Of a DNA stretch of 64,000 nucleotides, positions 1 through 64,000 are shown piece by piece. Source of the DNA: Rosa chinensis (Eukaryota > Streptophyta > Magnoliopsida > Rosales > Rosaceae); the NCBI RefSeq assembly GCF_002994745.2, contig NC_037090.1:5453501-5517500 (forward strand), in the 5' to 3' direction. A program made the translations under genes and the position numbers. The notes under the pieces are model-generated. The model did no database searches. It was not told the DNA's origin and saw only the letters and a program-made list of their open reading frames with translations. Position 1 is the first letter of the stretch, and every line of letters starts with the position of its first letter.

Positions 1-2760
1 TGTTTAGACAATGATGTACCAAGTTGAGTTTTGATCGAATTCCTATGGTAAAAGTATTCTTCTTTGGAATGTTTGTGTAGTTTATGATATGAAATTCTGG
101 AATGGTCAATCAGCATTATATTTGACGTTCTTACTACTTGTTTGTTTTGTTTCTTGGTCTTTGGACATTGCCATGGAACAAGCCTTTGAGCCATAATCTG
201 CTGGAATTGTTCGAAGTATGAACATAAATTATAGTATTCTTTGTGTTTTCTTCTTACAAAGCTTTACGGTAAATAAAGCTGCATCATGTGTTTGCCTATT
301 AAAAGTTGTTGCTCAAATGAAAAAGCTGTTTGAAACTAGCACTTGAGCCATACTTGCAGAAATTCTCTACTCTGTGCACAGCAAATTATATTCGCAATTT
401 TACTCTTTTCCTTAAATGCTTTCTCGTATCAAGTTCTCAATTTGGTACATATGACGTTGTGTTTTAGTATGAAAAGTCTTATTTGAAATACACTCTTGTA
501 TCAAGTTCGTTGAAGCAAACTTGGAACCAAAACTTTCATTATTGGGCCTATATTAAAACAAAGTTCTTTTCTTTCTCTTTTCTACACCCTTTGAATGTTA
601 CGAATGATGTTTTGACTTACCTTGCACAACGTTTGAAACAAAGCTTCTCAAATTGTGGAATTTACTTGAATCAAAGTACGGGTAAACTTTTCCTTTGTTG
701 TATCTCATCGAAGGTTTAGCTATGCCTATGGAAACCAACCATTACTTCAACATACACGGTTTATATGTTTACTGATTTGGCTTTTCATTAAATTTTCTAT
801 GGATTATTTACTTGAGATCAAATTTTACTCCCTGATCATGTCCCTTGTTATTCGCAAAATTCTACATCTTTGTTTCTTTTTCAGTTGGTATCTTTGCTCA
901 TCATTATATATATAGATAACTTGAGCATTTCGCTATAACACCAGAAAAGCTGATTTCTTTTACATATGCTTCTTGTTAGAGCCTCATTCCCTTCTCAATC
1001 TTCTATATAATCATGGTTGGTAGCTTTTATAAAGTAACCAATGTCTGTTGTCCTTGATTATTTCTTCTTGATCTTCAATATGTCATTTTGAATGATCAGT
1101 AATTCTCCAACTAGTAAAGGCTCTTGCTAATCGATCGTTTTCTTTTCCTGGTCTTTTGACATTGTTATGAAAGAAACTATATTGGTAGTCTTGTTCTCTC
1201 CTTCTAAAGCTTTGGTTGCTGCAACGATGCTATATATATATATTGATTCTGCATTGTTCAATCTTTCCTTGAAAATGCGGAAATTCCTTATAGAGGTTTG
1301 GGTCAAACATGAATTTAACCATCTTTTTCCGTTGTTGATTTACTGAAAACAAAGTCTTATTCTTTGAAATGCCTTACTTGCAGTCTTATGAATCCTATAT
1401 ATCTCCTTTTGCTAAAGGTCTGTCTATAGCAATGTTGATCAAGTGTTACTTTGAAACTCCAAGCTTATGTGTACTTACTGATTTGATCCTCACAAAAAGA
1501 ACTTGATATATTAAAGTTCTGTGTCTTGAAAGAAAACAGATTTAAGCTAAAGTGCCATTTCTGGGCAGCTTCCTATTACAGTTTGAAAAGGGATTTCGAG
1601 TTCTTATTGAAAATCCTTTGAACGATCAGTTTGGTTTGGAGAAACAGAAAGGTTTCATGGAAAGAAGGGATTGAATTCTTAATGGTTTTTTTTGGTTAGG
1701 CCCGGGAAAAGTTAAGTAGGGATTGTGCCTCCGTAGGGTGAAAGACCCAAAACCTGATTAGGATCCGCTTGTACGGGGTGTGCTCGGTGGCCTTAATACG
1801 AGCAATGGGCTCTAACCAGGATTTTAAGGGTTTTGAGAATCCAAGTTTCAGTATTTCGGAAACAGTTTCTGTTCTGGAAAGTTATAGCCGAGAAAGAAAG
1901 GATTTCAGAGATTCCTAAAGAGTTCTTTGAAGAGAAAAAGGCTTTATGGTTTTTACGTTATTCCTATCTGAATTCAAATGAGTTTTCTTTATCTACTGGA
2001 CTTGTTGTCAAGTGGTCTTTAATTACAGCCTTCTTCTCTTGTGGTTATTTATATCAAAGTGACTTATTCAAGTTGATAAATATTTGAGTATTGTTTCCTT
2101 GTCAATTTATATTACTTTGGATCTCTGGTTTTCTTTCACAAATGCAGCAGCAACTGTTGAGCTTTAACCTCAATTTGTAGTTATTTTTCTGATGCTAAAA
2201 AGTAATTAAAAGCATGTTTTCTGTCTTTCACTTTCTGGTGCATGCTGGGTTAGAAACTTAGTTATAAAAATTGTTTTGTCTTAGCTACTGAGCTTGTGAA
2301 GCTCATTCCCTATAGTCTTGTTGTTTTCAGGTAGTCCATGAGTGGACATTTAAGTGATATTCTGGAGCTTTCTTGAGTGGAAGATTGCTTGGTTTTACTT
2401 TGTGTTGGTGCGTTGGTCGTGCTTTATTTATTGATCAGATACATCTGTTCTCTTGGCTGGGATGCCTTGTCTTATTTGATTGGAGCTGTTTGACGTTGTG
2501 GTTATCAAGCTGCGAGGTGGTAGAATAGTTGGCTGGCTATGAAGTGATAACCTGGTGCAGCTTTCGATATTATAAGTGATGGATGATTTTGAAACTAAAC
2601 TTGCTTGTACAAAGTGTAGTGCTATGTTAAAGTTGTGTTTCAAGCTTTGTACATATTCTTCTAGATCTTTGAAAAGGAAATATATTTGAACTTCATGAGA
2701 TTTTTAATTCTCAAGTTCCATCATTGTTGCTAATAAAATGTTTCTTCCTCTAAAGACAAC
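1..2760 (+). other. AT-rich region, possible 3' end of a host gene (unproven)
   Basis: No protein domain is recognisable here; the short open frames (for example 1833-2087, 84 codons) match nothing I know. The strand is T-rich like plant intron or UTR sequence. A good acceptor (TTGTTGTTTTCAG) ends at about 2331 and is followed by a more mixed stretch without a long frame, then by AATAAA-like motifs near 2730. This could be the last, untranslated exon of a gene entering from the left, but without coding homology it is a guess. A compact GC-richer block at 1690-1820 stands out and is unidentified. Confidence 0.25.
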
Positions 2761-3093
2761 CCAACCAAAATTTTGGTGGTTACGTCTTTAGTTCCTTCTA
2801 AATGTCTTCAGGTTGGAAAAAAAAAAAAATTCTAGCAAACTTACATTTTCGACTTAATCCATCACTTTAATCATGCCTCAAGTTTGGGGTGTGACAAGTT
2901 TTGAGAACCTTTTTTGGGGAGCATTGGGATGGACAAAAGAAGCTTTCTACAAATTAGGTGGAAAGGAAACTACTGGGACAATATGAATATGTTGGTACAA
3001 ACCCTGTTATATATAACACAAATATGTGGTAGAGTATTGCTCACAAGATAAATCTTCCATAGATTCGGGTAATGTCTTGATATCCAAGAATGA
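2761..3093. other. Spacer, nothing recognised
   Basis: AT-rich sequence with an A-run near 2820. No coding, repeat or regulatory structure was recognised before the MITE that follows. Confidence 0.3.
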
Positions 3094-3101
3094 GATTCTT
3101 T

Positions 3102-3311
3102 GGGATTCAAATTTGCTCACCATTTTTATTTTGTGGTGATATCACCACTCAATTAAAACTTGCCACGTCATGTAGAATTAATTTAATACTTAAATTTATT
3201 TGTTTAATAAAACATTATGATTAACTATAATTATATTTTATAACACATGACAGTTTTATATTGAGTGGTGGTATCACCACCAAAGTATTGGTGGTGAGCA
3301 AATTTGAATCT
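3102..3311. mobile_element. hAT-like MITE, 8 bp target duplication
   Basis: A 210 bp non-coding element with long terminal inverted repeats. The left end reads GATTCAAATTTGCTCACCA and the right end is its inverse, with imperfect pairing (TGGTGATATCACCACTCAA) running about 55 bp inward. Perfect 8 bp direct repeats GATTCTTT flank it at 3094-3101 and 3312-3319. Eight-base duplications are typical of hAT elements; the family assignment rests on that alone. Confidence 0.75.
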
Positions 3312-3576
3312 GATTCTTTAAAGCAATGTCAATCACAATATTGTTGTATAATAAACCTACACACTAACCAATACCATTCGTGGCACTACTTTAGTACATA
3401 TATTCTCTGAAGGAAGTGTGGGACTCTGGGTATATGTGGCTTGGGAGATAATAATATATTGGGACAAACAACAAAAGTTAAAAAAACTAGATGTTTCTTA
3501 TTAGATGATAGGAACAGTTTTTTTTATTTTTAGAATGGATGATAGGAATAGTTAAATTATGTCAAACACGTACTAA

Positions 3577-3747
3577 GAGCAAGTTCACCTGTTGGGTCAC
3601 AAGATCACCCACTATTCACTGCTTTTTAGTATTAATTTCACCCTCTCGGTCACGAGCACAGTGTATTTCGTGACCCAGAGAATGAAAATATACACTAAAA
3701 AACAGTGAATAGTAGGTGACCCGATGACTCAATGGGTGAACTTGCTC
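3577..3747. mobile_element. Tourist-like MITE (PIF/Harbinger type)
   Basis: A 171 bp fold-back element with ends GAGCAAGTTCACC and GGTGAACTTGCTC, flanked by TAA on both sides (3574-3576 and 3748-3750). A three-base TWA duplication and a GAGCA-type end are typical of Tourist elements. It lies six bases from the LTR element that follows. Confidence 0.75.
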
Positions 3748-3757
3748 TAATGCCAAT

Positions 3758-4160
3758 TGTTAACATTAGAGATTCGAGGGGTCTCTAGTTAGCTTTAGAG
3801 AGAGAGACGCACACACGAGAAGTATAGTGGTTCGTCTCTGCCTTAGCGGGAGACTACGTCCACTTGAATATTGTACTATGTGTGTTTGGGATTACAAAGT
3901 GTGTAATGGAGTGATGTTTGAGTGTGAGGAGAGTTCCTTTTATAGGTGAAGGAAACCATCTCCTTTACATTTTCTTAGATGTGAGATGTAGAAATCACTA
4001 TTCTAGTCTATAAAGCATGTACCGTAGCGTAGCTTGAACGTAGGGCTACGGGATGCATGTCACGGTTGGGCCTCATCATGGCTTGTGGGTGTCCCAAAGA
4101 GGGTGTTACTTATGCTTGGTGATGTAGCAAATCCTCCATGCATAGTGAGAGGTATCTACA
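3758..4160 (-). repeat. LTR (3' LTR, element on minus strand), 403 bp
   Basis: Begins TGTTAACATT and ends TATCTACA. It is near-identical to 7366-7792 but lacks about 24 bp near 4020 (GTACCGTAGCG in place of a longer block). Confidence 0.85.
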
Positions 4161-4699
4161 AGTCCCCGAAGTCCCCAAGTAAGAGAAGTTTCTTAGTTAG
4201 GGAGTTATAATCATGAAGTCATCAAGCATAAGTAACCGGGCGGCACAGAGCCCCTACAAGTCCCCGAACTCCATAAGCAAGAAGGGACTCGTTAACCTGC
4301 ACAATAAAGACAAAATGACGCATATGGAGAATGCTTGTTGTATTCAGCAACGTATGTGAGTTGCACTGATATGCATTGGCATATAATGTACGAGGTGCAT
4401 GATACTCGAGAACACATATAGTTGTGAGTAAACGGATTGCATATGATAAATCCGTGATGCGTGCAAGAAAACGAACGAGATCGAGTTTGACGAGGTTACA
4501 CTTGGTGTAAGTCGCATGAGTGCCATGAAGGCAAGCGTTTGTAATTCGTGAATGATGAATATGCAAACGCTTGTGTTTGTTTGGTTGTCGCTCGTATTAA
4601 TGGAACGCGAAAAGAATTCGATTTGTCGCGAGCGACAAATGGTAGAAAAATTCAATGTTCCATTAATGTGTATGATGTTGAGTGGATATGAGTGTAAAG

Positions 4700-5330
4700 G
4701 TTAGGAATGCCGGAAGGCAAGAGCGTGAAAGCTCGGGGGTGCCGGGAAGGCATAAGGGTTGCCGGGAAGGCGTGAGTGGGAAGCCCGAGGGTTTCAGGGA
4801 AGGCCTGAGCGGGAAGCTCGAGGGTTGCCTGGAAGGCATGAGAGGGAAGCTCGAGGGATGCTGAGAAGTCGTTAGCGGAAGCTCTGGGGTGCCGCGAAGG
4901 CGAGAGCGGGAAGCTCTGGGGTTGCTGGGAAGGCATGAGTGGGAAGCTCGGAGGTGCCATGAAGGCGAGAGCGGAAGCTTGTGAAAGGGAAGCTCGGGGG
5001 TGCCACAAAGACGAGAGCGGGAAGCTCTGGGGTTGCAGCGAAGGCATGAGTGGAAGCTGTGAGTTTCCGGGAAGGCATGAAAGGAAGCTCGGGGGTGCCA
5101 CGAAGGCGAGTTGCCGCAAAGGCATGAGCGGAAAGCTCGAGTGTGCCGCTAAGGAGTGAGCGGAAGCTCGGGGTTGCGGCGAAGGCGTGAGCGAAAGCTC
5201 GATGATGCCGCTAAGGTGAGAACGTTAAAGCTCGGAGATGCCGCTGAGGCAGAGCGTGAAAGCTCAAGGATGCCGCTGAGGCATTAACGGGTAGCTCGAA
5301 GGTGATGCTGTGTGGCATGAGCATAACCGT
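4700..5330. repeat. Tandem array, about 33 bp unit, inside the LTR element
   Basis: About 18-20 imperfect copies of a GC-rich unit with a core like GGGAAGCTCGGGGGTGCC followed by GGAAGGCATGAGC. The arrays keep several frames open on both strands, which creates spurious ORFs; nothing suggests translation. Confidence 0.85.
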
Positions 5331-6429
5331 TGCTAATTATGCTGGGCTGTATGTACAAGTCCCCGAAGTCCCCAGTCAAGGAGGGTTTTCAGCGGAGTTG
5401 ACACCAAAGCGTGGCTTTGTGCCATATTGCGAGCATAATTAGTGCAAGAGCGTCATCCATCTAGAATTGGTCAGAGCGAACGCTTATGCCCTTTCGGGTG
5501 GGCCCCTGCTAGGCCCTTCAAGGACTCCCCAACTCCTGGCTATAGACCTCCGTATAGTCGAAAAATTGTTTGATAAGGGGAGCTGCGTATGAGCAATAGG
5601 TGTTAGGTAGTGAACCTAATCTTTGATACCCAAGCGTTGGGGGTTAATAGCCAGATCAATGGCTGCCGTGGGCTACGTTAACCGGTCCCTTTACTCTTTC
5701 TCGGAGGAGAAAAACTTGATTGCAATGCCGCGTAGCGGTCATTGTCATTATGAGGTGTTGCCTTACCGCTTGGCAGTTGGTCGTGAACCATAGACTAGTG
5801 GAGCCTTTAGACCCGTTTAGGTTTCCTTCCCGTGGGGAGGTTTTGACAAAATATGGTGGCCAAGAGGCTAGACAAAATATTTTACATATAGTGTACATGT
5901 AAACCTTGCTAATTGCATGGATAACAAATAAGTATGGCATAGTTAGTCTAAGTAAGCATCACATGTTTATTTAATTGAGTTACAATTAAATAGAAGCATG
6001 GCATAGTTGTATAGCATGTACTTGTAGTAAAGTTGCTAATAACATTTTGTATTTTTGTAGACATGCTTAAGGATCATGGGGACATGTTAAGGTATAGCGA
6101 TAGTATGTAAGCTTAGTAGGTGTGCTACTAAAATTGACGCAAGTTGTAAGCATGCTTAAAGTCATGGAAGCATGTAAAAGCATATTAAGTGTGATATATT
6201 TGTAGGCATGCTTAAACGTAGTAAAAGCATGTAAAGGCATGACAATGTCTTTAATTGCAAGAGCGTAAAAGATAAGATATAGTTACTTATCTTATGCCGA
6301 TTTGGAGCGAGTTGGAGTTGGAATTGATATAAGTACCCAAATCCTGTTGGAGTTGTCCAAGCATGACGCTGCATGTGATCGGTGAATGACCGCAAATAGT
6401 TTGTTTTGGTCCTGAATGCCGTGGGCAAG

Positions 6430-7040
6430 GCACGGGATTGCAACTGATGCTGGGATCCTCATACTCCGCTGGGATTAAAGCTCTGCTGGGATTGGACTCC
6501 GCTGGGATTGAAGATCCGCTAGGATTGAACTTCGCTGGGATTGCAACTGATGCTGGGATCCTCATACTCAGCTGGGATTGGACTCCTCTGGGATTGAAGC
6601 TCCGCTGGGATACTCACTCCACTGGGATTGCAACTGATGCTGGGATCCTTACTCCGCTGAGATTGAAGCTCTGCTGGGATTGGACTTCGCTGAGATTGCA
6701 ACTGATGCTGGAATCCTCATACTCCGGTGGGATACTTACTTCGCTGGGATCCTCACTCGGTTGGGATTGAAGCTCCTCTGGGATTGGACTTCGCTGGGAT
6801 TGCAACTGATGTTGGGATCCTCATACTCCACTGAGATTAAGCTCCGCTGGGATCTCACTCTGCTGGGATCTCACTCTGCTGGGATTGAAGCTCCCCTAGG
6901 AACCTCACTCCGCTGGGATCTCACTCCGTTGGGATTGAAGCTCCGCTGGGATCCTCATTTCGCTGGGATTGTAGCTCCGCTGGGATTGAGGCTCTGCTGG
7001 GATTGAACTCCGCTGGGATCCTCATTCCACTGGGCTTGCA
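6430..7040. repeat. Tandem array, 17-18 bp CTCCGCTGGGATTGAAG units
   Basis: Some 35 degenerate copies of a short unit (CTCCGCTGGGATTGAAG, alternating with GGGATCCTCACTCCGC). Higher-order periods appear where TTGCAACTGATGCTGG recurs at about 6440, 6541, 6628, 6697 and 6802. Together with the first array it makes up much of the element's interior. Confidence 0.85.
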
Positions 7041-7365
7041 GCTCCTAGCATGATGTTGTTGTGAGAGGCCAGTGTGTCTCTTGACTTCGGCGGGCCGCAG
7101 AAGGTTGGACACCCAGGTTGCTAAAGTTTTTTTTTTTTTTTTTGAGTGGTGCAGCGTTGACCAACCTTGATTGGTTTTGATTGAGCTCAAGTTTTGAGTG
7201 GGTGTTGCTTTGACTTCGTTTTGACTTGAAACCCTGCAACTTTGCAAGCATTGGGAACAAATTTATGTTTGACTTTTTTTTTGTTACCGCCAAAGATGAA
7301 TAGCGGCGAATGTAAGGCTTGATTGAGAATACAAGGCAAGGAAGGCTGAGTGCTTCTAGCGCCAA

Positions 7366-7792
7366 TGTTAACGTTAGAGATCCGAGGGGTCTCTAGTTAG
7401 CTTTAGAGAGAGAGACATACACACACGAGAAGTATAGTGGTTCGTCTCCGCCTTAGCAGGAGACTATGTCCATTTGAATATTGTACTTTGTGTGTTTGGG
7501 ATTACAAAGTGTGTAATGGAGTGATGTTTAAGTGTGAGGAGAGTTCCTTTTATAGGTGAAGGAAGCCATCTCCTTTACATTTTCTTAGATGTGGGATGTA
7601 GAAATCACTATTCTAGTCTAGAAAGCATGTTTGTGAAGGCAACTTTGCAAGGCCGGGAAGATGGCTTGAACATAGGGCTACGGGATGCATGTCTCGGTTG
7701 GGCCTCACCATGGCTTGTGGGTGTCCCAAAGAGGGTGTTACTTATGCTTGGTGATGTAGCAAATCCTCCATACATAGTGAGAGGTATCTACA
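7366..7792 (-). repeat. LTR (5' LTR, element on minus strand), 427 bp
   Basis: Partner of 3758-4160; begins TGTTAACGTT and ends TATCTACA. It includes a CCTTTTATAGG segment that may hold the promoter region. Confidence 0.85.
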
Positions 7793-7797
7793 CCAAT

Positions 7798-8977
7798 AAA
7801 AGGAAAAATCTTCTAAAAAGATAGATCGGGAAACTCCCAATCAATAAAATATATTTAGAAAGAGCCAAAACATAAAATTTAGAAGTTAACGAGCTGGATT
7901 GAATCCCGCCACAATGCAATCAGGGATTAAATGTTTGAGTTAATATCAGATCTGGTGCAGAACCTAAGAATGGAGAGGGAATATATTTGGAACATGATAA
8001 AAAAAAAACTATAGGGTTATAGCTCTCCAAAACTCAAAAGTAGAATGATATCCAAGAAGACAAGCACAACAGATCATGAAGAAACTGCAGTAGTGGTAAG
8101 CAATTATATAATTCTATCTTCTGAAAAGTAGATCCTTCATTGTGAACACTACAATACTTGGTTATCTTCTAAAAATACAGTAATGGTAAATCATTGTCCG
8201 GTCTATATTCTGAAAAGTTGATCCCTTATTGTGAACACTGCAGTACTTAGTTATCTTCTAAAAATACAGTACTGGTAAATCATTGTCCGGTCTATATTCT
8301 GAAAATTAGATTCCTTATTGACTTATTGTGAACACTGCAGAACTTGGTTACCAATTGCTTTGTCCAAGATCCCATTAAAGGTTAATTGAAATCACTGTGA
8401 ACACTAACTTATATTGAATCAAAGTTTGTTCTATCTAATTACATAAGGGATCTTCCCAGGGCTAATCAATTGTATTATTCTTTGTTAGTAAGCTATAAGG
8501 GAAAAGTAATTGGTCAATCTATAAGGATTCAGTGTTGTATACTGGTTGGTTCTTGGATTGTGATTAGAGGAAGCTGGTCTGAAAGTATAATCATGTATTG
8601 TTGGCTTATTTTGTTGCTTTGTGGCAGATGAGTAATCCAACCAAAATAAAGAAACAACTTTGACTTCAAATCCGGAATAAGAATCAGAGTTTCGTTTTCA
8701 ATAAGGAATGATGAACAATAGTTATTTGAATGTGATTACATTCCCAGTGTGTTTTCTAGTTTTTGTAGTTATGCATATATATATATATATATATGTATTT
8801 TTTTTCAATTGGTTTATGAGAAGTCTAATTATAGAACTAGCAGTAGTTACTAAGTACGAAAGTAGTATTGCAGAACAAATTAGTTAGATGATATGCTAAT
8901 TGCTGTATAATATAAGCACAACTAATGTGATAGGATCTCTCAAAATGCAAATGTGATATTCATAGGTGTCATCACTT
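7798..8977. other. Spacer with an 89 bp tandem repeat and an AT run
   Basis: No gene seen. From about 8110 to 8340 a unit containing TCATTGTCCGGTCTATATTC and AACACTGCAGTACTT repeats about 2.6 times with an 89 bp period (8191 versus 8280). A TA dinucleotide run lies at about 8772-8794. Confidence 0.5.
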
Positions 8978-11634
8978 ATGGAGTTCAATACGGAGCCTCT
9001 AAGCAATGACAAAGAGACTGCTCAATCTTTGCTTGACATACAACAAACTAACAGAAGTAATGAGTTTCATAATATGGTTGCGATTGTGAATGAGTTTACG
9101 GATGGCTAGAACTCTGAAGCTAAAGAGGATGACAGCTTTAATTTGCGTGGAGCAAATAGGCCAAATTGGGCAAAAGGAGGAAATGTGGAATACTTGAAGT
9201 TCAATGATGAAGGGAAAGCTATGGAGCCAGAAGCAACTGTTGCAAGATGGCAACGATACATTGGCATGAAGACCACAGATCATAGGTTGTTTCAACTCAA
9301 TGTCTTTGATTGGCGCGAATTCCATAAAGGAAAGAAACTAGATGAGGCATGGGATGCAATCAGGGTAATCATAATTACCTACTTAAGTGTTAGTTTATAA
9401 TTTTAACTATGACATTCTGATTAGTTTAAAGTTTAATCATTTATAACTTCATAATCTAATAACATTTTTTGTATATGTGTAATATTAGAGAACTCTTGAT
9501 TGGTCGGACCCCGAAACTCAAAGGAAGAGTGGGAGGATAAGGTTTGTGGTAGAGAGGAAGTTGAATGATCATTGGAAGACATTTAAGGCGAAACTTCGGA
9601 AAGTATGGTATACCCCAAATGTTGGCACTAAAGAGCGTTTTAAATGCAAAGATGGGAGGGTAAGTAAAATGCAATGGATTGCACTAGTTGACCATTGGGA
9701 AGATAAAAAGGAACATGTATGTCTATGGGATGCTTAATCTTTTGATATGGTTGTGTGATATTTGTCCCCAAACATGAACTTTACTGCTATAACTGTGCAG
9801 TAGTAGCAAGGACTGAATATATCTATGTTATATGAAATATACAAAAGTATGGGTAGTTTATAAACTACTTACTGTAATATATTGAACCTTGATGCAGTGG
9901 CGTTTTATTGTGAACAAGAAGAGTCGAGCAAAGCGTAGGACGATGCACACAACTGGCACAAAGACATTTGTAGAGATCAGGAACAAATATGTAGGTCATT
10001 ATCATGTTATTGCATAGCCATACATATTGAATTAATATGCAAAGTGTTACATATAAGAGTCATTGGAGCTGCCATATATGAACTTAGTCACTCTAGCAGC
10101 AAAAGAGAACGAATTAAATTACGAGTATCTACTGTGAGAGAATGTACTAGTTGTGAGAGAATGTAAGTAGCAGGTCTTAATCTGTGGCAATGTAAAAGTA
10201 TACATATATGGTGAAAATTTGAAAATAGCATGATATATAGTACCAAAACTTTGTATTACAAACGTATGCTGTATGAAAGAAAATTTTGGAGGGATGCTAA
10301 GACGAATGCACACGTACTAAGAATTTTAGCACTTGTACTACCAGTAGGAGGGCTTGGTTCAGTAAAAATTGGGGTTGTTATTTAAAGGTATTGTCCAGCT
10401 AACTAGCCTCAATGACTGAATAACGTTTGCTTATTTTGATCTTGAAATTTAATTGGTTTGTGATAAACTGGTTTATCTTATTTCATTTCTCAAGATATTT
10501 TTTGTATTGCCTCAAGTAGATTGTTATTGGTAATCATGTTATGAAGGACCTCTTTTATTCCAAGTTGTTTGGTTTCATAATTAATACTGATTACCATTTG
10601 TCTTATGTAATTGCTTGATTTTCAATTTTCACTTGCCTTGATCATGAAGTATCATACAGTACATTCTTTTAGCAATGTTATGCTCTTAAAACATGCAAGA
10701 CCTTAATCACTATTTGCATACGAGCTAACTATTACTTGTTGCAACTTTCTTTTTTAGTGTTTCCAATGAAATATGAAGGGCTGTTGCAGGGTGTTATTTA
10801 CTTGTCCTTCATGGTTCAACATTAATGGTCATATTTTTTTTTTATATTTGTTTTTCTTAATTAGATATTTAGATTCTTGGTTCAAATGTATGTAGAAAAA
10901 AGAAAATAGAGGTGTAAACCCAGACTGCTGCAAAATGTTTGAGCTTACCCATGTCCACGACTCTGAAAAACCTCATGAACCAAATTCTAAACAAGCTATT
11001 GTAAGCATCAAATGTGTCTTCTTCAGATATTATTTTCAAGTTCTTAAGTGTACTCAACATTGATATTGTACTTGCTGTGATAAGTTGTACCAATTGTTTG
11101 ATATAGGCTTTAATGAAGGACAAGATTAACAAGATGAAGACTACATAGAGGGCATCCCAACTTCCAGAGGTTCTTAATGATTTTGAAATCAATGAAGTAT
11201 ATGCGTCTGTTCTTGGAAAAGAGACACGTGGAGTGGTGCGAGGATTTGGCATTGGAGTCGGACCAGAACAAGTTCCTGGTGTACTAGTGCAGAAAAGAGG
11301 TGTTCGTTTAGAGGTACAAGCACTTAGAGAACAACATGAGGCTGAGATTGAAATGATTCGGAAGGAGAGCGAAGAAAAGGAAGATAAGCTTAGGGAGCAA
11401 ATGTACAAACAAACTGTGGCCACAAAAGATAAATTCAAAAATATGGAGATTGCAATGAAAAAACAGGAAGCTCTTATGATGGTGTTACTTGAGGCATATG
11501 AGTCAAGTGATATGCTTGCTGCAGCTTTAAGAATGAAGGGAGGTTCTCTCCAACCATCGATGAGCCACACTCAATCTTCATATGAGCAGAACTTGGACGA
11601 TGTTTACATACCACAGTGCTCTGAAGAATTGTAG
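8978..11634 (+). pseudogene. Plant transposase-family gene (Ptta/En/Spm, Transposase_24-like), decayed
   Basis: Five exons join in frame: about 8978-9364, 9489-9716, 9898-9990, 10896-11000 and 11107-11634, each with plausible GT/AG borders. The product matches the Ptta/En/Spm plant transposase family. Exon 1 has an NWAKGGNVEYLKFN stretch, exon 3 the family's basic TMHTTGTKTFVEIRNKY block, exon 4 a MFELTHVH block. Exon 5 has NEVYASVLGKETRGVVRGFG, which resembles the family's conserved VLGxERxGRVRGxG signature, then a long charged coiled coil. Two in-frame TAG codons break it, at 9107-9109 and 11146-11148, so full-length protein is not expected. No CACTA termini were found around it. It could be an old CACTA remnant or a captured copy. 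Confidence 0.65.
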
Positions 11635-11637
11635 CAG

Positions 11638-12285
11638 CAAGTTACCACAAATTGAGGCACAGTACTTCAAGCTTCACCTTTTGGTTAGTAACAATTGTGC
11701 TTAAGGTCTTTGTGCTTTTGTTGTTTTGGACTTAATCTATGATCTCTCTAGTATATTGGTGGTAGCTACCTGATCATGGATTAGTGCGCAGAGGCTCTTA
11801 AGTTTAGCTTCATGGTTTCAATTTAGGTTTTGGATGTATATTTGTGAAGTCTAATTTAGTCTGTGTATAGTAGTACTGTTCAACTACTATTTGGACACTG
11901 GTAGTTTGTGTAATACCTAGGGTGGTTAATGTAATATAAAAGTATTAAATGAAGGATGTGGTACGTTTTTATTATTAAATTTGTTTTTTTTTTATATGTA
12001 TTTTGAATGAAAGTCACGAACCAATTTGGTTTTGTGTCCAGAATGGAAAAGCTTTACAACAAATTCGGAATTAACCAACAAAAAAAGAAAATTAAATATA
12101 TATATATATATATATATATTTACGGAACCCACCAGATGGTGTAATTAAATTAAAAAGAAGCAATTATCTTTAAATTGCTAGACACACACTTTCGTGGGTT
12201 AATCTTACATGGCCCACCTTTCTTATAAACTGATTGTAGCCGACGGATTGATAAAAACGTGACTGATGTAAACAAAGCAACTGGG
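11638..12285. other. Spacer, AT-rich
   Basis: No gene seen. Holds an (AT)n run at about 12092-12120 and T-rich sequence; it ends where a truncated gypsy gag begins. Confidence 0.35.
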
Positions 12286-12705
12286 CTACAGAGCACTGAC
12301 CCAAGAAAATGTGGCTGTTGTGTGGCAACGGGTCATAGACACGGACATATGTGGCCTTTGGCCCAAACTTGTCACCAATTGTGTGTGTGGCTGTTGCCTA
12401 TGATTGTAGTGGTGCTTCTTTCTGTGCTCTTGTTCACGCTCCCTGTTTTCCTTGTGGAGGTTCGCTAATGCCAGCTCATACATAGCGGTGAGATCTTGGC
12501 CTGGTGGGCGACTGCTGCCTGGTCGGGCCTCAGCTGCGGTTTGGGTCAATGGGACCTCGGGTTCCGAGCTGGGGTTGACCAGAGTGCTGAATAGTGCTCG
12601 GTTAATGTTAACCGCTGGGTTAATGTTAGCCGCGGGGTTGGTGGGATGGGGGTTGGCAGATTGATCTGCTTGCTCTTCAGTGTTTCCCCCGCTACTGTTA
12701 GTCAT
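12286..12705 (-). pseudogene. Truncated gag of a gypsy (Tat/Athila-like) element
   Basis: A 139-codon minus-strand frame beginning MTNSSGGNTEEQADQ lies just downstream of a primer-binding site and LTR, where gag is expected. The N-terminus is low-complexity and rich in Asn, Pro and Glu, with an EREQEHRKK coiled segment near residue 90. Sequence related to retroelements stops at about 12290, so the capsid core, protease and polymerase are missing. The gypsy assignment comes from the primer-binding site type and position, not from a catalytic domain. Confidence 0.55.
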
Positions 12706-12740
12706 GGTGATTGTTGTGGTGGGATGGGCTTTTGTTCAGG

Positions 12741-12760
12741 GGTTCCCACAGACGGCGCCA
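12741..12760 (-). other. Gypsy primer-binding site (TGGCGCCGTCTGTGGGAACC)
   Basis: The reverse strand reads TGGCGCCGTCTGTGGGAACC one base inside the LTR end (TAACA at 12762). This is the usual primer-binding site of plant Tat/Athila-type gypsy elements. Confidence 0.8.
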
Positions 12761-12761
12761 A

Positions 12762-13216
12762 TGTTAATATTTAAGATTGAGTAGTGGCCCAAGTCTTGGG
12801 TTAACACTGATCCGATGGGTGGATTGCTACTTATGTTGTGATCAGTACTTCCGCTACCTGTCAAGTAAAATACAAAGGGCGTCAGAGGGAGACCGAGTTG
12901 GGATATCTTCTCTTCTCCGATGCCTAAGTTAGTCAATGTATTTGTGTTGATAGAATAACAGTAGGTAAGTAGTAAATGCGTAATTAATGAGGAGAGAGGA
13001 GAGAACCTTTTATAGGTGGGGAAGAGGCTGATCACTTCCATGTTTTCGATGTGGGACTGATATGCTTCAGTTCCCAGCTTCTGATGCCATCTTGACGTGG
13101 CACGTGGCGACTCGTTGGTGATGATTTGGGGGTGAGCCGGGGATCGGGCGGTAGCCTGCTTGGCTGTGTTTCCGTAGGTCACTCCGCTAGCGGGAGTTGG
13201 TACTGTTGGCGGTAGC
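12762..13216 (-). repeat. Gypsy LTR, outer end uncertain
   Basis: The inner border is fixed by the primer-binding site and a TGTTAATATT end. It contains a CCTTTTATAGG block like the LTRs at 3.8 and 7.4 kb. The outer border is not certain: TG/CA-type ends are possible near 13216 and 13256. No second LTR is in the window, so this is the 5' stub of a truncated element. Confidence 0.55.
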
Positions 13217-13369
13217 ATGATCATGGAGCGTGGCTCATTAGAGCTAATGTTTAGCAAATGCTCATGTAAGTACAGATTCTTATCCCTAGAAGAGAGTAAA
13301 TTTGGCACAAACAAATCCACTCGACGTCGTAATCTCAATCGATCTATCTCGTGAGACAAATCTGGATTA

Positions 13370-14815
13370 TGGGTCCGTCCTAATAGAGACGATGTTGGGG
13401 GACACTCCAACATTTGAACCTACTCTCGATAATAGAGAAATCTCAGTAAATTTAGTGAGATTTGGAATAGGAATGAGATTATCATCGATGATATGTTTGT
13501 ATTTACGGTAGCCACTGAAACTATAATAAGCGATGACATCGAACCTTGCTCCGTTGATGAATGTCAATGAAGAGACGACTGACTAAAATGGAAAGAAGCA
13601 ATCTAGGTTGAATCAAATTCCTTGATAAAGAGAAAGTTGTTTTGGGCATGTTGTTCCTACACCTGTCCATGTTAAACTTGTATAATTTAAATGGGTATTT
13701 GTAAGGAAGCGTAATGAGAAAAATGAGATTGTGATGTACAAGTCTCATCTAGTGGCGCACAGATTTTCTCAAAGCCCTGTGATTGATTAAGAGGAGACGT
13801 ATTCTCCCGTAATAGACGTCATAATATTCTGCTACCTTATCAGTTTGATATTTTTTTGAAAAACTGAATATGCAGTTTATGAATGTGGTCACAATTTACC
13901 TCTGTGCATGGGGATCATAATACAGAGATATACATGAAAGTTCCTGAATGACTTATGATACCTGATGCAAATAGTTTTAGACCACGGAACATGCTCTCCA
14001 TTCGTTAAGGACGTTCACTTTATGGATTGATACAATCAAGATGGAATGGGTATAACCTTCTAAGTGAATATTTGATCGATGTGGGATATATGAATAATAA
14101 ACTATGCCCATGCGTGTTTATTAAGGAAACAAGTTTCGGGTTTGCAATTGTGGCGGCCTACGTCAATGACATGAGTTTGATTGATACTCTTGAAGAGATC
14201 AAGAAAACCGTAAAACACCTGAACTCAGAATTTGAGATGAAATGCCTTAGGAGAACAAATTATTGTCTCGACTGGTGACTGAGCATAGTGCAGATGAAAT
14301 TTCAGTCCATCAATTAAATTACATCCAGAAGATGTTAAGACACTTTAATGACGATAAAGCAAATTCTTCAGGCACACTCATGGTCGTCAGAAGTCTAGAA
14401 AGACTCGTATCATCCTGCAGATGATACAGAGAGATATTGGTGCAATGCCCAAGACCGGATATCTTATTCGATGTGAACTTGTTAGTTAGATATACCTCTG
14501 CGCCAACACGCGCCTTTATAAATGGCATAAAAGACAAATTTTCACTACTTTAAATGTATAATAAAAATGGTCTTATTTTATCCCTTTTCATCAAGGAATG
14601 GATCAAACTCCCTTTGATCCTCGGAATGATGTCTGCCTGTTAGATTTGCAGACACGGGTTATTTATGTAAACCCATCGAAGGCTTGTTCTCAAACTAGTT
14701 ATGTCTTTACTATTAGGACAATAATATCTTGGAGGTATATAAAACAAACCTTGTTGCTACCTCTTCAAATCATGTTAACAGTCTAGCTCTTCACAAAGCA
14801 TGTTCAAGGTATTAG
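13370..14815 (+). pseudogene. Degenerate Ty1/copia polymerase (RT and RNase H)
   Basis: Plus-strand frames, broken by many stops and frameshifts, encode copia pol in order: a pre-RT linker (DDMFVFTVATE near 13483), the RT start (KWVFVRKRNEKNEI near 13690; YEETYSPV near 13790), the RT active-site block (14027-14278) and RNase H remnants ending near LVATSSNHVNSLALHKA (about 14800). The RT catalytic YVDD is changed to YVND (near 14160), so even the intact segment is inactive. The 3' part of this element continues after the CACTA insertion and ends in an LTR at 20023-20197. Confidence 0.8.
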
Positions 14816-15479
14816 TTTTATTTATCTAGTATGTAGTTTTCAAGGTACTCATTTGATCATCATGTACTTTTTTTTGTCCTTCGTCAGGGTTATTTTGTCC
14901 CACTAGATTTTGTTACCTGGCAAGTTTTTAATGAGGCACACACTACACCAATTTCGGAATCAGACAACACATATCAGACGACAGCAAACATTTTAACTGT
15001 CGTCTGATTTAATCAGACGACAGCAAGAAAAATTATGTCGTCTGAGTTTTTGAATCAGACAACAGTTTTTTCTTGGCTCTTGTGCAATAGCAGTTCAGAC
15101 AATGGTTGATTTTTTTGATGTTGTCTGAATGAATTAATTCAGACAACAGTTATTATGTGATGTTGTCCAAGGTTCATTTATACAATGGTTGATTTTTTCT
15201 GTTGTCTGATTATTTTTAGTCACACAACTGTTATTAGGTGTCTGTTGTCTGATATCTTTTAAGTCAATGCTTGTTGAAAGATGTTGTCTGATTTGAGTGG
15301 TTCACACAATGCTTTTTAATTTGTCTGTTGTCACATGAGTTTCAGACAATGCACCTTATATTTGATGTCGTCTGAGTTTTAAATTTGTTTTTTCCGATAC
15401 AATAGCTGACTTTTAGCTAGGGTTGATATATTGCTTTAACACTTCGACAAAAATCAAAAATTGAACTTTTTCCCTCCCC

Positions 15480-16367
15480 ATTCGAAAAACACCCGAGCTC
15501 CCGCTTCTCTCTCTCAAAATCACTTTCGATCTCACCAACCCTCAGTCCTCAGTACTCTCAGCCATCTCTCTCTCTCTCTCACACCCAGTGACCAGTGACC
15601 GCCAACTCTCTCACGAATCCTCAGCTATCACTACTGGATCTCAATATACTCACTATCCTCAGCCCTCAATCCTCAGCCATCAGCTTATCTCAAATGGATT
15701 GCATCCAATCCAAGATCTAGAACAAAGAAGCCGTCCCACGATACAAGGATCGGAAGCGGTCTTGTACAGGTCCACCTGCCCAATTTGGCTTCAACCTCGG
15801 CTGTTGCAGGGCCTCCGTTCGATTCTCTCCCTCATCCACCTCGGCTGTTGCAGGGCCGCCGAACTCGGGGTTGGAGAGTCTGTCACTCTGTCCAGCAACC
15901 CGTCTCCGCCTCTCCCGCTCTCCGGTCTCCGAGTTCCACCTCCAGGCTCGAGGTATCTCACTATCTCCCTCTCCGTCTCCGTCTCCTACTCTTCTCCTCC
16001 TCGGCGAGTTGGCGACTGCTCCTCCCCTCCTCCAGTCCTCCTCTTCTTCTCTTCTGAAGTTCTGGCCTTCTGGGTTTCTGAATTCTAAAATTCTAATTTG
16101 TAATTTCCGGGTTCGATTGTTGAATTGTTGAAATGGGTTCCGGGTTCGATTTCGGATTTCCAGTTGAATCTCCTCCTCTCCGTCTGTGAGCTCCAGCGGT
16201 CCAGCCTCCAGGTATCTCTCTCACCCTCTCCTCCTTTCCAGTTGTTACTGATTACGGGAAGAACAGGAATCTGGGTATTGATTGTTCTTGGAACCATTAA
16301 TATACGAGAAATTACTGGATACATGAAATTTTGAAGTTATTTTTCATTGGATTCTGTACTTCTGCAG
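15480..16367 (+). other. GC/CT-rich 5'-UTR-like segment inside the CACTA element
   Basis: This block is much richer in C and CT than its surroundings, with CTCTCTCTC runs near 15565 and a duplicated CCTCGGCTGTTGCAGGGC about 45 bp apart (15795 and 15840). Several overlapping frames stay open (for example 15588-16088) but none resembles a protein I know. It looks like a captured promoter/5'-UTR region, possibly of the gene supplying the exon at 16368. Confidence 0.4.
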
Positions 16368-16454
16368 TTTGTAATTGTCTCTTTGACTGGATGGGGTGCA
16401 CTTATCTTTAGTGGATACAAGTTTTTCACCGGAGGCAAAGGCAAGAAGGAAGAG
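16368..16454 (+). pseudogene. Captured exon encoding a small membrane-type segment
   Basis: An 87 bp open stretch lies between a good acceptor (TTCTGCAG, ending 16367) and donor (GTATGT at 16455). It encodes 29 residues, VSLTGWGALIFSGYKFF followed by TGGKGKKEE: a hydrophobic helix with a lysine-rich tail. The composition is that of a real exon but I cannot name the gene. It precedes the transporter copy and is not part of that family. Confidence 0.45.
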
Positions 16455-16597
16455 GTATGTCATGTTCTCCGGATCCATGGAATTTGAACCATTAATCACT
16501 TATTTTTTGTTAGGGTTATAGGCTGTCCATTTGTGTGTGAAAAGGTGTTGAAAAGGTGAAAAGGTGTCCATTTGTGTATGAAAAGGTGTTGAAGACG

Positions 16598-18507
16598 ATG
16601 AAGAACGAAGAACAAGCTCGGTTTCTGTTTGGGATTTCGCTCTCTGATAGACCCAAATGGCAGCAATTCCTGCTTTGCTCTTCTGGGTTCTTCTTTGGTT
16701 ATCTGGTTAATGGTGTCTGTGAGGTAAATTCACTCTCTTTGGTTTCAAGTTTTTTTTTCGGTTTGGTTCTGGGATTTTTTTTTGTTTTGGGTTAAATTTT
16801 CTTTTGTGTTTAGTTTCTTTTGAATCAAGCTAAGGGTTATGCTTTAGCTTCTGAGGAAGAAATCTTTTTGTTCCAAGAGATTTATGGTTTTTGTTTATTA
16901 GTTTTTTTTTTACTGTTTTGATTAAAGTTCTCAGATAATTTTAAAATGAGGTTTTGATCCTCTGTTTTGGCTTATGGGACCAATGGGTTTGATTATTTTA
17001 TGAGTTTGCTTTTGGAGGAATCAAAGTAATAATTTTGAAGAATGAATGCAGCTCGTTGCACGTTCAGAGATGACTTGATTTTTCGTACACTCTGTATTTT
17101 TTTTTTAATTGCTGATTGAATCTTAACTTTTTGCTCCATTTTCAGGAATATGTGTATAACAGGCTACAATTCAGGTAATGGTTAACATCTGGGTATTTGG
17201 TTTTGGATTTGTGGAGTGTTTGGTTTTCGAATTCAATTAGGACCCTGCTTGTTTCAGATTCTGTTTCTGATGTGTTCCTTGCTGCAGTTATGGGTGGTAC
17301 TTCACATTTGTACAAGGATTTATGTATCTATTTCTGATTATCTTCAAGGCTTTACCACCAAGCAAATGGTAAACCCATGGAAGACTTATGTGAAGCTATC
17401 TGCTGTGCTTATGGGCTCTCATGGACTTACCAAAGGCTCCTTGGCTTTTCTCAACTACCCTGCACAGCTAATGTTCAAATCAACAAAGGTAAGCAAATGC
17501 GATGTTAAAAAACTTTGTTTGTTTCTCTGAGGCAGCCAATTTTGACTCGATAATCATATCAAGTGGAAACAATTTCAGTGTAAAACAGAGAGGATTTGGA
17601 ATTTGACTGCCTCTTAAGACACGTTTCTTTTTCCCTTTTCATATTTTTATTTTGTTTAGTATGGCCAGTTTGAGATTATTGTTCTTAATTTAGGGGAAAG
17701 AGTTTAAGTTGGTCTCTAGCTAAGTTTTTAGTGTCATTTGGATTCTGTTGGAATTTTTTATCTTTGGTATAGGACAAGAATAGTTTATAAATATCTATTT
17801 GGCTGTATATGTCAAACTACAGTTACTCTGCAGCCTCTCATGTTAACTTCATGATTTTGGTCCTTTTGGGGTTTCAGATTTTGCCTGTGATGATAATGGG
17901 AGCCTTCATACCAGGTTTGAGGCGGAAGTACCCACCTCATGAGTACGTTTCTGCAATCCTTCTGGTGGTGGGTCTGATCCTATTCACCTTAGCGGATGCA
18001 CAAACGTCTCCCAACTTCAGCGTGATTGGTGTGGTGATGGTATCGGGTGCTCTAGTCATGGATTCGTTTTTGGGTAATTTGCAAGAAGCAATATTTACCA
18101 AGAATCCTGAAACCACACAGGTGATTCACATTGTCCGTGGGTGCTTAAAAGTGAATTAGATGCATGTTCATGGAAAAGCTGTGACTTCGGTTATAATGTT
18201 GTTCTCTATCTTATCTTATCCACAGATGGAGATGTTGTTTTGCTCTACAGTAGTTGGTCTACCTTTCTTGGTGCCACCAATGATTTTGACAGGAGAATTA
18301 TTCAAAGCGTGGAGTTCATTTTCTCAGGTAACTTGCCAGTTACAAAATCTTTTGATTCCAGACTTGTTACATTCCTCGCAAGCCACACAGTTCACCTAAC
18401 CTTTTGGTATTATGCAGCATCCATACGTATATGGTGTGTTAGTCTTTGAAGCCATGGCCACCTTTATTGGCCAAGTTTCTGTCCTTTCCCTCAATTATCT
18501 TTCTTGA
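16598..18507 (+). pseudogene. UTR2: Transduplicated UTR2-like UDP-galactose/UDP-glucose transporter gene
   Basis: Six exons with intact splice sites (16598-16723, 17146-17174, 17288-17488, 17878-18120, 18226-18327, 18418-18507) reproduce a plant UTR2-type nucleotide-sugar transporter (SLC35B/NST family), a multi-pass Golgi/ER carrier. Visible family blocks: [19 protein letters not shown] at the N-terminus, [47 protein letters not shown], and [20 protein letters not shown]. Introns are retained, so this is a DNA-level capture and not a retrocopy. Exon 3 carries a one-base deletion between GFMYLF and GFTTKQM (about 17330-17357), shifting frame. The copy stops after VSVLSL, so roughly the last fifth of the family's usual length is missing. 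It is most likely non-functional as a transporter, though it could be transcribed. Confidence 0.85.
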
Positions 18508-18836
18508 ATTTCTAATAGACTGTGATTGTTAGTATTCTTTATTTATGTGGCAGAATGATGGCTAAGTAGTCAGATTTCAATTTTGGGGTCCAGCCAATTT
18601 TGTGGTCAAAGTCTTTCAGTTATATCTCTTCTCAATATGTTCCAGCAATATATGAGCTATGAAGCAAGTTCTATTTGCACAAAGGAAGAGATTTCTTATT
18701 TGTAACAGAACTCTAATTTGCATTTGATTAATTGAACGCCTTTATCTCTAATATTTCTACAATCTCTTTACAGCTTCTTAAGATATATAATACTAATATA
18801 TAATGTATTCACTCATCTCTACATTATTATATGCAG

Positions 18837-18911
18837 GTTCTTATCGAGGGTAAACAAAAAGATGTACTTAAAGCTGCCGGTGCATTGTTTTCACATATTT
18901 GTGAGGTTTAG
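18837..18911 (+). pseudogene. Possible further captured terminal exon
   Basis: After an acceptor-like ATTATATGCAG (ending 18836) a 24-codon frame runs VLIEGKQKDVLKAAGALF and so on to a TAG at 18909. It is not from the transporter family and I do not recognise it. It may be a third captured fragment. Confidence 0.3.
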
Positions 18912-19361
18912 GCAAGGTTAATGTGCATCACATTTATGGACAAGTATCGTGGGGGTTAATGTTGGGATAGAATGACTTTGTTGGATATATGGATGAATGT
19001 ATCGAATCTTTACATAAATAAATGTGTTTTGGGTTGTCATTTGGATCCCATATATGCAGAATGTAGGTCTTTTGAATGTCTCTCGGACCATTCTATTCCA
19101 GCTAAAAACTATTGTCCAATAATTGATCATCATAAAATGCCTAACAAAAACTGTTGTATGAGTCATCTAACTATAATACTTTAAGGACTAAAAGAACGAG
19201 AAAGCCATTGTCCAGCAAAACAACAAACAATGTTTTTTTTAAGAAATCTATAGTATCAATAATAGATAGACAATGGGATTTGCAAGTACATATTGTCTGA
19301 TCAAGCCTTCAGACAACAGCAAGCATATAAGCCCCTGTTGTCTGGCACAGCCTTCAGACAA

Positions 19362-19540
19362 CAGTAAGTATATAAGCTGCTGTTGTTCTTCGTGGTATTC
19401 AGACAACAGACATGATAGTAGCTGCTGTTGTACTAAACTTTATCAGACAACAGTAAGTATATAAGCTGCTGTTGTTCTTCGTGGTATTCAGACAACAGAC
19501 ATGATAGTAGCTGCTGTTGTACTAAACTTTATCAGACGAC
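19362..19540. repeat. 89 bp tandem duplication in the CACTA 3' subterminal region
   Basis: The segment beginning CAGTAAGTATATAAGCTGC occurs at 19362 and again at 19451, each with two CTGCTGTTGT/CAGACAACAG motifs. Confidence 0.75.
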
Positions 19541-19656
19541 AGTTTTCTGGTATTGTCTGATTATGTATCAGACGGCATTGAGATAGACAGCAGCAATGCC
19601 TATAATCAGACGACAGTGAAAAACTGTCGTCTGATTGAAAAATTGGTGTAGTGACA

Positions 19657-20022
19657 CCTTTAATATGGTCACCCTACTCATAATTGCATCTTGAAGATGC
19701 ATTATTCGACATATATGCATTTGCTCATCTTTTCCCTTCCACCATGGGTTTGCCCCACTGGGTTTACAGGGTAAGGTTTTGGTGTAGCAACTATTGTGCA
19801 TTTATCTCCCATGGACTCACAGCTTATGGTTTAGATAAGACTACTTCACCGAAATTCGGGGTTCTGATTACTACCCTACATGTGTATTGTGCTCTTTTTC
19901 TTGTTCAGTAAGGATTGTTTTTGTCCCACAGGGTTTTTATTACTTGGCAAATTTTTTGACGAGGCAACACTAAATCACACAGCATAGAAACTAATTAATG
20001 ACAAAGAATACCCAAAGAGGAG
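19657..20022 (+). other. 3' internal tail of the copia element, ending in a polypurine tract
   Basis: Continuation of the degenerate copia element after the CACTA insertion. GTCCCACAGGGTTTTTATT and CTTGGCAAATTTTTTGACG resemble the sequence just left of the CACTA (14898-14935), a repeated motif of this element's 3' region. CAAAGAGGAG at 20013-20022 is the polypurine tract abutting the LTR. Confidence 0.6.
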
Positions 20023-20197
20023 TGTTGTAAATAGTTATTATTTAGTGGACATTCTTGTAATTAGCCAACTAGGAATATTATTGTAATTTTATACCCTAAT
20101 CCCATCGCTATAAAAGGAGGGTTCTCTACTTAATAAGATACACTTCATTCTCTGCGTCATTTCTCTTCTCCCAAACTCTCTTACTTTATGTTTTACA
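20023..20197 (+). repeat. Copia 3' LTR, about 175 bp
   Basis: Starts TGTTGTAAATAG right after a purine-rich tract and ends GTTTTACA. Inside are a TATA-like box (GCTATAAAAGGAGG at about 20108) and an AATAAG poly(A)-like signal. The matching 5' LTR is not in the window, because the element's 5' part is replaced by the gypsy fragment. Confidence 0.6.
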
Positions 20198-20202
20198 ATA
20201 GT

Positions 20203-20757
20203 TTTGATATTATAAAAATTCATTTTACCTCCTAGTAAACTTCAGTTTCTGGCTCCACCACTACAAACACGTGTCACAATATAAGGCTCTATTGACTTAA
20301 CAATCTGGTCCTGCATCTATCTTCGTGGTCGCATGAAGATTTGAAATATCATTTCTCATGGTTTGTTGAAATCATATAATCAAATTCCAGATTGTTTTTC
20401 TTTAACAAATAAAAGATAGTGGAAGATGGTATACATTATCTTTTGCTAGCTTCTTGCATGCACGGCAGGTAAAAAAAAAAAAAGGTCCGTTGTAATAGAT
20501 AGAGATTACAAATGCAGATTTTTTTTAAGTTTTGATATTATAAATTATTTTGCGCCCTAGTAAACTTAAATTTCTGGATCCACCACTGTGGACACATGTC
20601 ACAATCTAAGCCTCTATTGACTTAACAATCTAGTCCTGCATCTATCTTCGTGGTCGTCTGAAGTATTGAAATATCATTTCCCATGGTTCTTGATACCATA
20701 TAATCAAATTACAGATTGTTTTTCTTTAACAAATAAAAGATACAGGAAGATGGTATG
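20203..20757. repeat. Diverged direct duplication (about 327 bp offset)
   Basis: 20203-20468 and 20530-20757 are homologous. Both contain TTTTGATATTATAAA, CTCTATTGACTTAACAATCT, TGCATCTATCTTCGTGGTCG and ATTGTTTTTCTTTAACAAAT. A third partial copy (ACATTATCTTTTGCTAG) appears at about 21968. Unknown repeat family, no coding. Confidence 0.75.
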
Positions 20758-20794
20758 GTATGTTAACATTTCTCATACATCAACTATTTTTATC

Positions 20795-21905
20795 CCTCTA
20801 AGGACTCATGTTATCACTTTGAGGACTAATATTACTATTTTCAGGACTCATTTGGTAAACTAAGGGGGGTGTATTCAATTCATATTTTAAAAGACTTTGT
20901 TTGAGTTTTTAGAATCCATGGATTTACTTAATCCACAGATTGTTTAAATTCTATATGGACTCTGATTGATTTTAATGGATTGATTTACTAGTATTTGTTT
21001 AGATTTTACAAATCCTTATGATGTTTTTGGTAGGTTATTTTTTTTTCTTCTTCTTTAATTAAGCAATGGATGTATGGATCCAACTATAATGCTATATCAA
21101 TGACAAGAAAGTATGACAATCTCCCATTCTTTATGTTGTGTATAATGATATATGAACAATAAGAGAAAACTAACGAGTCAAAATGTTACGCAAAAAATAA
21201 GGTAGTAAACTAATGACATAATTTTTTTCATATCTAATTTACAAAAGAATCATGTGTGTATGTATCATCTTAATAATACCATTTAAAGTCATGAGCTTCA
21301 TTAGCTAGAGCTATAGTGATAAAAATAAAATAACAAATTATTAGATGAGAGCAAAGGCAGAGGAAGATAGTGGGAAAATAGGTCTAAAAAACAAAATGGA
21401 TGAGTGTCACCTATTGAGACCTGCTTTTTATTTATTTATTTATTTTGGTGAAGAGGTTCTTCATTTTTTTGAGTGAGAAAGAATCCATCAAAATCTTTTG
21501 GGAAGTGGTTGGATTGTTTTTGAGTTCTGATATGTATAAAAAGCACTATAAAATCCTCCAAAATCCAGCATTTAATGAAATCCTTAAAAATTCATATACT
21601 TTTGAATATCAGCAGATTTGAATGGATAATTTTAAATCTTAATTGAATACATCAAGATTTTAAAGGACTATTTAAAATCTCAGTTGAATACCCATAGACT
21701 TCTAAAATACAAAAAAATCTTGTAGACTCTTAATTGAATACACCCCCCTAAGAAAATTTACCACTTTAAGGACTCATGTTACCACTTTGAGGACTAATAT
21801 TACTATTTTGAGGACTCATGTGGTAACTAAGAAAATTTACCACTTTAAGGACTGATGTTACTACTTTTAGGACTAATATTACTATTTTGAAGACTCATTT
21901 GACCA
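20795..21905. repeat. Short tandem repeat of AAGGACTCATGTTACCAC type, split by a MITE
   Basis: Units such as GAGGACTAATATTACTATTT occur on both sides of the 885 bp MITE (20795-20860 and 21765-21905). The array existed before the MITE inserted into it. Confidence 0.7.
20864..21748. mobile_element. PIF/Harbinger-like MITE, 885 bp
   Basis: Terminal inverted repeats GGGGGGTGTATTCAATT and AATTGAATACACCCCCC with TAA on both sides (20861-20863, 21749-21751). Further inverted homology extends inward. No transposase frame. It lies about 0.7 kb upstream of the F-box gene. Confidence 0.85.
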
Positions 21906-22445
21906 CTTTTAAGGCAATTGTATGCATGTCATACGTTAACACATTGTAGAATTTTCCAAAATGGTGTACATTATCTTTTGCTAGTTTCTTGCATGCAGGG
22001 CAAGTAGAAGAAAAAGATGTGGCGAAGGATCCAAGTTGAGTATAGGGGCTGAGAGAGAAACTAGGGGATCGGACAGTTCCGTCCCTCTCTTTCCATTGAG
22101 ACAATGAAAGAGTTCAGCTTCCCATAATCCCTGTTAATAATAAAAACAAATAAAGGAGAATTTTCCCTAATTCTGTGCCAGATATTTGTCTCTATGGTGA
22201 GTAAAGCTATGAAATAATTGAAGGAAATTCATTCTTCTTCTTAAAATTATATCATGTAGTGGTGCCCCAACAATCTATAACTGTTCTTGGCTCCCCATTT
22301 CCACCAAGGTGAGTCTCTCACCCATCTTCATGGTACCATTTCATTTTAAATGATGCAATTTCATATTGTAATGTGCTTTTGCTTGATGAATATTTATACG
22401 ATAGCTGAGAGGTACAAGAACCAGAAACAAAGGGGGACAGCAAAA
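21906..22445 (+). other. Upstream region of the F-box gene
   Basis: Contains the third partial copy of the 20.2 kb repeat, then AT-rich sequence. The F-box frame is open back to 22350 with two upstream in-frame ATGs, but the residues before 22446 do not resemble the family. No convincing TATA box was singled out. Confidence 0.4.
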
Positions 22446-23654
22446 ATGGCAGAGTTTTGCAAAATGCCAGAAGAGATGGTGGTGCCAATCCTATCACGGT
22501 TGCTTCCGAAATCTCTAATGCGATTCAAGTGCATCCACAAGTCATGGCATTCTCTGATCAATAGTCCCCAGTTCATATCCAAGCATCTTCACTTTCACAA
22601 CAACTTGTCTTCCTCCACTACCATCCTCTTAAAGCGTCCTGTAATGCGCAGAACCGATACTTTGAATGAGAAGATTGTTTGTTCGTTCCTTAATCTTCAC
22701 AATGCAAATGATGGTGATGAGGATAACCTTCATTATGATATCAAGGACCTCGAATTTCAGCCTTCAATGGGTTTAAATACTAGGGGACAATTTATTGAAA
22801 TACCTAATGAATATTATTATAATTGTGCATATATTATAGGTCAATGTGATGGGATATTTTGTCTAACTCTTTATGCTGCAAAAGACCTTGTTTTGTACAA
22901 TCCAGCAATCAAAGAATTCAAGTTTCTTCCTGAGTCATGCCTTCAAGATAAGAATATAGGTTCTGTGGGATTTGGCTATGATCCCAAGTCTGAAGATTAC
23001 ATACTCGTTAGCGTTGTAAGTTATGGGCATGGGGAGCAATATTACAATGATGATCGTCTCGTTATTGATCCTATGAGAGCAGAAGTTTACACAATGAGTA
23101 CCGATTGTTGGAGAGAGATCAAGATTCACAATCTGGAAACCGAAACTACGTTTTTTTGGCCTAGACATTTCCAAGTGTACTTTAAGGGTAATTGTTACTG
23201 GTTGGCACATGAAAAAAGGAAGGAATTCATCACTTTGTATGACAGACTTGAGGAGTACTACATTTGGGAAGCAATTGTTTGTTTTGACACCGCCAATCGG
23301 ATTTTTCATAATATATTGGTTCCAGATTGCTTGTACGAATTCCCAATGCATGACTTGGACCTTGCAGTATGGCACGATTCCATTGCTCTTTTTGGCTTTT
23401 ATCGCGGTGGAAGTCGACCCTTTGAGATCTGGGTGATGGATAACTTCGATGGTCTCAACTCTTCATGGGTAAAACAGCTATCCGTTGACATTGCGAAATC
23501 TCCTATACCGTTGGCACTTTGGGAAAGGAATAAGATTCTTTTGGTTTTCACACATACACAAATAGCTTTGTACAGCTTTGTAACTGAAACATATCAGTAT
23601 TTACCACTTTATGGTGCGAGTTTTTTCAGGCTTTTCCTTATGTGGATAGTATAG
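22446..23654 (+). CDS. SFBB: F-box protein of the SFBB/SLF type (S-locus F-box-like)
   Basis: Single-exon gene, 402 codons. I chose the ATG at 22446 because MAEFCKMPEEMV is where rosaceous SFBB proteins begin. Residues about 8-48 form the F-box (PEEMVVPILSRLLPKSLMRF, then CIHKSWHSLINS), which binds SKP1 in an SCF ubiquitin ligase. The rest is an F-box-associated (FBA) domain with blocks such as VLYNPAIKEFKFLPES, GFGYDPKSEDY, EVYTMSTDCWREIKI and FEIWVMDNFDGLNSSWVKQL. In apple and pear SFBB proteins, and in SLFs generally, such F-box proteins act in pollen and target non-self S-RNases. A frameshift in a T6 run (23621-23626) replaces the family-like C-terminus; one more T would give FFQAFPYVDSIVPVKR and a stop at 23669-23671 (408 aa). 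It may be functional with an altered tail, or a recent pseudogene. It is convergent with the S-RNase-like gene at 35.2-44.9 kb. Confidence 0.9.
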   Translation: MAEFCKMPEEMVVPILSRLLPKSLMRFKCIHKSWHSLINSPQFISKHLHFHNNLSSSTTILLKRPVMRRTDTLNEKIVCSFLNLHNANDGDEDNLHYDIKDLEFQPSMGLNTRGQFIEIPNEYYYNCAYIIGQCDGIFCLTLYAAKDLVLYNPAIKEFKFLPESCLQDKNIGSVGFGYDPKSEDYILVSVVSYGHGEQYYNDDRLVIDPMRAEVYTMSTDCWREIKIHNLETETTFFWPRHFQVYFKGNCYWLAHEKRKEFITLYDRLEEYYIWEAIVCFDTANRIFHNILVPDCLYEFPMHDLDLAVWHDSIALFGFYRGGSRPFEIWVMDNFDGLNSSWVKQLSVDIAKSPIPLALWERNKILLVFTHTQIALYSFVTETYQYLPLYGASFFRLFLMWIV

Positions 23655-23682
23655 TTCCAGTCAAGAGGTAATAACCTATACC

Positions 23683-23808
<126 letters not shown>

Positions 23809-23997
23809 TCAAATCTGTGTTGATATCTTGATTATAGTTTGAAGGACGCGCAGTATTGAATTCAAATTGCGAGCTACATCTGTATCATGACTATATGCTA
23901 GTATGCTAATATGGATTCACGTTAGACATTCTTGCCAAACGAAAACTATATATCACTGAACATGCACTGAATATCACACACACACATATAGAGGTTG

Positions 23998-24350
23998 TGA
24001 AGAGTACGTCCGCAACCCAGAAAAAGTGCGGATGTACGGGATTTCTCCACGATCAAGCTCAGACGGAGGCGCGCCTCTTGCCGGACGGAGGCTAACGACA
24101 TCCTAGATCAGTTTGCAGTGAAGACGAAGGCCAAAGAGATCGAGGTCGAAGGTCTGGGCAGCGTGGTTGACTGCAAAGTGGTAGTCCGATCAAGGTCGAC
24201 TGGAAAGTGGTAGCCGGCGAGTCCACCCGACTGCAAACTAGTCTGGGATGTCCAGTGGGTTCGTCCGGCAACCGCAGCGCAGCCATCACCACCTTCTCAA
24301 CACTGAAGAGGGACGTCCGCACTTTTTCTGGGTTGGGGACGTCCTCTTCA
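23998..24350. mobile_element. GC-rich TIR element, about 353 bp
   Basis: Ends are inverted repeats of about 40 bp: ACGTCCGCAACCCAGAAAAA at the left pairs with TTTTTCTGGGTTGGGGACGT at the right. The interior is GC-rich compared with flanks and keeps a frame open on the minus strand (24092-24322), not recognised. No clear target duplication. Likely a non-autonomous DNA transposon. A (TA)n run follows at 24361-24386. Confidence 0.6.
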
Positions 24351-24386
24351 GAACAGGCCTATATATATATATATATATATATATAT

Positions 24387-24990
24387 GTGGTTCAATTAAT
24401 GCACGTAAATCTGTTATGTTTTGTAAAACTGATGATCTCTTTCCCGTCTTACAAATTTGTGTTCTAAGCCACAGCTCAGTTCATGCAAGAAAACTAGTAC
24501 GGCACCAGCAAAAAAAAAACGACAAACTAAACCAATAGTTATTTCCATACTTTGGCTTAATTTCCACAGCAAAACATGTTTTCCACACATAATGTGTCGT
24601 CATCGGGTGTCAAAAGTATCTGATCACAGGCCATTGGTTTTTGAGATTAATTTTCACTCAATTACAATGGGTGGCTTCCAAGATTAAGAAACGGCGTGGC
24701 TTTCAATTTCAGAAGGCGTGGCCTTAAGATAAGAGTAATGCCAGGGAGGTGCGGTGGCTTTGGTATCTAATGTTGTGAAACTGAATGAGCAAACATAGAA
24801 TCGAAGGGTCAATTAACACACAACTATATTAATCAATATTAACGTACATTAACTAGTTACACAAAGGTTTAGACAAATTACCAGCTTCATTGGTGGTTGA
24901 CATGGTGAGTAGCAACAGGATGATCAAGCACAACGTACTACACAGCTACAAGAATGGCCTAGCCTTCTCCTCTTCTCTGATTGCAAGTTT
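24387..24990. other. Spacer, nothing recognised
   Basis: AT-rich; short frames only; no domain, terminal repeat or conserved motif seen. Confidence 0.3.
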
Positions 24991-25575
24991 CTTCAATGGG
25001 GCAGGACTGAATACTTGTTGCATACAGAGCAATCCATTATAGAAAGACTCACAAAAGAGCCACTTTGCAAGTCCATGATGAGGGCATTCCAACTCAATAT
25101 CCTTGAAACGCTCTCATGCATTATAAAAGTCTCATTATCCTCTTGAAAGAACTTGGTCAAGCATCCCACATCTAAGTGGTCCGATCATGTGGATAGTAGG
25201 CATTCAAGAAGACTCTTTGCATATCAACCCAAGAGAGAATGCATCTTAGTTTAGCCTTATGAAGCCATGTGTGTACTTAATCCTTCAAAGAAAATGGGAA
25301 CAACTGAAGCTTCAATCCCTTCAAAGTTAATCCTCCCAAGTCATCGTCGAACATATGACATCAAACTCAATTATGTGACAATATGGTCTCTTGCTAGCCA
25401 TGCCATGGAAAGTAGGTAGAATAGACAACATTGTAGGCTTGATCTTGAAGTTGACATTTGTCAGAAGAAGCACAGTGTGAGATGGAGCATTTATAATGCT
25501 GGGACATGAATAATGGCTCAATGGAAGCTCCTCCTCATCTTGTGGTACTTGATGAACTTGACCCATGTCACCCAT
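24990..25575 (-). pseudogene. Gag remnant of a gypsy-like retroelement
   Basis: The minus strand encodes a broken gag. LPTFHGMASKRPYCHIIEF lies at 25350-25440, and a further segment (GLKLQLFPFSLKD, then WLHKAKLRCILSW) corresponds to the conserved retrotransposon gag region. Stops and frameshifts are frequent. The upstream LTR remnant at 26.0-26.66 kb has the same orientation. Confidence 0.5.
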
Positions 25576-26004
25576 ATCTACTACTAGAATATGAGACCTA
25601 AAAGGTGCTCAGAAGCGATGTCTTGGTCTCCTAACTTTCCTTTTGTTGGTCTTCCTCTAGGTAGTCTTTGCAAAACACAACCACTTCTCAAATTAATAGG
25701 TAGTTAGTAACATGTCACTCATACACCTACAAAGAATCAATATGAATTAATTGAGTATCTCAACAACAAATTAGATACAAGATAAGCACCAATTCAACCA
25801 ACAATAAATTGACATATAATTAGAGGGCTGAGAAGAGAAAGAAAAACAACAAGTAGCATTAAAATGACTAAACTAACAAAATAACAATGAAAATTCAAAT
25901 TGGAAAGTAAACAACCAGCAAAGAAACAAGAAAAAAAAACTAAATAAAAGTATGCTATAAGTGACCCTAAATATCATGTTACTAAGGGATTAAGATCTGA
26001 AGAC

Positions 26005-26663
26005 CCTAATCCCTGGCAACGTTCGGTGCTATTGAATTGGTTCATATACTCACAAGTGCACGAATCGTATCAAGTAAGAGAAATATTCACACCTTAGTTA
26101 TCATACCTTGGAAATTAGAGGTTGGACCTAACCATGAAAATCGACACCAGGACAACTCAAAAGCATACAATTAAAAATAATGTAAAATATTCACATAAGG
26201 CACCAAGCATTGGAAATACTTTGCTTAGATCATGATATATACCAAGCCTAGTCAAAGCTACTAATTAACTTGTAGCCTAAATGAGTTATGCACAATGAAA
26301 TCTAGAATTTTGTTGGGAATTTTGAATCTAAATTAATTGCAAACAAAAATTAAACCAATCAACTAATAATTAAACAAGAAAATTAAATTTGGAGTTTTAA
26401 ATTAATGGGAACATGGGAGTGTCAGATGATTCACACTAATTATCTTGCAAACATTGATGCAAAATTTCACAAATGAATTTTCATTATGTGTTGATTTCCG
26501 TATTTCCTAAGCCTCAAATTCCTCATATCAGGATTAATGTCGATCACTATGTTTGTTCAAATTCCAGGGCTAGAAGATTAGGGGCTGTGTTCAAAGTGAT
26601 TTGAGTGTTTTTCATTCGCCTATCGTGTAACAATCAACACGGTCATCAAAGATGGGAAGTATT
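26005..26663 (-). repeat. LTR/leader remnant of the gag-bearing element
   Basis: Reverse-strand text ACCGAACGTTGCCAGGGATT at about 26009-26030 looks like a decayed GGCGCCGTTGCCGGGGA primer-binding site. Beyond it, GATACGATTCGTGCACTTGTG and following sequence resemble gypsy or LARD LTR ends. The region is cut off at 26664 by a CACTA terminus. Confidence 0.4.
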
Positions 26664-27480
26664 CACTATGCCAGAAAAGTAATCAGACGACAGATCTCCT
26701 CTGTCGTCTGATCAAAAAAATTTCTGTTGTCTAGTACGGTGCCGTCTCTTGGGGGTATCAGACGACAGATTTCCTCTGTAGTCTGAATAATCAGACGACA
26801 GAAATTTTTGTGGTCTTCTATTGTCTGATGAAATCAAGACATGAGTTAGCTGTGTATTAGTGAATTCAGACAACAGATAAATGTGATGTGATGTGATCTA
26901 AAAACAAATAACAGTTCCTTGTAATTTCTATGATCTAATGCTTATTCCGAAGATAGAAAAATGTGGTTTGAATGAACCAAAGTAGAAGATATGAAATCCT
27001 ATCTGTTGTCTGAATGGACTTATAATAACAGTTTAGTGTTGTTTTATTCAAATTCCAATAACAGTTAACTGTCATTAGCATTCAATTCAGATTACATTTA
27101 TCTATCATTTTTAGTAGCCTACAATAACATTAATTTATCTGTTGTTTGAGTGCACAAGTAACAACATATTTTTTCTTGTTTCTATTGTTCTTAGATATGT
27201 CCAACAACATATTTGGATTTCATTTTGTTGTTGCTTTTTATTTCAGATGATAATTTTCTGTTGTTTGAGTGCACAAGTAACAACATATTTTTTCTTGTTT
27301 CTATTGTTCTTCGATATGTCCAACAACATATTTAGATTTCATTTTGTTGTTTCTTTTTATTTCAGATGACAATTTTCTGTTGTTTGAGTGCACAAGTAAC
27401 AACATTTTTTTTTGTTTATGTTGTTCTTAGATATGTCCAACAACATATTTGGATTTCATTTTTCAACACGCTTTCTAATT
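26664..27480 (+). mobile_element. 5' end of a second CACTA element
   Basis: CACTATGCCAGAAAAG at 26664 is followed by multiple TCAGACGACAG and CTGTCGTCTGA motifs, the same subterminal motif as in the element at 14.9-19.7 kb. From 27139 a 119 bp unit starting CTGTTGTTTGAGTGCACAAG repeats about 2.9 times (27139, 27258, 27377). No matching TGGCATAGTG end was found in the window, so the element is truncated or its other end has mutated. Confidence 0.65.
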
Positions 27481-28450
27481 CAGATGACATATTTGTATTC
27501 TCATTGCGCCACAATTATGTAAATCTGGAAACTAACAATGCATTCATCAAATATGGAATCCATTCATAAAAATACCAATATATATTTGATTAATCTATTA
27601 CTGCAGCTATGCATACATCCTTAATGGAGCTAAACTTAGTAAACATCAGTTCAATAACCTATAGCAGTTGGCATGATCAACAAATGGAACCCAAAAAACA
27701 CTGATATCTCATACTATTGATCATGTTTGGTGAAGGTAGATTTAGGTGGTGCATCAGTCTCTTCAACAACTGGTTTCGACATTTTTTTTTTTTACCACTT
27801 TTCATTTGCAGTGTCTTCATCCTTAGTGCTATTGCTTTAGCTTTGGCTGTGTTGTTAGACTGGGGAGCCATGGCCTGAAAGAAACAGATCAATAGTCAGC
27901 AGTATGTATTAATAAATGGTTGAAACACATAATTAAGTTAAGGAACCAAATGTCAAAAACTTAACAGCCACATCAACTCACCAAGTAAACAAATATCAAG
28001 AAAAGAAACAAAATCCAGACAATCGAAGCCACTCACCAAAAAGAAACTGAACCCAAGACCAAGTTCTTGCCTTTTAACTTCAAACAAACTCTCCTTTCTC
28101 CTTCTCTCTCGTTTCTGATCCCCTCCGGAAAAAAGTATTCTTCTTCCCTCTTCCTATTCCTTCTTCTTTTCTTTCTTTCTCCTCTTCTCTCTGTCATCGA
28201 CTTTCCCATCTGCTCCTCTCTTTCTTTCTGTCTTTCCTCTTTGTTTCCCTTGTTACTCTTTCTTTCTCCACCTCCCTCTGTTTCCTTCTTTCTCATCACT
28301 TTGCCGACCCATCTTTCTTTTCTTCTTCTTTTTTTCTCATTTTTTTCTTTTTTCTTTTTCTTTCTTCTTCTCGGCTACCAAAAACTGAATTTCTCCTTTT
28401 CAAATAAAAGCCCACACCCCAAAACAAACTAAAAAAGAGAAATAAACTTA
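27481..28450 (-). other. Possible gene fragment behind the CACTA end; CT-rich block
   Basis: A minus-strand frame (27677-27892) begins a plausible N-terminus MAPQSNNTAKAKAIALRMK. It runs into an A12 homopolymer, beyond which another frame reads KPVVEETDAPPKSTFTKH and stops, as if one short protein had been shifted at the homopolymer. The region 28070-28380 is very CT-rich on the plus strand, like a promoter or 5' UTR for that minus-strand unit. Protein unidentified. Confidence 0.3.
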
Positions 28451-29759
28451 AGGGTCCTTGACCCAAAGCACCAAAATAAGCAAAAATTATCTCATTTACC
28501 CCAGCAACATATTTTTGTTCCCACTTACCCTATTTAAAGAGAAATGACAATTTTACCCTTGACTTAATTAATAAACTACATGTATGCCACTCTTCTCTTC
28601 CTAGCACGACACACACACACTCTCTCTCTCTGCGCGCTATCCTCGATCTCCGACTCTACCTCCGGTGCAGTGACAGCGTCCACGCCTGAAAAAGTCGACG
28701 ACGCTCTCGGCTTCCCTCTGGCCACCTTCGAAGTTATCAACGCCGACAAAATTGCAGATCTCCGGCAGATCGATCTCTCCTCTCTCTCTTCTGTCTCTCC
28801 CCTTCGCGCAAGATATATTGGGTTCTATGGGAAGTTGATATATTTGAGATTCAGATGCGGTCTCCGGCGAGTAGACCCTCCAGGCCTCCGCCGCTTCCAC
28901 ATTTGAACTCTTTGGATTTCGAGTCCAGCTCTCCGTCCTCTGTCTTGATTTGAAGAATTCGAGATTTCATCAATGTCACCGCCGGTCTCGAGTTCCTTTT
29001 TGTCGAGTCCTGGACCAGGTTCTTAGCCCAATTTCGTTCCAAACGACAAAGCTCTTCTGTTGGAGCTCCATGACACGATCCCGGGTCTGCAACCGGAAGG
29101 AGAAGGGGAGGTGGGTGCCCATATCATTTTTCTGGGTGCCAAATCAGTTTTTTTATTTTTTTATTTTTTTTATTTTTTAAGTAATGGGACAAAAGGAAAA
29201 GGAACAAAAACAGTTTTGAACGTCTATTGGGGGGCAATAGACGTTTTTAAATTGATATAATCTCTTTATTTTTTTCTTTAATCAAAGTCTTATTTGTCTA
29301 ATTTTAGGAAGATTAGTTCTCATTCCTGCTACCGAAAGTTCTATTGGGAGGCAATAGACGTCTATTGGGGGGCAATACATGGCTGATAGACATCTATTAA
29401 GGGGTAATAAATGTCTATTGGGGCAATAAACCTTTCCGATGAGGTATTCTTAAAAGTCCCGTGGGCGACGGCCGGTGACTGGAATTGGGCAAAAGTTGGC
29501 CGGAATCCGGCGACCGGTGACCGGAATACTGCAGCCGGTGACCAGGCTCCGGCGAAGTCTCCTATAGTTTCTCTCTCTTCCATTTTCTCTCTCTCTCTCT
29601 CTAAATAACAAAGGGTAAGGGTAAAATGGTATTTAAAAAATCTTAATGGGGTATTAGGGAAGACCTCTTTAGAGTGTTTTGGGTAAGAGGTAATTAAAAA
29701 AACTTAATGGGGTAGGTGGGAAAAGAATCTCTAAAAATGGGGTAAATGGACAAAAACCC
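28451..29759. mobile_element. 1.3 kb TIR transposon with GC-rich cargo (Pack-type candidate)
   Basis: Ends are diverged inverted repeats (AGGGTCCTTGACCC at the left; the reverse of the right end is GGGTTTTTGTCCATTTACCC) with related sequence continuing over 100 bp inward. An 8 bp direct repeat TAAACTTA flanks it (28443-28450, 29760-29767). The interior has two GC-rich, gene-like blocks (28580-29130 and 29455-29565), far above the local GC level, with open frames on both strands. One plus-strand frame (28580-28906) is 108 codons long. I cannot name the donor gene. No transposase. Confidence 0.6.
29220..29435. repeat. Repeated GTCTATTGGGGGGCAATAGACG motif
   Basis: Variants of CTATTGGGGGGCAATAGACG, itself near-palindromic, occur at 29223, 29341, 29360, 29393 and 29411, inside the TIR transposon. 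A related motif (AGGGGCCAATAAAAGTCTAT) appears at about 39953. Confidence 0.7.
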
Positions 29760-29962
29760 TAAACTTAATATCTAATAATCTAAGTAATTGACAAACTGAA
29801 AGACAAAACCAACTAACCAAGTAAAACAATAGCACCTAACTAAATAAGTAAAAGAAATAAACCTTTAACAAGGCTTATAAAAATGCAAACCCAAACACAA
29901 AAGAAGAGATATTTAAATTGGATGAGGGATATAACAAAAACTGTGAGTTAGCCTAGCAACAC

Positions 29963-32056
29963 TGATAGGAGCATTTTAATGTGATATTTTAATAGTTAAT
30001 TCCTCACATTTTGCTTAGTTAATTCCTTAACTGAATCGATTTTTAATTCAATTTCTACTTTTAGGTACATTGGAGTAGATGAAGGTGAAATGAGCGTTAG
30101 GTCCATAATTACCTGGAAATGATGGAGAAAAATGGAAATGTACTAAAAGATCAATTTTACACATATTCCTACTCCGGCTAGGAGAAACCAAGCCAAGCAA
30201 AGAAGAAGGAGCGGCCGCCTGACCAAATGAACTTCAAATGAGCTGAAACCTTCCAGATCCATTCTAGACACCCAAATGATCATTTCTTATGAAGAGTGCC
30301 AGAGAAAAATATGAGTGGAAGGCCTTCAAACAATCAGCCCAATTCTCTACAGAAGCAAAACCGAAAAACTGGACATGTAAGAGGTCCAGCAGCATTTCCG
30401 GCCCAACCACATGGTAATAAATTCTGAAATTTTACCACAGTAATCTACACTCATGGTGGATAATTTCATATGAAGAAGTCGAAGGCATATAATGAAGTCT
30501 TGTTGGAGAAATAATTGAAGGAATAAAGGGACAGAAACTGACTTGAAAACAGCTCAACACCACATATTCATGTTTCCCACCCACATGAAGAAAGCATTTC
30601 TTTTTCCTTGGATACATTTTTCTACTCTAAAAGATCATCATCACTTCCACATTTCTTCACCTTCATGCTTTGCTTTCATCATTACCTCATCTTTTACATA
30701 TTTTACAAACCACTCTCATACTCCACTTTCATTATTTTTCTTCATCTCATCATTTCACTCTTCTTTTTCCTCCCTATTTAAACACCTTCTCCTCTCACTC
30801 TCAAGCACCAATTTCTTCATCCATTCCATCTTCTTTGTCTCTCCATTTCCTTTCCATTTTCTCTCTAAATTCCTTCATCCATTCCATCTTCTTTGTCTCT
30901 CCATTTCCTTTCCATTTTCCTTCTCCATTCTCTAGTTGCAAAGTTCTGCGTTTTCAAGCAAGGAGAGGAAGAAGAAGAAGGAGTCGTGAAGATCATATCC
31001 TCCACCATCCACCTTGAAGGCTTGCTTCTAAGATTCAAGATCCAACCATCTAGCTCTCCATCTCCATCTCCCCTCACGGTGTAATTCATTCTTTTTCCTT
31101 GTAATGATCTTTTGTTTTCCTTGTTTGAATTCATATGAACTTGTTTCTAGTTAACAATAATGTTAAGGGCAAAGTTTAAAGCCCGTTTATATGTTTTGAG
31201 ATAAAGTTGTGATTTCTATATGTTGATTTTTATGTTGCTTATGTGGGTTTGTTTAATTAAATTTGCATGATAGAAAGCTTTTGTACTTTAATCTTATGTG
31301 GTTGCAAACACTTAGGGTTTTGATATAATTGGTGCTAGGTTTAAGAACATGAAATCGACTTTTCGTTTTGTGTAAACTTGAATCAAAATAGTAAAGGTTT
31401 TGTGCAAAGACCGAATTTAATTAAAGAGGATTGCAATTAGGTGGACTTTTCCATACTAAGTTGTACACTTGAGTTGATAGCCTTTCTCTATGTCTAATGC
31501 GTTGAACATGTCATGATTGACTAGCTTTCTAGGGCTTGATTGCATGTTTGATAGGATTAATCTAGGTGCTTTCACTTAGATTAATTAGCATTGAAAAGTA
31601 AAATATGGGAAATCGTTTGCTTTCGAATGTTTCACATGATCAACTCCTCTCACATGACTTGGAAGAACAATGTAGGGTTAATTCGAATTCAATGATAAAC
31701 TTGGGTTTAATCTTTGTTTCTTATGTTTCATTCTTATACATGTGTTTTTATATTTTCTTTATTTTAATTTTCAATTCTATAATTCTTAAACCCCCCTCCC
31801 TTTTTATTTTGTTACTTGTATATATTTCTATTCTTTATTTTATTTTTGTAAATAATACTTTATTATTTTAATTCTTTATTTGTTTATACAATTGTATATA
31901 TTTATATTCTTTATTTTATTTTTGTAAATAATACTTTTCTTTATTTGTTACACAATTACAGGTGTACCCTCAATCCCCGGATAGAACGATCCCTATTTGC
32001 TTATACTACTAACGACATTTTAGGGTTAAATTGTGCGCTTCCCAAAAGCGACATCA
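29963..32056 (+). mobile_element. Solo LTR, 2.1 kb
   Basis: Starts TGATAGGAGCATTTT and ends GCGACATCA, flanked by a perfect 5 bp TSD AACAC (29958-29962, 32057-32061). Near its end it contains AATCCCCGGATAGAACGATC and TAGGGTTAAATTGTGCGC. A second copy in opposite orientation is at 57312-59412. There is no internal region, so it arose by LTR-LTR recombination. The open frames at 30.5-31.1 kb are low-complexity Phe/Ser/His products of CT-rich DNA, not genes. Confidence 0.85.
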
Positions 32057-32258
32057 AACACAGCATTTTTTTTTTTAATAAATCCATATCCTTGCAATCA
32101 TCCACAGGGAGGTCATGAGACAAACACACTACTCAGCTCGATCTATCAACTGCAGTAAAAGTGCAGTATCATAACTATAGGGTAGAAACCTATATAGAAC
32201 AACTACTGTCCTAGTAATTTAGTGCACTACAAGATGAATATCAAGGAAAACCGGTATA

Positions 32259-33098
32259 CTAGTAGAAGATGATAAAACCTGGCAATTGATTCCACAATCT
32301 GGCATTAGTTCTGTTGCAACTAATACAAATTCTTTCCTTGTGACCCCATCCTCTACCATTTCCATCTCTATCTCCATTTTTTGCTTCATCACCTCGAGCT
32401 ACCATAGCACTCATATTAGATAAGAGAGGAAAGCTGTCTTTAATTCTTCTTTCTGCAGCAAGTAATTGAGACCTCAAGTCTCGAAGAGAGATAGGTGTTT
32501 CCCTGTCCTCAATCACAGTCCTAACAGTAGAATATTCATCAGAAGGACCATTCAAGATAACAATGATAATATCTTCATCTGGAATAGAGACTCCCACAGA
32601 TAGTAGCTGATCTCTAGCATTCTTGACACGCTGCAGATACTTTTCAATTGTCTCACTTCCCTTGCGAAGTGTTTGTAACTCAGTTTTAAGCTGCATAATG
32701 CTCACTCTTGACACAGCAGAGAAACGTTCTTGAAGAGCAATCCAAGCTTGCCTAGATGTTTTACAACCAATTATCACATCCACAATATCTTCATCCAAAG
32801 TGGCCATTAGCAGACTAAGAAGAGCCATATCGGTTTGCTTCCATGCTTTATATATTGTAGTTTCTTCATTAGTAACTAGACCTTCAGTAGTAAGAGAATA
32901 TCTAGAAAGGGCAACTTCTGAACCATCATAAAATCCAAACAATCCATTTCCAGCAAGAGTAGACTGGAACTGATAACTCCATTTGATTAAGTTTCTGTCT
33001 CCAAGACGCATAGTTATGATACTCAACAAGGAATGAACATGAGAGTGAGACAGACTAGGCGTGGTTACACCTTGAGGGGCCATTTGTAACTTCTGCAA
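32259..33098 (-). pseudogene. Copia gag ORF (UBN2 / gag-polypeptide type), pol lost
   Basis: A 279-codon uninterrupted frame. The likely start is MAPQGVTTPSLSHSHVHSL, six codons in, just after a TTTGCAG. It has the copia gag landmarks NLIKWSYQFQSTLAGNGLFG, QAWIALQERFSAVSR and LKTELQTLRKGSETIEKYL, then DEYSTVRTVIEDRE. The zinc knuckle is decayed: CISCNRTNARLWNQ lacks its second half. Everything downstream, including pol, is gone, and the solo LTR lies 0.2 kb away. Without pol this is a truncated remnant, though the gag frame itself is open. Confidence 0.7.
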
Positions 33099-34285
33099 AT
33101 AATTCTCACCAAGTAAACTTCTATTTGTAGGAGCACACTCAAAGAAATTTCAACAACCTCTTGGAACTGGTAGACAAAGATATTGCTTGGATCAGAATGC
33201 TCAAAATTACTCACAAACGAGAGATTTTCTCAGATTTTACTTTTGGTCACAATTTGCTTAAGTTTTCAAGACAAACACCGCATATCTTGTTGCTCTATTT
33301 TACTCAACTACACAGTTTTGCTCTATTTTTCTCAAATACTTAGAGATTTCAAATAAGAATTGCTCAAGAATTACTCTCTATATGCTCCAAAGTTACTCTG
33401 ATTTACTCTATATACTCCAAATTTACTCCAAAGCTCAAACACATTGAGATTTGCTCAAGAGTTGCACTGTATGTTCCAAGTTTACTCCAGATTTCTTATT
33501 TCTAGTAAAACAAATGATATCGCACAATATTGCTCAAAATCATAAAGCTCATACTTCTGAAGAATAAGAACAAGAGCAAATCACCTGAGGAAGAGAAGTC
33601 CAAGTCACAGCAACTTCAAAAACACACCGAAAAAGCTCACACCAGGCTTCGATGAAGATCAAAGCTTTGAATCCAAGATCCGAAGATGATCAAACCGCAA
33701 ATCACACCAGAAATGAAGCTAGATCTAAACATGCAAAACAGATAATCAATTTAACAAAGATGAGTGCGGAATTCTAAGAAGCACCGATACGGGTAAGCGT
33801 ATCCGGATACGATACGATCGGATACGTGGAAACGGTAAATCTTAAATGTAATTGGATACATGTACGTGAAGGATACGCAAATTAAATATATATATTTATA
33901 AATATATATATATACCCAACCCAGCAGCTGTTATCACACATAATTGACCCACAAATCCATAATCATGACCACTAGCACAACTCCACACTCCCACAGCAAA
34001 TAACAAATATGAGAAGAAGAGCATAACAAATGTACCCGAAGCAGCTAGAAATTGAAGCTCCAAGCGAATCGAAGATGAGGAGAAGTCTCGAGCAGAAAAG
34101 ATTTCGACTTGCGAAGAAGAACAGACGAGCAGAAAAGGTCAGACGAAGCTAGAAGACCAGACGAGCAGTAGAGGAACTCCGAAGCAGCTGAGATTAGGTC
34201 CGAAGCGGAAATGGTCCGACTTGCGAAGAAGACCAAACGAGAATCAAAGGAACTCCGAAGCGACTCTCGATCTGGGTTTGTGATT
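33099..34285 (-). other. Leader/LTR-like region upstream of the copia gag; local repeats
   Basis: No gene. On the minus strand this precedes gag and has a plausible intron donor (CCTCAGGTGATTTG near 33580) and repeated TTACTCTATATACTCC-type phrases. At 33785-33880 GGATACG recurs. At 34070-34265 the phrase GACTTGCGAAGAAGA recurs, with GGAACTCCGAAGC. Confidence 0.4.
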
Positions 34286-34287
34286 TT

Positions 34288-34397
<110 letters not shown>

Positions 34398-34399
34398 AG

Positions 34400-35215
34400 C
34401 CCAGACATGTGTGAGCTTCTGGGGCTTATGATAAGAGGAAACCTAATCTCAAAACGAATTTGTAATTTTCATGATTATGTAACCATGGTATGGTATAGCT
34501 ATTAATTAATGAAACAAACAAACAGAATAACAAATAAAAAATATTTAATTGGAAATTGTATATAAATATGAATCATTCAACTTGCATGTATGATTAAACA
34601 TGCTTGGCAACAAAAGCGTTGTATGAACAAGGTGTATGGAACAGTAGTGAAAATGGATCATAGATGCAGCACATAGAGGGATCTGAATCGATAAAAATGA
34701 ATAATTGAGGTATTTGACGGAATGTCATCAACTCATCATATAGAACCTTAATTTTAACTCGTAGATTATGAGTTATGGTCAAAAACAACACAGTTGCACT
34801 AAAAACTCATAAATCATCATGGAGTTTATAAGGAAAAAAAATAAATAAATAAGAGCAAACGTGCTGATAACGTGTTATAAAGTATGAAGAAAATGAAGAG
34901 AGAATAGTAGCGAGAAAATAGAAGAGTTCTCATTCAGTCTCATTAGCCTCCTTTAAAATTTAAATAAAGATACGGTTTATATCAAAGTACACAACTAATG
35001 AGTATTTACGTGGATGACCATATAGATAGTAATATTTACAACAATAGATGACGGAGATAATAATATAGATAATAATACCTATAAATGACGGGTATCATAG
35101 ATCATCTTGTTATTCGATATATTATGAATTATAGTTAATTCATTTTATTTTCTTAAAAAAAAAAAAAGGGAGCCTAACCCAAGTTATATATTTTTGACAG
35201 TAAAGCTGAGAAAGC
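34400..35215. other. Region 3' of the S-RNase-like gene
   Basis: AT-rich, no gene. On the minus strand, just after the S-RNase stop, an AATAAA motif (reverse complement near 35150) beside a poly(T)/poly(A) run could be the polyadenylation signal. Confidence 0.4.
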
Positions 35216-38200
35216 CTACAGAATATCGATTGGAAAAGTATCTTGACATGTTGCTTCTGTATCATCACAGTCAATCATATTTTTGGCATGATAGTCCCAG
35301 CAAAGTACCACCTCATGCAACCACTGAGTCCGCTGCGTAGGTTGCGTAGGTTTCTGCGTAGGTTTCTGCTTTGGTTGTTCGCAGCGAAGGAGGGGTGTCT
35401 TTTGAGTTTTTGATCGTACGGCTAATTCTATAACTCCGTAGTCTTTTTGTCTCCCCGATAAGATGCTAGCTCTCTGGAGGATGTCAGTAATATTCTTCCC
35501 CACCCAAATTTCATGGGCTCGATTGAAGTATTGGGTTTGTGTAAATGTCTGCTCCGAACACTTGCCATGCCTGTCCCACTCAAGTGCCCAAAACATTGCA
35601 TCGTTCGGACGTTCTAGGTTGGGCCAAGAGATCTTCAGTTTGGCTTCCAATGGAGGAGCCTGAGCATTCAACCAAAAGACAAATTTTACAAAAATTTCAT
35701 ACATAAAAGATTTGAGTTTTGCTCACCCCACTAAAAAAAAAAAAAAAAAAAGCTCTCCACCTCTTAGAAAAAGCATTTAAATAATGAATGAGTTTTTTTT
35801 TTTTTGAATAAAGGGCCAGACTGCCCTCAAGCCTTGATTAATGAAAATGAGTTTATCTCTTTGTTATTGTATGAGAAATAATTAAAGAGTGCGGCTATTG
35901 TCATCTTACCATTTTTTTTTGTTTACCCTTCTTGCTCATTACACCCTATATTTTGATTTCAATTATTAAATTTACTTACCTGACCCATTTATGTTTCCAA
36001 GAATATCTTTATATAACATATCCAATTAAAAAAGAGATTTTTTTTAACGAAAATCTATTATTTAATTTATACCACTAAAAAAACTAAAAATCTATTAAAA
36101 TTTCCTAATAAAATTATAATCTAATTTACTTCCATTTTTTAAATTTTATCTTTCAGTTTCGCTGTTCGTCTATTTCAATCCATGTCAAAAGATTAGTAAG
36201 TTAACAATAATGAGCAATGAAGAAGAGATTGATTTTTTTTCTTTCGTGTTTTAAAATTTTTCTTTCGGTATTCACAAAGGGTATTAAAAATATGAGAGTT
36301 TCGTTTCTATTGAGGCCTCCAAATCTACTCACTTGACCTCACTCTATTATGAATTATTAAATGACATATATAACCTACTATAAAATGACAATTAAGGACA
36401 ATAATTATACCCAAAAATATTATATTTATTTTATGTAGACTTTCTAATTCAATAATATTAGATTGTATTTCTTATTATTTTCCTTATCTATTTTCATTTT
36501 CCAATTTCACTACATACTCATTAAAACATTCATATATATTTAATAAGAATTAAAAATATGATTAAGATCCTGTGACATAAAAATGTATAATATATATGTT
36601 GAACGCATATTGGTGAGGGAAAACAAAATAAATTCTCTTATGATTTATGATCTAAATCTAAGTCAATAAAATAAAAATAAAAATAAACTAAGAGTTAAAA
36701 TATATATATATTTAAATAATTAATCATGTTGTACAAAAAATACAGAAAAAAAATAAACATTAAAACAAATGATTTTTATTTTGAGAATAAAAACAAGTGA
36801 TTTTTTTTTTTGCACAGCTAAAATAGAAAAAAAAAAACAGGATAGTTCATGGCATTTTCTTATTGATTAGACATTAATTGTTGAAACTCAAGTTTGATTA
36901 AGAAATGTATATTTAGTTAAGATTTATAGAGTGATTAAATCATTGAAATGACTAAATTTTTTTATTTTAAAGATAATAATTTGTTTGCAAATTATATGAG
37001 TGAGGTTATTTGAGGAAGTTTAGCAAGGTTTAGTGAGTAAATTTAGTATTTGAAAATTTGATAAGAGGTGTAAAAAACATAGAGGTCAAGTGAGTAAATT
37101 TGGAGGTTCCAAAAACTCTAAAAATATTTGATGAAGTTAGAACTAATAGTTTTGTGAATTGATTAATGAATTAAACGACGAGTAAACAACAAAAATACTG
37201 AAAAAATAATAATAAACTCAAATTTAGGTGGAGAAGATGATCAAAGGATTTCACTCTTACCCCCATGATTACTCGAACCTATAACCTCGATCTTGGGTAG
37301 TCTTTGTATTTAATTAATTTGTTATGTATTTATTTTCTTACATATTTTGATTTTAGAAAATTAGTATACTTATTAGTCATTTTACACTTAGGTAATATAG
37401 TCTTTCAATAATTTTTGTAAGGTGAACTAAGAAAATGATAAGGTGGCAATAACCGCACCCATAATTAAATGAATGAGTTTCTGTCTTTGCTAGTCCATGC
37501 ATAGTTAACTACGGATTAGCAATATTGCTTTTTTTTTTTTTTAAGAGGTGATCATTTACTTGAATTTTGAAAATAATTAAGAAAGGGTAGTAACATTTAC
37601 CGGATTTTGAAAAGACGATCCCGGACAATTATACACAACAGCTTTAGAATAATTACTCGGCCATAGGCCATGGATGGTGTAAATTTTCTGTTGCAAGGCT
37701 TGGGGTGTGCATTTTCTAACCCTGCAGTGGGCTGGTGGCCATTGTACCACAAATTTAAAATATTCATAGGAACCTGTGGATTATAATTTAAAAGAAATAT
37801 TAAAATTCTTAAATGTGGCGTTGACGCATAAACACTGAGTAGTGTTATAAGAAGTATTTATAACTTTTGACTGGAAACAAGTATTGTGAGCGTATATCAG
37901 TACCCATAGAGCAAAGAATACATCCGGCTCTTTCAATTCAATACAACAAGCTTTAAAGCGCTTGCACGCGCCCTACACCCAGAGTCTGGTTTTTGTGCAA
38001 TTGCTCTCGTCAGGTGGCGCACGACGCCGGGGCGAGCCATCGGCTTTTCCCTCGTGTCGTGGTCTGCTGCCGGACGGGTGGTTTTTTCAATAAGGGGCTC
38101 AGGGCGGTCTGTTGCTACTTGAAGTCTGGCAGGGTGGGCTTTGACGACAGATCTGGTGCAAAACCTCTGAAGCAAGGTGGTCGGGTTTTTAATTCTGGGG

Positions 38201-41200
38201 ATGTCAATGGCAACTTGGGAGGGACTGGATTTCGATCCGCTTCGTTTCCAAGCGGCGACGCCGACGTCTGGGGGCGACATCGATCTGGAATCTGGGTGGA
38301 CTTAAATCATTTTGGTTCTAGTTTTCTTTGATATCAGTGTGTGGGGCTCGTGGGTGATCGGAGTTGTTTTGTTGGAGGCATCTGGGATTGAAAACGACGT
38401 GGCCATGGAGGCGCCGGTGCGGCATCAACGTGGTCGTGGTTATCGCCGCCATGCGAAGGAGATGAAGCATTGGGCCGGGTCTGGGCCTTTTGCTAGGGTT
38501 TGAGTGGGACTACTCTTTGGGCTGCTGTCAATTGGGCCTGAGTGACTTAGGTCTAGGGTGAGCCCTAGGCCTACCATTTGAGCTCCTATTTAGTTAGTTT
38601 TTTCTTTCTAAATAATTTCCTTTTTGTAGGAGGCTATGCACTCTTGTGTTAGTTTGATGCCTATTTACTGTGGTTTGTTTCATAGTTTATAGGCTTTATT
38701 GAATAAGTGAGCATGGGTACCGTCAAATCATCGGACCTAATCTATGTATCGATGTGGTTTTTCCACAAAAACTCTTTATCTACCCAGAGATGGTAGAGGG
38801 AGGATATGTAATGGTCCTTTCTGGCTTGAGTATTAATATATATCGGCATGATATTCTTCAAAAAAAGTATTGTAAGCGTATTGGTTTTTTTTGTTTTTTT
38901 TTTTTTTAAATTTCCGCGACTATAAATAAGAAGAATAAAAAAAATAATACAAACGGTAACAATTGGTTTGATGGATTCTCTCTTTGGTAGGCTCTCCCTA
39001 GGGTTTCTAGGCAGCGTCTCTGCTAAATGGTTTTGGATTGGCCTACGACTTCTCTAGGCCCCCCTAGAGGGTGGTGGAGGCTTTGTTCGGCATTTTCTAG
39101 CATGGGTGTTGTCTACTTTAGAGGGTGGTGAGCAACTCCAACAAGTTCCCCATATTTTGAATTTTCACTACTTTTGAGGAAAATGAGTCTCTTTTCCTCC
39201 AACAGATTCCCTATAACTATCTCTATTTTAGAGAAAGTGAGAAAAGAGAAAACCAAATTCCTTATATTTACAGCAATCTCTAAAATTTTAATGAAGAATA
39301 TGAAGATTTTAGAGATTGCTGTAAAATAAGGAATCTGTTGGAGTTAGAGAAGAAAAAGACACTAAAGATTTGACTTTTGCTTCCCTATTATACAGAAATT
39401 ATAGGGAAGTTATTGGAATTGCTCTTAGTTTCTTTTGCATGTCTCTCCATGGGGAAGCTGTGAACAAAATCTCGGTATCAATTCGGGAATTTAATTGTGG
39501 GACTTTCCCAGTACGGGGACGAGTAGGTGGTGGCGCACCTCATGGGTCAGGGCTACTTTGGAAAGATCAAAATTTTACCTGACAGGCGTTGTCGTGTAAT
39601 CTCTATTGATTCATGGGCAAGTGTCGACGCGAGTTTGAAGTAGGGTTTCTAGGCTTGGGTTTGGGGATTTTTCCTCAACCTATTAGGCCTAGCCTTTGGG
39701 CTGTGCTGGTTATGAAGGTTAGTTTGGATCTTCTTAGGCATGTCTTTAAGGCTTGGGCCTCTATTAATAGTGTGGTCTATAATGAATCTGGAAAGGCCCC
39801 CTCTGCGTAGGGAGGTCTCGGGTTTATAGAATAAGTTGGGGCTGCCCTTTGCCTTAACATTAGGTCACCGAAGGTTTCCAAAGAGGTCGTTGAGATCTTA
39901 TAGGTCGCCGGAGACTTTTACTAGCCCCTAATAAAACTCAATAATTTTTACTAGGGGCCAATAAAAGTCTATTGGTTTTTTTTTTTTTTTTTTTTTTTTT
40001 GCGGGGGCGGGGGGAGGGGGGATTAAGGTTGAATTAATTTGATTAAAGTCTAAAAGCTAGACCCTATATTGATTGTAGTCCGCATCAATTTTTCTTGTTA
40101 AATGCAGTCCAATGAATCAGCTGCCACCTCTGATTTATTTCCTTTTCCATTTTGCTTACTCAAACTTCATTAATTTTTCTTTTTTACATGACTAATATGC
40201 CCTTATTGAATGTTTTTACACATAAAATGTAATAGGATTAAAATTAGCAATCTGATTACTAATTTAATATCATATTTGATGTATGTCTTTCTTAAATTAT
40301 TTTTATTAATCCGGCATAAAAATTATGGAATTGATATGACATTGAATATCATATTCTATGTAAATCATTCCTAAAATTATTCTAATTTAAAAGATGTTTT
40401 CTATAAGTTAGGAATCTTTCTAAAGCAAATTTTGGATAATGTTTCTCTTCTTCAACACTAAAGCTTCTATGGTTATGGCTCATGTATGTGACATCATGTT
40501 TTTTATGAATGTGGTTCTCCTTCTTTAACATTAAGCTTTCTATGGTCAAGCTATTTTCTTGTTAGCCCCATACGATTGTGATCCTTTTGGTGTTTGATTT
40601 TCTTTTTCTTCCATCCATGGATGGTAGCTATTCTTTGATCTTCTTCTTCTTATGCTTCATTTTTTTTAAAATTTTTAAATTTTTTATATTCCTTCTTAAC
40701 TTACCTTTAGGCCTAGAAACGTATATTTTAGGTTGATAAACCACTATTGTAACCTTATTCTGAGGTAGACATTGCACAGTTTTTGTGGTAGATGCATTAA
40801 GAGCTAAAAAATTCAGCATTTTAGTATACCTATATAGGTAGTTTTTCTCACCATATGTATCTCGATTATTTATACCTACAATAGAAGAAAACTAAAAATC
40901 ATCAATTGGCTACATTAGGACCTAAAAATTGAACGATCGAGATATAGATATGCGATCGAAAAGTAAGTCTATTCAGATAAATCTTTAGATTTTAAAATCT
41001 AAAGAGGTCCTTAGCATAAAAGGACTGTGTGTGTATTAAGGGAGTGAAATCCACACTCCCTTTACTTTTTATTCCAAAAATACCCATTCTTAGTCCTTTA
41101 TCTCTCTCTTTAATTGCCGATGTCCTTAAGAATTCGGTTCTGCCATTGGTAACAAAGAAGTTGGGCAAGACTCATGCCCAAGTGCTTGGTAGTATTGGTA

Positions 41201-44200
41201 CTTATCATAGTTAGATTATGAATGAGACCCATTTCCCCATTACCCACATAAAACATTACAACGGATACCCATTTCCTCATTACTATTAAGAATCGATAGA
41301 AACAAAGAAAAATGAATGCAATGGATTTCATCGAGTCACTCGATCCTCAGATTCATGTGGGTGTTTCTTCTGTTGTTTTTGCCAGGAAATGTATGGCATG
41401 ATGTTTGATTAGGGATTCATGATCAATATGATAAGTTAATTAAATTTTAGCGGCCGTGGTCAATCACTTTCATATACTCCTTTATTTTCTTCCACTCCGA
41501 GAATTGCAAAGAACAAGATACATATCAGAGAAACTCTTAGGTAGGGACTGTCCTATCACGTGGCGGTAAGACAGCTCAATCAAAATTAAGAAAGAACTTT
41601 ATGTATTTCAAAATTATATCTCTTTTAATAAATCAAGATATCCAAAACACCCCCTGCAAAATCCTTATTGGGCAGCCCTACTACTACGTGGTACGATTGT
41701 CCTACCTAAGAATCTCTCTACATATGATGGAGGACACAAGATATAAAGTTGGATTCTTGAGAGTTCCGTAATTAAAAAGGATTGAAGATGATATGGGAAG
41801 AGAGAGAAGATGATAGAGAAAGAGGAGTTCTAGTTACTTTATATGACACTTCACGTATTGAGTGGCAAGGAAATATAAGAAGATGGTAGGAGTAATTTGG
41901 AAAATTCAATGAACAAAACAGAAAGGATTTCACTCCTCTATATTAGATTTTTATAGAGGAATTGAAAATAAATTTTTATTTACTTATGTGGCATGACACC
42001 TAGGATTTGAGGCCACAAATCTTAGGCCTCATTGAGGCCCTATATCATTGCCCGATAAGGAAAATTATTTGTGGCCTCAATGAGGCCTAAAATTTGTGGC
42101 CTCAATCTTAGGTGTCATGTCATGTCATCTACACAAATCACCTATTTGTCAAATCATGCCATGTCATTATTGAGAAAAAGACCATCTTATCCTTCAAAAA
42201 TCTAATGACTCTAAATTATTTTGGCTTTCTTCTAAAAAAAAAAATTGGCTTTCTTTCATTTTTTTTTTCATTACACTCATGCTTAGATTTAAACAACAAT
42301 TTTTTTTTCTTCAATCAAGAGTAGAAAAAATTTCATGTAACTCAGTTAATAGATTTGCACGTACATTCGATTAATAGATTTGTATAACACATGTATATGA
42401 ATTCAACCTTTGTTAAGTTCCTGCAAATTTTGAAAATATAAGGTGAAAAATACATATTCATATGATTGTATTTATTCTTTTGTTCATTGTTTTCTCTTTA
42501 TGTAGCTAGGGTTTAAACGTTAAATCTGAATTTATTATTTTTTGTTTGTCTTTCCCTTATATTTAGATTGTAAATGTTAATTAATGGCTGCTACCGTGTA
42601 ATTTTTCCATACCTCTTAATTTAGACATAAGTATTTCTCAAATTCAATTAACTAATGCTATATTTTTGTGGATGAAATTAATCAATATTTGGAAAGAAAA
42701 GTTAACGTCTATTTCTTGACACATAATTCAATATATTAATGCCATTTGGGAAGAAAAATTAAAGGAAATAATTTAATTAAATGAAGAAAAATATTGATCA
42801 AAGAATCTGTAGACATATCTCTTAAATTGATATATAATTAATAGCTGATATTTTTTTTTGTCATCTAATTAAATTCATTAATGAAATTGATTCACCCCCT
42901 AATTAACATCTACAAGGAAATGTAGAAGGGTAAAGTTGGTGTTGAAATAGTATGATGTGGCAAAATATATTATATGGAATTGAAAATAAATTTTTATTTA
43001 CTTATGTGGCATGACACCTAGGATTTGAGGCCACAAATCTTAGGCCTCATTGAGGCCCTATATCATTGCCCTATTAGATAATTACCAATTAAAGCTAAGT
43101 TAAGCGAAGAAATTAGCCCACTCGTTTTTTGCGCCTTTTTTCGGCCTAATACTGAATTGGGCTTAGACAGGAGTAAAACACTTATTAGATTATATGAATA
43201 TCTTTAGCATCTTTTTTTGGTCTACAAAATTTTCAGTTTACTCTTATTGTTTAATTTAGAAAATATTTAGCTTAATCTTTTAAACTTTTATTTGAAAAAT
43301 CATCGGCCCAATTATTTTATAATATTTGTTTTATTGTAGGTTTTTTAGTTTATAGACTTCATTCCGGAAAATTCCTGTGAAGAAAAAAAAATTTGAATGC
43401 ACATTATGGTATGAGGGCCAATTTTTAAGGTTTGTCTTTCGTATGAAATTATCAGTTCCCGAGCTCGGGCTGATGAGTCCATTATTTATGCAATTGCTTT
43501 ATGCTCTTGCAGCAAACAGGATGCAATCTTTCTCCATGGAAAAATTTTGGAAAACAACACCATGATTTCTCTAGTTGGTGGGAGGAAGCAGCAAGCATCA
43601 TGTTAAAAAATGAAATGGAGTTGTTTGCTTACATCTATTCATCTATTGATACCTGTGGAACGAAAGAAACAATCTCCTACATAATTTGAGAAATTCGAAG
43701 CAGCCTGTCTTTATTTTTGCTCAAGTACATGCAATCCCTTCCTAATGAGTACCAAGCTGATAGCCTGATAATGTAACTGCTAATCACAGGGTCTGGACAT
43801 AAATTGCAAATGGGAAATCTCCCGCGAGTGGCGTTTATAAGCTAAATGTGGATGGAGCCCTAGATCTTTCTAATAACAGAAAGGGTTTGGGGGAGGTCAT
43901 TCGAAACGATCATAGCCAACTTATGGGAGATTTTGCTTTACTTTCCCCATTGGCAACTGGACCCATGGTTTTAAAGGCTGGGATTAGATTTGCAATGGAC
44001 GCGCGTGCGTCTTTTTATTTTGGAAATCGAACCACGAGGTTGTGAGATTAGTTAACTCTTCTGAGCCTTAGTGGGAAGAAGGAGCTTTTGTAAAAGATAT
44101 TAAAGTGATTCTAAGAGATTGTGGCGCTCTTAAGGTTTGCTTCCAACTTAGAGAATTCAACAGGGTACCTCATGAAATAACTAGATTGTCGGGGAGTCGT

Positions 44201-44887
44201 GGTCTGCTGATTAACGAGCTTAACTAATACTGTGAAGGTTATGAGTTTAAATCTCAGTACCTCACTGACATTAGGAGTGGGGTTGAGAGAAGGTTTGCTC
44301 ACTTAAGGGACTGTGAGAGACAAATGAATCTAATGACTGAAAATAAATGCACAGTTTTAAGTTGTTATAATTTCTATTTTTATATTTAATACATGTGGTT
44401 GAGATGCATTTATCTCTCATATTCCCTTAAAACTGTCCCTTAGGTGAGCAAATCTAAGATTGTGAGCAAATCTAAGATTGAGAGTTACATTGTAGTCCAG
44501 AATTTAAAATAATAATAATAATAATAACAATAATAATAATAATTAAATAACTAGATTCATTATTGTATTGAATCCATGCTAAATTGGTTCATGCAGTCGG
44601 TAAATATCGACAACATTCCTTATAAGTTCTAATCCTTCTAATTGATTATTGAATAATTATTCCTTTCATATAAAAATAAAAAACTTAAATAACCATTTGC
44701 AGAAACAAGTATAAAAACTCAAACTTCCTGAATGCAATGGTGTTTTTTTTTTTTTTTTTTTGAGAAGAAGGGTTACAAGTTAACTGTATACATATACCGT
44801 AGAACACAGAAACCCACCAATGCTCATAGTGAAACAGAGAGCAAAAGCAAGAGCAATTAAAGCGAACGATGATTTCAACATTGCCAT
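35216..44887 (-). CDS. S-RNase: S-RNase-like T2 ribonuclease, three exons, complete
   Basis: Exons: 44818-44887 (signal peptide), 37601-37773 and 35216-35659; introns are 7044 and 1941 bp with GT/AG borders. The joined frame is open for 228 residues, the usual S-RNase length. Residues 1-24 are a secretory signal (MAMLKSSFALIALAFALCF). Family blocks: C1 FKFVVQWPP (29-37), C2 IYTIHGLWPSN (54-64) with catalytic His58, C3 FWALEWDRHGKCS (104-116) with Glu108 and His112, C5 HEVVLC (196-201). Mature cysteines are 40, 45, 73, 115, 174, 201, 212 and 219; N-glycosylation sites are Asn64 and Asn137. Charge is net positive (25 K/R versus 20 D/E), as for S-RNases and unlike most other T2 RNases. Intron 1 falls at the mature N-terminus and intron 2 in the hypervariable region, the Prunus arrangement. 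The protein would be secreted in the style to degrade RNA of self pollen tubes. Residues 178-193 hold an unusual Lys-Pro-Thr-Gln repeat. Expression is untested; a non-S T2 paralogue is the alternative. Confidence 0.93.
35790..35850 (-). mobile_element. Very short LINE 3' end
   Basis: Poly(T) followed by GAATAAAGGGCCAGACTGCC, the reverse of a LINE-type tail. Near-matching AATGAATGAG and AATGAAAATGAG flank it. It lies in intron 2 of the S-RNase-like gene. Confidence 0.4.
35887..37460. mobile_element. MULE-type MITE in S-RNase intron 2 (1.57 kb)
   Basis: Terminal inverted repeats GAGTGCGGCTATTG and CAATAACCGCACCC, with a perfect 9 bp TSD ATAATTAAA (35878-35886, 37461-37469), typical of Mutator-like elements. 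It contains a nested second MULE MITE. A relative is at 59896-60700. It makes up most of intron 2 and has no coding. Confidence 0.85.
36294..37118. mobile_element. Nested MULE MITE, 825 bp
   Basis: Ends GAGAGTTTCGTTTCTATTGA and, at the right, GGAGGTTCCAAAAACTC, with inner pairing over CCTCCAAATCTACTCACTTG. A perfect 9 bp TSD TAAAAATAT lies at 36285-36293 and 37119-37127. It sits inside the older MITE at 35887-37460. Confidence 0.85.
37896..38864 (+). mobile_element. LINE-derived non-autonomous retroposon in S-RNase intron 1
   Basis: A 0.97 kb insertion ending in a short A-run (about 38860-38866), bounded by 17 bp repeats AAGTATTGTGAGCGTAT (37879-37895) and AAGTATTGTAAGCGTAT (38865-38881), which differ at one base. 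The GC-rich first half (to 38500) keeps frames open on both strands but matches no protein I know. The 3' part resembles plant LINE tails (GGTCCTTTCTGGCTTGAG). No reverse transcriptase remains. Confidence 0.7.
38882..39129. other. Intron 1 segment, T-run then GC-richer sequence
   Basis: Part of S-RNase intron 1. CTCCCTAGGGTTTCTAGGC resembles plant LINE 5' leaders, so this may be another retroposon fragment. Confidence 0.3.
39130..39424. mobile_element. Tourist-like fold-back element, 295 bp
   Basis: GAGCAACTCCAACA at the left pairs with TTGGAATTGCTC at the right. Strong internal pairing around 39300 (CAGCAATCTCTAAAAT with ATTTTAGAGATTGCTG) makes a long hairpin. The target duplication is not preserved. 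Confidence 0.65.
39425..41955. other. S-RNase intron 1, no gene
   Basis: Short unrecognised frames only. A T-run followed by a G-rich tract (GCGGGGGCGGGGGGAGGGGG) lies at 39977-40021. 39440-39830 is somewhat GC-richer and retroposon-like; the rest is AT-rich. Confidence 0.35.
41955..43075. repeat. Repeated block in direct and inverted copies
   Basis: The phrase GAATTGAAAATAAATTTTTA followed by CATGACACCTAGGATTTGAGGCC and AGGCCTCATTGAGGCCC occurs at 41951-42053 and 42976-43072. An inverted version (GGCCTCAATGAGGCCTAAAA) lies at 42075-42120. 42054-43072 therefore looks like a MITE of about 1 kb next to a partial copy of its own end. Located in S-RNase intron 1. Confidence 0.6.
43377..44620 (+). 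pseudogene. LINE RNase H-domain remnant, split by a SINE
   Basis: Plus-strand frames hold the RNase H-like domain found at the end of plant LINE ORF2: YKLNVDGALDLSNN, GLGEVIRNDHSQLMGDF and, further on, LREFNRVPHEIT, with stops and shifts between. The coding trace is cut at 44187 and resumes after 44557. It lies within S-RNase intron 1, opposite in strand. Confidence 0.65.
44188..44544 (+). mobile_element. SINE-like element with 13 bp TSD
   Basis: A perfect 13 bp TSD AAATAACTAGATT flanks it (44175-44187, 44545-44557). The head (GTCGTGGTCTGCTGATTAAC, then GAGTTTAAATCTC as a B-box-like motif) resembles a tRNA-derived promoter, and the tail is (AAT)n-rich. Its middle (about 44296-44455) has inverted ends TTTGCTCACTTAAGGGAC and GTCCCTTAGGTGAGCAAA, so a small MITE may be nested in it. 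Confidence 0.6.
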
Positions 44888-44948
44888 ACTCTATAAAAAA
44901 AAGCACCGAAAAGAGCTCTGTGATCGCACATGCATTGATCGTGTGCTG

Positions 44949-44956
44949 TTTATATA
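44949..44956 (-). promoter_or_regulatory. TATA box of the S-RNase-like gene
   Basis: The reverse strand reads TTCTATATAAACAGCAC; the TATATAAA core is 62-69 bp upstream of the start codon, so a 5' UTR of about 30 nt is expected. Intact promoter geometry supports an active gene. Confidence 0.7.
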
Positions 44957-44957
44957 G

Positions 44958-45440
44958 AAGTCTGAGTGGGACGCGAATTATCCATATGTGAGAAGGGCGA
45001 GGTTAGAAAGGAAAAGAAAAAAACTCACTTAAAAAATGAAAAAACAAAAGAAAAAATCTCACTTACAAAAAAAAAATCATTCTTTCTTGAAAGAAAAAAG
45101 AGGCCTCTCTCTCCATAAATTTGTTTTGGATCAAGACTAGCTATTGAACTCGGTGCCAAAAAAAAAATAAAAAATAAAAAATAAAATGAAAACCGGTGGG
45201 GATGGATGTAAATACCTAACTATAATATTAGCCTCTTACCACGCATGTGTCATTTGACTTTTCATTTTCTCTTAGAAAAATGTAAAACAATAAATTATAT
45301 CAAAATAAAAAAAGCAGATTTTCTATGTAGTTTTTTTTCCTTCACTTTTGTGGTTAGTGACAATTCTTCCTATTTTACCCATTTTTACTAAAAATATTTT
45401 TCCTATGCATATTAATGAATCATGCGCATAATAGGTAGTT
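44958..45440 (-). promoter_or_regulatory. S-RNase upstream region, bounded by a LINE
   Basis: About 480 bp between the TATA box and the target duplication of the LINE at 45456. A-rich with several poly(A) runs; no named style-specific element was recognised. Confidence 0.4.
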
Positions 45441-45455
45441 AAACAAATTTAACCA

Positions 45456-48400
45456 GTCCGGTGGTCTGGCATTGTTTTGGAGTGATGGCGTTGATGTTAG
45501 GTTTCGGTCAAAGTCGCATCATCACATTGATGTTTAAGTCTGGGAAAGAGATGGTTCTGGGATTGCTTGGAGACTATCAGGTTTCTATGGACATTCGACA
45601 ACCAGTGAGCGTAACGGGACTTGGACGCTCCTTCATGAGCTATCTGTGCAATCTGCGCTTCCATGGATTGTGGTGGGTGATTTTAATGAAGTTCTGCATG
45701 CGTCAGAGAAAGATGGGGGCTGTGTATGTCGTGAAGGGCAGATGCAACAGTTTAGAGATGTTCTTGCCTTCTGCGATTTATTTGATCTGGGTTTCTCTGG
45801 CTCAGCCTTTACCTGGAGTAGGGCTGGCATTAGATGCGGCTAGATAGGGCAGTGGGGACGACGTCTTGGACAGATATATTCCCATCTGCTCGGGTTTCCA
45901 ATCTAAAACCTATTTATGGGGACCATGTTCCCATCCTTTTGGGAGTGCATCGGTCTCCCCTAGCCACTGTTCAGCGTCGGCGAAAGTGTTTCTGTTTTGA
46001 GAGCTTCTAGGTAAGGCATGAAGCTTGTGTAGAGGTAGTGAAATCTGGTTGGGTGTGTGAGCCACGGAACCAACCTATGTTACAAGTTTCTCAGAAGATT
46101 ATGCATATGCGTTTCGCCCTTAATGATTGGCAGAAAAATACTTTTGGATGTAGACGCAAGGAGATTGAGTTCTTGCGTGGCAGACTCTAGGTTCTTCTTG
46201 ATTTACCTGCTTCAGAATCTAACCAACAAGAGAGTCTGTCTTTGTCCTCAAAATTGGATGGTCTGCTTGCACAAGAGCATGATTACTAGAAGCAAAGGGC
46301 GAAGATTACTTGGCTAGCTGAAGGTGATCGTTATACTAAGTTTTTCCACAGGAAGGCATCCAATTGACGAGCAAAAAATCGTTTGCTTGGGCTCTTTGAT
46401 AACCAGGGGGTATGGCAGTATTGAGGCTATGGTTATGGATTATTTTAGTTCGATGTTTAGGGCAGGGGAGGTTGATTTGTCTCATATGCAACCTGTAGTG
46501 GCACTGGTTCAGCCTAAGGTCACACCGGAAATGAACTCCATGCTCTGTGCTCCTTACACGGCTACTGAAATTAGAGTTGCTCTCTTTCAGATGTATCCCA
46601 CCAAGGCTCCTAGATCGGATGGGATGCCTCCTTTATTTTTTCAGCGATATTGGGATACTATTGGATCTGATGTTGTGGGTGTAGTTCAGAGCTTTCTCCA
46701 TTCTGGTCAGTTACTTTCTTCGATTAATTACACACATGTTTGTCTTATTCCAAAGGTTAAAAACCCTACATGCATGTCAGATTTGCGTTCCATCGCTCTG
46801 TGTAATGTCATATATAAGATTTGCTCTTAGGTGATCGCTAATAGATTGAAGGGTATCCTCTCCCAGATTAGTTCTTCTTTTCAGAGTGCTTTTATTCCTG
46901 GGCGTTTAATATCTGACAATAATCTTATTGCTAATGAGGTTTCTCATTTAATTCATAATAACCGTTCCAGTTCTGATGGAGTGATGTCTCTTAAGCTTGA
47001 TATGAGTAAGGCTTATGATCTCATGGAGTGGGTTTTCTTGGAGGCAGTCTTATTTCGGTTGGGGTTTGATGAGTCCTGGATACATGTCATTATGCAGTGT
47101 GTGAAGTCTGTGCGTTATTCTTTTTTGATTAATGGGCAGCCTCGTGGCTACTTGGCACCTACCAGAGGTTTAAGGCAAGGTGACCCGTTATCACCATACC
47201 TTTTCCTGCTTTGTACTTAAGTGTTTTCAGCTCTATTGGAGCATAAGGCTACTTAGGGGCAACTTCAAGGGGTTCAGATTTATTCAGGGGCTCCTACTAT
47301 CCTCCACCTTTTATTTGCAGATGATAGCCTTCTGTTTGGCAAGGCTAATTTAGAGGAATGTTCTCATATTCAGGATGTCTTGTTGGATTATGAGTTAGCT
47401 TCGGGCCAGAAAGTTAATTTCTCTAAAAGCAGTATAGTCTTTAGTAAGAAGGTGTGCCCTTCTTTGCAACAGCTGATTGCAGGTTCACTTGGTGTGATTA
47501 TTGTGGACAAACATGACAAATATCTGGGTCTACCTACTTATTTGGGGAGAAATAAAACTGGTCTTTTGCTTACATTCAGGAGCGTTTGAACAAGAAGCTT
47601 GAGGGTTGGCAAGGCAAACTTCTGAGCAGTGCAGGGAAGGATCTTCTTATAAGGGTAGTTGCTCAGTCCCTTCCTTCATATACTATGAGTTGCTTCCTAT
47701 TACCTAAGCTTTTCTGTGATTCACTACATTAGAAGTGTGCTAAGTTCTGGTGGGGCAGTAAAGGTGAGAATCGGAAAACTCATTGGTTGTCTTTGGACTG
47801 ATTATGCCAACCCAAATAGGCTGGTGAAATGGGTTTTCGGGATTTGCATGCATATAATTTGGCTCTTTTGTCAAAGCAGGGTTGGAGGTTAATTCATAAT
47901 CCGGGTTCTCTTTTGGCTCGATTATATCAAGCTAGGTATTTCCCTAATGGTGACTTCTGGTCTAGTGAGCTTTCTTCATCACCTTCTGCATGCTGGAGGG
48001 GTATACATGCAGCAAAACATATTTTGAGGAGGGGTGTCCGCTGGCAGGTAGGGAATGGGCAGTCAGTAGGGATTTGGGAGGATCCATGGATTCCAAGACC
48101 CTCTACTTTTCTTTCTATTATTCGTCATGTGGATGGCCCAGAGACGGTTGCAGATTTGTTACTTCCAGGTTTTACTTGGAATCAGGTCCTTATTAATCAG
48201 TATTTTGCACCTGAGGATGTGGATTTGATTCTTTCTATGTCTCGTAGTCAACGTGATGTACCCGATCGTCTTATTTGGCATTATGATAAGAGGGGAAGAT
48301 TCTCTACTAAAAGCGCTTATGCTTTGGCTTTTAGTGAGCTTCGTGATAGTGGGGTAGCTACTTCTAATCCAGTTAATATTTCTTCTTTTTTGAAGCAGAT

Positions 48401-49350
48401 TTGGTTTGCTCAAATTTCTGGTAAGGTTAAAGTTCATTGGTGGAAAGTTTGCTCTTCTATCCTTCCTACAGCTGCTAAGCTACACACTAGACAAGTCTTA
48501 GTCCATGATGGTTGTTGGTTTTGCAATGATCAGGATGAATCTATTAATCATATTACGAGGGATTGTCAGTTTGTAAAGGATCTGCTTTCTTTCTTCCTTG
48601 AGTTGCATGGTGTCCTACATATTGATTGCAATGAAGGTACGTCAATTGTTACTTGGTTGGCATCTTGTTTTGACGTTCTCTCTAAAAAGAATGTGGCCCT
48701 TTTACTGTTTGTTGGATGGTTTGTATGGAAGAAGCGTAATCTGAGAGTGTGGTTAAATAAATTCGTTTCTCTGACCCACTTGCAGTATCAGATCAGATCC
48801 TCCTTTATGTTGTTTCAGTCTCATTTGGTTACTACTCAGAGTACTTCTAGAGTGATTAGGCCAGGGGTCCCCGCCTTCTTCCGGCTGGCTAAAGGCCAAT
48901 TGTGATGGTGCTTTTGATTTGTTATCTAAATCTGGTGGGATAGGAGTGGTAATATGTGATGCATTGGGTGATATTGTTGGCGGTGCATGCATCAAGGTTA
49001 ATTCGGTTGCCTCTCCTGAAGCTATAGAAGCCATGGCTTGCAGGGCTGCTTGCTCCCTAGCAGTACAGTAGCATCTTTCTCCAATTATTTTTTAGATAGA
49101 TTGTCAGCACTTAGTCTCTTCTGTTGAGTCTGGGGGTGAAGAAACCTCACCCTTGGACCGTGTTATTGAGGATATCAACTCCTTTCTACAGGTGCTAGTT
49201 AGATCTTCTTTGAGGCATGTATACCGAGCAACCAATACAGCTGCCCATAACTTAGCTAAACTTGCTCTACTTTCTTCTTTCAATTTATCTTGGAGTGGGC
49301 ATGTCCCTCCAGTTATTAGAAGCTTTATTGCTTCCTATGGAACCCATTGA
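45456..49350 (+). pseudogene. LINE ORF2 (endonuclease, reverse transcriptase, RNase H), broken
   Basis: The reading frame is interrupted. In-frame TAG at 46828-46830 follows NVIYKICS and the frame resumes at once with VIANRLKGILSQ. There is a stop at 47218-47220 and another in the following stretch, and a frameshift at about 48870-48890 just before RNase H (WLKANCDGAFDLLSK). The RT catalytic motif is present as FADDS near 47313. The longest intact piece, 47829-48905, holds the zf-RVT domain (HDGCWFCNDQDESINHITRDC). RNase H ends near YRATNTAAHNLAKLALLSS. No active protein is expected. Confidence 0.85.
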
Positions 49351-49390
49351 TTGGTTAATATAATCAATTTGTTTTTCCCCTAAAAAAAAA
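45456..49390 (+). mobile_element. 5'-truncated L1-type LINE, about 3.9 kb
   Basis: A perfect 15 bp TSD AAACAAATTTAACCA (45441-45455, 49391-49405) and a terminal A12 run mark target-primed insertion. The body is ORF2 in order: endonuclease C-terminal part (WIVVGDFNEVL near 45664, GFSGSAFTW), reverse transcriptase (46324-47590), zinc-binding domain and RNase H. ORF1 and the endonuclease N-terminus are absent. It lies upstream of the S-RNase promoter. Confidence 0.92.
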
Positions 49391-49405
49391 AAACAAATTT
49401 AACCA

Positions 49406-49527
49406 TTCTGCTTAAGAATTGGCTTAATTATATAAGATTTTTAATAAAAATGTTTTTGTTCTCATTTTAATAAATCATGGACATATAGATAGTTCAAAAT
49501 TTTAACCATTTTGCTTAAGAATTGGCT
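49406..49527. repeat. Local duplication next to the LINE
   Basis: AACCATTCTGCTTAAGAATTGGCTTAAT at 49401 recurs, slightly changed, at 49503-49530; the two copies are about 100 bp apart. Confidence 0.6.
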
Positions 49528-50340
49528 TAATTTTTTTTTTTTCAATCACACCCAAATCGGGTGCCTATATATTGCATCACAAGTCATAATAGGCCGTTAC
49601 ATACCCTTCCATAGTATACAACAAGATAGTGGTAGTACCCATAGTGGTACTACTCCATAGGCACTAGAGACACATCAAAGTACTTAGATCCCTAAAAACT
49701 TAGGAAATTATTGAAAGTAAAATAAGCTATTAACATAGGATCCCTAAAAAACGAGAATTGTTATGGGCCTAGGGCAAAATACCCCAGCCCAAATCACCAA
49801 GTCCAAGAAACAGCCCAAAGAAACAGTGGGCTTGAAGCCCAGCAGACCGGCTTAACAGGCTTGGCTCTGTTCCTTCATACAACAGCCACACGTGCAGTTG
49901 TTCTAGAACCATGTCGTTACCAATCTCATATGCTGTCAACAGAGAATTTCCAATAAACAGGAGCTTCAAAACTGGAAACTAAGCAAAACCCAACAAGAGT
50001 TCACCCAAAAAACCAAATCAAAGCATCCATGAGAAGTTGGCGACATCGCTTGGAAGGAAATCAGATCGAGGTCCAGCCATCTCCCATCTCAATCCGTCGC
50101 CCACATCACAGAAATCGAACAACCAGCCACTGTGTCTCAAAGAGAAAGGCTCAGAAAAACTGCCCAACCATCTGCCAAAGCTTCGAGTAGCCACAGTCCC
50201 TGGAAAGTTGCCTCGAGCATTAGCCTTCATCACCTGTCCGGCGGCGGAATAGACGGTAGGAAGGCCAGAGGCCAATCCAACCTCCGCGCGCGCCGAACGA
50301 GTACAATCGTATAGAAACGAAAATTTCTGTATTTAGGGGC
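49528..50340 (-). mobile_element. LINE-derived retroposon on the minus strand
   Basis: Begins with a T-run (poly(A) tail on the minus strand). The tail sequence GCAATATATAGGCACCCGAT resembles plant LINE 3' ends. A GC-rich block at 50020-50310 is its 5' part. Same design as 37896-38864: leader plus tail without reverse transcriptase. The frames at 50018-50275 and on the opposite strand match nothing I know. The TSD was not resolved. Confidence 0.5.
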
Positions 50341-50653
50341 GCGTGTAGCGTGTTGTAATTAGGATTTTTTTCTTTCTCTAGTGATAATTATATAAGATAT
50401 TAGTGGTAATTAAGAAAACAATCCTTAAGGTTAAATTTTTAAAATACCAAATAATGTCCTTGGTTGATTAAAACTTTAAATATAAGAATTACTAAATGAT
50501 GGGCAAAATGGAAATTTAAAAAATTGAAATAAATAAAAAAGAAATAGATGAGACGGTATTTAGATGTGAATGGTGGGCAAAATAGAAAATTTAAAAATAG
50601 AAAAAAAAAATAGATGAAATGGTATTTAAATGTGGGGAGATAGAGAGCAATAT

Positions 50654-51358
50654 GAGAAGTTCTATTCATACCTCCTAAAATTGTATTTGGACCTCCAACA
50701 ATTTTTGAAAGTTTTTAAATCCAACTTTGCCCTTCTAAAAAATGAATAAAATGAAAGATTAAAAAAATTAAATAAAATCTACACCTTCACTTCTCCCCCC
50801 CCCTTCCCCCTCCCTCATTCTCTTACAGCCATGTTGGGCAATTTTGATTAAGGTAGAATATTGAAGATTGCAAAATGGAATAAAGGACAAAAAATATAGA
50901 GAAGAACAATCACAAAAATAATGATAAAAAAATAATTTCTATTTCCTATTCTTTTGTTTCTTTCTAGTTTGGCTTAATTGCTTCACTTCATGGAGTTGAA
51001 CGTTAATTGTTATCTTTGTCTCTTGTTATGATTTTTTTTTTTTTGCTAGAGTAGACTCTGTTGTTAGCTTGATTTGGGTTCAGAGAAATTGATTTTGATA
51101 ATAGTCCTCCTGTGGTATTGTAAATTGTATGATTTATTAAGAAATAAAAGGAAGTTCATAAGAGTATCCAATCTTACAAGGTGAATGATGTTAAGTCATG
51201 GTTATAAACTGAGTTTTAAGTGATGAAAAAAAAAGATATTACTAGTAGATTTGTATTGAAAAAAATTGTAGATACAAAAAAGGGCAAGATTGGAAGTTGT
51301 GTAAATTTTAGAATGAGAGATCCAAATACCAAGTTAGGAGGTATGAATAGAAGCTCCC
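50654..51358. mobile_element. MULE-type MITE, 705 bp
   Basis: Terminal inverted repeats around TTCTATTCATACCTCCTAA and its inverse TTAGGAGGTATGAATAGAA, with a perfect 9 bp TSD GAGCAATAT (50645-50653, 51359-51367). Interior AT-rich, non-coding. Confidence 0.85.
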
Positions 51359-51367
51359 GAGCAATAT

Positions 51368-52640
51368 TAGACAACTGCAATTGTGAGTTTTTTTTTTTTT
51401 TTTTGAATTGCTCATTTTTCTTAAGAGAATTTTGAATTGCTGTTTTCAGATATTAAAATAAAAACAACTTATTCTACATAAAAGAAACTAAAGGAAATGT
51501 CAATTGACATGAGTGAGCATGTGTTAACAGAATAGAATATAAAGTCCTATATATTAGAAATTGCCTACACCCGATGGGTGTGAGAGTAGTGGATAGTTTT
51601 AGGAAAAAAATTTAATTAGTTTTTTATTTTGTTTATTATATTTTGACACTTTTGTCCCTGATAAATAAAATGCTATCCATGATATTTTAATATTTGAGGG
51701 TTGAAAAGGTAAAATAAATCAATTTTGACTAACAAAACCTCTTCTCTTAATAATAGTAAGTATATAAGAGGTTTTGTTAGCCAAATCCAAAATTTTTGAC
51801 AGAAATGACCCTAAAACATTAAAATACTTTGAGAATTAATTAAATCACAAGGGCCTTTATGACAATTGCAAATTATATTTTTATTAACAAAAAATAAACA
51901 AAATAAATCCCACAAATTCCACTTTTCTCTCCCACTAGCCTCTTTCTGCAATAATTGTTTTCATCAATTATTTTTTTTTTCTTCTGAAAATTACACATGC
52001 TCTAATGCTAGTAGATATTATAAATACTAGCAACTAAACACATGCGTGAGATTTTTTTATTTATTAAATAATGATTCTACTAAGTTTTTTTTTTCTTTTA
52101 CTGGACCGTTATCCTCATTGCCTTTTTTTTTTTTAACATAGTCCTCGCCCACTTTTTAGGCTTGGTGTTTATATCACTTATATGTCAGTTTTATTTATTT
52201 TTTATTCTAAATTTTTGTCTGAATATAATTATCATTTTACTTCTTTGCCCTTATAGTATTATAAGTTGAAGCAATTTAATAAACCAAGGGCATTTGTAGA
52301 GTTACTGAAAATGTAACCATAAGTTTTATTGGTTTAATTAATACTGATATCAGTATCTTGATACCCACTTTGTATTTTCAATTAATTTTTTTATTTGAAA
52401 AAAAAATTATAAACATAAGATTTAGATGTTTTTTTTATCGAAAAGAGAATTCATTTATCATCATTAAAAAACTACACTAAGGAGCATATAGTGGCCTCAT
52501 TGAATGCTACAACAATCCATGGGGAAGAGTACCACAGTTCATTTGAAAGACTAATGACTTAACTCATCAACTAGAATTGGATTTAGCCCATATGCGTCAT
52601 CCTCTGCCAATAAGCACGTAGGAAAAGGTTTAGATTTTAG
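51368..52640. other. AT-rich spacer with small fold-backs
   Basis: No gene. A hairpin pairs GACTAACAAAACCTCTT (51727) with AAGAGGTTTTGTTAGCC (51766). At 52425-52600 a T-run followed by ATCGAAAAGAGAATTCATTT looks like the 3' end of a minus-strand LINE. Confidence 0.4.
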
Positions 52641-55600
52641 AACCGATGACGAAGAGAAAAAAGAAAGAATACGTCTATGATATATTAATGTATCGATATA
52701 TCAGGGTCTGTTTGTGCAGTTTTTGGTTGGTGGTATTGCTTAAGGTCTGGTATTTGTCTATGCGGCAACAACTAGTGTGGCATGTCGACCTTTATGGTCT
52801 GCAATTGAAACAATTAATACAAGCTTCACAGGTCCTTTGTTGTTAGTGATTTCAATCCAATTTTAGGATCCCATGAAAAGACTGGTGGTAGGCTGCCTAC
52901 TCGTGTTTCTTGTGATGATTTTCAACATATGGTTGATGTGTGTAATTTCACGCAAATATTTATCTTAAAGGGTCATCATTTTACATGGACAAATGGTCGA
53001 GGATTTGGCTCGCATTTGTAATGTTGTTGGATAGGTGCTTTTGTTCGTTTCCATGGTTGGACTCTTGGCTGATCATTAGTTGTTCCACTTTGGTTCGGCA
53101 CTCTTTGGATCATAACCCTCTTTTAATTTCTTTCACTAAATATGTTGCACAAGACCAGATTCTTTTTCGTTTTCAGAAGATTTGGTTGGGGTACTAAGAT
53201 TTTCTTAAAACTGTTCAAGCAACATAGCAATCCTTTGAGGTATGTGGTTGTCTTATGTTTATTCTTCAAAGAAAGCTTAAGCTTTTGAAACCTATTTTGA
53301 AGGTTTGGAATGTTAATGTCTTTGGTAATGTTCATACTACTGTGGATATTGCACGTGCTGCTCTTGAAAAAATTCAACTAGCCAAATCTTTTGATGGGTT
53401 TACTGAAGCACGTCACGTAGAGGAACTTTCAGCCCATAATGCTTTGTCAAATGCTTTATTGATTCAAGAACAATTCTGGGCAGATAAAGCTAGGGTGAGA
53501 TGGGTTAGGGAAGGGGATAGAAATACAGGCTATTTCTATACTTTGGCAAAAATTCACAGAGCACACTCCTTTGTCACTTTTCTTTGCATTGGAAATGAGT
53601 TATGGATGATGTCAATTTTTGCGCGACCATGTCATTCAACATTTCACAACTGCCTTTTTGGATGATGGCAAATTGGCAATATAGGTGATATAGGTTTGGT
53701 TGAAAATATTTTTCCTTCAGTGGTTTCAAATTCATAAAATTATTCTTTGCTTGCTATTCCTACTGCTAAAGAAGTCAAGAATGTTGTATTTTCCATGAAT
53801 GTGGAATGTTGTTGGGTTGGATGGTTCGTGCTGCATGTTAAGTGTTTCTTCGGAACATGTTATATTTTTCCCTATCTAAATTTCAGCTTTGTTGTGCTCA
53901 TTTCAAAGATTCAAGAAGGTGATGTTATCACCCAATTTAGGCCCATTGCTATGGCTAATTTTTCCTTTAAAATTATTACTTGGATCCTAGCAAACCGTTT
54001 TGCTCCTAATGCTTCCAGAATTATGTTGCTGAATCAATTTAATTACTTTTCTGAAGGGAAGACAAATCTTTGATTACATCTTTTGACTTCTGAATGTGTT
54101 GGATTAGTTCTATATTGACTTTAGCTCGACTGTCCATCCTATTTAATGGCTCTCCAGTGAGATTTTTTTGCTGTAGTTGCGGAGCTTGACAAATTGGTCC
54201 ACTATCTCCCCTTTTCTTTTGTCTTGTTGAAGAGGTTCTTAGCCGTGGCATCTTTTGTCTAGTTGATATGGACTTGGAGTTCGTAATATTATGGCTCTTA
54301 ATAAGGCTTTCCTTCTAAAAAGTTTTTGGGATTTCTTAACTAAGTTTACTAAGATTTTTTTTTTTGCTCGATTTCTTCGACGTTTAGGTTAGCCATGTTC
54401 TTATTATAAAAGATCTTCTGTTCGGCTTGATATGCAACCCTTTTTTATAGATATTTATATACAGCTCTAAATGGTTAGTAGGCAATGGTCATTCAATTAA
54501 TTTTTAGCATGGTAATTGGCTTAATGGCTCAGTTGTTGATAAATTGGGTATTGATCATCAGCTTGGCAAATTTTTGCATTCCAAAGTTTTCAATTTCAGT
54601 AAAGATGGTTCTTGGTATTGCTCTACTAATCTGATTGCTAATCTTGCTACGCTCTAGTCCGAAATCTTTGTTATTAAGCTTCCTTATTTAGACATGGAGG
54701 ATAGGCTAGTGTGATAAGATTCTTCTGATAGGATTTTATCATTATCAATCTATAGCCTATGTGTTTCAAGAGAAGTAAGTAAACAATTCTTCCTTGGGAT
54801 AGATGGGATAGATGCGTCCTCACAAATCTGTTACTTTATAGAAATTTCTTCATGGTAAGCTTTTAACAGATGATCTCTTGCTTCAGCGAGGTTTTTATTT
54901 TGCTTCTATATGCTCTCTTTGTCATGCATCTGCTGAGATAGCCCACCACCTTTTTTTTAGTGCTTTTTCTCTATGAAGGTCTGGTGCACAATTTTATCTT
55001 GGTTTAAAGTCAATAATCATTTCCTAAATTTATACACGTTCTTCTCTTACCAAATACAATATGGTTTTGGTACTCAATTACAATTGCTATGGTGGGGAAC
55101 GATGAGAGCTGGCTTATACAATTTTTGGGATGTTAGAAATTTTATTTGGTCTGATGATCGTCGTTTAACTCCTAACTATTTGATTCATTCTATCAAGTTG
55201 CAACTTTGAGAGGTTGATTCTTAGGGTTCAGGAATTATGGACAACTCAGTTGATGAGCTTTGTATTTTTCATGCTCTTGGAATCAGCGGTGGAGTCTCAA
55301 AAACACATCAAATTCGTGAAGTAAATTTTCATGCTCCTAGTGCTTTTCAGTTAAAAGTCAATAGTAATACTAACGGTGCTGCTCGTGGGACGTCAGGGCT
55401 AGCGGGCTATGGTGGTATTTTTCGTGATCCTAGTTCCATGGGTATTACTACTGTCTTAAAAGGTGAGCTTTAAGCCATTATTTAGGCAATTTCAATGGCA
55501 TTGAGAAAGGGATGGACTTATCTCTGGATTGTGTGAGATTCAACATTATGAATTCACTTTCTTACAATAAAGAATGCTTAGTCCCTTGACGTCTAACTGT

Positions 55601-55925
55601 TGATTGGGTCAACTGTTATACCATTCTCTCGTCCATATACGATTTTCACATATTTATCGAGAAGTGAATCAAGTGGCTAATTGCTTAGCTAACTTTGGAT
55701 TGTATCATGAGGGGCATTATTGGTGAGAATCCTGCCCTCGTGCTTCGGCTGCTTTTGTTCATAATCTACAGGGCTTACTGAATTTCCACATTGGCTAATT
55801 TTGGTATGCTTGATGCACAAATGGTTTGGTGGTGATCATTCATAGATGTGGGCTTGGGTTATATTTGTTTCTACAGTATGGTTGCTAAAATTTTGGGTGT
55901 GTTCCATATATGTGGTTGCTGCATG

Positions 55926-55956
<31 letters not shown>

Positions 55957-56060
55957 ATGCTTCATTGTGTCACGTTTAAGCTGCTGCTTCTTCTATTCAT
56001 TATTTTGTAATTGTTCTAGGTCTGTGCTCTTTTTGAGTATCTTGCTTCATTTTTTTCTTA
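52640..56060 (+). pseudogene. Second LINE ORF2 remnant, heavily decayed
   Basis: Broken plus-strand frames follow the LINE order. An endonuclease trace comes first (VSCDDFQHMVDVCNFTQIF and GHHFTWTNGRGFGSHL near 52905-53020). The linker before RT follows (53255-53560, with ARVRWVREGDRNTGYFYTLA), then RT (ITQFRPIAMANFSFKII near 53930) and an RNase H start (FQLKVNSNTNGAARG near 55350). Stops are frequent and no catalytic RT motif is preserved. The 3' end is near 56060, before a CT run; no TSD was found. Less conserved than the LINE at 45.5 kb, hence probably older or from another family. Confidence 0.75.
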
Positions 56061-56097
56061 GAAAGGTTTTGGTTCTTGTCCCTCTCTCTCTCTTCCA

Positions 56098-56775
56098 ATG
56101 TGTCATGCCCTGATTTTTAAACATAAACAAAAATCCTAGAATTATATTGAACGTGATGGTTCAACTATCAATACAAAATACCTGAATTTTTTTCTTCTTT
56201 TAAACCAAGTGATTACTGATGGTATGAACGCACAATGTCAATACAGACTAGCTTGCTCCGTAGAGTCATATATTACATTACAAAAGTTATGAATTAAGTT
56301 GCACTAACAATTTAATAAGTTAATGCTCCTCAGAGCTTACTACATAGCGGAAGTCTTAATAACAGTAAAACCATAAAAGTAGCTTCCTACCCGAACAAGC
56401 TGCAAATATAAGATCTCAGCTTTAACCGCGGGTTACCTTGATCTGTAGGATTAACCCCTAAACTATCGAATGGTGCAGTGGGTTGTAACAACAAACCAGC
56501 TAAGCTTTTGAAGCTTGTATTAGTAAAATCAATTACATCAATAAAAAACACTCACTCTAATCAAGAGAAAACTTTCAACTTAAGAAAGACAACTCACACT
56601 TTGATTCCTACAAAACTCAACGTTCTTTTCTCAAAAGAAACAACACAAATCACCTGGTAACAAAATCATATACATTGTTAACCTAACAATTCAAATATGA
56701 AAACTAGGGTCCAGCCTAGACAATAAACTCAATATTATTTTCTCAAAAGAAACAACATTGGTCACACCATGACAA
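56098..56775. repeat. Probable gypsy LTR fragment
   Basis: Starts TGTCATGCCCTGATTTTTAA, close to the TGTCACGCCCCGATTTTT start of many plant gypsy LTRs. No partner LTR, primer-binding site or coding was seen next to it. Confidence 0.4.
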
Positions 56776-57311
56776 AATCACGTTGAGAATGTGTATAAAT
56801 ATAACTCCCACATTTGAAAAATATAACCTTTTTGGGCCATTTCTTCCATTGCCAATTAATTTTGGATGTAAACCTCATATTACTTTATCAAGCTATCAGA
56901 GCGGGTCATCCATGTGTTTTGTTTCAGCGATGGCCACAGGTGCTCACTGTCACCCAATATAACTTGTCCATGTGTATGGCTTGAGAAATGTTTGCCTCAA
57001 AATCGTCTCGGACCAAATTAGTAGCCTAGGGATTTGAAGTCCAATTGTCCTTGATACGCAGGCGTGCCAACTCGCGGCCAATTGGCCAATTGATCTGACT
57101 TCTTTCAAGTGACTGTGGGCTGAGGAAGGAACCGTCTCGGCCGCTGTGTTCTCTTGCCTTTGTTGCAAGGACTTTTGGTGTCTTCACCGATGTTGCTTTT
57201 ATTTTTTATTTTTTTGATGTAGGTTGCAGAAAGTAAAGTGCGGTAAGTAAAACAGCAAGAATCTAAATGCGAACTAATTAAATTGACTGAAATTTAAAGA
57301 GACTGAAGAGT

Positions 57312-59412
57312 TGATACGCTAAAAACAAGCGCGCAATTTAACCCTGCAATGATGTAGTTGTCAGGAGTAAAGGATAAGCAAGGATCCTTCGATACCAGAG
57401 ATTGAGGGTAACTATATTAATCACACAAAAGAAAAGAAAACAAAACAAAACTACACTAAAGGAAAAGTCGCACAACAAAAAGAAAAGAGAGAAAGATGGA
57501 AGGACAGATAGGGGATAGAAGGGTGTGTTGCAATCCTAAAAACAAAACTGATTTGGGGTTTTTGGGTTTCTAACGAAAATAAACAGAAAACAAAGAAAAG
57601 AAAAACGATTTTGAGTTTAAGGTTTGAAAGATATGGATGAAGATGTTAGGAACTCGGAAATCCACCACCAAAATATGCTTGAGACGAATTTATCATCCTA
57701 GTTTCAATTACTATGTCGTGAAAAAGGTTTCAATCAAGAACAAACCATGAAGCATGCGTGAGTTTTTATTACTTCCCTAGATTACTTAAGCAAGATGAAC
57801 ACACCATTACTAAGCCTTTAGAATAAACAATCAAGGTATAGAACGCTATCCTATCAACAATTCATTCTAAGCATTAATCACGTGTGGAAGTTTGATCGAA
57901 ACAAGTATGAAAAACTAGTGTGGAAAGCCTACCTAGCATACAATCCTTTTTATTTGATTTCACCTATTGTCCTATAGGTTTTACTACCATTGAAACAAGC
58001 ATTATTAACCATTTAGGACATTAAAATACCTATTTCTAGCCCCACTCACATGATCATAATATTTTATGTGCGCATTCATAAAACATAAACATGCAAGAGT
58101 TATCTCTAAACCAAACCCAAATAAACAATTTCACCACCAAGCAATCACGAAACTAGGAATCAAAATATTGTCAAAAACATATCTTAGGGGCTTCAAACCT
58201 CGCCTCTAACAAAAAGTAACTAGCCACACATCGTCTCAAAATTCACAACTAGAAACATATAAGTTTGAATTACAAGGAAATAAAAACCGTAAAGGGCAGA
58301 AGATGAGAGCCACGAATTCAATTTTAGGCAGCCTTGAACGCAAGAACTCCTTTCAAGATGGTATACGGCAAGGCTTGATGAAGATGGATGATGGTGTGCA
58401 CGGTTTTTGTTCTTGAAGGACTTGGGAATTTCAAGACTTTGTGTGCTAGGTTTTATGGCAGAAGATGGCGCTGTAGGGGGGGTTGTTTGCAACGAGTTCT
58501 GCTTCTCTATATATATGTGGAGCACCCCCAAGTTTCCTTTTCCAATTCTGCTTTGAAAGCCTCTCCTAGTTGCTTGATGATTACTCTACTTGGTGCATAA
58601 TTAAATGATTTTCAAGCCTTAATAATCTTCCCAAAATCTTGATGAATCATTATAGGACTCTCCTTCATATTTTCAGCAGCAATAACCTTCCAAAAATGCC
58701 CAAGAAATTCGTCCATAGGAGATTTCTACCAAACTATCCTGTTTTGACTAGGATTCAATTTCTGACTCTGAAGCTTCCTTCTTGGACAAGGAACGACTTC
58801 GTCTTGACAATTTTCTGGATGGTTCTTGACTCCCACGTGTTCTGTTCTATGACATCATATCTTCTATATTGATCAAAAACCTTCTGGAAGAACGCCAAGA
58901 AAATCGCAGGAAAAGATCTCCCAAAAAGCTTCGTGAAAAGCTGACAGTTTCTGCCTTATCGGGAACCTTACTTTGAATTTGATTTCCTGCTGACTCATTG
59001 ACGCTTATGACCAGTTATTTAGCTTGAGTTGAATTATAACATCATGTCTTCAAGGATCGCTGGCCCTTTCTGTAAAGGTGCATCTGGAAGAGTGCAAGAA
59101 TTGCTCCTCAAAACCATTCCCAGAAAGCTGATTCTGAAACTGCAGTTTTCTGCTTTGCAGCAACTGTTTTGCACAACTTTTTTCCGTGGACTTCCCTTGT
59201 AATTTCTGGCCAAATGGTTGATCAAACTTGGTTCTCTGCATCAGTACGTCATGATCCATGACTTCCTTGCTCCCTTTAAGCTCTTATTTCTCTTGAACTA
59301 TTTCATGAACTACCTAAAAAGAAAACAAAGTTAAAACTGACTTTTTAAAGGAAATAGCTAAGAAAAGTGTAGAGGATTGCACATTATATTTGTCGCATTT
59401 ATGCTCCTATCA
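57312..59412 (-). mobile_element. Solo LTR, 2.1 kb, second copy of the 30 kb family
   Basis: On the minus strand it begins TGATAGGAGCATAAATGCG and ends like the copy at 29963-32056. On the plus strand it opens TGATACGCTAAAAACAAGCG and has GCGCAATTTAACCCTGCAAT near its start and GCTCCTATCA at its end. Length 2101 bp versus 2094 bp. Flanks AGAGT and AGTGT match at 4 of 5 bases. Nested inside the TRIM-like element. Frames inside are non-coding. Confidence 0.8.
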
Positions 59413-59895
59413 AGTGTAAATTGCAGGAAAGATAAAGTACGGAAGGTAAAGAAAGCGATAAAAATTAAAGTAGGCTAGAGAGAGAATGAAAAGATTGATA
59501 TTGCAGAGAATTTGATGTATTGATTTTGAGTTGTGTTGGTCGGGGACCTTTTACAATGACCTAGGAGGGTTGTATTTATACAATCACATACATAAGGTTT
59601 AGGAAATAAATTACAATTAAATTGAATTGAATGAATTTCGATCTTAATGACCAAAATTAAGATATGCTCCATATTACTTCATTCCTTAATCATACTATTA
59701 CTACTTCCTTCTTACGGCGCCATTATATTTGATTTGTTTTAATTTCTGCAATATTGTCTTCAATGCCTTGAAACTTAATAAAATCTCGTCATTAATTATA
59801 TCAACAAATAATTACCGCCGTTATTTCTTTCCATTATAATTTCTTCTCCTAAAGTTGATACCTAATAAAATCTCATAAAATGAAATTTTATTGAG

Positions 59896-60700
59896 GGGTG
59901 CAGCTATTGCCACCCTACCATTTTCTTTGTTCACCCAACAAATATTTGAATTATTGAAAGACTACATTACCCAAATGCAAAATGACTACTAAGTAAACTA
60001 ATTTTCTAAAATTTAAATCTTTAAGGAAAAATAAATACATAACTAATTAAATACAAAACTACATTTTTTTTTTTGAGTAATCAAGCCAGTAGGGCGAATA
60101 TATATTCATCACAAGCCAAAATAGGCCATTACATAAAATTAAATACAAAACTACTTAATTTCTCTTCTGATAACAATAATCTTCATCTTCTCCATCCAAA
60201 TTTCAATTTATTACAATTTTCTTTTTTCTTTTTTTTGTTCCGTGCTCATTGTTAATTCGTTATTCAGTTCACAAAATCATTAGTTTTAACTTCATCAAAA
60301 TCTTTATAATACCTTTATAAACATCAAAAGTAAAAACTTTAAAACACGAAGACAAAATCAATCTTTTTTTCATTACTCATAGTAGCACTTACTAATTTTT
60401 TTAATATGAATTGAAATAAACGAACATTGAAACTGAATGGAAAAAATAAAAAAATGGAAGTAAATCAAATTATGATTTTATTAGGAAACTTTAATATATT
60501 TTAGGATGTCTTTTTAATTGATATAAATGAAATGAGAAATTTTCGTTAAACAAAATTTCTTTTTTATTTTGATATGTCATATGATGAAGGATATTATTGG
60601 AAAGAGTAATGGGTTGGATAAGTAAATCTAATAATAAAAATTAAAATGTAGGGTTTAATGAACAAGTAGGGTGAACAAAGAAAATTATAGGGCCTCACCC
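59896..60700. mobile_element. MULE-type MITE, 805 bp
   Basis: Left end GGGTGCAGCTATTGCCACCC and right end GGGTGAACAAAG through GGCCTCACCC pair as inverted repeats. A perfect 9 bp TSD TTTATTGAG lies at 59887-59895 and 60701-60709. Same family as the MITE in S-RNase intron 2 (35887-37460). Confidence 0.85.
60063..60136 (-). mobile_element. 74 bp LINE 3' fragment with 18 bp TSD
   Basis: A T-run then AGTAATCAAGCCAGTAGGGC up to CAAAATAGGCCATTACAT. The perfect 18 bp TSD AATTAAATACAAAACTAC lies at 60045-60062 and 60137-60154. Severe 5' truncation of a LINE related to the element at 49528-50340 (both share ATAGGCC.TTACAT). Nested in the MULE MITE. Confidence 0.75.
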
Positions 60701-60954
60701 TTTATTGAGATACCATCAATAAAAGTACCATATTTTCCTCATCTATTGGCCAAAAATTTAAGGGCCGATTTAACAAAATCAGATACAAATAAGAAATCAC
60801 CACACATGAGGGGGCGTGTTGAGAATATTTACAAACATAACTCCCACATTGGACAAATATAACTTTGCTTATGGGTTTATAAGGGTTTGGGCCACTCCAT
60901 CCATTGCCAATTTGTTTTGAATGTTAACCCAAATTACCTGATCAAGTCAAATAT

Positions 60955-61148
60955 TGAGTTGGAGAAGAGAAATATTTGTGAGAAAATTTCCCGACAATTG
61001 TGTTAGGGGTATATACACAACCCTAAATGAGTACTACACAATTGTACTACAAGTTAGTACAACTTATTATAGGAGACCTATTTCTATAAGGTAACTACTA
61101 AATTCTTATATTCTCCTAATGGTTATAATAACGACTCACAAGTCAGCA
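60955..61148 (-). repeat. Copia 3' LTR, about 194 bp
   Basis: On the minus strand it starts TGCTGACTTGTGAGTCG right after the polypurine tract TTGAGGGAGAG, and ends CTCCAACTCA. It directly abuts the TRIM-like element's LTR. Confidence 0.65.
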
Positions 61149-64000
61149 CTCTCCCTCAAATTAGGGCATAAACATCTCGAAGATCCAACTTGCCCAGTGA
61201 GTCATAGAACAACTTGCTAGATACCGCTTTGGTAAGTATATCTGCTAATTGATCTTCAGTCGGAACAAAAGGAAACTTGATCAACTTCGCATCCAACTTC
61301 TCCTTAATGAAGTGTTGATCAACTTCCACATCCTTTGTTTGATATGTTGCACAGGATTCTAAGAGATTTCAATGGCGGTTTGATTGTCACAAAATAGCTG
61401 CATAGTAGACTTGATTTTAATGCCCACTCTCGCCGCAACAATTTGCGAAGCCACAAGAGCTCACATACTCCATGTGCCATACATTCTCCAAGTGACAAGG
61501 TTACCTCCCATAAAGATGAAGCAACCAGATGTAGACTTTCTGTCAGTGATACAACCAACCAATCTGTGTCTGTGTAACCACTAACATCAAGGTGTTGATG
61601 TTAGAGAACATTAATCTTTTTCCATGTGCTGACTTCAGATACCTTGAAATTCTTACTACGGCATCCATGTGCCTTTCACTTAGATTATGCATAAACTGAC
61701 TCAGAATACTAACTGCTTAAACAACATCAGGTCTAGTGTGTGATAAGTAAATTAGACGTCCCATTAACATTTGGTATCAAGGTTTATCAGTTGAAACCTC
61801 ATTAGGATATTCTGCCAGTTTGTAAGTTTGCTCAATCGGAGTATCAATTGGACAACAGTTGAACATGTCTGTTTCTTCCAAGAGTTCAAGTACGTACTTC
61901 CTTTGACATAGGAACATGCCATCTCTCTGCCTGGCTACCACAATCCCTAAAAAAAATTTCAAGTTACCCAAATTCTTCAATTTTGATGTCAACTTCTTCT
62001 CAAGGCTTCCAATTTTTATCAAAGCATCCCCTGTAGTAACCATATCATCCACATATATGATGAGTACAGTTACCTTCCCCTTTTGGTGTTGGTGTGATTT
62101 TAATTGCTTTGCTTATAACCAAAGCGTCTCATGGACTAAGTGAATCTGCCTAACCACGCTTGGGGAGACTGTTTGAGCCCATAAAAGGACTTCTTCAATC
62201 TACACACAACATTACAAGGTGTGTTAGGTACATAACCAGGAGGTAAGTTCATGTACACTTCTTCATTAAGTTCTCCATAAAGGAAAGCATTCTTGACATC
62301 AAACTGATGAAGAGGCAAATTCAGTTTTGCTGCAAGAGACAACAATACTCGAACAATGTTCATCTTAGCTACTGGAGTAAAAGTCTTACCATAGTCTATC
62401 CCAAATGTCTGAGTGAACCCCTTAGCCACCAACCTTGCCTTATATATGCTTATAGTGTCATCTGCATTATGTTTCACAGTGCTTCTTCCTACGTGGGAGT
62501 GGGACCAGTTCCCATGTGTGATTCTTCTCTAATGCCTCCGTCTCTTCCTCCATTGCCTTGGCCCATTTTGGGTCTTCCATGGCTTCCTGCATTTTGTTAG
62601 GCATAGATACAGATATTTGATACAAAAATGAGGCATAAGGTTTGGACAACCTATGGTGTGACACAAATTTAGCAACTGGATACTTGGCTTTAGCGGTTAT
62701 GGAAGGCTCATATTTTTAGCTAGTTTACCACGAGTAGTTCTACTAGCTAACATATATGTAGAAAAGACTGACTCTATAGGATTACTAGGAGTAGCTACTG
62801 AACATACTTGAGTTGAAACTTCTTAAACTGGGAGTTCAGCAATAGTGGTTGAAGTATTAAACGAGGGAACAACCTCAGTAGAATCTTCTTCTGCTCCAAA
62901 ATTCGTCTATTAGAAATTATCCTTCGACTGGTCCTGATCCACTAATTCTCAACTAGTCAAAATTTTTGTTCAACCAGTCAAGTACCTCTCGGCTTGCTGA
63001 TTTTCCTCAATTCGACTAGTTGAATTTCCTTTGGTTCCAATATTTTCGACTTCATTTTGAGGTCTTTTTTCTGCCTCCAAAGGTTGTAGAATCCCTTCCT
63101 TGACCGTGAATGGCTCTTCTTGTTGCATCCCAGTAGTTTCCTCTGAGTCTTCAATCTTTTTCAATCCTCTACCAATAAAAATCTCTTCGTAAAAGTCATT
63201 CTCCCCCTGAAGAGATCGAAGTGTTGGTGGGGGCGAAATAGCACATGTCTTCATAGAATGATACATCCATAGTGATGTAGAACTTCCATGTGGGAGGATG
63301 ATAACACTTGTAGCCTTTTTGATGAGGGCCATAACCTATAAATACACGCACTTGAAAGCCCGGACATCCAACTTTGATCTCTGATTTTTTGGTATGTGAA
63401 CAAAAGGAACACAGCCAAAGACACGAGCATGAAGATTTTGAAGGGATGGATGAGGACATGGGTTGACAAGACTTAAAATAGAATACGCTCTTGAAGAACA
63501 CTAGAAAGAAGACGGTTGATAAGATGGGATACTGTTGGAACTGCCTCACCCCACAGATACTTGGGCATATGAGCACCAAATAATAATGCTCGAGCTATGT
63601 CTAAGAGATGACGATTTTTATGCTCAGTCACACCATTTTGCTCTGGTGTTTGGGGACAAGTGGTTTGATGAATTTATGCCTTGTTCTTGAAAAAGTTTTT
63701 GAAAATCATGATTGACAAACTCCCCTCTATTATCAAAACAAAAAACCTTGATAAGACCAATGAATTGTGTTTGAATCATTTTCTAAAAGGCTTGAAATGC
63801 AAAAAACATAGCATCCTTGGATTTAAGCAATGCAACCCAAGACAATCTAGTACAATCATTAATAAGAGAACAAAATATCGCATTTCAGACATAGTAGGTT
63901 TTCTGGAAGACCCCTACACATCAGAGTAAATAATTTCAAAAGGAATGTAACTTTTATTAGAAAGACTCAATGGATAACTAACTTTATGGCTTTTTGCCAA
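61149..64000 (-). pseudogene. Copia polyprotein, 3' part (integrase end, RT, RNase H), decayed
   Basis: From 64000 downward the minus strand encodes copia pol with stops and shifts: integrase core trace (near 63950-63600), an integrase C-terminal segment (near 63400, VRAFKC, then HPPTWKFYITMDVSFYEDM), RT (SIYKARLVAKGFTQTFGIDY at about 62440; NAFLYGELNEEVYMNLPPGY at about 62270), the intact catalytic YVDDM at about 62050, and RNase H ending near 61170 just before the 3' LTR. The 5' half lies beyond the window. Orientation matches the gag remnant at 32.3 kb but they are separate insertions. Confidence 0.85.

Follow-up and report, generated by a model that had tools for sequence, protein, structure and literature searches.

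The SC1 S-RNase gene of Rosa chinensis and an arginine at its active-site lysine position

Three exons on the minus strand of a 64,000-nucleotide stretch of the Rosa chinensis genome (C3:5453501-5517500, here called the window) almost certainly make up the rose S-locus gene for the SC1 S-RNase, which presumably acts by S-RNase/SLF non-self recognition. On our side, this rests on the structure of the gene, the family, lineage, and predicted fold of its protein, a cluster of F-box genes, and identity of place with a published gene, to which the literature adds pistil expression and the rejection of SC1 pollen. Given where the window lies, positions 35216..44887 correspond to Chr3:5,488,716..5,498,387, which are the exact ends of SC1_SRNase, a 9672-bp gene listed as Chr3g0455911m by Kawamura (2022; PMC9527601, Table 2). 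The gene was first recognized by Vieira (2021; PMC7881130) and is also called Rc3D_SC1 and Rchinensis1_3-Rchinensis2_27, the names of the two papers having been equated in print. Compared by its end points, the gene read here is the published SC1 S-RNase of 'Old Blush' (PMC9527601 and PMC7881130), base-exact at both ends, and by that measure no difference between the two was found. The gene at 35216..44887 is the published SC1 S-RNase and so is already known, not new. The enzyme is ordinary for its kind, with the exception of an arginine at the active-site lysine position (described below).

What ties this RNase to self-incompatibility, a role that the preliminary description had proposed for it? 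In print, expression of SC1_SRNase is 100 FPKM in pistil and 0 FPKM in stamen (PMC9527601), and PMC7881130 reports low expression of the gene in stamen, which counts against the role. The published crosses gave 0/111 seeds from SC1 pollen on SC1 styles, and the SC1 S-RNase has been mapped to the rose S-locus. The proposed role draws support from the published identity of the gene, its pistil expression, the crosses, and the tree described below.

The three exons are 70, 173, and 444 nt long and splice in frame into a coding sequence of 687 nt (228 codons plus the stop) with zero internal stops. Exon 1 (44818..44887) carries the start codon and a candidate signal-peptide stretch. Exon 2 (37601..37773) encodes blocks C1 and C2, including the His58 codon at 37670-37672, and exon 3 (35216..35659) encodes block C3 with His112, block C5, and the stop. 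Intron 1 (37774..44817; 7044 nt; GTGGGT..CACAG) is followed by intron 2 (35660..37600; 1941 nt; GTAAAT..CTCAG), which follows residue 81 and lies in the variable stretch that separates C2 from C3. This agrees with the S-RNase criterion of no more than two introns, the second of them in the hypervariable region. A candidate TATA box (TATATAA, 44950..44956, minus strand) begins 69 nt 5' of the ATG, and a candidate polyadenylation signal (AATAAA, 35144..35149, minus strand) stands about 66 nt 3' of the stop. The readout of exons, frames, and borders agrees with the three-exon, 228-residue gene with canonical splice borders that had been described at the outset. Exon 1, the shortest of the three, was also checked by itself. 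When the exon-1 peptides of six S-RNases (two Fragaria and four Prunus) were used as tblastn queries against the 64-kb window, the best match of 6/6 was 44887..44816, with E values of 5e-9 to 4e-5 and each runner-up at 0.073 or worse; exon 1 resembles the leader of the Fragaria and Prunus S-RNases. With two full-length Prunus proteins as queries, exon 1 alone gave weak matches (E 0.002 and 0.005), and exons 2 and 3 were each recovered in the window by 4/4 full-length relatives. A search of intron 1 for repeats found only short ones. Using SC1 and SLF2 as tblastn queries, no second T2 copy or F-box relic was found in the window apart from the two genes themselves (E 0.48 at best).

From residue 24 on, the SC1 protein agrees at every residue with the 206-aa Rosa chinensis database protein P0001 after the first Met of the latter; P0001 is without exon 1. 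The missing exon is a defect of this database protein only, and a modified gene model with the same ends as ours was published in 2022.

The protein itself is a T2 RNase. It matches the full Pfam Ribonuclease_T2 profile (PF00445, positions 1-188 of 188) at E 2.4e-30 and the Sa-RNase of Fragaria viridis at E 3.2e-87 across 100% of the query. Its predicted fold is that of RNase T2 (pLDDT 93.2, pTM 0.89), and Foldseek returned 19 RNase T2-type chains at E <= 0.001, including the Nicotiana SF11 and pear S3 S-RNases. His58, which sits in HGLW, and His112 align with the catalytic histidines of the family. Nine cysteines are present, eight of them beyond the signal stretch (40, 45, 73, 115, 174, 201, 212, and 219), and at each of these eight positions 54 to 66 of 66 Prunus rows likewise have Cys; the two histidines and eight mature cysteines of the preliminary description are all found. 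From residue 24 onward the pI is 8.74, within the range of 8-10 used as a criterion for S-RNases. The published amino acid pattern 4, which is excluded in S-RNases, has 0 matches in the SC1 protein, and PMC7881130 states that the gene keeps pattern 2 but violates pattern 1 at its first position, the latter a point against an S-RNase. The loop that precedes block C5 contains the sequence QKPTQKPTQ, encoded by a 12-nt tandem duplication (2.2 copies; 35343..35369, minus strand). We considered this repeat as a novelty and rejected it: across the 66 Prunus rows the length of the same loop varies from 8 to 29 residues, and K, Q, P, and S are often abundant there, so the rose loop falls within the range.

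Where does this RNase belong among its many relatives? In the tree, SC1 groups with the Fragaria Sa- and Sb-RNases at 100/100 and then with Prunus S-RNases at 92/86, apart from most non-S T2 rows, and not with the non-S T2 RNases, the placement that would have refuted the preliminary description. The Prunus S-RNases do not form one clean group, and a few non-S rows fall within the larger group on long branches, namely an MC-like protein of Argentina, MC-like b of Rosa rugosa, and L003 from the same genome as SC1. Pyrus S32, the single Maleae S-RNase in the tree, is separate from SC1, but its branch is long. Could SC1 belong to the S-lineage T2 RNases that play no part in self-incompatibility? 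SRNase26, 30, and 36, put forward in 2018 as rose S-RNases, are of that kind. Such paralogues are common, a T2 profile search of the Rosa chinensis genome giving 59 matches (counted exon by exon); some T2 paralogues are expressed in pistils (PMC7881130), and the few non-S rows near SC1 in the tree also speak for it. We nonetheless regard this as extremely unlikely in view of the 100/100 grouping with Fragaria Sa and Sb, the pI, the two introns, the absence of pattern 4, and the published crosses and S-locus mapping; the published half-compatible crosses refute it, unless a tightly linked gene is responsible. The same considerations (the tree, the pI, how many introns there are, the lack of pattern 4, and the published crosses) led us to reject a non-S T2 RNase in general.

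The closest known counterparts of the SC1 S-RNase are the Sa- and Sb-RNases of Fragaria viridis (PMC8325692), which share 63% full-length identity with it as its sisters in the tree and have the same exon order and two introns, with large introns published. The loop before C5 differs, with 12 residues in Sa and 10 in Sb versus 20 in rose SC1. Large introns were set aside as a novelty, since introns of about 8-15 kb are published for the S-RNases of Fragaria (PMC8325692), as is an SC2 gene spanning 23,783 bp (PMC9527601). Prunus S-RNases are 45-53% identical to SC1 and belong to the same lineage in the tree, and many have a similar variable loop rich in Lys, Gln, Pro, and Ser. They differ in the active-site residue and in the system they serve, for which self-recognition through a single SFB is described (PMC7881130). 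The Maleae S-locus resembles that of rose in having one S-RNase and many F-box (SFBB) genes, but its S-RNase is placed in another lineage (PMC7881130).

With an RNase of the Prunus lineage, does rose also have a Prunus-type recognition system? The preliminary description had likened the architecture to that of Prunus, and this holds for the lineage of the RNase but not for the system, in which there are many F-box genes and the nearest one is SLF/SFBB-like. This nearest gene, SLF2 (22446..23654, plus strand), is an intact, one-exon F-box gene of 402 aa whose coordinates match the published SC1_SLF2 exactly (PMC9527601). Its relatives include named SFBB proteins, and no SFB appears among their names in the matches listed (best 60). 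At the published F-box places examined, 11/13 hold intact, divergent genes, SLF2 in the window and ten more beside the S-RNase, with pairwise identities of 31.7-63.6% (mean 39.3%). The F-box domain is found at E <= 0.001 in 10/11; SLF10 shows FBA_3 only. These genes fit the non-self recognition that published papers (including PMC7881130) read from the many F-box genes of the rose S-locus, a model resting on expression, divergence, and selection. A self-recognition system with a single pollen SFB, in which SC1 would be the pistil gene, we consider very unlikely, and it was rejected on the F-box evidence both from this analysis and from print. The RNase is itself of Prunus lineage, and an ancestral self-recognition system in Rosaceae has been argued for (PMC12033343). 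Against this stand the eleven intact, divergent F-box genes adjoining the SC1 S-RNase, and the 86% identity of SLF2 with a protein of Fragaria vesca, compared with 63% between the SC1 and Fragaria S-RNases. The rose SFB-like gene, moreover, is published as located elsewhere, expressed in all tissues tested, and of little variation (PMC7881130).

As mentioned, one residue sets SC1 apart from the Prunus S-RNases. Arg111 (codon AGG, 35570..35572, minus strand) occupies the place of the active-site lysine in C3, equivalent to K118 of Prunus avium S1. The position is Lys in 66/66 Prunus rows; in Fragaria it is Arg in the Sa-RNase and Lys in the Sb-RNase, and in P0042, a close relative, it is Gly. 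Glu108 and both catalytic histidines are retained. PMC12033343 terms the lysine conserved in all S-RNases and notes that a K to T change may alter activity, and it reports K to T at this position in two Gillenia genes, one of them the favored S-RNase candidate. Departures at the lysine position are therefore not unheard of. The term “lysine” has 0 occurrences in PMC9527601, PMC7881130, and PMC8325692. Among the papers listed in our literature searches, we found no report of Arg111 in rose, which does not prove that none is in print. Arg111 leaves S-RNase membership standing, because the lysine is not a defining feature in the criteria for membership, and the arginine is predicted to provide the positive charge that lysine gives elsewhere. 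A tentative thought, which we hold to be possible but doubtful, is that rose and strawberry S-RNases have relaxed or rebuilt the lysine position (Arg in SC1 and Sa, Gly in P0042) while still rejecting pollen. Might Arg111 instead weaken the SC1 RNase, with self pollen stopped mainly by another route? The invariance of the lysine in the Prunus rows and the published remarks on its conservation and on K to T lend this some color, but it is very unlikely given that arginine keeps the charge, the Fragaria Sa-RNase likewise has Arg, Glu108 and both catalytic histidines are present, and published rejection is complete (0/111).

How, then, would the SC1 S-RNase act in non-self recognition? By analogy with other S-RNase systems, it is a style protein that is likely secreted and taken up by pollen tubes, where it likely degrades RNA. 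A pollen SLF F-box protein would mark the S-RNase for destruction, sparing the tube. Pollen of other types presumably carries an SLF recognizing the SC1 S-RNase, and SC1 pollen is presumably stopped by having a set of SLFs without such a member.

Overall, the essentials of the SC1 S-RNase are already published, and the remainder is small: P0001 without its first exon and the change from lysine to arginine. The S-locus itself matters for roses in that it decides crossability, and its linkage to KSN, the gene for repeat flowering, has been published. The natural lysine-to-arginine change, for its part, lends itself to testing which residues of the active site are required in an S-RNase.

The S-RNase gene of the SC1 haplotype lies on the minus strand at 35216..44887, in three exons (44887..44818, 37773..37601, and 35659..35216). 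Read from the window and joined, these give a single in-frame coding sequence of 687 nt for 228 residues, as the preliminary description had proposed, and both introns are bordered by GT..AG. The eight mature cysteines and both catalytic histidines that had been claimed are likewise seen in the joined protein (the latter as His58 and His112). Ribonuclease_T2 covers its whole Pfam profile here, and the computed pI of the mature protein is 8.74. Exon 1, being short and the most doubtful part of the gene model, was tested separately. When the whole window was searched with exon-1 peptides from six relatives (two Fragaria and four Prunus), all six matched best at 44887..44816 (E 5e-9 to 4e-5), and the second-best match of each stood at E 0.073 or worse. 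Full-length relatives recovered all three exons in order in four of four cases, the exon-1 matches of the two Prunus queries being weak alone (E 0.002 and 0.005). The three-exon S-RNase gene is thus confirmed.

Is this gene new? The window corresponds to C3:5453501-5517500, which places the gene at Chr3:5,488,716..5,498,387. Table 2 of Kawamura 2022 (PMC9527601) lists SC1_SRNase (Chr3g0455911m) from 5,498,387 to 5,488,716, 9672 bp, with a pistil FPKM of 100 against 0 for stamen. The gene is therefore already known and published. The assembly is taken to be the 'Old Blush' one of that paper on the strength of the coordinates of two genes, eleven further F-box places that agree with the published ones, and the identical Rosa chinensis protein P0001. 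The naming of the gene as the rose S-RNase goes back to Vieira 2021 (PMC7881130), which describes a gene of the Prunus lineage with two introns and positively selected sites, expressed highly in pistil and ovary and at a low level in stamen; the gene names of the two papers are equated in PMC9527601. The same paper reports that SC1 pollen sired 0/111 seeds in crosses between SC1-sharing roses, the SC1 row covering several plants. Together with the matching coordinates and the pistil expression, this supports the earlier interpretation of the gene as a self-incompatibility determinant.

A first protein search with the SC1 S-RNase found 44 proteins, and a second, with a four-row alignment as query, found 902. 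Among the best 120 of these 902, which were aligned, the closest after P0001 (the Rosa chinensis database protein) are Fragaria viridis Sa and Sb, at 63% identity; Prunus S-RNases are 45-53% identical. A tree of 47 rows took in 41 of these 120 proteins together with the rose S-RNase and five exon stretches of the same genome. In this phylogeny, a check that had been suggested, SC1 falls with S-RNases, grouping with Sa and Sb (100/100) and then with 15 Prunus S-RNases (92/86). Twelve other rows from Rosaceae group apart from these (91/83). Three non-S rows with long branches sit inside the S-RNase group (Argentina MC-like, Rosa rugosa MC-like b, and L003, the copy of the latter in the rose's own genome), and the Prunus rows are not cleanly united, forming a single group in 33% of bootstrap trees; both features oppose a tidy reading of the tree. 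Rosa rugosa MC-like a adjoins the S-RNase group.

P0001, whose 206 residues start with MGSYEYF, is missing the signal-peptide exon, which lies 7 kb upstream; the protein as annotated is therefore predicted not to be secreted. Its AlphaFold2 structure, predicted from an 88-row alignment, has a pLDDT of 93.2 and a pTM of 0.89. With this model, Foldseek matched 19 PDB chains (E <= 0.001), every one of them of RNase T2 type; RNase MC1 ranks first, the Nicotiana SF11 S-RNase sixth, and the pear S3 S-RNase eighth.

How is pollen recognized? By coordinate match, the ORF at 22446..23654 (+) is the published SC1_SLF2 (5,475,946-5,477,154; PMC9527601 Table 2), with F-box and FBA_1 domains. Its 60 matches include named apple and pear SFBB and SLF proteins, and SFB is absent from the names shown among them. 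A single co-evolving SFB beside the S-RNase fits less well with so conserved a neighbor (92% identity to its best relative in Rosa sericea and 86% in Fragaria vesca) and with the many divergent copies. Of 13 F-box places published for the SC1 haplotype (SLF2 and 12 that were fetched), 11 hold an intact ORF, and the other two are interrupted by 15 and 17 stops, in agreement with the publication. Ten of the 11 show an F-box domain at E <= 0.001, SLF10 having only FBA_3, and pairwise identity runs from 31.7 to 63.6% (mean 39.3%, 55 pairs). Non-self recognition, concluded for rose in both PMC7881130 and PMC9527601, is therefore the better fit.

The window holds other features. Intron 1 contains a palindromic stretch and a direct repeat of 102 nt whose copies are 98% alike and ~1 kb apart (41958-42122, 42976-43084), perhaps a small mobile element. 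Pieces of intron 2 (37119-37469) recur inverted 22 kb away (59887-60306) with 79-82% identity and probably belong to an old dispersed repeat. There are also a plant snoRNA, snoR71 (25070-25179, +; Rfam RF00097, 48.5 bits), part of a UAA-family nucleotide-sugar transporter gene (17791-18159, +; Pfam E 9.7e-21), and retroelement pieces encoding a copia-type gag (32259-33149, -), RVT_1 with zf-RVT (46831-48905, +), and an RVT_2 reverse transcriptase (62136-62528, -). A degenerate tandem array at 6434-7045 (+) yields long open frames in which one amino acid motif recurs; it is probably not a gene. Outside the window, the database entry P0152, a 642-residue F-box protein from Rosa chinensis whose name adds an RNA ligase/cyclic phosphodiesterase domain, is possibly a merged gene model.

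Two features of the protein were absent from the preliminary description. The stretch between Cys174 and Leu195 is 20 residues long, with a 12-nt tandem duplication, and lies inside the known range, since it spans 8 to 29 residues in 66 Prunus rows. The other is Arg111, preceding His112 in block C3, which aligns with K118 of Prunus avium S1. This position is Lys in 66/66 of those Prunus rows (P0004-P0041 and P0045-P0072), a set that excludes P0083 and P0090 as paralogues (34% identity); P0090 carries Arg. Over 121 aligned rows (the best 120 of 902 plus the query, which counts one protein twice, as P0001 and the query are the same) there are 103 Lys, 6 Arg, and 12 others. Fragaria Sa has Arg as in rose, whereas Sb has Lys, and the close relative P0042 has Gly. 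The lysine is described as conserved in all S-RNases by PMC12033343, which notes that two Gillenia genes carry a K to T change that may alter activity, and a possible role in stabilizing the reaction intermediate is given in PMC6969032. Is arginine good enough? Presumably so, because the published rejection of SC1 pollen is complete. The points of interest that remain are Arg111 and a database protein that lacks exon 1, a gap already mended by the 2022 model.
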